The position numbers were made by a program, and so were the translations under genes. From contig NC_087084.1 of NCBI RefSeq assembly GCF_026151205.1, positions 12,117,453 to 12,181,452 of the forward strand: a DNA stretch of 64,000 nt. The letters run 5' to 3'. Shown in pieces: positions 1-64,000 of the stretch; the stretch's first letter is position 1, and the number at the start of each line of letters is the position of its first letter. Under the pieces are notes generated by a model. It ran no database searches. It had not been told where the DNA came from and saw only the letters and a list, made by a program, of their open reading frames with translations. This stretch comes from Bolinopsis microptera (taxonomy: Eukaryota; Ctenophora; Tentaculata; Lobata; Bolinopsidae).

Positions 1-83
1 CAATTTTGGTGCTCCAATCTAGCCTTGGAACCAAACCAATGAAATAACTTATTTTCACGAGGAAGAACGAGAATATTTTTCAG

Positions 84-795
84 ATTTTATGGAGATGCCA
101 GAAGAGTCGTCGTGGACACAAAACGACAACACTATGCTCACAAAAAACAATGCTTTCGGAAAAATCACATTCGACGTTGAGGTCTGTACAGAAACTGCTG
201 TTTCTACTTGAACTTCGACTTGATAGATGGCTTGTTTTACAAAATCATGACATCCTCATTTAGTGACTTAATTTTTTAATTTTTCTAGTTGAGTATATAA
301 TTAGTAAGTCATTAGTAAGTAATTAGCAGGTAATTAGCAGGTAATTAGCAGGTAATTTATTGAGCTTGTTGTCAGGAGTGCTCAGAGGAAGCGCAGTATA
401 TGAGAATAGCTAAAGACTACAGTGAGAAACCAAGAATTGAAATCCTTAAATCTCTCTTCGCTGATTTCTGGAAACTAGATGAACCAGGTAAGATTAGATT
501 GCAGCTTTTACTTTCATGTTCTTGGCATGTTTTCTTTCTTTAACAGTTTAGCCATTTAACAAAACTTAATTTGTGTTTTTCTAAGCTTTATAATTAGATT
601 ATTAAATGCAGACAGTTTGACATGAGAAATTAACATAAATACATTTCAGACTTGCTGATATCAGTCTCTGGAGGAGCCAAGAGTTTTAACGTACCTCAAG
701 ACATCTGTGCTTCCTTTCAACAGGGACTGTTAAACGCTGCCCGGTCTACGAGAGCCTGGATTATTACTGGTGGACAGCATTGCGTTAGTTTCACA

Positions 796-887
<92 letters not shown>

Positions 888-3800
888 AAATTTTATAGTA
901 CAATTTGTTGAAGTTTGATTAAGTCGCGTGCTGTAATTGAGTCTTCTTTAACGATTAGGACATTAGGTATAGAAAATTGTATAAATGACGATTGTCGCGC
1001 GAATACATGCTTTCAACAACAAAAAGTTCAAAAATCGGACGAAACAGTATACGAGCAAAGTATCATGATATTTAATAGTATTCAACTTGTTGTTAACTAT
1101 ATTAGGAAGCCTAAAAATATAATTAAATTAATACATTATTAGAACATTGTCATCACTGAGTCTATTCAGAAAAAAATTCTTGAAAGAATCATTATAAATT
1201 AGACTCATTAACACAACACGACTTAATCAGATTAATCAAAGTTATAAAGTTAATTTTCATAGTCTATAATAGTTAGTTAATCAATATAAATATTTGCAGG
1301 GTGTTATGAAACTAGTTGGCGGTGTAATAGGACAAAGTATTTCAACTACCAGAATACCTACCATTGGTGTGGGTAACTGGGGTAAGACGTGGAAGAACAA
1401 CCTGCTGGTTCACAATAGAAGTGGTCATTACGGTGGGGTATGTAAATCTCTGCTTCACTGCACTTGTGATTCATAAATATTAGATGTTCTAATTAGTTGC
1501 AGTTAATTTTTGTCGTTCTTCGATTGATCCTTCGTCTTGTTTTTATCACAAATTAACTGACTTAGTGCGAATCCTTAATTTTGCTTAATCAATTAAATTT
1601 GTATTTTCTCCAATTCATTGTTCATTGCACTGCATATGTTCCAAATATTTCTCCAAAAATATCTCCTTTCATAATAATAATAAATATAAACTCATGTTTA
1701 ATGTATATTAATTGTTTATCTCTTTAACTGATGATCTTAACCTGTTCCCTCAGCAGAGAGAAGCCACAACGTACCCAATAGAGCCCCCTGACAAGGGTTA
1801 TGCCACTCTTGACCCCAACCACACTCACCATTTTCTCGTGGATGACGGTTAGTGCTCCCCAAATTCTGCTTCTAAGATGACTGCCAACTTTTAACTGCAT
1901 ATATTTTCTTGTTTTATTTTCACATTTTGCTCCTTTTGGTCAATTTGAAAATGTTATACCCAGCAGACTGGTGACGATTTTGATCATTGCAATTTAATTC
2001 GCAGAATAAAAGTTACATCCCTTGTCCAATTAATTTGTTCTAAAAATAAATATTTGGTTCTACTTATACATTCCCCACTAATAACTATATAGCTGCCTTT
2101 TAACTAGATTTTGGTCTCATTTGATAATGTATTTTAGAAAAATATCTTTGACATGTCTTACAGGTACAACAGGTACAGATGGAATTGAGTACGAATTCAG
2201 AGCCGCCCTGGAAACGCTCATATGTGAAAAGTTCATGATTCAAAGTACGATTTTCAAAATTTTTGAATAATAGCGATAAACTATTATAGTCTATTAACAC
2301 TTTCATCCGTGCATGTGATAACGTGATTCAGATTGATGATAAAGATACAAATACAAAATACAATACGTGATACAGTTACAAAATCAATGTATAATTACAT
2401 TTTAGCTTTCTGCTAACCATTACTCTATCTTTCTCAGATTAATTATCACTAATTATTAATCACCAGATGTTCCGCTGCCTATGGTTTGTATCATGGTTGA
2501 GGGGGGTATGCGGAGCCTGGAAATTGCTATCAGCACTCTCCGGAAAGGTACAGGTAAAGCTGAGTTTGTACCTTCTTTTCATCTTTTGACTGTGACTAAC
2601 ACAGTGTGGACACAGTCTGTTGCTGGGCGCTCTTTATGAATGACTGCACATTGCGTTCCTATAATGCGCAGCATTCACTATGCATGAAGTTTATCATCTT
2701 ACCGAGAAGTTCTCGGTAGAAGATTGCTAGGTTGATGGCACAGATAAGGATGGCTTTCTGGCCTCATCTTTCATGCCTTATCTGTTTTATCATAATAGTA
2801 ATCTAAGACCAAAGAATTTTCTTACACTCGGTATACACACGCTCAGCAATAGACTGTCTTAATTGTCCACGATCCTTCAACCAAGGTTTTTTTTCTCAGT
2901 TTATTTAAAACTTTGTTCCGCATCTTTATATTGTCATGAACATCATCTCCTTATGCATTTGTGATCTGATTATTATTATAGTTTGAAATTTTTTTTTCTC
3001 CCCCAATTGTTGATTTTTACTTATTTCTCTCTTCTCCTCCATTTAAATAAAAAAATCTTTTAGATGTCCAATCAGCTTTATCCAGTTCTCAGATCTCCAA
3101 TTCTCGCTGTTCTTCCTAATCAGTGGAAATGATAACTGCAATGATATCTCGGCCCCTTGTCGACATTTTAATCAGTTTATAAATCGTATTTTGATAGTAA
3201 ATTATAGATATACCAAGTAGATTTAAACACGTGTGCTCCATAAATCATGACGTTTTGTCTGGCCCCCCAGGTAACACGCTGGTGGTACTAAAGGGAAGTG
3301 GGAGAGCCAGTGATATACTGTGTTACGGGTTCGAAAACAGCATAGAGATAGACTCTGATGGTACAGGTGGAAGGAAGGAGCGCAAAATGCCTGGTATGGA
3401 GGAAATATGTAGTCACATATTCATTTTTATAGAGTGTAGCTAGCAGAATGGTTTTCAGAGGGCATTAATGTAATTAACTGTGAGCTGGTCCCAAGTCCAG
3501 ACGCCATTATTTCATTTTCATTACAATAACCCTGTCTAGTCACTGACTACTGATAGATATATATGGAATAAGCTGCTATGATTGAATAATAAGATTAGAA
3601 GCTTTCGTCGAATTCTCTTCATAGTTTCGAGAAAGCATTTTCTGGTGTTAAGATATTACATATTTACAATCTACAAAGTAATACTGAGAAAAATTCAGCT
3701 GAGTGCGACGTGGAGATAAAAAGGTTGATCGAAAAAGATTTTGGGAAATACAAGATCGAAAAACAAATGCTCGATCTTATCCTTGAAATCTCTGCTTATC

Positions 3801-6800
3801 GAGACTTTGTCACCATCTACAGTATCCAAAACCCAGAGCCCCTTGACTTCTACATCTTATCATCTCTGATGAAAAGTTCTGGTGAGTTGTTACAGCGGTG
3901 CTAACTTATTTGAAATTTCGCATGCTCTTTCAGTTTGTTTATCAATCTTTTAAACAGTTAAGCACGAGTTTTGTATAACTATGATATTCATAACAAACAA
4001 ATTTGTTTAATTTTAATGATGATAACAAACAAATATGTGTCATGTTGCGTGTTCCGGTTGAAAACAACCGTTTGCTACGGCCGATGCATATTTTAAAATT
4101 GTTCACTTAACAGATACATTTAGCAACATTGCGGTTTTGTCTTATTACTTAAGAAATAACATATTAATCAGATTCAATAAATATTTAATCGCAGCTAATG
4201 CTAACGTATTAGCCGCTACGAAGATGCGGCAAATGAGACTTGCCATCACTTGGGGACATGCCAAGATTGCTAGAGAATTTATCTTCAGTCAGAAACTCTA
4301 CAAATTCTCGGTTTGTGAATAAAACATTTCCTGGGGAACTTTTAGTTAGGATTTATAACTTTATGTATCTTTATTCATAGTAATTCAGAGAACGTAAAAA
4401 TCGGTACATTGCGTGAGTATAAACTGGTCAAACCAGAGTGAATAATTGTTTTTTGCAAACTGGCCGTCTGCGTAAATTCGGAGGGTAAACAGATATTCAC
4501 AGGGCCAGGTTCAGATCAGTATCAACTTCGAGGTCAGCTCTTTCAAATACGGAGGATTCGTTTGAGCATCTGCTATGCAATGGCTGAGAAACTGCATGAT
4601 AAACTGTGCCCAAAATCCCCTAGGTTTTACTCTATAATGCTTTGGGTTTGGCTGTAACAGTGCAACACATGTACTCAGATTTTTTTGCGGACTGATCACG
4701 TCCGACTCCGTTACAATTTCTACCCTGATGTTTTTTACACAATTTTCTTCTGTTGAACAAAATTTGTTCTTTAGTAAAGAACAAACCAACCGAAGGGATA
4801 AATAATTCAGAAATGGGGTAAAATTATAGATGGAATTTTAGTATAAGGGCAGTAGGGCACCATCTCCATGAGCCTAAAGTAGGGGCAGTCAAAGCACTTG
4901 ATGCTATACTATCGTAAGCCTCAAGAACCATCCCTTTGATAAAACTTCACCCCATTTCACACCAAAATTCAAACATCTTCATCTTCAGGCATACGAACTG
5001 GAACAACTAATGCTGTTCGCTATAACCAAGCAGAGGACAGAGTTTGTCAAGTTGCTCATGGACTACGGCTGTGATTTGAAACAGGTTACCTACTTAAATA
5101 AGTCATGGTTTATAAACTTATACATGGTTTATTTAATGAGTTTTTAATTTTAAATTTATTCGCGATCGCTCGACTGAGCTGCACTGTACAGGGTGTTTCA
5201 AGACTCGTGTCAAAATTTTGAATGGCCCTTAAAATCTAACAAAAAGGTCAAACAGTTCGATTTTGTTTTAAATTATAGATAAATTATTATATAAATGTCA
5301 CATGATGTAGAGATTATATTAATATGTACTATGTAATATAACCTAAAGCATTAACACAACTTATTGCTCCAGTTTTTGACCGCAAAGAACCTGAAGATCC
5401 TGTTTAACTCCCTGGACCCCAAGTCTGGAGGCTACAGGTTACTGATGGAGAAAGCAGAGCGGAAGTTACGGAAAATGAAGTTTGATGGTAACCGAAATGT
5501 TGAGGAGGGTCCCGGAACTAGAACTCCTGTTAGTAATTACTAATTGCTAATTACTAATTAATCTCGCCAGCTTTATAAATAATTGCACTGATTAATCAAT
5601 CAGCAACAGGCCCTGCACGTGCCTAAAAAACGGTGTTCTAACTTTCAGGAAATTTGTTGTTGACTTTTGAAAATATGGAATCTTTGTAATTTTCGATCTG
5701 AAGTTGTAACTGCGACCCATGTTTCAGGAGATACAGCTGTCGGAGGTGGGGTCGCTACTTGCTAGGATAATGCAGGGGTCCTATACGTCCATTTTCAATA
5801 CTCACAAGAAGAAATACGAAAACGGAGCAGCTACATTTGATGTAAGATTTGGAAATAAAGCTATCGATTGTGGCAATATGAAAAGAATTAATTGATACTA
5901 TGGTAAAAAAATGATTGTAGCCTCCAAAATTCATTTCAAAAATTCAAATTTTCTGCATTAAAATTTCTTGTACATTTTCAGAACCCGTTTGACTTGATGA
6001 CGGTGTATTGTGCTCTGGATAATTGTCAAGACATGGCATTACTGTTCTGGAAGAAGAGTCGGACTCCTATGGCTACTGGCATCATCGCTCATAGGTACAG
6101 TAAAACCCAAATTTACCACGCCCCTATTTACAACAAACCTCGATTTACCGTGGCCAAATTTCTGTCTCTCAAATGGTATCTTAACGTATATATGTAAGCA
6201 ATCAAAACCCCGATTAACTGCAGGACCCCAATTTACCGGGACTTTTGTCTATCCTCAAAACTTCGCGGTAAATCGGGGTTGTTTTACTTATGTATCATCA
6301 CTTATAAGTGATAGGTAATTACCGCTATAAGAAGTTTTCTCAATTTTATCGTGGTCTGATGTTAGGCAGTTAACCAAGATTTACCTAGGATATACAACTA
6401 TCTGGATATGATGGAAAGCAAATGGGCTCGAATGGATGAAGAAATGACGGAACAGTTGGAGAAAGCTGCCAGGTTAGCAAGTTCAGCCTTCGTCGTTTAA
6501 TTCTTCCTCATATATTATTGTTACGCAAGATATTGATAGACCTTAATGATAATTAATTAAGTTAATTGATTTATTAATTAAGTTAATTGATCTTTTACCA
6601 AACGTGTTGTCGCAGTGATTTCGAGTCTCTGAGTTATGGTCTGATGACGATGTGCTACCATAACTACGAAAAGAAAGAGTGGGTCAACATCCTGGAAGTG
6701 AAAATGATAGATTGGGGTAACTTGTCCCTTTTCGAAATAGGTCAGATTACGGGGGCTAAAAACTTCTTGTCCCACGCCGCCTATCAGAGTTACCTTACTG

Positions 6801-9800
6801 ATATTTGGATGGGGGAGGTCCATCCCAGTACGCCATTTTTCCTGGTAGGTTATTGGTTAAAATACTTGTTTTTATTTTTTTCATTCTTTTCCAAGTCGTT
6901 GCTTTTAAATTTAATTGCATTTATTTTTTTGCTCCTCTTCGGTAATCAATGTTAGCTTATATTGCCTACTAACCTTTTTAAATTATTTGGTTACCTAATT
7001 GTTATCTTTTAATCGAAATATTTTCAGCTCGCATTTTGTGCGGTCCTACCACCCCTACCAATATTTTTGAAGTACAACTCTAAATTTGGAAAAAAGAATG
7101 CTGATCTCAACCCTCGGTAATATATTTTTCAAAAAGAGGTTTTCATAAAAACTTGCAAGGTGGCTGTATGCTAATTGGAATTAAATTAAGAAGATTGCAG
7201 AGGTGTGTTTTAACTGAGTTGAAAGAAAGTTCGTCGTGGAACATTAGAACATTCTCATTTCTCATACTACCTACTCTCATACCTAGCCAACAGCAAAGTC
7301 ACAATATTTCCCCTTCGAATGGACATACAATATTCCCTCAGAACGGACAAGAGTGGTACTGACAAAGATGACCAGGTTGGCAAGAAGCCCAACCCCCTGA
7401 GAAGGCTCCAACTGTTTTACACTTCTCCTGCAGTCAAGTTCATTCTCAATGGTATCACATATCTTATATTCTTAGGTGAGTGAACGACTTGTTTCTTGGT
7501 TCGATATAATTCTAAGAACCGTCTCGGCAGCTTTTAGCAATTACTTATTGGCATAAAAGTATTAGGGGTTCAAATTGTTTGGAAAACTATACATTAAAGT
7601 TAATCATGGCCTATCTCTGCTTCACAAGCCGCACCTCAGGTCTTTACATATGTAGCATACTTGAAGGCAATGAGTGCAATTGTGAGGACCACCCATCTGA
7701 TGAAACCTGTGGACCTAACACTAACATGGTGGGATGGAAAGACTATTATCTCATCATATTTGTTGGATCAACAATCCCCATTGAGATATCCCAGGTACTC
7801 TTGATTTCATAAAAATTGATTTGCCAAAATGTTCATTTGTCTGTAAATTTTGGTGTGGATTGTCCGATTATAGCGTATAATAATTCAGTATATATTTCAC
7901 CAGATATGTAATGATTAAAACGGTCCTGGTTGATATACTAGTTAATTATACGTCAAATATGTCAAATATATGTCAAATATGTGACATATTTGGTTAACAG
8001 CAAACACTGCTTTCGTAGTTCACCTCGGTTAAGCAAAAGAAAAATGACAAACATGGTGTAAGAGCGGTCAGTACCATTAACAGTATGCTAAACTCTCGCC
8101 CCCATTGCCACTGCAACAACCTGACTTGTACCACAGCAACGGACCTCGCTGTGCGAGGGGGTTCACTGCACTTTTACCGTCTGAAAAAGTGAAAACCTGG
8201 TAACCTGGTAACCAGTCTGAAAACGTGCAGTTTTCCCCCGCGCGCGGCGTTTTCCGAAACATTGTACTTACTTTATGTGATAGCACGAAAAATGTGATCC
8301 ATCTGAAAGTTTATAGTTCGTTCGCATATATCGCATGGCAATGCTACGGTTTATTGCTACGGGTTATGTTCGTCATGCTATTTATATGGTGTTACAATTA
8401 AGTTTATGTTATTGTTGTTGAACAAAACGTTGAAACAAAAACTGCATGAAAATTGTGATGAATTTTTCAGATAGTAGTTAAAAAAGTTGCTACTAGAGAC
8501 AAGAAAAATGCACGGCAGGTTACATTGAGTGAAAAATCTGCCTCTTAATTTTTTGTCCGAACTCATCGGAGAATTATTTATGCGAGCCGCACATCCCATC
8601 CATTGATGTTATTTTTTCTCTTCTTGACTCAATGACTAAGGCTTGGCAGGGTTAACTAATTAATTAATTGATCATATATTCCATCATACAACAAATATTT
8701 TGAGTTCCTGATGATTTCGTCGTAAGGGACCGTTCACTTATTAATATTATGCAAGCCAGATTTTGGCCAATTAGACCCCCCCCCCCCCCCCCCCCCCTTG
8801 GTAAGCTATACCTTACAAGACATTTTTGTGGCGGACCAATGTGCGACGACCGAAATTTTGGCGGTCCGAAAATATGGCGAAATTGAACAAAAACCGCGAC
8901 CGTCACATTTCGGACGTCACAGAAAATAAGGGTATTTTTCATCATTTTGTTTTCTGACACAAAGGAAATTCAAAATTTTCTAAAAATCGGTAAAATCATG
9001 TTGAAACAAAATGAAACTTATAAATCGATTTCTTCATCTTCCTCTAAGGGGTCCGGCTCGAATCTTTCAGTTTCACTTATTGAGTTTGGTATTAAATTGT
9101 TTATCTTGACTTAGTCTATAAGACGTTTATGTTAGCACATAAATGTAATTTATTGTAAATTTAAAACGTATAACTTGACATTAAATTCATCATGGAATAT
9201 TGTGTTTATTTGTCCCACCATCATATCACTAACTTTTCAAGAACAAAATGAATCGATGAAGCCACAATTATTGGAATAAGCTAAAAATAATGCGACGGAT
9301 TCTATTACGACGACCGAAATTTTGGCGGTCCGAAAATATGGCGAAATTTCGGGAAAACCGTCGCATTTCGTACGTTATAAAAATGTCTTGTAAGGTACTT
9401 TACACATAACTATTCTGTAGAAATAACGCAAGAAATTACATCAAGTTTTTTCAGATCCCTCCCTCTAGGCTGGCTCGCCTTATAAGTGAATTAGTGAACG
9501 GTCCCTAATGATAAAAAACTATATTGATTAAATCCTATTAATTGTTTTCTATCGGGTTGAAGATGAAGCAAACTTTTCTGAAGCAAATCGGTTTTTATCA
9601 ATAATCATTCCTGAGTCTGGTTTTTATAAAAGCATTATTTTTGGTCCTCCGCATTTAAAACTACCGTTCAAGGACTCTGGTAACCATGGTGACCAGTGCC
9701 AATCACCAGCCAGACACAGTCCTAGGGTAGATAGATTCCTCACTTTACATTTACAATCTTGAACCTTTCAAACTTGTGGTCTTGAGGGGTCCTGTAGCAT

Positions 9801-12800
9801 GTTGAAAATTGCCATTAAAGGGCTTTTGTGAACGTTTATAGTCAGTAGTATAAGTTTTATTTTGTAAGCTGTGTCTATATAATATTAATAAGCACGTGCC
9901 TTTTGTTTCCTGATATTTTTCTGAGAGATTTTTACCCTTTGAACCTAATTTGGTATCTGTAAATCGTGATAAAAGTTGAGGAATAAAAATTATCGTGACA
10001 GATCTGGATATTGTTAGAGAGGTTAACTTAATAACCACAATTGACACGTGATTCTGCGATTTTGGTTAATTGTGAGTGAAAATTGTTTCATTTAAGTCAA
10101 TTGTCACGTGACCACAGTCCTAAGATATAGGAGTAACGTGATCACAGTCCTAAAATATAGGAGTAACGTGACATGTGACCACAGTTATAAGATATAGGAG
10201 TTATAAAATATAAGAGTTACGTGATCACAGTCCTAAAATATAGGAGTAACGTGATCACAGTCCTAAGATATCGGAGTAACGTGATCAATATAAGCAACAT
10301 TAAGATGTAGATCCGGACAGGGAGGTGAACCATATTTCTTTGACACGTAACATGATATTCAGAGTTTAGATTATTCAATGCTGGAAGCTGGCGGGTATAA
10401 GGTTAGTCGCTGTCACGTTTCCGGGAAAATATGATTCACCTCCCACAAATTACAAATACCCAAATATATTCAACACATCACTGTTTATATTGTAACGAAA
10501 TTAAGAAAATTTATTTTTAAAATGATCAATTATATTAAAAAAGCAAATACAAAGCATAAGATATAGGAGTCACGTGACCACAGTTCTAAGATATAGGAGT
10601 CATGTGACAGCATGGTCAAATACTTGCTTATGCGCTGCAGGGCAATAACTGCTCGCAATTATTCTTGTGATATGTTTCTGGCTGATATTTTAATTATCTG
10701 CTATATGTATAGCTTTTACCCCCTTTTTCTTTATTCATTATAAATATGGTTTTGTATTTGTGCCTGATGTCATGATACCTTTAAACCATTAAAAATGAGT
10801 GTTTCTTGAATGTCTGTAGTATTCGAATGAATGAGTAAAAGTTTAATAGAAATTGAAATTCTATAACGAAAGTATTTTACGAAATTAAACATTTTCATAT
10901 TATAAAATTCTAGAGCATCATCTACACATCCTCTTATCAGTAAATACAACAATTAATTAATTAATTAATATTTGAACTTCTCTCCAGGTGATAGACGGAA
11001 ACACGAAATCAGTACTGAAGAAGTTTAAGATATACTTCAAGCAAATGTACAATGTTGTGGACTTGCTTGCCATCATTGTCTTTACAATAGCGTTTACACT
11101 GAAGTTATCCGTTAAATGTAATGACGATGAGCGATACATGATCTATAAGTTCTCGTTAGTGAATTTTTGTCTTATTTCCTTTTTCCAACATGAACAGGCA
11201 TGTAGTTACTAAATAATAAAACAAAAGTATCTAATAAAACAAAAGTTAGATTTATTACCAATTATTCAATCAATACATACCATAAGTATCTGGTCAATTC
11301 AAGGAACCAAGATTTTTCATCAGTTGCTTTCATTATATAAGTATATACTGTCGTGCAGTTTGTATTTTTAGTATATCAGTAATCTGTAAAAGGGGAATTA
11401 GTCCTGAAAATAATAAACACGGTGGCGCTATACAGTTTCTTTAGCATAACATAGAGATGAGTAAAAACTACTATTCTGACAGAACCCACCACTTATTTTC
11501 AGGAACTACCACTACTTCAGACTATTCTCCTCTTTCTGTTTCATACTATACAGCCTCCGCTTCATTCAAATGTTTGAAATGAACGCTAAGATAGGACCCA
11601 AGATCTTCATGTTGAAGAGGATGGCAGTTGATCTCTTCTTTTTCCTGTTTTTATTAGCGGTAAATAAATTTGGATGGGGATTGTTTAAAGCATATAAGTG
11701 ATACGAAAAGTTTGTATAGCAGGAGCTTTCAAAATTTAAATACATGTGTAAATCGTCTAAATACATTATTAGTTAACTTAAGTCGTTTACAAACTTAACA
11801 TAGGTGGGTGATCAGTATAATACAAGGCCTGATCAGTGCGGATCCAATAAGTTTACGCGTCACCGAAATTGAATTACTTATTACTAAGTTACTAATTACT
11901 AATTACTAATTTGTGTTGTTCAGGTGTTCACGTTCTCCTACTGCGTTGCTTCAGAAGCCCTTTTGTACCCCTTCCACGACAGACCAGTCAATGAGACTAT
12001 TTTTACAGCTTTCAGACGATCCTACTTTAATGTCTTCGGTGATTTGGACATTGAGGGACTTAGCAACCGCTTTGTCACAGGTATAGAAGCAGTTTTAATG
12101 CCAGATTTAGCTTTGATAAAATTCTCTAGTTCATTTTGTTTGCTTTATCATCATGCACATACGAAATTAGTACTACTACTAGTTTGGACTGATAAGATTA
12201 TTTGCAAACCAAGTGCAGTTATCTGCACTGCAAAAATATATTAGCTAGAGAAGATTATGAAAATAATTTACCAACATATTGACAACAATTACCATCAATT
12301 ACCAATTACAATTACCAACATATTGACAAAAATCTAAAATCAGGTCACTGCAACGAAAAGTCGTTCATGTACATGGAGTACCACGAATTTATCATGGAAA
12401 ACCATCTGGATGGGACTATAGAGAATTTAACAGATTTACGAACCAGATGGGAGGAGATTAATGAAGAAAGATTGAAGAAATTGGAGGATAACTCGTCAAA
12501 GTCCATGGAAAAGCGCGAATCGGCGAATAAAGATCCACCTACATTTTTAGAATATACTGACGGTAAGATGAACTTATCGTTTGCGAATTTAGGATTTATT
12601 TTGTATCTTGCTAAACATCTTTTACTTCCTTGTGTTCAAAAAGGAACCCAATTTTCCATAAAGCTAGATTATCTACTAAATTTATGGTCGCTTAAACAAT
12701 ATGATCTTCAGATTATTGTGAGCGCTGGCCAGAGCATTCAGACGGTAACGATCCACTAGACCTTCTAGAAGATTCTCCAGTTGCCATCACAAACTATTAC

Positions 12801-15800
12801 ATATGTTTTATGCTGCTTTGTATATATGTACTCACAGTGAACATTATGTTGATCAACCTGCTCATTGCTATTTTCTCGAACACTTATTCTGATTCTAAAG
12901 CCAAATCGGGTACGTGGATTTTTGATAGCATGACTTTTTTGTTTTAAGTTCAAAAGATACTGATTGCTCGATTGTTAGTGGGCACTTGAGCTATATTAAT
13001 TGTTCTGACACATGACACATTGATAGCCACTAACCCTTATCTTAGAAAAAAAAACTCTTCACCTTCACATATAAATCCAGTGAACTTATTAAGTTAATAA
13101 GTTCACTGGATTTATCTTAATGTGTTAATAATAATATTAATATTGATAATGCTAACCCATTGCAGGTATAATCTACAAAACACAGCGGGCTAGTGTAATA
13201 GTTGAGTTTGAAGAGAGACCGTGGCTGCCAAACCCTCTCAGTCTTATCTATTTTGCCTGTGTTTCTCCCTTCAAGATGCTGAAGAGTTGCTGTGGGAAGC
13301 AGCGGCGTTACAGCAGCGCCAGGAAGGGTAAACATGGAATTTATCGTGTGTTTTTTTTTTGATAATTGATTTTTAGATAGTAAAAATTTGTACAAAATTT
13401 GAACTAACTTAAAGTACAAATTATTGTAGTACAGAAATCTTTTTTGGAGATTTGAGTCTTTCACGCATTTATTTATCAGACAGTAGGAAAGCATCAGACT
13501 CTAATACAGCCGCTCGTGCGCGGAGAGCTCAACTAATAGAAGCTGAATGCATGGTGTTACACCTCAAAAAAGAAACCAACAAGAAGGATGGACTTGTCAT
13601 TTTAGAAGCTCAGAACAAGAAAATTTCATCCGCAGTCGAAAAAATCGTTAGCGAATTGAAACAAATAACTTTAAAACAGCACAAAGAAACTTTATGGGTC
13701 TGACGACGAAGCGGCTCGGTATGAACGCTTTTGGGAGCACAGTATCCCAAGCCATGCAGGCTCATCAAATCCACAAATACTCAGTTCCGCACAAGTATTC
13801 CCTCACTCCAGACGGTTACTCTAAGTACGGCTTCACCCGGGTGCCGGTACCTCGGGATACCATAGACTGGGACACTCCATTAGACTTTTACGATCCGCCC
13901 GAATTCACAGACGAATCAGCCAACACAGACGAGCCATTGTACCCAGATAAACTTCAGTTCAATAATGATAATGGCACTGTTAATAGACTCAGTTATGATC
14001 GGCCATATCGTGTTGATATCACGGATCCTCTTAACGTTCACGGCCGGACGGGTTTGAGAGGAAGGGGGATTTTTCCAAGATGGGGTCCTAATCACTACGC
14101 TATTACTGTCGTCACAAGGTAAAGAGTTTTTAATTACTACGCTATTACTGTCGTCACAAGGTAGTGAATACATCCGTCCGCATAATGAATAATTTATAAT
14201 TTATAATTTTTTTTTTTTTTATCAATAAACTTTCAAATTGTTACACAAATACATCATTTTATTTCAAAGAAAATATCGCCGAATGACCTTACATGCCTTG
14301 ACAAGTGACCGAGTGTAAACAAAATAAGGGACACCGAAACACCAGTTGACCAGTAAACTGATCATAGCAATTACATCGGGCCCTAAATGCACCTATAAGT
14401 GAAGCGATGCTGCAACCAAGGCATGCTAGGTTTATTCCATTGAACTAATAAGGTTACAGCCTAAAATATAAATATAATAAATAACAATGTACCATAAATC
14501 ATAATTATAAACACACTTTATTTAACATATTTTATTAATTATACTTCATATCAATTTATATTTAGACAATATAGTTACATTAAGGTAAATTATTTAACTG
14601 TCAGAGGATGTTATATGGTCGTTTAGAACTGTCCAGAGGTACTTAATTAAATGGGTTTTAAACACGGATGGCCTTGAGATTTCCCTTAATTCATAAGGGA
14701 GTTTATTCCAAAGAATGTGTGCTCTGTAAAAGTAAGACTTAGATATGCCTGAACATCTGGTCTGGCTTGACGTAAGGTTTTGTGGAACTTGAGGAGAAAT
14801 GTCACTAATCATACTGAGATCGTCTAGATGTGATCGCCTTAACCTACTTCCCATGAAACGTCGTAAGTAAGGTGGAAATGTCACAACTGACATGTCATAA
14901 AAAATATTATGAAAATATAATATATCCTTGTAATCAAACCTTACCGAGAGTGGAAGGATATTTAGTTCCTTACACGCTATGAAATACCTTTTTTTGTCCC
15001 TAAGGCTCAAGTAAATATCATTAAGGATCCACTTGATACCTCTTTTTTGTATCGATTCAAGTTTCTCCACCGAGGTTTCTGAATGAGGCCGCCAGACAAT
15101 TGTGCAGTGTTCGAAATGACTTCTAACCTGAGATAGATAGAAGGCCCGACGTTTTTTAGTGTTCTTGGTGAAGTAACATGTTCTTTTTAGAAGGCCTAAC
15201 CTCTGACTAGCCTTAGAGTATATCATATCACAGTGATGTGACCAATCTAACTTACTATTGATATGTACTCCAAGATCTTTTTCAATGTCTGTGTATTCGA
15301 TAGCCGTTTCATTCATTGAGTACACAAAATTAACACTACGATTCATAGAATATGCTCGGGTAATAGAAAGAACGTGACTTTTTGAAGGGTGAAACACCAT
15401 CTTATTATGATGAGCCCAATTTTGAAGACTGTTAATATCCCGCTGGAGCAGCCAATGGTCATCCTGGGACGTGATTCTACGCCATATTTTTGTATCATCA
15501 GCATACATGGTTATATTTGTTTCCGTTGACAAATCCTCTGTAATGTCATTAAGAAAAAGTATAAATAAAGTAGGCCCTAAAATTGAGCCCTGGGGGACAC
15601 CTGATCTAACCTGACAGGGAGCAGACATTTTATTTCCAATGACAACCCTTTGGTATCTGTTTTCAAGGTAGCACTTGAAGAATCTCAGTAGAGATGCATC
15701 AATGTTATATTGTTCTTTGAGCTTCAACAGAATTATGTCGTGGTTGACAGAATCAAAAGCTTTTTGGAAATCAAAGTATATTATGTCAGTGCGAACATTG

Positions 15801-18525
15801 TCATTGAGAGATAGGGCTAAGCTGTCACAGAAATTTACTAGCTGAGTTGTACATGATTTCCTACTCATAAAACCATGTTGACGTTGATCAATAAGATGTT
15901 CACATCGATTGAGCAATTCATCCCGGATTACTTTTTCGTAAACTTTCATAATAATGCTTGTCAGAGAAATTGGCCTATAGTTGTTAACTTCAATTTTAGA
16001 GCCTTTTTTATGAACTGGAACAACGTTTGCCATTTTCCAATCTGCTGGAATACATCCAGTTTTATAAGAAGCTTCAAAAAGGATAGCAAGAGGCTTAGAC
16101 AGGCTCACTGAACAGTACTTTAAAATTCTTCCATGGATATTGTCGGCCCCTTGCGCTTTACTTGGATCAATATTTTCAAGTAAACCTTTGATTTTACAAG
16201 TGTCGAAATTGACCTGAAAATCACGGTCACTGGAAAAGTCGATATCTATATCATAATCACTACCCTCTGTAAACTGTTCGTTAAAATATTTATTGAATAA
16301 CTCACACTGTCCTTGCGGATCGGACCGTAGGCAACCATTGTAGCTGACTGTTTCAGGAATGCGATTAGAGTTTGATTTAGATTTCACAAAAGACCAGAAC
16401 TTTTTGTTAATGAGATTTCTGTTATCATCATCTTCAAAGTTTGCGTCCAATTTTGCATCAACGAGATTTTTAAAATCCCTCCTAGCTTTGGAAAATTTTA
16501 AATATTTTTTTGGATTAGAAGACTGTTTCCATTCGTCATGTAGTCGCTCCTTTTTTCTACATAAATCAAAGACATCTGAGTCAAACCATGGGGGTTGAAA
16601 TTCATCGGAGACAGATATCTTAGGAATATGTGAATTACAATGAGAAGTGAAAATAGTATTGAAAACTGACCAGGCCTCTTCGACTGGTTTACCACTAAGT
16701 AGATGTTCCCAGTTTTCAGAATTCAGTGCATTATTTAAATTGGTCCAATTGGCCCTTTTGAAGCTATAGATTTTTCGTTTGGTAGACTTTTTCTTTCTAG
16801 CGTTAAGTCTTATGTCAAATCTTATCGCATAGTGATCCGACCCACAAATACCATGTTTACTGTCAACAATTAATTCTGATATAATTTCTGGCTTATCCGT
16901 CAAAACTACATCTAGATAAATTATACATTATAAATTTATAATTTATAATTTATAATTTATAATTTATAATTTATAATTTATAATTTATAATTTATAATTT
17001 ATAATTTATAATTTATAATTTATAATTTATAATTTATAATTTATAATTTATAATTTATAATTTATAATTTATAATTTATAATTTATAATTTATAATTTAT
17101 AATTTATAATTTATAATTTATAATTTATAATTTATGATTTATAATTTATAATTTATAATGTATAATGTATAATGTATAATGTATAATGTATAATGTATAA
17201 TGTATAATGTATAATGTATAATGTATAATGTATAATGTATAATGTATAATGTATAATGTATAATGTATAATGTATAATGTAAAATTTTCAGATGGTACCG
17301 GGCTGGAACCGGTAAGCAAGTTCACAGCAAAGAAAGACCAGTTATGGAAGTTTTACTTCTAAAAGACAAGAGCGAAGAGGACAAATACTTTCACATACCA
17401 TCTGTTCAGGTATTTTACAAATACTTTCACATACCATCTGTTCAGGTATTTTACAAATACTTTCACATACCATCTGTTCAGCTATTTTGGTCAACTTGAA
17501 GCTTCTTTTCTAATCCAGACTCTTTATATTTTTAAACAGTGTTCCCTGTAAAAAAAAGAGAAAAAAGAGGCCAGTTTCAATCATTAGGCTTACTGTATCC
17601 AAGGTTCTAATACGGGACCTAAAATAAATTGCTGCAATGCATTACTCATCTACGGTTGACGAAATGGTTCAATCAATGATAACTTGAATTTGTTCTGCAG
17701 CACTGCAATTAAGAAACAAATCCCCAGATCGATACGAACGACCCGAATAGATTCCAGAGTAAGCTGTTTCTTAAGAAGATGTGTTTCAACACACAGCAGT
17801 ACAGAAAATCTGATAATGATACTCATACGAAAAAGAGCATGTTCAGGAATTTGGCCATGGCCAGCCAAGATGATCCTGAACTTGATCGAGCTTTTCAGAA
17901 GCAGAAACAAGTTAGTTTTATTGCTTATTTTTTCATGTACAGAAGTGAAAAGTAAATCATGATTAAGAAATTAATAAGGTTTAATTAAGGCTAAAAAGGC
18001 ATTTAAAATTTATAACCGTCTAAAACTAAATTAAACTAATGTAGGTGTATCGGGGTTATTTTGATGATATCCACAACACTGATAACGCCTGGATGGAAGT
18101 GGATGTTATAAACGTTCACTTTGAGAAACCGCTTGCAGACAGACCTTTGGAGGTTTTTATTTCTTCTGCTTATATCATTTTAAATTCTTATATGCATCCA
18201 TTGTTTATTTTGATTATTCATAACCGTATTCTATTCAAATACGTAAACCTTTGACCTTAGAGTGCAAATGGCTTTACAAATCTGGAGAAAATCCTGGTAT
18301 CTTTGTTATCTTATTTTCAATTTTGTAACCCTTAAACTACTCGTTCTTGGTGTAATTTTTTTCATGATTAGTTACTTATTTCAGCCTGGGTCTCAGATAG
18401 CTTTAGCTTGTTGGCAACGGCTGGACAGCAAGGTTCCTGTTCACAACAATGAAGCGTGGCTGCTGAAGAATACTTGTCATATAAACAAAGCCTTCAATCC
18501 GTACAGTGGGGAATCGCTCCTGTGA
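84..18525 (+). CDS. TRPM2: TRPM2-like cation channel gene, 5' end outside window (31 exons traced)
   Basis: A calcium-permeable plasma-membrane channel of the melastatin TRP family, with a C-terminal NUDT9-homology (NUDT9-H) domain. Exons traced by GT-AG sites and consistent phase: 84-182, 376-487, 650-783, 1300-1437, 1754-1847, 2164-2244, 2467-2553, 3271-3393, 3699-3881, 4195-4310, 4989-5084, 5373-5528, 5728-5841, 5982-6094, 6389-6472, 6616-6844, 7028-7116, 7294-7475, 7640-7793, 10988-11148, 11503-11659, 11924-12080, 12344-12562, 12742-12909, 13166-13327, about 13480-14118, 17292-17409, 17728-17910, 18045-18152, 18385-18525 (stop). The exon at 13480-14118 needs a frame change and may be two exons. 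The order TRPM homology region, six membrane segments, TRP helix, coiled coil, NUDT9-H is that of TRPM2 and of no other TRPM. No start codon is in the window. A poly(A) signal AATAAA lies at 18754. I am very sure of the family; single exon edges are inferred. Confidence 0.93.
793..887. repeat. (TTTCAC)n microsatellite just inside TRPM2-like intron 3
   Basis: Perfect CTTTCA hexamer units, about fifteen copies, begin roughly ten bases downstream of the exon donor at 783/784. The array is pyrimidine-rich on the sense strand. Confidence 0.95.
6098..6288. mobile_element. Tigger/pogo-like MITE abutting a splice donor
   Basis: A 191-bp element with imperfect terminal inverted repeats: the left end CAGTAAAACCCAAATTTACC pairs with the right end GGTAAATCGGGGTTGTTTTA. 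It is flanked by TA (6096-6097 and 6289-6290). Short length, TA target and a CAGTAAAAC-type end are typical of non-autonomous pogo/Tigger elements. No transposase is present. The left TA is the +2/+3 dinucleotide of the donor of the exon ending at 6094. Confidence 0.75.
8726..9505. mobile_element. Harbinger-type MITE (outer element of a nested pair)
   Basis: The terminal inverted repeat GGGACCGTTCACT is perfect for 13 bp at both ends and continues imperfectly. It is flanked by a TAA trinucleotide on each side (8723-8725 and 9506-9508), the 3-bp target of PIF/Harbinger elements. Length is 780 bp and there is no coding capacity. It contains a run of 22 C at 8776-8797 and a second element. Confidence 0.75.
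8811..9395. mobile_element. Mariner-type MITE nested inside the Harbinger-type MITE
   Basis: The termini CCTTACAAGACATTTTT and its exact reverse complement are flanked by TA on both sides (8809-8810 and 9396-9397), as for Tc1/mariner elements. Inside is a direct repeat of about 40 bp beginning CGACGACCGAAATTTTGG at about 8846 and about 9308. There is no ORF of note. Confidence 0.7.
10095..10290. repeat. Minisatellite rich in CACGTG/ACGTGATCAC motifs
   Basis: Units of roughly 33 bp read ACGTGATCACAGTCCTAAAA then TATAGGAGTA, with small changes, about five to six copies. A related pair occurs at 10555-10612. Several units contain CACGTG. It lies in the long TRPM2-like intron. Confidence 0.85.
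10320..10443. mobile_element. Short MITE-like inverted-repeat element
   Basis: GGGAGGTGAACCATATTTC at the left pairs, with one mismatch and a small indel, with GAAAATATGATTCACCTCCC at the right. Both ends are bordered by ACA, which could be a 3-bp target duplication. The element is 124 bp and noncoding. Confidence 0.55.
14206..16920 (-). mobile_element. 5'-truncated LINE (CR1/L2-like) in a TRPM2-like intron
   Basis: A minus-strand retrotransposon copy. Its 3' end has a poly(A) run (T-run on + at about 14207-14220). Its 5' end breaks off inside the endonuclease domain at about 16918. Both edges sit in ATAATTT-type repeat, short at the 3' side and about 230 bp at the 5' side, so it probably inserted into a pre-existing microsatellite. 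It is antisense to the channel gene and should be spliced out. Confidence 0.85.
14594..16903 (-). CDS. LINE endonuclease remnant plus reverse transcriptase, 769 aa
   Basis: The polyprotein copies element RNA into the genome. The frame has no stop. It starts at the first Met after the truncation point, and the frame stays open for a few codons upstream (YLDVVLT). Near residues 21-26 the GSDHYA block is the last catalytic motif of an APE endonuclease; the earlier motifs are missing. The reverse transcriptase has YFDFQKAFD (catalytic Asp about 378), SGVPQGSILGP (about 434-444) and YADD (about 467-470). The C-terminal part is the usual thumb/connection region of CR1/L2-like LINEs. An intact frame suggests recent insertion, but the enzyme lacks a complete endonuclease and cannot be autonomous. 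Confidence 0.95.
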   Translation of the reverse strand: MTDKPEIISELIVDSKHGICGSDHYAIRFDIRLNARKKKSTKRKIYSFKRANWTNLNNALNSENWEHLLSGKPVEEAWSVFNTIFTSHCNSHIPKISVSDEFQPPWFDSDVFDLCRKKERLHDEWKQSSNPKKYLKFSKARRDFKNLVDAKLDANFEDDDNRNLINKKFWSFVKSKSNSNRIPETVSYNGCLRSDPQGQCELFNKYFNEQFTEGSDYDIDIDFSSDRDFQVNFDTCKIKGLLENIDPSKAQGADNIHGRILKYCSVSLSKPLAILFEASYKTGCIPADWKMANVVPVHKKGSKIEVNNYRPISLTSIIMKVYEKVIRDELLNRCEHLIDQRQHGFMSRKSCTTQLVNFCDSLALSLNDNVRTDIIYFDFQKAFDSVNHDIILLKLKEQYNIDASLLRFFKCYLENRYQRVVIGNKMSAPCQVRSGVPQGSILGPTLFILFLNDITEDLSTETNITMYADDTKIWRRITSQDDHWLLQRDINSLQNWAHHNKMVFHPSKSHVLSITRAYSMNRSVNFVYSMNETAIEYTDIEKDLGVHINSKLDWSHHCDMIYSKASQRLGLLKRTCYFTKNTKKRRAFYLSQVRSHFEHCTIVWRPHSETSVEKLESIQKRGIKWILNDIYLSLRDKKRYFIACKELNILPLSVRFDYKDILYFHNIFYDMSVVTFPPYLRRFMGSRLRRSHLDDLSMISDISPQVPQNLTSSQTRCSGISKSYFYRAHILWNKLPYELREISRPSVFKTHLIKYLWTVLNDHITSSDS
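16925..17282. repeat. Heptamer array (TTTATAA)n grading into (TGTATAA)n
   Basis: More than thirty perfect 7-bp units of AATTTAT switch near 17155 to about eighteen units of AATGTAT. The array stops nine bases before the acceptor of the exon starting at 17292. The single-base switch in the unit shows that the second block spread from one mutated unit. Confidence 0.97.
17381..17488 (+). repeat. Triplicated 36-bp exon end with its splice donor
   Basis: Three head-to-tail copies of a 36-bp segment hold the last ten codons of the exon 17292-17409, the donor and the first intron bases. The donor GT is intact after 17409 and 17445; in the third copy it is CT (after 17481). Because 36 is a multiple of three and the copy is open, use of the second donor adds twelve residues. 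Confidence 0.95.
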
Positions 18526-18760
18526 CAAGAACAGTCCGTACCATTTTATAAAACTTCTAGCTCAGTCTAGGAAATTCGGTATTACGAGCTATTGCTGGAA
18601 TCAGTGGCCAAACCTTGTACCTGTTTTGATTTTGATTTTTGTTAGTTTAAGTATTTTAATGAACTTGTATGAAAGCGTTGGGTTGACTTTTTCTTTTAAA
18701 TGGACATTATTTTTTATTCGGCAAGTGAAATTTTAATGCCACTTAGTGCCAATAATAAAT
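18526..18760 (+). other. TRPM2: 3' untranslated region and poly(A) signal of the TRPM2-like gene
   Basis: After the stop at 18523-18525 there is no further homology. AATAAA occurs at 18754-18759, a normal distance for a short 3' UTR. Confidence 0.6.
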
Positions 18761-19865
18761 GTGATATTTCATATAGACTATAGATGTTTTGTTTAAGCTG
18801 TGAAATTATAACAGTGCTATACTATATTCGATTGAAGTTAACAGGCTTGACTGAATAAGAAATGGGATTTAATTCCCAGAAGCTCAGTCAAATTACGATC
18901 GTACAATATATCTATATTATTACGTTAAGTTCTGTGAATGAGATTAAGGGAAACAATTGATGTAATTTTTCTATTTATGAGTTCCAGTACGATTAAGTAT
19001 TGGTAGTGTCGATTTTTATGATATCTGTTGAATGTCTGGTTTCAAAATTTCCGTATAACCTTTCGTGATTTTGAAGTCTTGTAAGAATTTTGATTTTTTT
19101 AGAATTTGAATGATCGTTACTTCCTGAGTATTAGTACTAGTTAACAATTACTTCGACGCCATGAATTAGTACAAAATAAATACAAAAAACACTCGCTAGA
19201 CTTCTAACGTCTTTGCATTATAATTATGCGTGGTAAGTCAAATACAAAAGAACTAGCTAATATATTATAATGAATTTAATTTGGCCTTACTCAGTTACTG
19301 CAGACTCCTTCTTCAGTTTTACGTTCCATACACCAATTCGAAAGGAGTGAGTTGCTCGTTAAGTTGAGCAATTGTCTATCGTTAATAATAATATGTAATA
19401 CCTAATATGACTAACCCAGGTCGCGCTACTTCGCGAAGTAATTAGTAAAACTAAATCGCCTCTAGCTGGATATAGTATATACATATAGCTTAGTAGCCGG
19501 CTAAGAGTATGACTGCATCCTCTATAGTCCGTCAGAATAGAAATTTATATAGGGGTTGTGTACTATGTACCAGTAAATAGGAATTTGACTCTGACGGATA
19601 CATCTACTTTCGCATCGGAAGAAACACAAACATATAACAGCCCTCTCTATATATAGCTATTTTCTAGTTCTACCTGTGAGCTAGCGAGTGGCGATGCTGA
19701 AGTACAAAACTTAACTTCTATGAAGTTTCCCTTTCGGTGCTGTTTTCAGATCAGATTACTAAAACTCTTTTGCTATGGCATATGGGTAAAGAACCCTTGT
19801 ATCACGTCGTGACCCCCATTGTCGTTTTACTAGTAAGCGTTTTACTAGTATCGTGACCACGATAA

Positions 19866-20004
19866 GCCGCGCACTCATGCGCGGCACGTCTACTATACAA
19901 CGTATGACAAAGAACCCACAACCATAGTATCTCAACTAACAACTTCAACCGCGTCTGCACTTGTCATACGTTGTATGACCCGCCGCGCACGATCGAGTGC
20001 GCGG
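19866..20004. repeat. Long imperfect inverted repeat (GC-rich hairpin)
   Basis: GCCGCGCACTCATGCGCGGC followed by CTATACAACGTATGACAA at the left arm is mirrored by TTGTCATACGTTGTATGA and GCCGCGCACGATCGAGTGCG at the right arm. The ends of each arm are themselves palindromic, so a cruciform or a folded transcript could form. Confidence 0.75.
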
Positions 20005-20352
20005 CTCCCCCTGTATGAGTATCGTTGATACATGTTTCGTATCCTTCGGCGGCGCGCGCTTCGCGCGCGAAAAGTGGCATGCAACGTATGTCAAGAGTAT
20101 CGTTGAAACTCTACAGTGAAGCGATCCGACAGTGGGCCGGGGTCACCACGTGATACAAGTTTGCACGTAGTACGTGTACCGTAAGCACATCATTAGGTAC
20201 GTAACGGTAAACCACAACCACGAATTTAAACTTAATTTAAACTGCAATCTTTAAATTGTATGCACTATTATATGCAATACAAAATACTTATTGATCGATA
20301 CGATAACCGATATTAAAGGCATTTGCATTATTTATATTGTTTGAAATTTTAG

Positions 20353-20742
20353 TTGTAGGTTTATACAACCTACCAGGACGCGCGCCGAGTTGGACTCGTC
20401 GACGTCAATATATGGAACAAATATTTTACGAGTATCACCGATTAAAATTTTAGTTGATTAGTTGATATGTTAACAGGTGATACTTTTGATTCACGATGTC
20501 AATCCTTCGCATCTCGCCGATCTGCATACGTGGTTGCGAGAACAGAGAAGCATTATCAATTATTTGATGCGCGCGCGACCCAGCAGTGCATCGCGACCCA
20601 GCAGTGCATCGCGACCCAGCAGTGCATCGCGCTACAAGTAAAGTGATACTCGTAATATTGAATATATAAAATATCTGTTCCATATACAGGACCGTCGACG
20701 AGTCCAACTCGGCGCGCGTCCTGGTAGGTTGTAAACCTACAA
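20353..20742. mobile_element. MITE-like element with about 50-bp terminal inverted repeats
   Basis: The left end TTGTAGGTTTATACAACCTA continues to ACGCGCGCCGAGTTGGACTC; the right end is its near-perfect reverse complement, finishing AACCTACAA. Weaker inverted similarity (ATATTTTACGAGTATCAC against GATACTCGTAATATT) lies further in. Noncoding. A one-ended copy lies at 22380-22432. No clear target duplication, so the superfamily is open. Confidence 0.7.
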
Positions 20743-22379
20743 TTGATATGACATAGCTAGATACGTGCGTTTCAGAACAATTATGAATCAGTGGCTGATT
20801 CATCATTTGTTTCAAATATCAGACACCTTGCACGGCCCGCGCGTAAATATTTAGACCGTCAACCCTGCGCGTGTTTAATTGTTAGGTTATAAGCCAATTC
20901 AATTCCTTTCCAATATAACTGATAACAGGAAAGTTGGGAATTTATAGTAAATTTCCAATTATTCCAAAAAAGCTAAGGCAAAAATTTTATTTTTTGATGT
21001 CCATTGTTAAATGTTAATAAATTAATACATTCGTGCATTTTTTGATTTTTTGTTCATACGTTTTGAAAAAAATTAAACGAGTATCAAATTTTTAAAATTT
21101 TTGGTCAAAGAAAAATTTGACCATTGTTAATGATCTGGCCCGGCGCGCGCTACTTCGTAGCTCGTGCCATAACATTTCGAGAAGAAAGCGGCGCGCGCTA
21201 CTTCGAAGAAATTTAGACGAGTAACATGAACATCCGTCAAAGAAAAATACGCAACTTCATCAATTTTGAAACGTTATCTAATCAAAAGACACAAATTTTA
21301 ATTATTAAATTGTATTAAACGCGTGCAGTGTGCACGTGCGCCAATAAGCGAAGTGCGAACTTGCATGCGCGCGCAAGCTAGGCGCGTTATAATATCAGCT
21401 GCAGCTGACGCCGAGTAGGGTGTTTTGGCCGTTCTAACTTAAGACTTTTATGAATTAAAGCAGCCGTATTGATCTTCCAAACCTACAACTTTCAAGGGCT
21501 ACAATTCGCTGTATTTTGCCGTTAAAACACAACTTGTACTGTTTAACTTCATGATTGGGCCGTAATTCAAAAGCAAGTTAAGAGCGACCATGGTCTTAAG
21601 CGACAGACAGCCTGCAGGCATATGATCCGAATACGAAATATCCTTGTGTTCGGCATTTAATAGCCCTAATTGGTCACTTCGTACCCAGGAAAAGTTACCG
21701 GCTGGTGGTGGTACTAGAGTTGGTTTAATTTAAACATGAAACAGACGGCTTGACCTCGCGCGCGACAACAAGCATGATTTGCACGCGTGGCGTATTCCAA
21801 TGTTCAGGCAGCTACCACGTGACACAATTCAGCCAACCAGAGTACAGAAATCGGCAAAGTTAAAGTTGCAAACTTTTGATCGGCCCGAAAGGGTACTTTT
21901 CTGGAGATTTTGAGATAACTCAACAATTACGTTGTCTTGAATTTTCCTCCTGGAGAGGTAACGTTACTTTTAAAAGAGGAACATGTTACAAAAAACCGGA
22001 ACACGGAAGTCTCCAACTCTTTTACTTTCAAAGTTAAGCCCCATCCGGTCAGGGTTCCTGGGATTATATAAACATAAAATTGTTGTAAAGCTAAACGGGT
22101 AATACTCCTAATATATTTGTTTCAAATTTTACATATTTTGTTCGCGATTTTATATATAATAAATAATATGAACTCTTACACTTGACATTTACTGGGCCGG
22201 AATATACATTCATTCTGGGGTTTAAATTATTACTTTTGTCAACATACCATGTCAGACGCTTTGAAGTCGGCAATTTTTATTTTTAATCATTAATAATATC
22301 GGTTGTTGATAAATAATAAGCGGGATATAAATGCTTTATTCCATTTCATTTTATTTCAAATATTAAACCTTCGACCGCA

Positions 22380-22432
22380 ACGAGTCCAACTCGGCGCGCG
22401 CCGCGCGCGTCTTGGTAGATTATAAACCTACA
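22380..22432. repeat. Partial copy of the 20353-20742 terminal repeat
   Basis: ACGAGTCCAACTCGGCGCGC, a GCGCGC expansion, then CTTGGTAGATTATAAACCTA repeat the right end of the 390-bp element 1.7 kb upstream, with a few changes. Confidence 0.75.
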
Positions 22433-23852
22433 ATGTAAAGCAAGATATCACAACATTTAGTAACACACTCGGCCGCGCGGTAATGTTGTTTGTAAATGTT
22501 GTATGGGCATTTTACTTGTCACTACAGTACGTGCGATCGATCAAGCAAAATTTAAAAGTTACAATTATACAATTTACGTTAATAATATTTGGAAGACTTC
22601 GCCACTTCGACGCGCCGCGCAGACTAGTATTCTTGCTTCGCATCAAGATCGTTGCTCTGCTTCGCAAAGCAACGATGTGGAAAGGTTAGTAACGTCGATC
22701 AATGATAATATTTGATAATTACAATTATCAAGGTATAGGAGGGAGGTGTTCTCTTTAATTGACAATGTCAATTCATCGCAGCTCGGCGAGGCACCGTAGC
22801 GCATTTTGCCGATCTAGCGAGAAGCATAATTGAATGCGCATAATTGAGTGCGCGGCGCGGCACAGTAACGCATCGCGCTACAAGTGTTCTCTGTACACAT
22901 ATTGTATTGTAATCGTGTTTTAATATCAAGATCCTGGTAATGAGATCGTCTCCCAAAAGCAAGACCTATATTATGAGATGTGAAGTCTTGATACAATATT
23001 GCTTACGCAGCATACCATAAGTCCAAATTTAACCGCCAGTAAGATTTTTCCGATGGTTTGGTCTGCAACATTACTTTTAATATAATGATGTGTGTTGGTT
23101 GCACTGAGGAGTGGGGGCCTATGTAATGTTATGCGTCTTCAGTCGATCTTCATTCATTCATTCATATCAGGTTGCTTTGTGTCACATTTCGGGGCATTTC
23201 AGAATAATGAAGTTGTATTGAGACTGCTTGTCAGAAGTGCTCCTCTGATGGCATCGTCAATTGTAAAATCGTTAGATAGCTAAGCCCCTAAAAAGTATGG
23301 CGGGATTCACTACCATTATGTCTATTATTTAATAATAACAAACTTAAACTCCACTGAAGTTGTCACAATGAGTAGAAACTTACGTCTTTGCACAGACTTA
23401 GATTATAGGATAAACAATTATGAACAACTGATAAGTCAGTTGTGGTTCTTTTACTTCTCATGAAGATACGAGGTATTACCATATTATGTATTGAAAAGGG
23501 AGCATCTTATCAGAATGGGGCTTAAGTGTTTTCATTTGAAGGCTTAAAAGCATGATATCAACCTGATCACATTACTTGAACTGTTGTTATGATAAATTGC
23601 ATTCAGCAACACATTAACAGCCTATTATTTTTATTTATTATTTATATAAATTATTCATTATGTTCATTAGTGGCAGAAATTGTCACAGCTTAATGTGTTT
23701 TATTTCACAAGCTCAGCACAACTGAACAGGGAGTATGGTTAAAGTAAGTTGTAAAAAGTGTACTTATATTAAGTCACGGCTAATTCTTTGATAATATTAT
23801 TCTATGTATGTGACTGTGAAAAATTGGAATCAAATCTAATATTACAGGTAAA

Positions 23853-24746
23853 ATGGCTGCAATTGTGCGTCTGCTGTGTTCAGTGTTGGGGTACAACACT
23901 TCTGTGGTGCTTATTCTAACATTTCTTCTCATTTGTCTTGGACTCTTCTCTATTTTCCTCAATGGAAAGTTATTGTTTACTTGTAGGTATCAAAGCTGCA
24001 ACATTGCATTGATTAACATTTGCACTGGGGTCAGCGTTTTTCTGTTTGGGGTGGCACTAGCTATAGATTATGAGGATTATAAAAGTGGGGCCCCTTTCAA
24101 AGATGGATTTTCGTTGACATTTGACTGGGACAACATGTCATCTTTTACTCTTGCTTCATTTGTGCTGCATCTGCTGAGCCTTAAAACAGTTGTGTTATGT
24201 ACAGTGGCTCAAGCTAAGACATCATCTATTTATTTCAGCAAAAGTGATAGTCAGTTACTTGCGCCATTAATTTCACTCTGCTCCAAGATCTCTGGTTCTG
24301 GATGGTTTCTTATTGTTGTCACATACACGTCTATTGAAGTGGCTTACAGATTAGTGTATGGCGGAATTGGTGCTGGCCCAGAAATTTATGGCGATGTGAA
24401 AATGATTCAAGATGAAAGGAATTTAGTCGACATAGCTATGTCAATAATATTACCATGCTTTATTCCTGCTGTGATAGGTGTTAAACTGATGTTTTTAGCT
24501 AAGGCTCCTGACTTCAAGGTCAAATTTGCTCATGTAACAACTTTTTTGTCAATTCTATCTTGTCTTATGTGTATTTTGAGTTTTTTGTCTGATATCACTT
24601 GGTCAGGCTATAGAGTGTACTATCCTTTGAAGTCTTTTATTATTGGTTTAATTTCTCAATCTTTATTTGGCATGGCTTTCCCTTTAATATATGATTACTA
24701 TCATGCTTCAGGGGGATACAAGCTTGTTGACGTACATGACCAGTAA
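23853..24746 (+). CDS. Unidentified multi-pass membrane protein, 297 aa, single coding exon
   Basis: I do not recognise the family. The ORF is well above chance length and strongly hydrophobic, with about seven predicted membrane segments near residues 17-37, 50-70, 95-117, 140-165, 192-215, 225-247 and 262-282. Loops are short, with a conserved-looking stretch around residue 165 (YRLVYGGIGAGPEIYGD). There is no cleavable signal peptide; the first segment would act as a signal anchor. The start is preceded by a good acceptor (TATTACAG at about 23848), so a 5' UTR intron is likely and the ATG at 23853 is then the first in the exon. Seven segments would suit a receptor or transporter, but no class motif (DRY, NPxxY) is visible. 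Confidence 0.75.
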   Translation: MAAIVRLLCSVLGYNTSVVLILTFLLICLGLFSIFLNGKLLFTCRYQSCNIALINICTGVSVFLFGVALAIDYEDYKSGAPFKDGFSLTFDWDNMSSFTLASFVLHLLSLKTVVLCTVAQAKTSSIYFSKSDSQLLAPLISLCSKISGSGWFLIVVTYTSIEVAYRLVYGGIGAGPEIYGDVKMIQDERNLVDIAMSIILPCFIPAVIGVKLMFLAKAPDFKVKFAHVTTFLSILSCLMCILSFLSDITWSGYRVYYPLKSFIIGLISQSLFGMAFPLIYDYYHASGGYKLVDVHDQ

Positions 24747-26929
24747 CACATGTTTAACCAGATTATCACTCATGGATTTCTATTTTAAGCATAAAATATA
24801 ACTTTATTTAACATTTAAATTTGTTCAGATTTATTAAATTCCATGATGATCTATACATTTGCTTTGAAAATGATTTGATCCTGTTTTTAATGTTGCTTGA
24901 TGAAATGTTATCTCTCACGAATTTTACTCAGTTGTTGTTTTATTCCTCTGTTTTCCTCTGCCTTGGTTTATTGTGGTGTTCTACCAAAGCAAAGGTTTAT
25001 TTATCACTCAAATCACTTACAAATTTACTTAGTCTTAAAGTTTAGAATTATGTCTTGATTTAACACCAAGAGATTTAAGTGATGCAATGAAAGTGCACAA
25101 TGTCTAAAATCAAAACCAATTCATGCACTAGATGATTTCTGAATTGAACACAAGTTAATTAAGTAACACTGTATCACATATAAAATTAGGCCCGATTAAT
25201 CTTAATAAAATTCTAATTCATGAGGACATTTATTCTAAAATCCATTAGGAGTATAAGTTACTTAAAATTAAATAAACTATACTTAAGTCATCGTCAAAGT
25301 GTGACTTAAGTCATACTCATAGTGTGACTTACGCCTGTGTTCAAATAAATAGACAGACTGAGACATATGGGCTGCACTATGAGCACTCTACTTGTATTGT
25401 AAGCACTAGTTTAGTCGATTGATCTGCACCTCTTAATATATCTCTATGACTATCTATCGAATTTGTTGTGCATACATAACCATTGCCATTTCACATAAAA
25501 CGGTAAAAACTTAACAAACTTGCTTTATCCTCTAGGGTTCTGATGTAGATGTAAACAACACAAGGACTAAGAAGTCTCGATGAAGATGGTGGACAAAGAG
25601 AACCAACCGAAAGGTAAGAATTCTTGTCAATAATTAGGAAATTACGTGTTAATATATCGAGCCAGTAACTGGTATCACTGCAGCTACTTTTCTCTCCTGT
25701 GCCGGCCTGGGGAGGATAGTCTGTTCTGAAGCCTGTAACTGCGTTAACTATTTTATAAGTCTGCACTTGACTCGGTCAGTTCACACAGACATCGACAGTT
25801 GGGGCACATGTCTGAAAATTAGATTCGCTGCAAAAATAGCTCACAAAAACGTGAGACAAATTTACAAATTGCGATGACTAATGTTTACGGCTTGTTTTTT
25901 TATCCGACATTCGTCAGTGTGTTTAGTTATATATTTTATAATAATGAATACTCCAATAGTCGCTGTTATCCCCAGAATATCGTTAAATATCGTAAACTTT
26001 TACTTAACTACACCTTTACTGCAGATGTTCGTTTGATGAAAAGTTTAGTGCTAAGATATTTGCATCGCAGACAGATTTAGTTTTCGAGGCTACCCTGTGA
26101 CATGCACTTTCAAAATTGGGCTTTCATCTCATTTTAGAGACGCGCTTTCTGTTTTGTATTTCAATTCTACGGTATTCTTGGTTTCGAAATAAGCTTGAAA
26201 TGTAAATTATATAAACTTAAGAGTTAAGAGTCATGTTTTAAGTTCATTCATCTCAGCTCACTGCGTTATTTCTTGTATATCTTCGCGATTAAAATGTAAT
26301 TATAAAAGACAATGTGTTATCGTTTTCGGATAACAGTTATATTATTATAGTCTTCAGCAATTAAAGACAAAGCAAACATATTTGCTGCTCAATCGGGTTA
26401 TCTGCCCTGTAATTTTCGAAGGTTTCCCCGTGTTTTCTGTATATGACCGCAAACGTGAAAATCGGTAAAAAATTAGAACGTTGCATGATTACTCATTACA
26501 GTGCAGTACAGAAACGTGCAATTGCACGTGCAAAACTTATTGGGTTGCATTTTCTCGTTATTCATATTGTGCACGATGATGGTCGAATATAATCGTATCT
26601 TAAAATTGTCGTCTGACACTCAAAAAAGTCAGAAATCATGAACCTCTAAAATTCTTTTTCTTCATTCTAGCCATATTTTTCCAGACAAGGTATTTATTAT
26701 TGATCTCCTGTCTGGCGTTTGGCATATTCTTAGTTAGCGAGCAATATGGTCAATTTGTTTCCTTGGCTTTCTTTTAGAAATTTAATTTAAACTATATAAA
26801 TTCTTCTTTTCGTTTAAAATGGACATTTGCCACTAGTCATAGTATCAGGTAACGAGTTCTTGAGACCGGGTCGAGCTAAACTCATAAGTTGGGTCACCTC
26901 AAACTTCTCAACACCACACATATTAGCTT

Positions 26930-27335
26930 TATAATCGCCTTATAACAGCCTTATAACTGATTTTTAACTGCCTTATAACCGCTTTATAACCGCCTTATAA
27001 CCACCTTATAACCACCTTATAATCGTCTTATACCTGACTTAAAACCGACTTTTAACCGCCTTTTAGCCGCCTCTTAACTGCTTTATAGCCGCGTATAACC
27101 GCCTTACAACCACCTTATAACTGCCTTATAACCGCTTTATAGCCGCTTACAACCGCCGCGCTTTATAGCCGCTTATAACCGCCTTATAGCCGCTTTTAAC
27201 CGCCTTATACCTGTCTTTTAACCGCCTTACAACCGCCTTTGAACCGCCTTATAACTGCCTTATAACCGCTTTATAACCGCCTTTTAACCGTCTTACAAAG
27301 ACCTTATAACCTTCTTATAACGGTCTTTAAATAAC
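26930..27335. repeat. Degenerate CCTTATAACCG minisatellite
   Basis: About 35 units of 10-13 bp built on CCTTATAACCG or CTTTATAGCCG, all in the same orientation, with drift in length and sequence. There are no spacers, so it is not a CRISPR-like array. Confidence 0.92.
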
Positions 27336-28069
27336 TTTCTTACTTAACTTACCTTACAAAAACAAGACATGGTAACTGGCACATGAATCAGTAGGAATTA
27401 GGCAGGAGCACAGTTGTCTGAATTGATATGTTAGGTGTTCCACCGGACATGTGTGTAGTTCTGTAATTAGGTGTAAATTGCAGGCATTTCTTTTTCTTCT
27501 GCGGCGTTGTAAATAGTTGTATGTGGGGGTAGTTCATTGTCTGTGGTCGTGCTTCTTCCGCTCAAACCTGCATTCCTACTACAATCTACCCAACGTGTAT
27601 TATAATTAAAATCTACATCTCTACATTTTTGTAGCTTTCTTTGATAGGACACAGATTGGAAATTTAAGTTAAATTGTTGTACAGTGAAATGCTGCGTAAT
27701 TTCTAATGGAACTCACATTTCAACAATATGAACTGTTCCCATGAAGTTACTTACACATGTCCTGTACATTCCGACTAATGTGCTCTAAATGTATTGTGTA
27801 CAATGTACATTGTACACATGTATATAATTTCATTCAACATGCACTGTATAATAAGCAGTTTTTGTGTGAAATGTACAGTGAGGAGCTGCCAACTACCTTT
27901 CACACTATCACCAGCTCCCTAGCTGTAGCTCCTTGTTACTGATACCAGTACATTATGCAGTGCGCAACCCATTATGAGTAAACGAGGTTTAAACGATTGT
28001 TCTAAAGTTCCGTAGTACTGTAGATTGTAGAGTGAATTGGAGGCTCATGAATTTAGATTGCAGTTGTGT

Positions 28070-28185
28070 TTGTGTAGTTTGTGTAGTTTGTGTAGTTTGT
28101 GTGTATCGTGTAGTTTGTGTATCGTGTAGTTTGTGTGTATCGTGTAGTTTGTGTAGTTTGTGTAGGTTGTGTAGTTTGTGTGCTC
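28070..28185. repeat. GTGTAGTTT minisatellite
   Basis: Units TTTGTGTAG and TTTGTGTGTATCGTGTAG alternate for about 115 bp. Purely low-complexity sequence. Confidence 0.93.
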
Positions 28186-28396
28186 AGTCTGATCTCGTTT
28201 ATTAATTTTTAAGTACTTTGTTGGAGTACAATTAGTGTTTTTAAAGTCTTATGGGGGGGTTGCAACGACCATTAATGTCAGTAGATGGAATTTTGTCAAA
28301 ACTGACATTGTCATTAATGGTCATTAATGGTCATTAATGGTCATTAATGGTCATTAATGGTCATTAATGGTCATTAATGGTCATTAAATAATTGAA

Positions 28397-28923
28397 ATTC
28401 TGATAGTGAGTCAGATTTCGTCGCACCAGATAGTGAAAGTGAAGACAAGGATCTTCATGACTTAGTTACTATAAAAAACAAGAAAATGAACAAAAACACC
28501 GCTATTACGAAGTTCTGTAATTTTGGTAAGACGATGTTTGGAAATAAAAGTCGGAGATCGAAATTTTTTGGTACCGGCTGTTTCGAGGGTTCTGTGCCAT
28601 ACCAACCGGGCTGCAAAAATTCTTCTAAGCCCTGTCAACGTCGAACAATTCGAAAGGGCGACTCATTAAGTGCTACCTTTGTTCCAAAAAAGGCTAAACG
28701 TCCCCTTCGTTGCCTCGGTACCATCTTATCAATGAGTGTCTCTGCTTCAAAAAAGGGCAACTGCAGATCTAGACGAATTCCTGCCGCATCAATTTGTCCC
28801 TATCATGATGACAGTGCTCGATTTTGGGTCAAAACTGCCGAAGGCAGAGTATTGAACTGTAAACGAATTGTTCTATCTAATCCTAGGAAAAGATCAGCTT
28901 TTTTGTTGTCCGATTCAGACTGA
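28397..28923 (+). CDS. Unidentified basic/acidic ORF or exon inside the 8-bp-TSD element
   Basis: An open frame of about 175 codons, with its first Met at 28486. Upstream of the Met the frame reads SESDFVAPDSESEDKD, an acidic serine-rich stretch typical of nuclear proteins. The rest is basic, with KSRRSK, KKAKRP and NPRKRS, and it ends in SAFLLSDSD. A possible acceptor (CTGATAG) precedes the acidic part, so this may be the last exon of a captured gene or of the element's own gene. I do not recognise the family. Low GC makes a chance ORF of this length unlikely. Confidence 0.45.
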
Positions 28924-28939
28924 TGACGATGTATTTTAT

Positions 28940-30860
28940 GAAGTGCTAAAGTTGAATAAGTTCATCTACTGTGTAATTACTATATAATCGACTAGCATAA
29001 TGATTTGGCTAAAATATAAATCTTGATATGATATAAGAACGGGAACGAAGTATTTAATTTTAATACCCGTGTTATTATTATTTTATTATTGATTGTTATT
29101 TTACTATTGATACGATCTGATACTCCTAAATTGCCCTTTACTGATGTGTCAAAGGATGAATCAGCCTTTACTGTGTGAGGCACTTTGTTCCACAGCTTCG
29201 GTCCTTGAACTGCAAAAGACCTGTCGTACAGTGACTGGTTGCGTAAGGAACTTGACTTTGACAATGAGGGTATGACAGCTACATCCCCGTGTCTTGGGGT
29301 CACCTTGAATTTGATATCACAGCAGTTTGGTACCACATTATGGAGAATCTTCCACATCATCAGGATGATATACCTCTCCCGTCTGCGCTGTAGAGACATC
29401 AATTTAAGCTGTACGAGTCTTTCCCAATAGTTGAGATGTTGCAGACCGCCAATACGACTGGTGAAAGTTCTTTGCACCCCCTCTATCAGCTGTATTTCAG
29501 TCACCTTGGTAGGGCTCCAGAGTGGGCAGCAATACTCTAGTAAGCTTCTTACTAGTGACTTGTAGAGAGTAATCATTACGGTCTTGTCGCGAGTTTTGAA
29601 CACACTGAATACCCAAGATCCTCCTTGCTTTGGGTACCATGTTGCCGATGTGTGTCGACCAGCTAAGATCACTTGAAACCATAACTCCAAGATCTCGGAC
29701 GTTTTCGACAGGATAAAGTATGTCCTGACTGGATACTTTGTAACGCAGTGTTTCGGCAAAGAAGGGTAGTTCGGGGAATGAGCTCTTACTGTTATGGAGG
29801 TGATTTAACAGCTCGAACTTCTGCTCGTGAAGCTTCATGTTGTTGCTACGTGACCAGTCAAGAATCTTATAGATATCTTCTTGTAACAACTGACAGTCTT
29901 CAAAACAGCCAATCTGTTTGGAGACTCTAGTATCATCGGCGAAAAAACTCACCCTAGATGAGTCCACTACTTGTTCTAGATCATTGATGAACAAGATAAA
30001 GAGAAGCGGCCCCAAAACGCTTCCCTGGGGAACACCACTTAAAACCTTTGCGATAACCGAGTGAACTCCATTAAGCACCACGACTTGTTCGCGATCAAAG
30101 AGAAAGGACTTTATCCACTCTATGAGCTTGCCATGAAACCCATATTTTCTCAGCTTGTGAATGAGAAGATTTAAGTCGACTTTATCGAACGCCTTAGCGT
30201 AATCCAGATATATAGAATCTGTATCTTCACCACGAGTAAACCCTTCGTAGATGTCGTCAAAATGGCCGAGCATTTGAGTCAAGCAGCTCCTATTCGCTCT
30301 GAAACCATGCTGCTTATCGGTCAAGAGACTGTTGGCTTCCAAATACTCCACCATATGTTTCCTTACCACTCTTTCATACACTTTTACAACATGGGAGGTC
30401 AAAGTGACAGGTCTGTAGTTTCCAGCTTCACATCTACTGCCTTTCTTGAATAGTGGCGAAACATAACCCGTCTTGTAGAAGCTTGGCACTATACCAGATG
30501 ACATGGACTCTGACCACATAAGATAAATCGGGACACTAAGGCTGGTAGCACACCTTTTGAGAAGAATAGCTGCCAGCTGGTATTCCATCGGGTCCAGGGG
30601 CAGAGTCTAGCTTAATTTCAGATATAGCTTCCATGATACTATCAGGTGTTAACACAATGTCATTGTCTCTACTGATAAGGGGTGGTACCGCAAATGTAGG
30701 GACTGCTGTGTCGGGACAGGTAGGGTCGCTGAAAACGGAGCAGAACTGTTGTTGAAGGATGTTGGCGAGTTCTTTCCGTTCAGTGACTAGTTCCTTATTG
30801 TCGTTCAGGAGGGTAGAGATGTTGTGTTTCACTTTGTTGTGTTTCACTTTGAATTATTAT
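28940..30860 (-). pseudogene. Broken LINE with reverse transcriptase in three frames
   Basis: A minus-strand CR1/L2-like copy, read in three successive frames: 30847-30536 (region before the RT, ending SAPGPDGIPA), 30588-29497 (RT core with YLDYAKAFD, SGVPQGSVLGP and FFADD) and 29759-28992 (C-terminal domain with RRRERYII, WKILHNVVPN and GPKLWNKVP). At least two frameshifts separate them, so no complete enzyme can be made. Endonuclease sequence is absent at the 5' side. It lies inside the 28253-31276 block, antisense to its ORF. Confidence 0.92.
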
Positions 30861-32365
30861 TATTGATAACTATAAGTCACCAACTGTTATCTGGTTTAAA
30901 TCCCGTGGCCGCAAAATTTGTTCTTCATTACATTCGAACTTAATAAATGTAATCCCTAACTCACTCTGGAATCCACTCAAGTGATATTCTGGAAGGTCTG
31001 CCTAACCACGGAAGATTCTATTCTAAGTTTTCTCTTTCGAATCTCTAATTGTAAATGTAAAATAATAACATATACTTGTAGTTAGTTAACTTAAGGTAGG
31101 GTCTAAGTGATGCAGGCGTCCGTCCTTTTCGCTCTAAGAAGTGCCGGAAAAAACATGACCATTAATGTCAGTAGATGAAATTTTGACAAAACTGACATTG
31201 TCATTAATGGTCATTAATGGTCATTAATGGTCATTAATGGTCATTAATGGTCATTAATGGTCGTTGCAACCCCCCCAGTCTTATATACGATTACAGTTTG
31301 AATTCGTTAAATCTTGTATTTTTTTCTTATTATATCAGAAGATCTGAAAATTTCGTTTGAAAACAGACAAAAAACATGATTTCCTCGCCGATTTTCTTTT
31401 TTGACCTATCTTGATAATATTGTCACCTTATGTTAAGTAAGACAAAATAAGAGCTGATGAATGAGAAGGTAGAATGGTGCTGAATGAGAACGAATTCTCC
31501 TTACCCTCAACCAAGTTCTGTGAAGGTAAATTTCTTGAGGTAACTTGTCATTTAAAAAGAGCTTTATGAATAAAGTATGCTTTTAACTACTGTTCACCGA
31601 ACCTTGACTGCGGCTTTGTTAACAAGGTTTGGCCGGTAGAGGGTCCGCAGTAGTCCCATTACCTTAGCATTACTGTACAACTACTACAAAAGTATGCCTA
31701 CGTTGCTTCCCTATCTTGATGTTTCTCTTATATTTCTCGATTTAGACAAAACATGACAAATAAATAGACCAAAGTGTTGTTAACTCAATTAAGTTGTTGT
31801 AAGTTACAATGAGTTGGGAAGAAAGTGGACTCACAGTCACAGTGTTAAAATAACAGGGATAGACTACTACTAGACTGTAGTAATTATATAGTTACTATAA
31901 ATAAAATCTAGTAAATAAATATAAAGACATACCTTATATTTATTTATTTATTCATTTTAAACATCGAGTTCTGACCCCATAAATCGACGGCCTATTCCAG
32001 TATTCCATCTTCTGTTTAAATCTATCAACAAATGTTTTATTTACTTACTATCCTGTCCATTCTAAAACGTGAAGCAGTTTTAACGCAAGCTCTACATTCT
32101 ACAAGTAGTAGTGTAAAACAGTAAGTATATAGTAGTATAGTAGTGTAAAACAGGGCTTGGTAACGAATATCTGATCTCACTTTTACACCTCTGACTGCTT
32201 GTCAGTAACATTTAACACATACTGGCCAGTACGTTTACCAAAATTTTAAAGCAAGATCATTCCCTCCACATCAGACGAAACTAGAGTGGTTCATCAACTC
32301 TTTCAATTCAATATTTTGTAGAATGATTCAATCAAAATATGCCCTCAAATATAATAAAGCAAGTA

Positions 32366-32492
32366 CCTTAGTCGGTAATATTAGGGGGGGTCTAATTTGG
32401 TTCTTTTCGGGCCAAAGAACCATATTTATAACAGTCCATATTTAATATTTTTAACACCCATAATTTTCCCCCCATAATATTACCGACTAAGG
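32366..32492. mobile_element. Mariner-type MITE, 127 bp
   Basis: The termini CCTTAGTCGGTAATATTA and their exact reverse complement are flanked by TA on each side (32364-32365 and 32493-32494), followed inwards by runs of G or C. Noncoding. Confidence 0.8.
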
Positions 32493-32667
32493 TAGTAATC
32501 TAAGAGTTTCAAGGTGACGTATCTCCGTGAGTCAGTGTGTTAACCTCGTGTTGTTGTGACCGCTCTTAGAGAAGCTACGTGTTAATTGGCCGCGATATTT
32601 ATCATGATATTACAGTGTTGAAACAATACAATCATTGGGCCTTGTACGTGATATAATATAATAATAC

Positions 32668-32706
32668 GTATGTAAACACGTGGTAAACACGTGGTAAACA
32701 CGTGGC
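32668..32706. promoter_or_regulatory. Three tandem GTAAACACGTG E-box units
   Basis: Three copies of an 11-bp unit each contain CACGTG, the bHLH E-box/CLEAR core, followed by GGCGCGCC. It lies about 1.4 kb upstream of the first DZIP1-like exon found. Regulatory function is an inference from the motif alone. Confidence 0.3.
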
Positions 32707-34090
32707 GCGCCCCTTTTAAACATGTGTTTACTTATTGCGTGTGTTTACACATCAAGTCTGAATACAATGAAGATAACTGTTAGATGATGATGTGTGCTGA
32801 TCTATTATCTTTTTGTTAGGCAGTGGGAGGGAATTAAACATTAGAATGAGGCTGTCGTTAACTGACGACTATTATTATAATGAATATTCTTGGAAAATGA
32901 GAAGCGATTCAGGGTATTAATTTATACATTTTTATCATACATGATACAAAAAATAATTTTCTTTGAAAAGTTTCAAAAAGACAAGCTCCCCTTTGCACGT
33001 GTATATGGCCTGTGTATCAGAATATATAATAACCTGTTAGGCTGGTTCGATTTTAAGTACATTCCTTCAGCTTCATTAGACAATACCGTACGTATCTTAT
33101 CTTCTATCACATATCTGTACTTTGAGGAGATAAGAGTCTTATCGTGATAAAACTCCATACCTCAATCATTGATCAAACAATCAGTCTTAAGAAGTGAAGA
33201 ACCCCAGGTACCTCTACAGTAGAGTGGGCCGCTGTTAAAAACCTACATATTTTAGTATAAATGAGTATTCTGTAGAGCTGTAAATCACTGTTCCAGTACA
33301 CAGTTAATTTGCACTAATTCACACTACCATCTTACATATAATGGGCTGTGACAGATACCACGCACAAATTGACAATATAAGTCGATAGACAGTTACTAAA
33401 ACTTTTAAAATATGCCTACTTGCCTTGTTTGTGTACTGCGGATTGTGTCCTTATAGATTTGGGTACCAAATTGGCTGAGTACGTGACACGATACGTCAGC
33501 AGCTGTTTTCGCGTTGTCATTACGTTGTCATTACGTTGTCATTACATGTCAAGTAAGTAGGAAGTATGTAGGAAGTATGCAGGTACTTACACCTGATTAG
33601 TCTGAGTAGGTACGTGTAGGTATTCAATATTCATTCGTCAGATTGCAAAATTTTATAATTCAAAGGTCTCGGTACCCTCATTACAGCATACAGTGAAAGT
33701 TTTATCTTTCTGGCAGGCTGGCTTATTATACACATTAACTGCGGTACGTGTGAAAAGTTTGTCTGGCAGTTGTGCAGAGTAAAATAATTTGTGGACAACT
33801 CTAGATAAGCAAAGGGATGTAGACAATGTAATGGAAACGTTCAGGATAGGATTAATAGTAGCAAATCTCTGTCATCAACTGTACGACTAGACTGTACTAG
33901 TACATTTATTTGCATAATCTCGTGAAATAGCAGTGCGATATCAGCTATTATAGCAGCGCGATATAATCAGCTATACCTCCTGTATGATTGGATCTTTGTC
34001 AGATATTATACAATTAATTAATAATTAATTAGTTAATTGATTATTATACAATTAACCAGATATAAAGATAGCCCCCCCCCCCCCTCTCAG

Positions 34091-37000
34091 GTGTGCAGTT
34101 CCAGTTCAGGAAGCGCTACAGGAAAGTAGACTGGAAGCTGCTGGCCAATGTGGACGTTGATAAGATAACGAGAGAACTGGACTACCAAGCTCTGCAGGCT
34201 AATATAATGAACGTGGCTTTCTGCGACACTAACAGTCAGGTCAGTAGTTATACTAGTTTCAAATCAGATCCTATCATTATTGATCCTATGTTGTTCGACT
34301 GGAGGATCAATTTCAGAGTATATTTATAAAAATATTTACAGCTTACATGTGCCATGTGTCTACTGTTTTGATTAATTAAATAATAAATAATATAATAGTA
34401 AATTAATTAAACAAAATTCCACAGGACTTCGTGGAGGTAGACGATGATTTTATCAAGCTGTACAAGCTAGGCCAGTACACTATAGAGTACCTGCTACACT
34501 GTCAGGAGTACTTGTCACATGGTACCGTGGAACTGGAGTCTAAACTCAGGGAAGCAATGAGGGTAAGTACACTATTGAGGCTAAACTCAGGGAAGCAATG
34601 AGGGTAAGTACACTATAGAGGCTAAACTCAGGGAGGCAATGAGGGTAAGTACACTACAGAGGCTAAACTCAGGGAAGCAATGAGGGTAAGTACAACTATA
34701 GAGGCTAAACGCAGGGAGGCAATGAGGGTAAGTACACTGTACAGTATATATAGGCTAAAATCAGGGAGGCAATGAGGGTAGGACGATTAATTTGCGCTCT
34801 GTTTCTTAGTTATGTCATGTAAAACCGGCCTGGAATATTGTGCTTTCAGTGCTTTCATATTGAATTTAGAGGTTGTAGCGGGGTGTTTCTAGCGGCTGAG
34901 ATATAGTTTTTAGATTTATTTATTCTTGAAGTTACTGGTTTAGTACCTAATTTATTAACACGTAGCACCATGTCATAATTAAAGTTCGAGTTACCAAAGT
35001 GTTGATTTTTAAAAAGAGAAATAAAAAATGTAATAATAACGTGGTATTTTCAGTTTCGAAATGAAGTGAAAGACAAATTGGAAGTGAAACAGAAAGAGCT
35101 GACGGATTGTAAGAAAGAGAGTAGAAAGAGAAAGAAGATGATAGCTGTTTACCAGGTTGGTTGAATGTGACGTTAATGTGAGGTAAACGCTAATTAAACA
35201 TAAGGTAAACTCTAAGTAAACATAAGGTAAACACTAGGTAAATATGAGGTTAATGTGAGGTAAAAACTACTGTAGAAATGTGCTGATATATTGCAGATCT
35301 GATAGTATTATGACTGTTATATAACAGTTTTAAACCACTGCTTTCACACCAGCAATTAATATCTTTTAAACAAGCCAAGCTCTAAGTACTCTCCTGATCC
35401 TTTATTCATCTTCATAACACCTTTATAACACCTTTATAACACCTTTTAACACCTTTTAACACCAGCTGATCATATCGTTCTTTCGATTAAATAACATGAA
35501 ATATCGATATCATATCAGTTTCAAATGCTGATATAATTGTTATCAGTCGACACTTCTGTATGATACGCTAGAAATTGAATCGTGCTATCTTATCTCTGGT
35601 AACACCTTCGGCCCTCCTGCCTTCTTATACTCCTATAGCTTGAAAACAGGCATCCACCTTAATTAAAGCTACACATGATGTACATTCCACTGACACTATA
35701 TAATATTTACCAATAACCCCCTGTCTATTTCAGAGTATGTTGAACACTACAGGAGTTAACGGCTTCCACAAGTGCTCACACTGCGAGAAAGCATTCGTCT
35801 CTGCTCCTTTCCTTGCTTCCCACCTGGAGAGACGACATGGTATTGTGCCTCAACCTGTACAGAATACTGAGTAAGTTCCCTTTTTTGTTCATGTTTTATT
35901 TTATTTTTGATTTAGTTAAAATGGGTGTTATTAATTTTATTGTTATCGGTGTAATATCTTAATTTCAATTGCTTTATGTTAAAATTACACAGTTTATTAA
36001 AGTCTATCAAAATTATAATACCCCATTATTATTAATTATGCAGCAAAGTATGGAGACATGTATCTAAATAATCCAGTCATTTATGCACATAATCGGCACC
36101 AAACCTGCAAATTCCTTGATACTTCTGGAACTTTGCACAGACCTTCACTAAGTTTTGAAATACCAAACAAAAACCCAGAGCAAACATTTTTTATCATGGG
36201 CATAACCCAGGGGGCCACACCCAATATTCGCGATGAGTTGTTATCTCAGCTTCTGAAAGTTCTAGAGACGTCTGGATGAACTTAAACGAAGCCGAATCTG
36301 CATATTATTTAAATTTAATTACAAGATTTTCATAATATTATGAATCTTTAACCTTCGAGAAAATCACTAAAAACCATTATGGGCGTGGCAGCGTGCCTAA
36401 CTTTGGGTACGAGTATGACTGTATGATCGTAGAGACTTTCAGATGAGTGCAAACGAACCGCAACGCTTATTTTTAGAGAAAATAACAAAAAAAGGAAGCA
36501 GAGATGGCTATTTTCTACAATTTTGCTCTAATTGCCCAAACCTGTCGTTGTTTTGCATTTTGGAGAGAAATATCCGGATTGCACAAACTAATTTGATGAT
36601 TGAAATGATTACATTTCAGTCTGGTTTTAAACCGTTGGTATAATATAGGGGCCCCCTTATATAACAGCAATAAAGTAACCCAAATTACCCTGTTAATCAC
36701 TCGACAAGTCATTGTTAAATCCAAAATACTGCTCTCACTTCATCTTCATTAAAATCTAATTACATATTCTCATCAAATCGATTAATTAATCCACCTTTAC
36801 ATATCTCTCATTAAATTAGCTGAATACAGAGGTGCCGAGTGTAGAGTTTTAGAGTCTTTAAAGACTTGTTCAGGTATCGTTTTACGTCTCTTATTAGTAA
36901 AAAGAAGCTATCATGTTATACAGTCAGAGTTGCATGTGTCATAGAAAACTGCTAACATTTTTTGTGTGTTTTAAGCTCATCATAATATTTTGTCTGTGTT

Positions 37001-40000
37001 ATAATAACGTAGGACATTAGAACATTAGTGTTCTAGCGAGTTGTTGTTAGTATGATATGGGATTACGTTTTGTCACAGTAGTTTGGTGTTTGCTTGTCCT
37101 TAGACCCGGAAATATTTGTGTTTTTGGTCTCATTTTTGTTTAGTTGGTGGACACGTACACATGGGGAAGAATAAATGGACAGATTGTTTGGTGGCAGGAG
37201 CTTCTGAAAGGAAAGTTCTAGTACCTAACGTTTCTATTATTAGTTACACGTACAAAGTATGACGGTCTCTTTTAGAGATTTCAAGAAGAAACACGTGTTT
37301 GTTGTAACACGTCCAGAAAATACATACTATTATAACTACCGAAATATAACGAACATTGTTGTCACGTTTCCAGACTAACTTAACTCCTAGATATTCAACC
37401 GAAGCAAATCTATTAAAGTATTAAGCAGTTTTTTCATAAGATCTCATGATCTTTTTCCAGTAATTTCCTTTCTCTTTCCTTTTTCCATTCCATACACCAT
37501 TTCATTAACACACCACTAAAATCACGAGTATCCATTGCTATTTGCCATTTGCTAAGTAACACTCTCTGGTACACATTTAATTATTTAATTATAATTATTT
37601 AATTATAATTATGAGAACTATCCAATAGAAATGAAAGCTACTATTTGACTGAAACTTAACATTTTATTGTTTACAGGGACAAGTTGCGGATAGCAAATGA
37701 GGAGCTGGAAAAGGAGCTGCAGACCCTGAAGGAGAAGTACATGAGTCTAGAGGAGCAGCTGAAAGGAGCTCAGGTAAAATGGGGTCACTAATTGGGTCAC
37801 TAATTGGGTCACTAATTGGGTCACTAATTGGGTCACTAATTGGGTCACTAATTGGGTCACATGACCAGGTTGTCGCTACATTAAAATCCACCATATTGTT
37901 CAATATCTTATGTCACTTTCAGTGGTCCATGTTTAAGTTTTATTCTGATTAAGAACACGATGTAAAAACCCAACTTCATGAGTCTGTAGTAATTCCCAAG
38001 TCTGGGCAATGTGAATTCCGCTTTGTCTAAAATGACCGACTGTCAATTTTCTGCCAACACTTGATGATTCACTAAACAAATTGATATTCATTTGACGGAT
38101 ATTATCTATAATTTGACATGTCGTCACCTTTCTTTCCCGCCAAAATTAGCACTGTGAAACTCATGTCTTCTTGATTTGGATAACAAGAGCTCTCGTGAAT
38201 TTAGACATGACGTTTTCTTTCGCATTACAAGTGGTATATATAAACGTTTTAATAGTTTCAACACGACTATATACTTATGGCAAATAGTTTGAGGAAACGA
38301 TGTAACAGAGTCGATATATTTTAATGTTGCCATGGGGTGGCAAGTCCCCATACATCGTAGTCCGGTAGTTTCATTGCGTATAAATATATAACTTAAATAG
38401 GGTATTTCAAACACTTTCGAAATACTACTACTACTATGGCGGAACTATGTCTGACATACGCCAGATAATCCCCTCCATATATCCCTGTCCCGCATCAGGG
38501 TTCGCAGTTCCTCTTTAGAGTTTGTCCCAACTTCCTTCAGTAACATAGACAAGTAGCTTTGTCTTGGTCGGCCTTGCTGTGCTCTACCGAAATAGGAAAG
38601 TCTATTAAAAGTTACTTTTTAATATTAACCATCGGGGTTACGCAAATCACCTGGTACGTTATGGTACGGTACTAAGTACAAATAATTTTAAAGTCTCGAT
38701 CAAAGGTCCCGCGGTGGAGCTGTGAACTGTTAACGTTTTCATTAAACAATGTTTGAAATTGTGGTGTGAAAGTCACTGTCGGCATGGTGAACTTGCAGTT
38801 TTAAAAAATCAAAATATGTTCTGTAAAAATTGGGTACGTTTTGGTGGTCAACATTTATTCATTAGCTCCCAATTTCATGAAAACTGGCTGAAATTACTAA
38901 AATAACTGATAATTAATGATTGACTAAATCATTTCTTATTCACTTAATTATTTAACGAGTTAATTAATTGATTAATTAGCCGCTAATTTACAGGAGAGAG
39001 GAGCGAAGGCGGAGACACTGCGAGACTCAACATTACAACAGCAGATACAACAGGAAGTAGCTCACAAGACCTGGTCTAAGGAGACTGAGGAGAGATGTGC
39101 TCAGGAGATTGAGAAGGTAAGCTGATTTAATTTAGGTTACTTACTGGTTACTGAGATGGTTACTTACTGGTTACTTACTGGTTACTGAGCTGTTAGTATC
39201 ATGATGATCATTTAATCGTTACAATTAATAGTCTGTTAGTCAATTTGATGCAATGATTCTTGGTTTGTTTGCCAGTAGATTGGCCGATAAGTTGATCAAC
39301 TCATTCGTAGAGGATAATGGCTGTCAGGATTGCCTTCCATATTTTCCGAGAGAAAATTATGTTTTCTGTAAGTTGAGCACATTGAAGGGTCATTAAACAA
39401 GATTAAAAACTTTCAGACCTTTCTCATGGTTAAAACTGTCGAAAAAAGCAAGGAGACATTTGCCCATAAAAAACTAAAATGAGTTAGTACAAATCAAGAA
39501 AAAATTGGGGTATCTCACAAATTGGGTTGGCAAAGATCAAAAGAATAGGTTTGCGATGGTCATGAGATCGACAAATAGGCAAGGCCAAGGATGATCCTCG
39601 ATATAATTCTTTTGCTCCTTGCTTTTTTTTCATTAATTAACCATGAGGAAGTGCTAAATACTAAGTGCTAAGTGCTAAATGCTAAGTGCTAAGTGCTAAG
39701 TTCCAGCACAGTCTGAAGGTTTGCAGACTGTGTACGTAAACGACTGGACTATCAATGTTTTACTAGAGAAGATTCTGTTGATTCTGTAACCTTTATATGT
39801 CACGTGGTACACCATGCTGTATCACGTCATCTTAACATGACCACCGTCAGTCGTCACCGTACAGCATTACCAATACTAACATCCCAGTTATTTGAGGAAT
39901 TCTCCTATAGCCGCATGCTTTGACCTTACTACCCGTTACGTACGCTAAATCTTTGATTAATGTGCGTAAAGATGCTAATTATAAATTAACCCTTGCTAGC

Positions 40001-41052
40001 ATATATTGCTTACATTTCCGGCGAAACGTTACTTTCACGAACAGATCTTAAGCGTATAATTGAATAGTATCATGCGAGAAGAGCAGAGTATTCTTCATTA
40101 GTTAATTGACTGGGTTTAATTACTGTGTCATTAGAAGTAAGTTTCAATTACCATGTCACTGTACTAATCTACTATTTATAACGGAATAATTCTGCTTCCT
40201 GTACAGAATTCCGACATAGTTTTACATGTCTTTACTCAGAAGCAGTTACGATATGTCAACGTTATATGCCAAATTTAAATGAACCATGAAGATTTGGTTT
40301 TCCTGGAATGCTTTTACTTGATACAAATCGAAACATTCTTGAAGTTGGGGTATTTTTTGCAAATATTCACGTTGAATGTTCAATTCACACTTCAACAGTT
40401 CAACAGTTCAACACAAAATCTGATAGTTAAATACTATCATCAACTGTTGTCTGCTATCATCAACTAAAGTCTTAAAGTCTACTTAGATCGTTGACTATGG
40501 TCTAGACTGTTCATGTTATCAACTATAGTGGGTATATAGTCTATAGTCTATTTTCATGGGCTCAATTCTATTTACACAACTGGCAGTACATTATATACTC
40601 AACTTAGTCAAGTAGGGATGTAATGTGTATTGATAAATTTATCATCGTCAAAAACCTGTATCTAGATTTAAAATTCTTCCGCATATAATAAGTCGTATTC
40701 CAAATCTATTTTAATGAATTGTACCTGTCCACATAAACCAACCAGACTATTTATAAACGGAATAATTTCTATATGAGGCATATTTCTTAGAAAATAAAAG
40801 CTGTATTCCGTGCAAACGTAAGCAACTGGCTTAAAATTAAAGCACACTTCAGAAATGAGTCGGAAATATGTTGACGTATTAATGAGTTTCCTGGATTCGT
40901 TACGTGTCGTATTTTAAGTATTGATATTACGGTCTTTTATTATGCTAATGATGCGTTTCCCGCTCAGGTTAAGGAAATCTATCTGAAAGAGGCATCTGAC
41001 GCGCTTGAAGAGAAACGAATAGCCGAGCTAGCTTTGGTAGAGGCAAAGAAAG
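34091..41052 (+). CDS. DZIP1: DZIP1-like ciliary zinc-finger protein (7 exons, both ends incomplete)
   Basis: DZIP1 acts at the basal body and centriolar satellites in ciliogenesis and Hedgehog signalling. Exons: 34091-34239, 34425-34562, 35054-35155, 35734-35870, 37677-37773, 38994-39116, 40968-41052, all with matching phases. The first two give the diagnostic DZIP1 N-terminal domain (FQFRKRYRKVDW, NVDVDKITRELD, LQANIMNVAFCD, LYKLGQYTIEYLLHCQEYL). Exon 3 is a basic helix. Exon 4 has a single C2H2 finger (CSHCEKAF with HLERRH). Exons 5-7 are coiled coil. The first exon begins in phase 1 after a C-run that serves as polypyrimidine tract, so an upstream coding exon exists. The last ends in phase 1; the terminal exon is not identified. 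Exons at 61-62 kb begin in phase 1 and could be its continuation, with the minus-strand gene lying inside the intron. Confidence 0.9.
34536..34790 (+). repeat. 41-bp tandem repeat copying a DZIP1 exon end and donor
   Basis: About six units reading CTAAACTCAGGGAAGCAATG then AGGGTAAGTACACTATAGAG. The first unit includes the last codons of the exon ending at 34562. Each of five units carries a full GTAAGT donor; the last has GTAGGA. The unit is not a multiple of three and reads into a TGA, so use of later donors would truncate the protein. Confidence 0.95.
37783..37862. repeat. (GGTCACTAATTG)n 12-bp tandem repeat
   Basis: Six to seven perfect units start about ten bases after the donor at 37773/37774 of the DZIP1-like gene. 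Confidence 0.95.
38421..38583 (-). mobile_element. 3' end fragment of an RTE-type LINE
   Basis: On the minus strand the frame reads GRPRQSYLSMLLKEVG and LRTLMRDRDIWRGLS up to a TAG, the typical closing segment of RTE-like and related LINE ORFs (DRD-x-W-R). A short TAC/GTA triplet run follows at the element's 3' end (38423-38435). Only about 150 bp remain. It lies in the DZIP1-like intron between exons 5 and 6. Confidence 0.6.
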
Positions 41053-41447
41053 GTAGGTGAAATTGGAAGAGATTCAAAACAGATACCAAACTGTATAATA
41101 TAATAGTATAATGTAAAAAGGAAATCATATCAACATTGTGATAAAATATTATAGAAACCAAAACAATTAACAGTAAGAATACGTACATAACAAGTTTAAT
41201 GAAGAATATAATACGAACTGGTATAAACATACGACCTAAAAAAAAGTTACCAAACAATCTTGTTCTAGACATATCATTTATTATAATCATGCAGTAAGAA
41301 CTACCCGGCCCGATCACATGGTGGTTTTTGAACCAACCATCATGAGTTATATTCTGATCTGGTGATTTAAACTTCTAGTGATATGATCTGTTTGCGAAGT
41401 TTGACAACTAACAGTTTTAATATAGACTGCCTCATATTTATATAACT

Positions 41448-44400
41448 TCACGTCGCTGTTTTTCCATTTTTTTGAGGAAACACAAACCCTTCGACTAATG
41501 TTCGAAGTTCTTTTTCAACATCAGGGTTAACCACAATAACTACCAAACACGCTACCACTGCCACTATGATGCAGAGCAGTATCGGTAGAAATATTGAGTT
41601 CGTTTTTGGTACTTCACGCTGGTCAGGGATGGCAGTTATTTCGTCCGCTTTTGTTCCATAATTGGATCCATCTGACTTATCATCCACTTCTGTTCCATGA
41701 TTGGATGGTTCTGTTTCATGGTTGGATGGTTCTGTTTCATGGTTGGATGGTTCTGTTCCATGGTTGGATGGTTCTGTTTCATGGTTGGATGGTTCTGTTC
41801 CATGGTTGCATCCATCTGACCTATCTTCCTGATTAGTATCGCTAACACAATCAGTTTTCTCAAGTGGAGTAATAGTCGATACTCTCCGAGCTTTGAACGT
41901 TTGAAAGGTGTCGTTGGTTTTCATCTTCTCACCGATGGCATAGAATGCTTTCCGTTTTGCATGAAAATCAACATTTTCTGGGTCCTCTACTAAGAGGTGT
42001 TTAGTTGCTTCTTCTGCTTCTTCGCTGATATTTGGGTTGTTCGATTTGGACGGGATGAAGGATAACCTTTTGGTTTCCCTGAAAAAGATAAAGCGTTAGG
42101 TCTATCGTCTATTGATTTAATTCATTTATTTAATATTAAACAGTTTAATTAAGCTAATTAAGTAATCACACACCCTTCAAGTTTGTTGAGAAGCTCGGTC
42201 AGTTCGTTCATCTTATCGTCCTGCAACTTCATGCTTGAACCAAACCTCTCCGTCATCTCGTCTGCGTGCTCTGCAAACTCCGATATAGCCTGAGTTTCTT
42301 CCTTCCTACGAGGGAATTATTACAATTTGTTCGCATTTATAGTAGACGATATTCTGTAGGTGAACATTTAAACAGTCGGTTGATCACTGCATTTAGATGC
42401 TAGAAATTTTAGCATATTATACTGTAGAATTTTCAGTTAACGCTTAAACCGAATCTTGTAAATTTGTTTATACTTTAAAGTGACAAATATTTCCGGAAAC
42501 GGCCTACATAAGCAGTTCTTCGGCGGTTTAAAGGCTAAAATATTTTAGTTACCATTTGTCGAGAAGAGACCGGGCTTTATCGTCGATGTCTTCTAGCCGT
42601 TCAATTAAATCAACCACAAAATTTGTAACCTGAATGAGGTGGAAAGTTATAAATAAACTTTAACCATAATTTTGAATATATATCAGCTCGTAAGACGTAA
42701 ATACAGCTCGTAAATACAGCTCGTAAATACAGCTCGTAAATACAGCTCGTAAATACAGCTCGTAAATACAGCTCGTAAATACATGAAGTTTATTGGAGAA
42801 CGGAACTTTCTTCTGCAATAATTCTGCTAGAAGTCTAACCTGCAATATTCTGTTGTTAGCCTCCTCAGTCTGTGCCGCTAGATTCTGTAACGTTTCCTCT
42901 AACATCGCCACATCCACCCCCATGTTACCAACTTGATCCCTAATTAGAAGACAAAAAACAGTGAAATTCTGGAGTCAGGATGATTATAATTTGAACCTTA
43001 AACAGATTTGATCTAATCTCAATAGCTAAAAACCTTTTTAAATGCAATTTCTTAAATTCTTGGTTTACATCTAATAAATTTCACTTTTTACTTCAATTTG
43101 GTTGACCATTTTCGTTACCGTGAGTCGAAGCAAAATCTCCACGAAACTTGAATCAAACGAGTAAACCAAATATAAGATTTTCACAATTATATACAGTTTA
43201 GTATGTCTTGTTATGTTGAATTTTTAAGTCGAAACTCCATGTTGATTGTTAAAACTTGAATCTATGCCAGCCTACTACAAACGAATTATGTTCACATACT
43301 TTAAATTCCGATCGAATCACTATGATTCAAATTGAATACCTTAGATGTTGTAACAGTAGCTTTGTACTTATAGTTAGTAATTATTACTTACACATGACCA
43401 GAAATTTGAATATGTGATCACAGCGAGGCATGATACCAAAGTATGTCTAAAAAAGGCCAAATACGCTTACCGAGAAGTGACCGGTGCCGTGGGTTCTGGG
43501 CCATTCAAATTCATCAAAGTCTATCATGGTTTCAATTTATCAAAACCCTAAATTGCTGCAACATTCAAGTTTCTGGCAAAAGATTCGACGTAAAGTAAAA
43601 TTTCAAAAACGTGATAATTTATTCTTGAAAATTTTCGTAGAAAACAACCTCTCAAACATCGTAACAAATTCTTACAACTATAACAAATTTCAAACGGATA
43701 GAATTGCAATAGAAATGGAAAATAACTTGCTCCTTCATAAAATTTTCACCACTGCGAACACGATTCCGAAAGTTTACAACTGCTCCAATAACAAACGAAC
43801 TAATAAAATAATATTTGTTCCTTATCTCCATTCCACAACAATTTGCTTGCATTCAGCAGTTTTTTTACTGCAGGGCACCCAGCTTCAAGCGGGTATGTGC
43901 TATTCGATTACAATAGCATCTTATATCGGTATAATGTTACATTTTATAAACTCTTTTCTAAACCGTGTAAAAATATGTGTAAATTTGATTCCTACTGCCC
44001 CGTATCTCATATCTTACTACCTCAATATCTTTCGGCCCCGTAGTAAAAACTTTGCCTTTGAGAATGCAGGAGTATCATCATAATAATGCATTAGATTGCA
44101 TTGGTCGCTGCTGCAAGTTGATTGGTTGACCAGTGTCACGTGTCAAAACAAACGTTCTCGTAAGTGTTATAATTGCTGAGGACACCAGATATGATGCAAT
44201 GTTTTTACCTGCACGCCCGGAAAATGTTTCGCATGATATTTATCAGGGTTTTTAGACCACAAACTCGTATGTTTGTGTCCCAAATAAGAAGTAACCCAAT
44301 TTAGTCATCAATGTACTCCCCACGTCCCGAATGATATAATTTATTATGCATATCTACATACTAATTCAGTCACATACATATTTTGCCACTTACAAATTAA

Positions 44401-46078
44401 GCTAAACACAAATTGTGTACACTATTGCATATACAAATTATGTCATAGTCAAGTACTAAGGGAATGCTACAATCCTCCACTTTACTTCCAACTATGCTAA
44501 TAAGCTAAACACTACAGAAAGATTACTATCGCTACTGACATTCTACACCAAAAGATAGCTGTTATGTACACTTTACCGCAATCTAGCTTAATGGGAACGA
44601 TTATAGATTATGAGCTGGATCTAAGAAGATAAATCACTTTTTAATTGGCTAATGAATCTCACAAAATACGCTAAATAATGACCTAATTAGATGCTAATTA
44701 ATTACTCAATTACCGAAGTGGTTGAAGGAGTTTAGCCGTCGTTGCTCCGATCTGATCGTTGATATGATCGTCGCTTATCTCTTCTGAAAAATCTGAGGAG
44801 AGCAGTCGGTTAAAAGTTATTTGTTTTGATCAGAACCTATAATCAGTTTTCGATTGCGAGGATTAAAATGATTCGTAATAGTAATGTTTTTAATAGCGAT
44901 AATTCTTCTGACCGGCCTCGCCTTATATTCTCTCATTGAGTGCACTAGCATTGCGTGTAAGATCTTGTCACTGATCCAGGTAGTACACACTACAGTGTAA
45001 TGACTACACGTTATAACACTACAACAGTTATACTATGCTTGCTAAAATGCTGCATCTTAAGTTTTCAAACATTCGAATATGTGCATCAACTTGATTTATT
45101 AAAGTGACGTTTTACGAAGCATGTCCCTCCCCAAAACAATGTGTTTGATTGTTTAATAAGTTAAGTGTGATTGTTAAAATTACGCTTATAATAGCACTCA
45201 CATTATCCACATGATCGCCTCTCAAAGAAGGTATTTTGGGATCGTCAATAACAGCATACTGATCACGGGATATCACCAGTTTAATACATAGTGCCATCTT
45301 AATGCGACTATGATAATTTATCTAAATAAAATGAGAGAAGATAGTTACACTAATAACCACCCACATGGAATTACGAGTAATCTAGTACCTTTCCGACTGT
45401 CAGAGTATATGTGTTAGAATAAGGAGTATAGTTGTGTTTGCATGTAAATACTGTTCAATTATTTGGCTTGAACTATCTTAAATTACATATGAAAAATGAG
45501 TATTGTTGGTCGTTCATTAAAGCTAATAAAATCAATTATTTCCATAGAAATATACTTGCACGTAATGAATTGTGCTGCATATTTCTTAGTCTTAAATAAA
45601 GGTGTCTGAATGTTACAGATAATCACGTAAAGAAAAGCGGCTTAATAAAATGTTTCCACCTTTAAACATTAACAATAAATGTTTCTAGCAGTGACCAGGA
45701 ATGTTTATAACAGTGACCAAGAATGTTTCTAACAGTGACTAGGAATGTTTCTAACAGTGACCAGGAATGACTGCAAAACACGTTTAACATTCCGCATCCT
45801 TGCACCTGGAATTCCGGACACGCTCAGTGTTGTTTTTAACATTCTCGGGGATCAACTTCAAATGATAAAACTATGGAAACTGCTGTTTTCTGACAAAAAC
45901 CTTGTTCCTCAAAACCTTTGATTATCGAGTGGCCTGTAAGCGCTTTTATAAGAAAACGTCAGAAAAGCACCCTGACCCCACACTTACCGTCATCTAGATT
46001 ACCAAGGTTCTCAGCGGCGGAGAACCGTCGCATTATACTGTGAACATCCCCTCCAGCTCTGCTATCTTGACCGATACT
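41448..46078 (-). CDS. Unidentified coiled-coil, tail-anchored membrane protein (6 exons, 5' end incomplete)
   Basis: Exons in transcript order: 46078-45988, 44792-44714, 42939-42840, 42629-42553, 42305-42174, 42078-41448 (stop at 41448). All phases agree. The product starts with a serine-rich stretch (MRRFSAAENLGNLDD), then long amphipathic helices (LEETLQNLAAQTEE, LIERLEDIDDKARSLL, MTERFGSSMKLQDDKM), a linker, imperfect 7-residue repeats (NHGTEPS/NHETEPS, 21-bp units at about 41690-41812) and one membrane segment near the C-terminus (IFLPILLCIIVAVVACLVVI). A 26-residue tail ends NGKTAT. This suggests a tail-anchored protein of ER, nuclear envelope or Golgi, but the tail lacks the KASH Pro-rich ending and I do not recognise the family. 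No start codon fits upstream of 46078. It lies opposite to and possibly inside the DZIP1-like gene. Confidence 0.75.
42676..42785. repeat. (CAGCTCGTAAATA)n 13-bp tandem repeat
   Basis: About eight units lie in the intron directly downstream (minus strand) of the exon 42939-42840, starting about 55 bases from its donor. Confidence 0.95.
43471..43527 (-). CDS. Second candidate alternative first exon of the tail-anchored protein gene
   Basis: An ATG at 43527 opens 19 residues (MIDFDEFEWPRTHGTGHFS) that end at a GTAAGC donor in phase 0, again compatible only with the exon at 42629. A stop lies in frame just upstream of the ATG, as expected for a first coding exon. Evidence is the donor, phase and composition only. 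Confidence 0.3.
43526..44083 (+). CDS. Long unexplained ORF, 185 codons, antisense in an intron
   Basis: The frame is open for 199 codons from 43484, with its first ATG at about 43538 or just before. The composition is rich in Asn, Lys and Ile, with a hydrophobic stretch (CYSITIASYIGIMLHFI). No domain is recognised. In DNA this AT-rich a frame of this length is rarely due to chance, yet no splice sites or neighbours support it. It could be the remnant of a mobile element. It overlaps the candidate exon at 43471-43527 on the other strand. Confidence 0.2.
   Translation: MVSIYQNPKLLQHSSFWQKIRRKVKFQKRDNLFLKIFVENNLSNIVTNSYNYNKFQTDRIAIEMENNLLLHKIFTTANTIPKVYNCSNNKRTNKIIFVPYLHSTTICLHSAVFLLQGTQLQAGMCYSITIASYIGIMLHFINSFLNRVKICVNLIPTAPYLISYYLNIFRPRSKNFAFENAGVSS
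45202..45297 (-). CDS. Candidate alternative first exon of the tail-anchored protein gene
   Basis: From an ATG at 45297 the frame gives 32 protein-like residues (MALCIKLVISRDQYAVIDD, ending GDHVDN) up to a good donor GTGAGT in phase 0. That phase does not fit the next exon (44792-44714) but does fit the exon at 42629, which starts in phase 0. It could be an alternative N-terminus or belong to another transcript. Confidence 0.35.
45676..45775. repeat. 22-bp tandem repeat (TTTCTAACAGTGACCAGGAATG)
   Basis: About four to five units of GTTTCTAACAGTGACCAGGA with point changes. Noncoding. Confidence 0.85.
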
Positions 46079-49000
46079 CTGAGGAAATTACAATGATTTA
46101 ATAATTACAATCTCTCACCCAGTACAGATGTTATCTTATAGTTATAAAATATATATCAAACAAATATCTCAAGTCTTCGAATCGAGGAAATTTTAACGAA
46201 TGATAATTGCAGTATGCAATAATATTTTGTAAGTTGATATTTGATAACGATGATGTCATATTCTCAAACTGAGTTCATGAGTCTAGATTTAGGGAAAAGC
46301 GATCTCCTCTTTTAGTACAGTTCCTGCATCATATTTCTCTTATCGTTGTTTTGTTATGAGGAATGTTGGCATCCTGCCCAGTTTATTAAGGAATGTTGGC
46401 ATCTTTCCCAGTTTATTAACCGGTTAGCACAAAATGTAAACGGATTCTGCCGAATTCCTTTCCTAAAAATCGCGTCCAAAAATAAAACGCTAAAATTGTG
46501 ATATTTTTACTTGCCTTGAGCTGCCTAATTGAGTGCTGATCTATCATAAGTGGCATCAATCAACTCCCCAACATTAACAACGAAAAAAGCTCGCACTATT
46601 TAAGTTACCTGACCAATCACCGAAAATAGCCATCTAGCGAGCCACAGCAATTACCTAATTACCTAATTACCTAATAGCAATTACCTAATAGCCTTACATA
46701 CCTGTACCAGCTACCACTACAACTACAACCAGCTTACAAATTAGGCGATCAAAAATAGACTAATCAGTTCGGCTGGCCACTGTTGTGTTACTAGGCTTAC
46801 AGATGATAAGATTTCACAGCGCTTTATTAACGATATCTGACAGATTTGGGTGATTATGATTGTAGCTCGGATACTTGATTAGAGATTAGAGATGTATGAT
46901 TGGGGGTCGTTATCTTTTGTAAGGGAGGCTGATTGTGAGGGGTGTTTAACTTGCTGCGTTATAATTGAAGTGAGATCTCATTTATAATTGATTGCTGCAT
47001 TGTAAATCTCTATCAGGCATCAGGCGTGTGGCCCGTGGGGATGATAATGTAACGCGCAAAATGTCTACAATGGTTGTATCTCATGCGGGCGGACGAGTAA
47101 TCTACAATTCCCAGAATAATCATTTCATTAAATGACCATATAAGGTAATGTCAAGGGAACCACACCCGGCTGGTGTCTGTCTCGGTATTTTCATGTGTGA
47201 CGTGAGAGCTGTCTAGAGGTCACGTGAGAGCCGTCTAGAGGCTGGTGCTTGGCCACGTGATCAACAGTCTCCTTTTCAGAATAACACTGCTTCTCCTTAC
47301 ACATGTAATGCTCACATAATATATATAATATTATTGTGTCGTATGTGACATGGTTTAGTACCAGTATACAAGAATACAACCGTTTTCTAGATGAGGGTGG
47401 CCGTGATAAGCGTCATGGTAGCTCTAGCTAGTAACTCTTAACTCCTTAGTAATTAAGATAGTGAGTAATAGTGGGGTGGAGATTAATGTATTGCTCGAAA
47501 ATTGGAGCACAGAAGAGAGGTCAGCAGGAGATTAGGAGAAACAGATAACACAGTTATTTGAGTCTTTACAAGTTATCGCCTCCCCGCTACGTCTCAACAC
47601 TAACCTCGCTTGAGTCAGCATCACGGAGTGTCATCTTCCTCTCTGTTCAGATTCTAGTGTAGAAGATGATAAGGCACCTACTATAGTTCAGTAGAAACTA
47701 TTCTGTGAAACTGTCTGGTAAACGGTCAACCCTCTGTAAATCTTATCCGTGATATATTATACTTTCATCTTACTATCTTTCATGAGCTACAGAGAAAAAT
47801 TCGTTAAAACCGGTGATCATAAACTTGGGGTTATACATACTTTGACAGTAAAGAAGAAGGAATTACAAATTTGCAAATTATGGTTAAAATATACAAATAT
47901 GCGAATTAAAGTTCACGTGTTTATAAGGGGCACATGGCTGATGTATCAAAAAACGCTCTTTATTAAGGGCTCTTGTATAACAAATGTTTTAATAGCACAA
48001 ATTTCGCTACAATTAGAAAAATCTAAACACAAGACTGACCAGAAAACAGCAAATCGCACGTAGAAACTACGACTAATCTACCATTTTGTGGTTCAACATT
48101 TCTCAACTACAATATAAACGAATTGTTTGCTCTCCACTCTCTCGAGTATTCAGCATGTCAGCAAGCTGCACTGATCCTCTGCTTGACACTCTCACAGTAA
48201 GTTCCCAGGAACTATGAAACTATCAGATGTTGTTGGAGTGGAGGGGCGCAGAAATGTGTTTGTGTAAAAATGCTAAATCTGCATATAACTATATAATATA
48301 TCACATTGTGGCAGATAAATTGTACGGAAATGTGGGCATAGAGGAAGCAAAAGGTGTAACATAATATTATACAGAGTTGTGGAAAATGAATACATTTTAC
48401 TAAAGAAGAGGAAAGGAGGAAGATTATATAATATGAGAAAATGCTCGGTGTCGGACAGCAAAATATTACTCGTAGTCAACTTTCCCTTCAAAATTTTGTA
48501 TGAAATATCAACATCGGGTCCGCCAAATTCTGTCCTCAATGGTATGCCTGGTAAGTGGTATACACTCATGTAAATGAATTGTAATACCATACACAATGGG
48601 ATCGCACCGCTCTAAGATAAAACAGATTAGAAAACACCCTCATATCTTACACACCTACGTCTATATGTTACTGTAACTCTATTATCTGTATAAATATTCC
48701 TATTGTTCGTACTGGGTGCCTTTCTCTGGGTGTAAACTATCAGATCAAACACAACACGTACTGGGTGCGTTTCTCTGGGTGTACACTATCAGATCAAACA
48801 CTACTGGGTAAATACATCTCATGGAGATGTAGGTATAATATAATATAATAATACAAATCAGTAATGATATAATTAGTATTATATTTTATTAATAAAATAA
48901 TATTTGATAGCTCTTACACTACTGGGTGAACAAATAAAATCAAAAAATAATGATACAATATATTAAGATCATCAAAAATGTTCATACAAATATTTAATAA

Positions 49001-50916
49001 TTTAAATTATTACTTCATAAAGTTAATTTTAATGCCCATTTTATAAAGACGTGGATATAATAGCTCTAATTGTGAATATAACGGTAGAACGATACAACAC
49101 AATAACGATCATAATACTACGAAATAACGAATACTACAGAAAAAGTACAAGAATACCAAGAATAAGACACCGTCTAGCTACAAGGAAATAGAAATGCCCC
49201 TATCACACATTATACTGGCACTGATATTACACTTATAGTCTACTCAAGGTTAATAATAATATAACGTTAGATCACCGGTAGGTATATCATTACATAGCGG
49301 TTTTATATCGACTGGTTACTGATTTCCTTTTTGACGGCTGTGAGTGAGCCCAGTACTTTAATTTATATACTTTTTCTTTTCTTTTCAGCTGATATATTTC
49401 AGTTTGCATCAACTCGTTTAACAATTCCGCTGTAATTCAGATATTTGCGTCTAATTGGTCAACTCAGGTTTTGTTATTGGTGTTTTACCTTTGCATAGAA
49501 ACATTAAGCACGTTCCCATAGAGATTATTTCTCATTAAGATTGTGGTAATGTTTTAAGCAGCCCTGATACTCTATCTCAGCGTCTCTCTTACTTTTACAA
49601 AATACAAACTAACGACTGTAAATTTAATACTTACGTACAGTAGGCAAAATAGTACGTACTGTATGTCGCTGGATCATGTCGAGTCTTCTAATTCGGATGT
49701 GGTGGTTAATTTTAGAGTGGTTAATTAATTAATATTAGAATATTACTGTCGCTGATATAATAATTGTACAAAGCTGAGATGTTAACAAAATCAGATTAAT
49801 TTGGAGTAGAATTATAACCCTCTTGATATTTATCTAGAGAGCTACAGTGGAATTTCTCATAGAAATTATAGAGCGTTTCTAAGTTAAATTACAGTATTTT
49901 CTGAATTTGGAATAAATATTTTATTATTACGCTAATGACCTGTTCCCACGCTTCCCAGGTTACAAATATTTGTTTCTTGGCTTCCTGCCATAATTTGTAC
50001 CAAGAGTTATAAGTCATCGTAATACTATGACAATAGTAAGAATACATTGTAACTATTCCCAAAATATTTAACAAAAAAGTCTGAAGAGAAATTCTTTACT
50101 TCTTGGAAAGGTTTCCTTAAGGCTTGTTCACTGTAAGTGTATACAGGGTATACATTTACAATGTTAATATGTTAAGAGTAGATATTCTATAAATACATAA
50201 ATGAGTTCAAGTTATTGTAATACTCGTTTCCTAGCAACCAAAATAGTACTTTTTGTCACATGCCATCGAGTCAATAAGAGGAGTGGAAGTGGACCTACCA
50301 GATGTTTGTTCAATCACCCACAGGAAATCATGTTAGAGATTTTTTTAATTATAGGGTATTACCTAATAGGACTCGTTTATCGACTATTATCAATTGTACA
50401 TTACAGTTGGTATTCTTCCAGGATATTATTGTATTGAAGTATTATTGAGCCAAGATACTTCAATAAAATTGTTGGACACTAGATGGCGCAGCTTTGAAGA
50501 GTCAGATAGTACATATAATATGTACTATCAACTTATCAAGATGTTATCTTGCCTTATAGAAGATTCTAAAAAGGAATAATTGTTGATGAGAGAATAGAGA
50601 AATGGGTTAAAAACATTGAGCACCGACATTGAGTTATCTTGGATAGACAGAAATCATCACGTACAAGTACACTGTACTTACTGTAAAGGAGCCCTCATGC
50701 AGCAATCAAAACCCACTTTGCTCTTGAATCGACGTACTTTTAACGTTCAAGATTCCAAATCACCCTACAAGACAATGCTTCCCTGACGAGTTATTAAAAA
50801 CTGTTTTGGTCACGTGACATACAACCACAGCTGCACTCTCAATACACTGGACCAAGTACAGTTCTTTGTAATTGAAGTGTGATCACGAGGTGTTCACGTG
50901 GTTAATAGGCCGTGGT
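46079..50916. other. Spacer or intron without a supported gene
   Basis: Only short ORFs without protein-like composition. It contains TACCTAAT repeats (46650-46690), a duplicated segment TCACGTGAGAGCYGTCTAGA (about 47217-47242) and a duplicated TACTGGGTGCGTTTCTCTGG block (about 48709-48800). Upstream exons of the minus-strand tail-anchored protein gene may lie in the first part. Confidence 0.55.
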
Positions 50917-51378
50917 ATGTAGTAGTAGTAGTAGTAGTAAACCCGCGATGGGGTGGCATGTGCCTCAATAAAAATATTACAATCATTTATTATTATATCA
51001 ATTTATCGTTAAATATTTCAAAAATATCAATAACGTATGGTTGATCCTTCACACTTGGTAAAATATATAAAAATAAAGTTAATCTACACTAAAGAATAAA
51101 TAATCTATATTATATAAATCAACAATATTAACTCCCCATCTTCTTGTAGTCATTTATCAAAGCGGTAGAAATCCAAGTAATTTTAGTACGCGGTGCGCAA
51201 GGAATTTCGTTTTAAAATATGTGTAGGCAAGATAAGCCTAAGTGTGGCAGTGAAAATTGAAAATAAGTTGCAGAATAAATTGCAGTGACTGACTGTCAAA
51301 TGCATTATCGCAGTTCATTTATTTGACTGCACTAACGTTTAGGATTCTTACAGCTGTTATATTTTGCTAATATTTTGT

Positions 51379-54300
51379 TTAAAAGTTGTAAAGGACAAAG
51401 TTCTTGTCCGTCCACGAAAGGTTTTCTAGGTCAAGTTTTTGTTTGTCCTGTAAGTAACGTACAATGTTGTCCTTGTATGAATTAATAAACTTATCTTGTA
51501 ACTTAGGTACGTTGAAGGGAAGGATTTTATTTATTTCGTTTATCGTGTTGTTATATAATCGTGGTCCTACGTTAGAGATGCTATAATCGGTGATCCGTAA
51601 TCTGTTGAACTTAATTTCAAAATACTTTGGATTTCTCCTTTCCGTTTGTCTAAGCGGTGATTTTTCAAATATACTACAGATACTCGATGGTGCTACTCCC
51701 ATATAAACCTTGTGCATCAAAGTTAGACAGCTTTTAGCAATGAGATTAGGAAGAGCTAAAATTCCTATTTTGTTGAAGATGGATTTTGTGTGAGATGGTA
51801 GTTTACGTTTTTCTTTGTCGTAAAAATAGTTATGATATTCTGAATCAGTGGCGCGAATAGCTTTCTTTTGAGCAGAGAATAAAGACTGAATGGAATTTAA
51901 AGATTTAGTACCCCAAACAGTAGCGCAGTAATACAGGTGAGATTGAATTAAACTATTGTATAGCATTTTTTGAGCTTTATTCGGAATGGAACTTTTAAGT
52001 TTCATCATTACGCCTGCATTTCTGGATATTTTAGTCTTTAACTGTTTAATGTGCTGGCTCCAGCTAAGTTTTGAGTCAATAATGACACCTAAAAATCGTT
52101 CATGTTCACTTTTCACTAGTCGCTGTCCTTCTATACTAATATTTATATCCTCTGGTAATCTGTTAGTGAATATCATGTATTTAGTTTTTCCTACATTAAG
52201 TTTAAGACCGTTGTTTTTAACCCATGTCTGTACAGTATTTAAAACTCTGTTTGCACGCATGTTCAGTTCAGTGTACGTGTCGGCAGAAACGATGATGTTT
52301 GCATCATCAGCGAAGAAAATATAATGGGCTATATCGCTTACATTTGCAAGGTCGTTTATGTAAATAATGAACAATATAGGACCAAGAATGGACCCTTGAG
52401 GAACTCCATGTTCCAATCCCATTTTTTCTGAACTGCAACCGTTGACGTGAACATACTGTTTCCGGTTAGTTAGATAAGACTCAAACCAGGATAAGCTAAG
52501 GCCTCTTACACCATAGTGCTCCAGCTTATGTAGCAGTATCTCACTGTCTACTAGGTCAAACGCCTTGGAGAAGTCAAGAAGCAGTAATGCTGACACTTGC
52601 TTCCTTTCTAGAGCTTTATGTAAGTTAAACTGAGCTTCAAGCAACGCATGTTCACAACTGTGACCCGATCTAAAACCAAATTGCGACGCATATAGAATAT
52701 TACGTGATTTTAGGTGCTTTACTAAACGTGCATGCATTATTTTTTCGAATATCTTTGAGAAGCAGGACAAAAGTGAGATTGGTCTGTAGTTTGTAATTTC
52801 GCTGCGCGATCCTCCTTTATGGAGTGGGATAACCTTAGCAAGTTTGAGCTTTTCGGGGAATACTCCTTCGTGAAGGGAGTGTGAGATCAGGTGATTAACT
52901 ACTGGAGACAGCACATTGCAAACCTTTTTAAGAGGCTGTATATTCATATCTGAAGTCGATTTGTTCTTAAGATCATGTATGATTTCAGCAATTTCGGAGG
53001 GCGAGGAGTCCTCCAGCTCCATATCAAAATCACATCGACTAGATTGGGGAAGAGAATGTCCTACTGATCCTGCACCGCGAACCAGATTGTTTTCGCTCTT
53101 TAGGTTCTCAGCTATATTAGTAAAATAATCATTAAAACTGTCAGCTATATCTTGTGAGTCGGTTATAACTCTATTTTTATAGTTAATCTTACTTATTTTT
53201 ATTTTTTCTTTTGATTTCTTGTTTAATATTTGATTAATCATTTGCCATTGTAATTTGCTATTGCTCGCATGCTTTTTAAAATATGATGCGTAATACTTCT
53301 TTTTCGCAATATCTACTTGTTTTTCAACAAACTTTTTCATATGCTTATAAGTTTTTTCATTTTTTTCAGTAGGCTCTTTAACAAAGGATTTATATAGTTG
53401 GTTCTTTCGATTGCATGCACATTGAAGCCAATCTAATATCCACGGTTTAGAGTTTTTTCTGTGGTTTGATTTTTTCTTTTTAACTGGAAAACACTCATTA
53501 TAGACTTCTTCATATTTAGTGTGAAAAGCTTCAAATTTTGTATTTGTCCCGTCAACGTTGTGTAAAAAATTCCAATCAATAGACGCTATTTTCTCCTCAA
53601 AACGAGCGATTTTCTCTTCATTTATTACTCGGTTTGATGATTCACAAGTTTCATTTTTCAATTTATTTCCTATTCTATTAGTGTCGAGAAGTATGCCGGT
53701 AAATGTGGCAAGGTGATCAGATAGCGATTCAGTTATAATGCCTGACTTTGTTATAGCATGGCATTGGTTTACGAAAATGTGATCAATAAGTGTAGCACTG
53801 TGACAAGTAATACGAGTTGGTCGTGATATCGTTGGTGCGAATCCATACTCTGCAAAAATATCAACATATTTAGTAGTATGGTCATTTACGCCGTATTCTA
53901 ATAGATTAATATTGGTATCACCTAGAAATAATACGTTTTTGTTGCTATGTCGCGCCAAATCTTTTAGGGTGTTTTCCAATTTTTCTAAGTAACTGGGGAC
54001 ATTACCACTGGGAGACCGATACATATTGCATAGTATGATGTTTTTGTGGCCATTTTGAGCTATCTCTATTAACTGAAATTCGCCAACGTTTGGATCATCT
54101 CTATAAGATAATTCAGATCGTGCAGTGACATCAGATAATTCACAGAGATTCTTGTTTACATAGGTTACTAGACCACCGCCCTTACCAGAGTCCCTTGCGG
54201 GAGCCTGAATAAAGGGGGGATGAAAGCCTTCTAACTCTAATTCTTTTCCTTGAAAAGCCATATTTACAACCGTGCAGTTTGTTTCGTTGAAACACAGAAC

Positions 54301-55047
54301 ATCAAATTTTAGGTGCTGTTCAATTTCATCACGTATATTAGAGATTGCTTTGCTCAAAGATCGAATATTAAGAGATTGTACTTTAAATTCATAAGGCCTA
54401 CTCGTGTTGATTTGCCGTGGTTCGTAGTATTTACAGCTATTTAGTACATCTGAGCAGTTATCCCACGGATTAAAGTTTAAGTCATTGTTTTCTTCAAAAG
54501 TATTACCTATATAATTAGAGTCATGGTTTCTATGGTATGGGTTAAATTTTGCGCTATTCTCGTAATTACCGTGTACGGTGTATAATTGTCTAGGTGATAC
54601 CTCGAAACCAGGAAACAATTCACGTGTGCAGCTTTTGCATCCTAACTCGCCCGCTGAGCATTTATTGTGCGAATAAGCGTCGCATATCCAGCAAACCGCC
54701 ATTTTTGATTTGTTTCCTAGCTTTTTACAAGTTTTGCAACTCACCCTGGCAAAACTTACTTTAGATTTAGCTTTTGTTTCTGTACTACAGGGTATGTAAG
54801 TGTTACACGAATTTTCATTAGTTAGAGTGGTAATATCAGTATTAGTAAACGGAAATATGTCAGTAGTACATGCCAAACAATACCAGTTTATGAGACTATT
54901 GTCTAATTTCATTCGATTTACGTCATTTGGTTCAAGATTAGCACATTTCCGATGAAAAATACCGTTACAAAGGCTGCATTTTAGCGGATCTTTACGTTCT
55001 AAACATTTTTTAGAACATAATCTACATCTACAAGACTCTTTGCACAT
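51379..55047 (-). CDS. LINE ORF2: PHD-like fingers, APE endonuclease, reverse transcriptase, 1222 aa
   Basis: This protein nicks target DNA and primes reverse transcription of the element RNA. Two Cys4-His-Cys3 PHD-like fingers lie at residues 6-60 (CRLCSKKC, CSLCNGIFHRKC, CLAC) and 104-140 (CKTC, CWICDAYSHNKC, CKSC). The endonuclease spans about 222-455 with Asn/Glu at LNIRS and FNET (Glu 255), GDTN (Asp 377), IDH (422-423) and SDH (443-445), so the catalytic set is complete. The reverse transcriptase spans about 730-1000 with LLDFSKAFD (Asp 825), GVPQGSILGP (881-890) and FADD (Asp 914-915). The start Met at 55047 is followed directly by the first finger. An unbroken frame with all catalytic residues suggests recent activity. 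Confidence 0.97.
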   Translation of the reverse strand: MCKESCRCRLCSKKCLERKDPLKCSLCNGIFHRKCANLEPNDVNRMKLDNSLINWYCLACTTDIFPFTNTDITTLTNENSCNTYIPCSTETKAKSKVSFARVSCKTCKKLGNKSKMAVCWICDAYSHNKCSAGELGCKSCTRELFPGFEVSPRQLYTVHGNYENSAKFNPYHRNHDSNYIGNTFEENNDLNFNPWDNCSDVLNSCKYYEPRQINTSRPYEFKVQSLNIRSLSKAISNIRDEIEQHLKFDVLCFNETNCTVVNMAFQGKELELEGFHPPFIQAPARDSGKGGGLVTYVNKNLCELSDVTARSELSYRDDPNVGEFQLIEIAQNGHKNIILCNMYRSPSGNVPSYLEKLENTLKDLARHSNKNVLFLGDTNINLLEYGVNDHTTKYVDIFAEYGFAPTISRPTRITCHSATLIDHIFVNQCHAITKSGIITESLSDHLATFTGILLDTNRIGNKLKNETCESSNRVINEEKIARFEEKIASIDWNFLHNVDGTNTKFEAFHTKYEEVYNECFPVKKKKSNHRKNSKPWILDWLQCACNRKNQLYKSFVKEPTEKNEKTYKHMKKFVEKQVDIAKKKYYASYFKKHASNSKLQWQMINQILNKKSKEKIKISKINYKNRVITDSQDIADSFNDYFTNIAENLKSENNLVRGAGSVGHSLPQSSRCDFDMELEDSSPSEIAEIIHDLKNKSTSDMNIQPLKKVCNVLSPVVNHLISHSLHEGVFPEKLKLAKVIPLHKGGSRSEITNYRPISLLSCFSKIFEKIMHARLVKHLKSRNILYASQFGFRSGHSCEHALLEAQFNLHKALERKQVSALLLLDFSKAFDLVDSEILLHKLEHYGVRGLSLSWFESYLTNRKQYVHVNGCSSEKMGLEHGVPQGSILGPILFIIYINDLANVSDIAHYIFFADDANIIVSADTYTELNMRANRVLNTVQTWVKNNGLKLNVGKTKYMIFTNRLPEDINISIEGQRLVKSEHERFLGVIIDSKLSWSQHIKQLKTKISRNAGVMMKLKSSIPNKAQKMLYNSLIQSHLYYCATVWGTKSLNSIQSLFSAQKKAIRATDSEYHNYFYDKEKRKLPSHTKSIFNKIGILALPNLIAKSCLTLMHKVYMGVAPSSICSIFEKSPLRQTERRNPKYFEIKFNRLRITDYSISNVGPRLYNNTINEINKILPFNVPKLQDKFINSYKDNIVRYLQDKQKLDLENLSWTDKNFVLYNF

Positions 55048-55614
55048 CTTTAATTTGCAAAGTATAACTATAGATTACTGGTTATATGATATACGATAGA
55101 TTACTGATTATCAATATAAAATTAAAGATCTAAAGAGATTTATACAGGAACTGTGGGTCAAGAAAACGGGTTAAGTTTTATGTTTGACTCCTAGTTCCAA
55201 AATCAGTCAAAATCTGGTTAAATAATTGATTAAATAGTTAAAATATTTAAATATAAATACACTGAATTTACTCCAGTAATTCTACGCTTGTGTTGTGTTG
55301 AAATTAGTTCGCGGATTTATGTTGTTGTTATCTGCAATTTTGCTTATAACCGGTTCAGATAAGATAAGAAAGAGTAAAAAACCGTTTAAAATTTACTGTG
55401 ATACATTTACCATGGTCTATAAGCCATCGCAATAAAAAATAATTTATGATTTGAAAAGAAAAAAGAAGATAAGGGACTTGCTGTTTTTGAAAAATTTGAA
55501 CTTAGGTACTTTCTGTGAACGTTACTATACGTTTAGCTTTGAAAAATTAAATTTGTTCAAAATTGTGTTGTAAACGATTATGTATTCGCGACGAAAAATT
55601 TGATTTAAGAATTT

Positions 55615-57447
55615 CTACTGCATTGGCAAAAGAGATCGGAACTCATCCCTTAAAGGCCACACCTCTTCGATTACTGTCGGTCTTCGCCTGGCCAGTTCAA
55701 TGATGCAGTCCAAGAGACGCGAAACGATCCCTTTCTTGGCTGCTAAGGTTAGATGAATACCGTTCCCATTTGGATCTAGTATAGTGCACCTTTTCCTCAC
55801 CAGCTCAAAGCATATTTGATGCGAGTCAAACATCAATAGATTTTCAACCTTCGTGGTTAAAATAAATAAAGACTCGTTAAACCTACGAATTTCTGGATTT
55901 AGCCAGTGATAAGTGGTTAGTGTTATGGAGTTAAAGATGAATGTGGTGTTTGGGTATCTCTCACAATAAGTACGCAGATCATTCGCCACGACATCAAACA
56001 ACGAGTAAGAACGGTGATTATACCTGGACAAATCGTTGATGCCTGCCGAGATCACCACGTAACTCATGTGAGGGAATAGGTGCTCAAACTTGTGGAGATC
56101 AGTGATTTTGTACATTGTCTCCTTGGTGCATGGCAAGTGAGTAGGAAACAAGCTGACGGGTGTGGTTGAATGAATTGAATCCGTCAATAGCAGAACACGT
56201 TCCGTTGGAATCGGAGTCGGGTCTGTTTCTGGTCTACTAGATTGGCGGATTGGTGGTATATGCTGTGGTGTGGTGGGAGCTGAGAGTCTGCGAAAAGTTA
56301 GTGATAGTCTCTCGCCTTGTGCTGTGGGATCTGCTTTAATACCATGTTCCCAAAAGTCCTGGGAGGACCTTGACATGCAATAAGTCTGCCCGTGTTTGAG
56401 GTGTATGGATTGTGTCGTGAGAGGTCCTATTTTGCTGCGGAAGTCAATTGTTCGGGTAGCACCGAGACTGACTGTGATTATGTTACTGGGATTGACGATG
56501 CAAGCTTCGTTGTCACTGTGCATGGGAATTGAAGATTTACCGTTCTCATAACGAGTAAGAAGGCAAGTTATGTTGTCTGTGGTGAATGTTGGGTCTTCTG
56601 TGTGATGAGCGATTGAGTCTATGATTTCAAGGAGTGGGTGATTCGTGGGAATATCAAGTGGTTTGTGTACTGTTCTGCCATAACGATACTCTGTTCTACC
56701 AAAAAATGCTGTCTGTCGATGCCCTATCTTAGTGAAATGTACTCCGTGGCAAACTGTCTCCAGGTCTAAATGGTCAAAGTTTATATCACACGGTTCAACA
56801 GCACCTGGTATAGTTGGTAACGTCACCGTGTTGAGCTGTGCTGGTGGTGGCGGTGGGGTTGATGGAAGAGTTCTTCTAGAGTTGGCGGCGCTTTCATAAG
56901 CTAACATGTCCGTGATACACTGTTTCGCTGCCGCTATCGACTCTGTTAGCTGTCCAGTAATCCTCGCATGATGGCTTTCTGCTTCTTGAAGTTTCTCGGA
57001 AATGAGGGAGGTTACGGAAGTGAACTGATGCAAATTTTTAGAAATATCATCTACATTGCTAGTTAGGTGTTGCTCTAGGTGTTGCTTTAAATGTTCATAG
57101 GCATGTGCCTTTCTATCCCTAGTTAGCATCCCTACTCCTATTGTATGATCTGTAAAACCACAGATTGTTGAATGGTATTCCGATTCATGTTTAAGTTGTT
57201 CTTCTGTCAGGGTTGAGAAGAGCTCTAAACTTGTTTTAGGAGATAATAGTGCCGTCCTAAAAGTTTTATCGTACGTACCGTCTTGTTGTGGGGGTACCAG
57301 GCAGGTCTTTGAAGAGGTAGTGAGTGGGTCACTACCTGGTAGCCCCTTGTCATCTGGTGAAGGATTCGTCTCGTGAGGTGGGTGGGTGGTTGGCTGATCC
57401 AATAAGTTGAGCGCGGCGTCGACCATGGTAAATTTTCTTATCAGCAA
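55615..57447 (-). CDS. LINE ORF1: coiled coil, AlkB-like 2OG-Fe(II) oxygenase, SGNH esterase, 610 aa
   Basis: This should be the RNA-binding/chaperone ORF of the LINE. Residues about 80-185 are helical and coiled-coil-like, followed by a Pro-rich linker (194-203). Residues about 215-388 look like an AlkB domain: LLTRYENGKSSIPMHSDNE gives the iron ligands His 310 and Asp 312, VSLGATRTIDFR follows, His 368 (WEHGI) is the third ligand, and R380-x-S-x-T-x-R386 is the 2-oxoglutarate motif. AlkB enzymes remove alkyl groups from nucleic acids by oxidation; the closest pattern I know is the AlkB domain of plant flexiviruses. Residues about 416-590 are an SGNH/GDSL hydrolase: LLTDSI (Ser 424), SAGINDLS (Asn 471) and GNGIHLT (His 565), as in the esterase of CR1-like LINEs. 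Both domains keep their active-site residues. A second Met at residue 8 is an alternative start. Confidence 0.93.
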   Translation of the reverse strand: MLIRKFTMVDAALNLLDQPTTHPPHETNPSPDDKGLPGSDPLTTSSKTCLVPPQQDGTYDKTFRTALLSPKTSLELFSTLTEEQLKHESEYHSTICGFTDHTIGVGMLTRDRKAHAYEHLKQHLEQHLTSNVDDISKNLHQFTSVTSLISEKLQEAESHHARITGQLTESIAAAKQCITDMLAYESAANSRRTLPSTPPPPPAQLNTVTLPTIPGAVEPCDINFDHLDLETVCHGVHFTKIGHRQTAFFGRTEYRYGRTVHKPLDIPTNHPLLEIIDSIAHHTEDPTFTTDNITCLLTRYENGKSSIPMHSDNEACIVNPSNIITVSLGATRTIDFRSKIGPLTTQSIHLKHGQTYCMSRSSQDFWEHGIKADPTAQGERLSLTFRRLSAPTTPQHIPPIRQSSRPETDPTPIPTERVLLLTDSIHSTTPVSLFPTHLPCTKETMYKITDLHKFEHLFPHMSYVVISAGINDLSRYNHRSYSLFDVVANDLRTYCERYPNTTFIFNSITLTTYHWLNPEIRRFNESLFILTTKVENLLMFDSHQICFELVRKRCTILDPNGNGIHLTLAAKKGIVSRLLDCIIELARRRPTVIEEVWPLRDEFRSLLPMQ

Positions 57448-59330
57448 ACGAATTTCATGCGTAATGTAAAAGACAAATATATATGCGGTGTAGTATACTT
57501 ATATACAATAGTGTACACTACTCATAGACAAGTGTGCTCTGCAGCATAATTACTTTGTGCATGTGTAGCTGTAAAACAAGCTAAATATTATTTTATTTTA
57601 TAATTTAAGTTAGATATTTTCATTGGAGACGACTATTCCTTAGAATCGTTTGATTATGGAGTTGATAAATAAATTATGCGACTCATCTGATACGTTACTA
57701 TATTTCTCCTTAGGTTGTTTAAATTGAGTTTTTCAGAAAATTAAATAACTGCAGATATTCACGTATCCAACATGAACATTGAGGCTGATGTAAAAACTGT
57801 AAACTACATTAGGGCTTATGTAAAGTTGCTATGTAACTCCATTTTAGCATGTAAATACCCATTACGAGAATCATATTATACCATATTGTGTAACGAGATT
57901 ACTGAAATGAGCTGAGAATTGTATCAGGCTAAATCTGATTGCTATTGAGTGTTCTAACTTTATAACCTCATTTTGTAGCTCCCATCTTACAGTCCAGATG
58001 AAGGTGAGAATGAAAATTGAACAATTTTTACCCATCTATTTGTCAAACAAGTATAGTTTCTACTGGCCTTGTTAGTAGACATTTACACTCATGGATCCGT
58101 CCCTCAGACTAAACTTGTGTCTGTAACTAATGTTTAGGACTTTAGGAGGATACGACCATGACAGACTCAGTGAATCTAGGTACCCTCTAAGAGACAGGAC
58201 TGGATTGCCTCTCTAAAAGGACGTCATATGATGTTATAATACTATTTGTCATACAAATTTCCAGGACCACTGTCTAGAAGTGAGCAGACAGGCAAATGTC
58301 ATGTGCCAAGTGAGGGTTAGATGGGTAAAGGTAGTGCCGTGCAATTATTAGCTCTTGCAATTAGCTATTAATTAGCAATAATAGCTTATTATTGCATCTC
58401 ATTGTTCCTCCTCGTCGTTCCTTTTGTCTTGTAACCATGACATATATGGGTTTGTAGAATTACGGCTAATCCCAAACACACGGACTAATTCCTGCCCTCG
58501 GAATTTCCTGGTTTGCATGCTTTAGATTTTCATTTTATCCCATACTTTTCATCACCAAATAAATACTCACAACCAATCAAGAGATCTAAATAAAATGACA
58601 AGAATTCAACTAGAAAGTTAAGGAATGCCATCAGTAACATGAAAATAGATTCCCCGCATAGATCCCCTTGTCCACAGTCCACTTCACCCACACACCCACA
58701 CTGTGTGTCAAACATGTTGTGTTAACATTTCAGCCGTCACACTAACAGCACTGGCCACATATATCCTGCATTTAACCAATTACTCCGCTTTAATTAACCT
58801 TTAGAACATACGTAACAAGCAACATTCCGTGGCTTGACAAGTGAATTGGGCAGCCGAGTCAGCCGTGTTATAGAGTTGTAAGCTATTTTCAATGCTGGTG
58901 AGCGGGTTTCCTGGATTAGTACGTTGTTGGTGTCCGTGATTTTGTTAGTGAATTATGAACGTCAAGGAGTCGCGACTGTCGACACGTTTTGTTGCTTTAA
59001 TGTTGGGCTGACTCCACGTCGTGATGATAGATCATACTCTTTGTCTTTGATATTTGGGAGTTAAGTAGTATTGCAAGTTCGTGGTCTTTGTGATCTAGTC
59101 CTGACGACCTGACTGTGTGATTTGGTCGAATATCCTACTAATACCACCTACTACGTGATCCTACACGTGTTCCTACACCTACTACGTGATCCTAAACTTG
59201 TTGACCTAAAGCAAGATCCACATTCTAGTTCGACTCTAGCTCTACAGTATACACGTTATTGATCCTGGATCGTCCCGGCTGGAGAACTGGTCGGCTATTT
59301 ACCTGGTTCTCGAGGATCCTACCTGTTGTT
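57448..59330. other. Spacer; LINE 5' UTR at left, possible promoter at right
   Basis: No coding exon was recognised. The first one to two hundred bases should be the 5' UTR/internal promoter of the LINE. The right part holds repeated CCTACTACGTGATCCTA and CCTACACCTACTACGTGA words (59145-59195). Confidence 0.5.
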
Positions 59331-59784
59331 ATGAACCACTTCGTTGTAGGGGGTATGGCTCTATCAGGGGCCTCCGCTATCCTCTATGGTATTGTTAGAT
59401 ACGTTTCCAGTTTTGATAGCCAAATATCGGATAGTAGAGTCAGGGATAGCCGAGATACGGATCATGATATAGACCAGTGTGAATCTTATTCTGAGTGTTG
59501 CGAAACTTGTGATGAGACAACTTGTAGGTCCACAGAAGCTGAGTCAATGACGGAGGATGGAAATAATAAGTGTATCTGTGCAGTTCTCAGAAGTCTGGAA
59601 TGTACAGAAAATTCTGTTACACATGATAAGATAGATCCAGGGACAGTCAGTAAAGGTGAAAATGAGGAGGCATGGAGTGACTTCACTTCTACATTGTATG
59701 CTTTTGAGGGAGAGTTGGATCTGTCTGATGTGTCAGAGACTGAGGATCCTACTATTATAGAGGACGGAGAGTTCGCTTGTCAAG
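59331..59784 (+). CDS. Putative first exon of an unidentified membrane-anchored acidic protein
   Basis: From the ATG at 59331 a hydrophobic N-terminus (GGMALSGASAILYGIVRYV) would be a signal anchor. It is followed by a strongly acidic, Cys-rich region (CESYSECCETCDETTC) and more acidic sequence (DLSDVSETEDPTIIEDGEF). The frame runs on through a 21-bp repeat to 59990, but a donor (CAAG/GTAGTG) at 59784 is the more likely end, phase 1. Exons starting in phase 1 lie at about 61208 and 62249. The family is not recognised and the gene model is tentative. Confidence 0.45.
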
Positions 59785-59786
59785 GT

Positions 59787-59970
59787 AGTGCCAGGGTAAC
59801 GGGGTTTGTTGCCAGGGTAACGGGGTTCGTTGCCAGGGTAACGGGGGTTGTTGCCAGGGTAATGGGGTTTGTTGCCAGGGTAACGGGGTTTGTTGCCAGG
59901 GTAATGGGGGTTGTTGCCAGGGTAACGGGGGTTGTTGCTAGGGTAACGGGGGTTGTTGCCAGGGTTACGG
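59787..59970. repeat. 21-bp minisatellite (GCCAGGGTAACGGGGTTTGTT)n
   Basis: About nine units start three bases after the putative donor at 59784. Read in frame they would encode ARVTGFV repeats. Each unit contains AGGGTAACG, a donor-like word. Confidence 0.93.
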
Positions 59971-61207
59971 TTTTTTTTTTCTCATACTAAAATAACGTGG
60001 ATAATGGTTTTTTCCTCCCTGTCAAATGTAATTTCCAACAACACTCCTATTATTTTTTTTCAATAATAAGAAACTAGAATGTGTACAGACTACCCACCCA
60101 CACCCACTTAAAGGAAGAGTAATATGTTGAGTGTTAACCCAATATAAATATTCAACTAAATGGTATCCCTTTGAAGCACCTGTCAGCTGTGTTTGCCAGC
60201 GTGCAGCTGTGGTTAATTAACTTTAATTATCATAATGAGCAGAACTTGCTGAGGCCCCCCGGCCTTTAAGACATTTACACTGGTTCATAAGAAGTAACAT
60301 TGGGTTGTACAGGAAGTTTCCGATGTTGTGTTATGTTGGACAGTATAGAAAATCTAGTAAGAATGCACAACTCTATAATATAGTGAATAATATACAGTAA
60401 TGTATTATAGTAAACACAGTGTAGAGCTCTAGAAGCAAGACACTGGATTATAACAAATGTACATTACATGTGATTAAGTGTACCGTATGCAGTAGGGACC
60501 CATTGTACAATACACCGTATCTATATAATTACTGCACCACTGCTCACTGCTCATATCCTAGATGATTACAGTATGAATTTGAAGCAGCAACCTACAGTCT
60601 GCACGCTTCCGCAACACTTGCACTTTAACGTTTATTAGAAAAGATAAAGGAGTTATAGGAGAATGGTGACATCCTGCCCAAATGTACTTACAGAGAATAT
60701 CACCTAATTAATTAACTAATTAATTAACTAATTAGCAGTAGACACAGTGTTTTGTAACGTGTTCCAAGGAAAACATGGGTAAATTGGGTACTTACACTCA
60801 ATAACTCTTATCATTGGGAAAGCAGCGACTGGTTTAGCTACTCTAACTAAGATCACATTAACTTTAAAGCAGCAGTTGCTTTACAGTTACTGTAGTTTTG
60901 TTTAAAATGTGGCATAGCTTCGTAAATCCCGATTGTCTCAAATGAATCTGACAAGTTTTGTCCTAGAGAAACCTTTTAGTGATATCCGTATTTGTCATAA
61001 AACAAGCCTTCAAGCCTTCAAATATTTCTCACGGCTACATAACTCTTTCGTTGTTAAATTTCTTTAACTCTAACTCCGACGAGACAGCCAGCACGTGATG
61101 CTTTTGTTACGTACAAAAATAAAATACAATCATTATCTAAAATATTTCTTAACACGTGACGGCGTATTTTTAGGATCAAGTGCGAAATTCTCGAGCATAA
61201 CAATCAG

Positions 61208-61468
61208 ACAACAAACCGCATGCCATCATGGACTGGATCTCGGAAATGCTGACAGACCAGCCTGAAACTAAATCACCGACAGACGAACAAACAGACAAAC
61301 ACACAGACAAACAGACAGATAAACAGACTGGTTTGACAAGTAGGGGAGAGACGAACACGAGACACACTCAGACTGTTGGGCTGTATCGTAAGAACAAAGC
61401 TTGTCAGGTTTATACTAGCAAGAAGCGGAGTGATCTTAGTGCGTCAGAGCAGCTCATGATTATGCAAG
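61208..61468 (+). CDS. Putative internal or first exon (61-62 kb gene)
   Basis: The frame from about 61208 gives DWISEMLTDQPETKSPTDEQ, a run of TDKQ/TDKH units encoded by an ACAGACAA-type repeat (61288-61325), then KKRSDLSASEQLMIMQ up to a donor in phase 1 (ATGCAAG/GTTACC). The acceptor at 61207 has a poor pyrimidine tract; alternatively translation starts at the ATG at 61228. It joins in frame to the exon at 62249. It could belong with 59331-59784 or be the 3' part of the DZIP1-like gene, which also waits for a phase-1 exon. Confidence 0.4.
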
Positions 61469-62248
61469 GTTACCTAGTTACCTAGTTACCTAGTTACCTA
61501 GTTCATACTACTATAACTGATAGATCGTATCACTTCATGATTTATACACAATATTATTTCAATGTTAATACTACTATACATTTTCTGCTACTGTTCAATG
61601 GGGCCAAGTTCAGGGACATAGAGAAAAAATGGAAACGATTCGAATCTTGTAAAGTTCCAGCATAATATGTGCTATCATTATATAAGAAAATAAGATCGGC
61701 TCATTTTTTAAAGATTTAAGTTACCCTACCAATTCGTACTACCTGTCGCAGTTTCTACCAATCCATAGATATTTAGTTCCAAATATAAAATACCTGTCAC
61801 AGACCTTGGAATTTCTCCGACATGAGTCTATATCGAGCTCGTACCAACACTCAGACACCTGCTGGAACTCCCAGAACTTAAAAATATCAGCCACAAAAAC
61901 CTTCTTATTGCGTACCAGCTGGTATTTCTAGAACGCTTTGTGTTGGTTTTATAGCCGAGAATTAAAAGATCTCGGTACCATTACACTAATAATCTGCATT
62001 AATCGTCCATTGTTCGATATAATAGTACCTGTCTTGTTGACAAGTACTCTGAAAATCGGTTAAATCCAAATTTATTTTAGGAAAAATGCAATTAATTCTG
62101 GATAGGACATCGACTAAATCGTAAAAATGTGAAATTTGAAAATCATTTCTGCTATAACAGATTAAGATTGATATACATTGAATACTAAAAGACTATGATC
62201 AAATTGATGTGATAATAAATAATTATCTTTAACATGATATTATTTCAG

Positions 62249-62349
62249 GTATAGTGTCTAATCTAGGAGCGCTCAGAGATGAGAAACATGAGCACGACGA
62301 GTTACGACAAGAACAGCTTTCTGAGCTAGAGGGACAGTTCGAATTCAAG
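62249..62349 (+). CDS. Coiled-coil exon of the 61-62 kb gene
   Basis: A good acceptor (TATTTCAG) in phase 1 and a donor after AAG at 62349 (phase 0) enclose IVSNLGALRDEKHEHDELRQ and a further helix (LSELEGQFEFK). The heptad pattern suggests coiled coil. It splices in frame from the exon ending at 61468. A possible next exon begins at 62551, right after the (TTTG)n array. Confidence 0.5.
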
Positions 62350-62550
62350 GTTTGTTTTTTTTGTTTGTTTGTTTGTTTGTTTGTTTGTTTGTTTGTTTGT
62401 TTGTTTGTTTGTTTGTTTGTTTGTTTGTTTGTTTGTTTGTTTGTTTGTTTGTTTGTTTGTTTGTTTGTTTGTTTGTTTGTTTGTTTGTTTGTTTGTTTGT
62501 TTGTTTGTTTGTTTGTTTGTTTGTTTGTTTGTTTGTTTGTTTGTTTGTAG
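62350..62550. repeat. (TTTG)n microsatellite filling a putative short intron
   Basis: About 47 near-perfect TTTG units run from the donor at 62350 to TTTGTAG at 62550, so the whole putative 201-bp intron is array. The ORFs of repeated CLFV or NKQT across it are artefacts of the repeat. Confidence 0.97.
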
Positions 62551-62712
62551 CCCACTCCCAGTTTACCAATCCCTGTTTACACATCAAGGACTGGGGCAAA
62601 AAGAAATGACAATTCTTTTGCTCCTCCTATATGTTTTCTCCACAGCCGCCTCAATGTTAAGAAAATTGGCCGACTTTTAGACCAAATTCTTGGTATTAAT
62701 AGGGAATTTTGA
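62551..62712 (+). CDS. Possible terminal exon after the (TTTG)n intron
   Basis: In phase 0 after TTTGTAG the frame runs 53 codons (PTPSLPIPVYTSRTGAKRND, later RLNVKKIGRLLDQILGI) to a TGA. Length and phase allow it as last exon of the 62-kb gene, but the sequence to its right looks like eroded coding DNA, so it may be a transposon remnant. Confidence 0.25.
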   Translation, partial: PTPSLPIPVYTSRTGAKRNDNSFAPPICFLHSRLNVKKIGRLLDQILGINREF

Positions 62713-64000
62713 CAATTCCCATCGGACGTTAACATATTTGTAAGTTCCCTTGATATTTCATGCTCCAAATACGGGTTCTTTCGTCTACTCACAACTTTTC
62801 TCGGTGTTTAAAAAACATTTCCTCTGAAGTTCATTCCACCAAGATAGTATCAAGGTAGGAAACCTGCAGTGTTTCATCATGTTATCACAGATGTATCAGT
62901 GCCGACTAACTGTCTCTATTTACCACTAGAATTTTGTGAGAGTTCCCTCTTAGACATGATAGAGTTTAACACTGGTGGTGATGGGAATATTAGATCTTTA
63001 AATCTTCCCTGGGCCAACATTTTTAATTTTCAGCAAACGGAATTCTAATAGAAACCCTTGTTTCATTCGCATTCCATAACATTTTTTCACACAACCCCCC
63101 ATGGCCTTGATCTTAAACAATGTGAGCTGAATATTTCACTCCTTGTCCAATGAACACAGGGCCAGGGGTGGAGAATATCAGAAAAATGCTGAGAAATAGG
63201 ATCTCCACAAAAGCAATGAACCTTCAACGCCGGTAATACCTCACCAAGTTCATTATTTAACTAACAGCGTTTCCTCGTTACTGTCGGCAGGAAGAATCAG
63301 GTACTCTACCTGTCACTACACACATGTGTGTCACTGTATGTGGTGTTCCTACTACAGTAGATTTATATATCAGATATTGAATTCCGCGGTACAGTGTACG
63401 GCATATACCGGGTACATGCCGTTACAGTGTACGGCCTATACCGGGTACATGCCGTGTCCCACTTTCCCTGCAACATTCCGTGAAGGCTTTGAGAAAGCCA
63501 TGCCGCTTCTTTTGTTCATGGCACTGGCGAGAACTGAAAAGAAATAGCTGAGGTTTACTTTTCTGTTTATACCGGAATGCTTGTTATAGCTGATAGGTTC
63601 TAATTGGCAATATGATAGGTTCTAATTAGCGATATTATTAGTTGACGAGCCAGCATTTCTGTATAATATATTGGAGGAAAACAGGTTACTTTTTGAGGTA
63701 TTCAAAATAATACTCGCTGTTTTTTTGTTTTAAGGTTCTTTGGTATAATGAGGTGGTGATGTTTTATATCAGGGTATATCAGTTGGCAGGCTTCCAAATA
63801 CCCTTTTTTGCAGCCACCCTAGATATAGATCACGCACTAAAATGTCAACAATGTGATATGTGATCTTGTAGATAAACATTGTAAACGTAAACAATGAGGT
63901 GGTTAAACACCATTAACTATTATATTATACTTATTGTATCGGCAATGTGCTTATCAATTGGTAGTAACAACTAACATTAGATCGGAAAATAATTCACAAA
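62713..64000. other. Right-end sequence without a supported gene
   Basis: Only short ORFs. It includes a 34-bp direct duplication (TACAGTGTACGGCATATACC and GGGTACATGCCG, about 63390-63452) whose unit is partly palindromic. Confidence 0.5.

Follow-up and report, generated by a model that had tools for sequence, protein, structure and literature searches.

Esterase-type ORF1 proteins in CR1/L2 LINEs were reportedly recognised by Kapitonov and Jurka in 2003. As described in the available parts of the literature, the Type IV (esterase) ORF1 of these elements, e.g. that of zebrafish ZfL2-1, consists of a coiled coil followed by an SGNH domain, and ORF2 supplies an endonuclease and a reverse transcriptase (RT); both features recur in the element described here. 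The catalytic triad of ZfL2-1 is D279-H282-S143, and esterase ORF1s are known from chordates, cnidarians and sponges (PMC3905857, available text). The available text of PMC4120745 places esterase ORF1s in vertebrate groups only, does not contain the word AlkB, and notes PHD domains in CR1/L2 lineages; in one subgroup they probably open ORF2. Outside LINEs, a Ty3/Gypsy element of the orchid Phalaenopsis encodes an AlkB domain that, like the one reported below, has all cofactor residues, and its m6A demethylase activity has been observed in vitro (PMC9289625, available text).

The LINE in the window and its AlkB domain

The window, i.e. the whole stretch of 64,000 nucleotides of Bolinopsis microptera DNA that was analysed, holds a LINE insertion of ~6.55 kb (50920..57480), delimited by alignments between same-family copies and the points where these alignments stop. 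The element and all its features lie on the minus strand. It has a 5´ leader of ~54 nt before the first ATG and a short (TAC)n tail at the 3´ end. ORF1 (55615..57426) encodes 603 aa from the first ATG and 610 from a TTG at 57447, which bears out the unbroken 610-residue frame of the preliminary description. It contains a long helix, a putative coiled coil (residues 112-188; 56884..57114), modelled by AlphaFold2 as a helix at positions 105-181 of the 603-aa chain with a pLDDT of about 58-83, in a model of uncertain overall arrangement (pTM 0.45). There follow an AlkB-type 2OG-Fe(II) dioxygenase domain (56290..56739; residues 237-386 by Pfam, the fold starting from about 212) and an SGNH-hydrolase-like domain (55690..56205; about residues 415-586), in which Ser424, Gly469, Asn471 and His565 are present and the Asp three residues before the His is replaced by Asn.

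ORF2 (51379..55047; 1222 aa) starts with a PHD-like zinc domain (54868..55026), matched by PF00628 at E 0.0051, under the curated cut-off, and with a visible Cys/His pattern; an apurinic-type endonuclease domain (53713..54375; PF03372, 2.8e-11) and a reverse transcriptase domain with an FADD motif (52078..52797; PF00078, 3.3e-37) are further along. The PHD-endonuclease-RT order proposed for this ORF is thus recovered by Pfam for all three domains, with the PHD match below its cut-off. Endonuclease and RT in ORF2, together with copies that end in a short 3´ repeat or an A-rich tail, identify the element as a LINE and agree with the ORF1 setting originally assigned; placement in the CR1/L2 lineage is by anatomy alone. 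A putative target-site duplication of at least 25 bp is seen at L022, a 16-bp match lies near the ends of L013, and a match at L024 falls inside a tandem repeat; no clear target-site duplication was found at the window copy or at most other copies inspected. The core observation, AlkB and SGNH domains together in a LINE ORF1, is confirmed. Judged by sequence, the window element represents a LINE family in intact form, its ORF1 combining a long helix, a predicted demethylase of AlkB type and an SGNH fold.

Two more RT regions are present on the minus strand of the window, at 14594-16903 and 28992-30588. The frame at 14594 and that at 29497 share 26-34% identity with ORF2s from this LINE group, and 36% between themselves, and hence represent different LINE lineages. 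Beyond the 5´ end of the element lie a plus-strand minisatellite coding for ARVTGFV-type repeats (59259-59990) and a long simple repeat coding for FVCL/KQTN-type repeats (62229-62680).

The AlkB domain of ORF1 scores 69.9 bits against PF13532 (curated cut-off 31.2), and this profile is matched at E<=0.01 by all 29 members of alignment A1. Its fold belongs to the AlkB family, with ALKBH2 and ALKBH3 as the best matches in the structure search; the best sequence matches are likewise the cellular ALKBH2/ALKBH3. In an alignment of 50 ORF1 rows (20 genomic, 30 protein clusters; rows not independent), the HxD...H iron ligands and both arginines of the C-terminal motif are present in all 49 domain-bearing ORF1s. 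The AlkB call of the preliminary description is therefore upheld by profile, structure search and conserved cofactor residues, the comparison by profile and structure having been chosen beforehand as one that could overturn it. A chance motif is ruled out by the profile, the structure and the conservation across families.

The C-terminal motif reads RxSxTxR in all 21 transposon-type AlkBs compared and RxNxTxR in two ALKBH2 rows, two ALKBH3 rows and L031; most remaining rows carry Ser as well. The Asn that precedes the 2OG-contacting Tyr in animal ALKBH2/3 is Thr in most ORF1s of this LINE group. Since two second-shell positions are unlike those of animal ALKBH2/3, the substrate cannot be deduced from these enzymes. 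Membership of the ALKBH2 or ALKBH3 subfamily is found neither by tree grouping nor by motif, which is RxSxTxR and not RxNxTxR.

Copies, families and constraint

Searching the genome of the animal itself (264.65 Mb in 232 contigs) with the ORF1 protein gave at least 72 matches (the best 72 of 831 candidates), 66 of them, partials included, without an internal stop. Among the matches listed, 12 rows have 93-100% identity and the other 60 have 34-46%. Eight rows (L001-L008) are 97-100% identical over at least 515 residues, seven at full length and one over residues 1-515, and are spread over five large contigs; these rows, together with AlkB matches on each of the contigs C1-C13, rule out an assembly chimera. 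An ORF2-type frame lies downstream of ORF1 in all 20 stretches fetched and is full length (>1150 aa) in 13. Where they align, members of one family (A-F) share 97.3-99.8% identity (98.5-99.1% in family A); their borders are sharp, the 3´ end being a short repeat or A-rich, and several copies are interrupted or truncated. When the six families are compared by a single representative each, ORF2 identity is 38-85%. The copies and families inspected keep the AlkB domain and its ligand residues; the loss or random mutation that the preliminary description had named as a second refutation was thus not observed in them.

L020 groups with L009 and L016 in the ORF1 tree (100/99) and with L022, L025 and L027 in the ORF2 tree (100/100). 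Because the two placements disagree and each is strongly supported, ORF1s seem to have been exchanged between LINE families. A similar short 5´ leader containing ATTACGCAT is found in L009, L016, L024 and L027, which belong to different families, and the short leader appears to be partly duplicated in L013 and L017.

That an ORF1-like relative without AlkB exists is shown by P0030 (377 aa), seen as a protein only, in which the ORF1 profile is matched at 54-182 and 362-554 and not in between, where AlkB would sit. Many SGNH frames of 426-526 aa in the genome (best 150 of 424 candidates) are absent from the AlkB matches listed (best 150 of 587 candidates), and transposition may therefore not need AlkB.

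In the 50-row alignment, the SGNH Ser is present in 49 rows, Gly and Asn in all 49 rows that reach them, and His in all 47 that do so. The triad Asp three residues before the His is found in one of these 47 (P0028) and is absent from 46. By eye, it is present in L035, L043 and L044 and in the Helitron frames L033 and L041. The SGNH assignment is thus sound as to its Ser, Gly, Asn and His blocks, and the label "esterase" is to be used with caution in this LINE group. With all AlkB cofactor residues kept and the SGNH Asp lost, the catalytic residues of the oxygenase are complete and those of the esterase are not. Because the triad Asp is gone, the SGNH part may perhaps be a membrane- or lipid-binding module, or a weakly hydrolytic one.

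For the AlkB domain, pN/pS is 0.20 in family A (21 pairs) and 0.14 in family B (6 pairs), in a count that leaves out family C and copy L026. It is 0.89 in family F, from one pair with 3 synonymous and 9 non-synonymous changes; family D has no changes and family E has 2 synonymous and no non-synonymous ones. The family F value counts against the template-clearing role discussed below. The SGNH values are 0.19 (A), 0.17 (B) and 0.17 (F). Since the constraint on SGNH in families A and B matches that on AlkB, constraint by itself does not single out the oxygenase.

AlkB in Helitrons and other elements

PF13532 has at least 150 AlkB matches in the genome (151 among the matches listed; best 150 of 587 candidates; control matched in 3 of 14 genomes). 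Two are host genes, ALKBH2 (L029, 4e-60) and ALKBH3 (L030, 2.5e-39), and L031 groups with ALKBH3 in the tree. At L031, the ALKBH3-like frame (1063-1950) is followed 0.7 kb on by an SGNH frame (2662-3438) on the same strand; the locus may be either a host gene or a transposon piece. Among the few further matches read in letters, other ORF1-type layouts occur. L043 has AlkB, SGNH and then an endonuclease frame (PF03372, E 7e-4, under the cut-off); L035 shares this layout, its endonuclease frame being recognised by eye. L044 has a weak PHD, AlkB and an SGNH-like part, with a downstream endonuclease-like frame by eye only (Pfam negative). In L045, a candidate transposon, AlkB comes first and is followed by a helical stretch and an SGNH-like part.

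Helitrons typically start with 5´-TC, end in a 3´ hairpin and CTRR, and insert at an A/T target. A single frame of 3388 aa across L041:4383-9899 and L042:2-4645 (C10:16874382-16884545) contains SGNH (below the cut-off), a Pro/Ala-rich stretch, AlkB, DUF6570, Helitron_like_N and a PIF1 helicase. Rep (PF14214, 5.6e-23) and PIF1 (PF05970, 4e-22) in the same frame as AlkB identify it as a Helitron; the order of SGNH and AlkB is the reverse of that in the LINE ORF1. Helitron_like_N has 41 matches in the genome (all 51 candidates scored; control 0 of 14). When coordinates, strand and frame length are matched, AlkB and Helitron_like_N occur together in six frames (2225-3388 aa): the one above, at C10:16875843 (3388 aa), was read in letters, and those at C12:8338315 (3366 aa), C3:14441692 (3321 aa), C9:15868177 (3226 aa), C12:2469580 (2459 aa) and C9:11092850 (2225 aa) were assigned by coordinates. 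An SGNH match lies in or beside five of the six, at C9:11094299 across one stop; for the frame at C12:8338315 there is none among the matches listed (best 150 of 424 candidates). The other 35 Helitron_like_N matches have no AlkB in the same frame among the AlkB matches listed, and three of them (C12:816078 and two pieces at C10:4306300-4306693) are <4 kb from a same-strand AlkB match. With 6 of 41 matches, AlkB marks a subset of the Helitrons of this genome. Between the Helitron AlkBs of L033 and L041, a simple count gives 31 synonymous and 14 non-synonymous changes (pS 0.230, pN 0.030). Since the genome also has AlkB in further ORF1-type layouts and in Helitrons, the RNA-only role in a LINE that was first put forward is too narrow.

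A tree was built from 51 AlkB domains, with a bootstrap that was not fully settled. A 98/93 branch sets apart 26 of them, which come from LINE layouts 1-3, from Helitrons and from like proteins; those across the branch include ALKBH2/3 of host and human, proteins of bacteria and one of a Pandoravirus. In an earlier tree of 38 rows, the transposon branch had 93/79, the side with ALKBH2/3 was likewise a supported branch (96/97), and P0058 and P0049, of unknown or bacterial-type label, fell on the transposon side (96/97). P0058 was removed for its long branch after inspection of this tree, and P0049 was then found on the cellular side. Derivation of the main transposon AlkB group from host ALKBH2 or ALKBH3 is unsupported by the trees. 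L045, which may represent a separate capture, is on the cellular side with a long branch, and constraining it into the transposon group was not rejected (AU p 0.34), nor was a single clade of LINE AlkBs minus the Helitron pair (AU p 0.39). The simplest reading of the trees is that the main group represents one transposon AlkB lineage that has spread between elements.

A profile search gave at least 71 proteins (the best 7989 candidates by shared words were scored). Among 30 matches is a gene model of Mnemiopsis leidyi, ACHWQZ_G001240 (P0012), running from AlkB through SGNH to endonuclease; it resembles a LINE annotated as a host gene, with ORF1 and ORF2 pieces joined. P0187, which is labelled as an AlkB from a Planctomycetes MAG, has 45% identity with the LINE ORF1 over 62% of its own length and is probably a misbinned transposon fragment. 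No relatives were found in viral contigs in the A1 scan (42 pattern matches).

Possible roles and relation to known systems

Bases methylated to m1A or m3C can no longer pair; both modifications arise on, or are added to, single strands. We favour, at a probability of roughly 0.55, a role of AlkB in freeing the single-stranded template of its own element from lesions of the m1A/m3C type. ORF1p would multimerise through the long helix and coat its own RNA, and the AlkB domain, with a fold nearest ALKBH2/ALKBH3, would strip methyl groups of the m1A/m3C kind from the template RNA and perhaps act on first-strand cDNA too. Such marks would otherwise prevent Watson-Crick pairing and halt the RT of the element in target-primed copying. 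In Helitrons, the target of AlkB would be the DNA intermediate, which is exposed as a single strand. The argument is that pairing is blocked by m1A and m3C, and that a single-stranded template is exposed in LINEs and Helitrons alike; recurrence of the domain in Helitrons suggests a constraint that resides in this template rather than only in reverse transcription. The available text of PMC12140624 reports that AlkB removes m1A and m3C and that m1A impedes an RT derived from R2, the effects on intact tRNAs being modest. The substrate is inferred from the AlkB fold, and demethylation by the LINE of its own RNA is likewise an inference.

Alternatively, AlkB could strip a mark set by the host (m6A in RNA or N6-methyladenine in DNA) and thereby let the element escape silencing, rather than repair a template. 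This we consider unlikely, albeit with arguments of its own: a mark common to LINEs and Helitrons would account for AlkB in both classes, the enzyme is unlike ALKBH2/3 at RxSxTxR, and in vitro the AlkB of the orchid Gypsy element removes the methyl group of m6A in RNA. However, the orchid domain is ALKBH5-like (PMC9289625, available text), whereas the best structural matches here are ALKBH2/3.

AlkB proteins in general have diverse substrates. It is conceivable, and distinctly improbable in our estimate, that the domain acts on host tRNA, mRNA or proteins, or is kept as a nucleic-acid-binding fold for which catalysis is irrelevant. Esterase ORF1s in RepBase reportedly have no RRMs or other known structural RNA-binding domains (PMC3905857, available text), so the AlkB fold could supply binding. 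Pure binding would, however, make the five cofactor residues needless, yet all 49 rows keep all of them and the SGNH Asp is lost in 46 of 47.

Capture of host genes by Helitrons is common. Nevertheless, a chance resemblance, a chimeric assembly or a single functionless capture, for which the association of fish Helitrons with a captured SGNH gene (PMC4021074, available text) might speak, can practically be dismissed in view of the AlkB matches on each of C1-C13, the divergent LINE families with ORF2 downstream, the relatives in further data sets, among them Mnemiopsis leidyi, and the cofactor residues kept in the proteins inspected.

Beyond template clearing in a single element, one tentative possibility, somewhat short of an even chance, is that an AlkB demethylase module circulates among mechanistically unrelated transposons (several LINE groups and Helitrons) of one animal lineage, in which methylated or alkylated bases in single-stranded nucleic acid would be a real and general barrier to transposition, perhaps an active host defence, and AlkB the counter-measure. 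Provided that the domain is active, these LINEs bring along an RNA/DNA demethylase of their own, as part of the protein presumed to package the template, and whether base methylation or alkylation limits retrotransposition, a question otherwise difficult to approach, becomes testable. The elements would also offer natural AlkB-RT partners, which tRNA-sequencing methods today pair by hand.

Compared with cellular ALKBH2/ALKBH3, which give the best sequence and structure matches and of which the host has its own copies, the transposon AlkBs lie across the 98/93 branch and have RxSxTxR instead of RxNxTxR. With respect to the Type IV ORF1, AlkB is placed between the helix and SGNH, and the equivalent of D279 of ZfL2-1 is missing. 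Several plant RNA viruses encode AlkB domains that are thought to act on their own RNA; the AlkB is parasite-encoded as here, but the viruses are not known to use reverse transcription. These viral domains are also mentioned in the available text of PMC9289625. In fish, Helitrons are associated with texim, an SGNH hydrolase related to CR1 esterases; texim is a separate intron-bearing gene, whereas here SGNH is at the N-terminus of the Rep-helicase frame, and no mention of AlkB was found in the available text on these Helitrons (PMC4021074). Titles and abstract starts in the open literature, with Repbase and subscription journals outside the scope, yielded no AlkB in a LINE or Helitron. The nearest published case is the AlkB of the orchid Gypsy element, an ALKBH5-like domain in a separate ORF of an LTR element in one orchid lineage (PMC9289625, available text); in Bolinopsis microptera, in contrast, the AlkB domains have an ALKBH2/3-like fold, are fused into LINE ORF1s and Helitron frames, and are found in many families.
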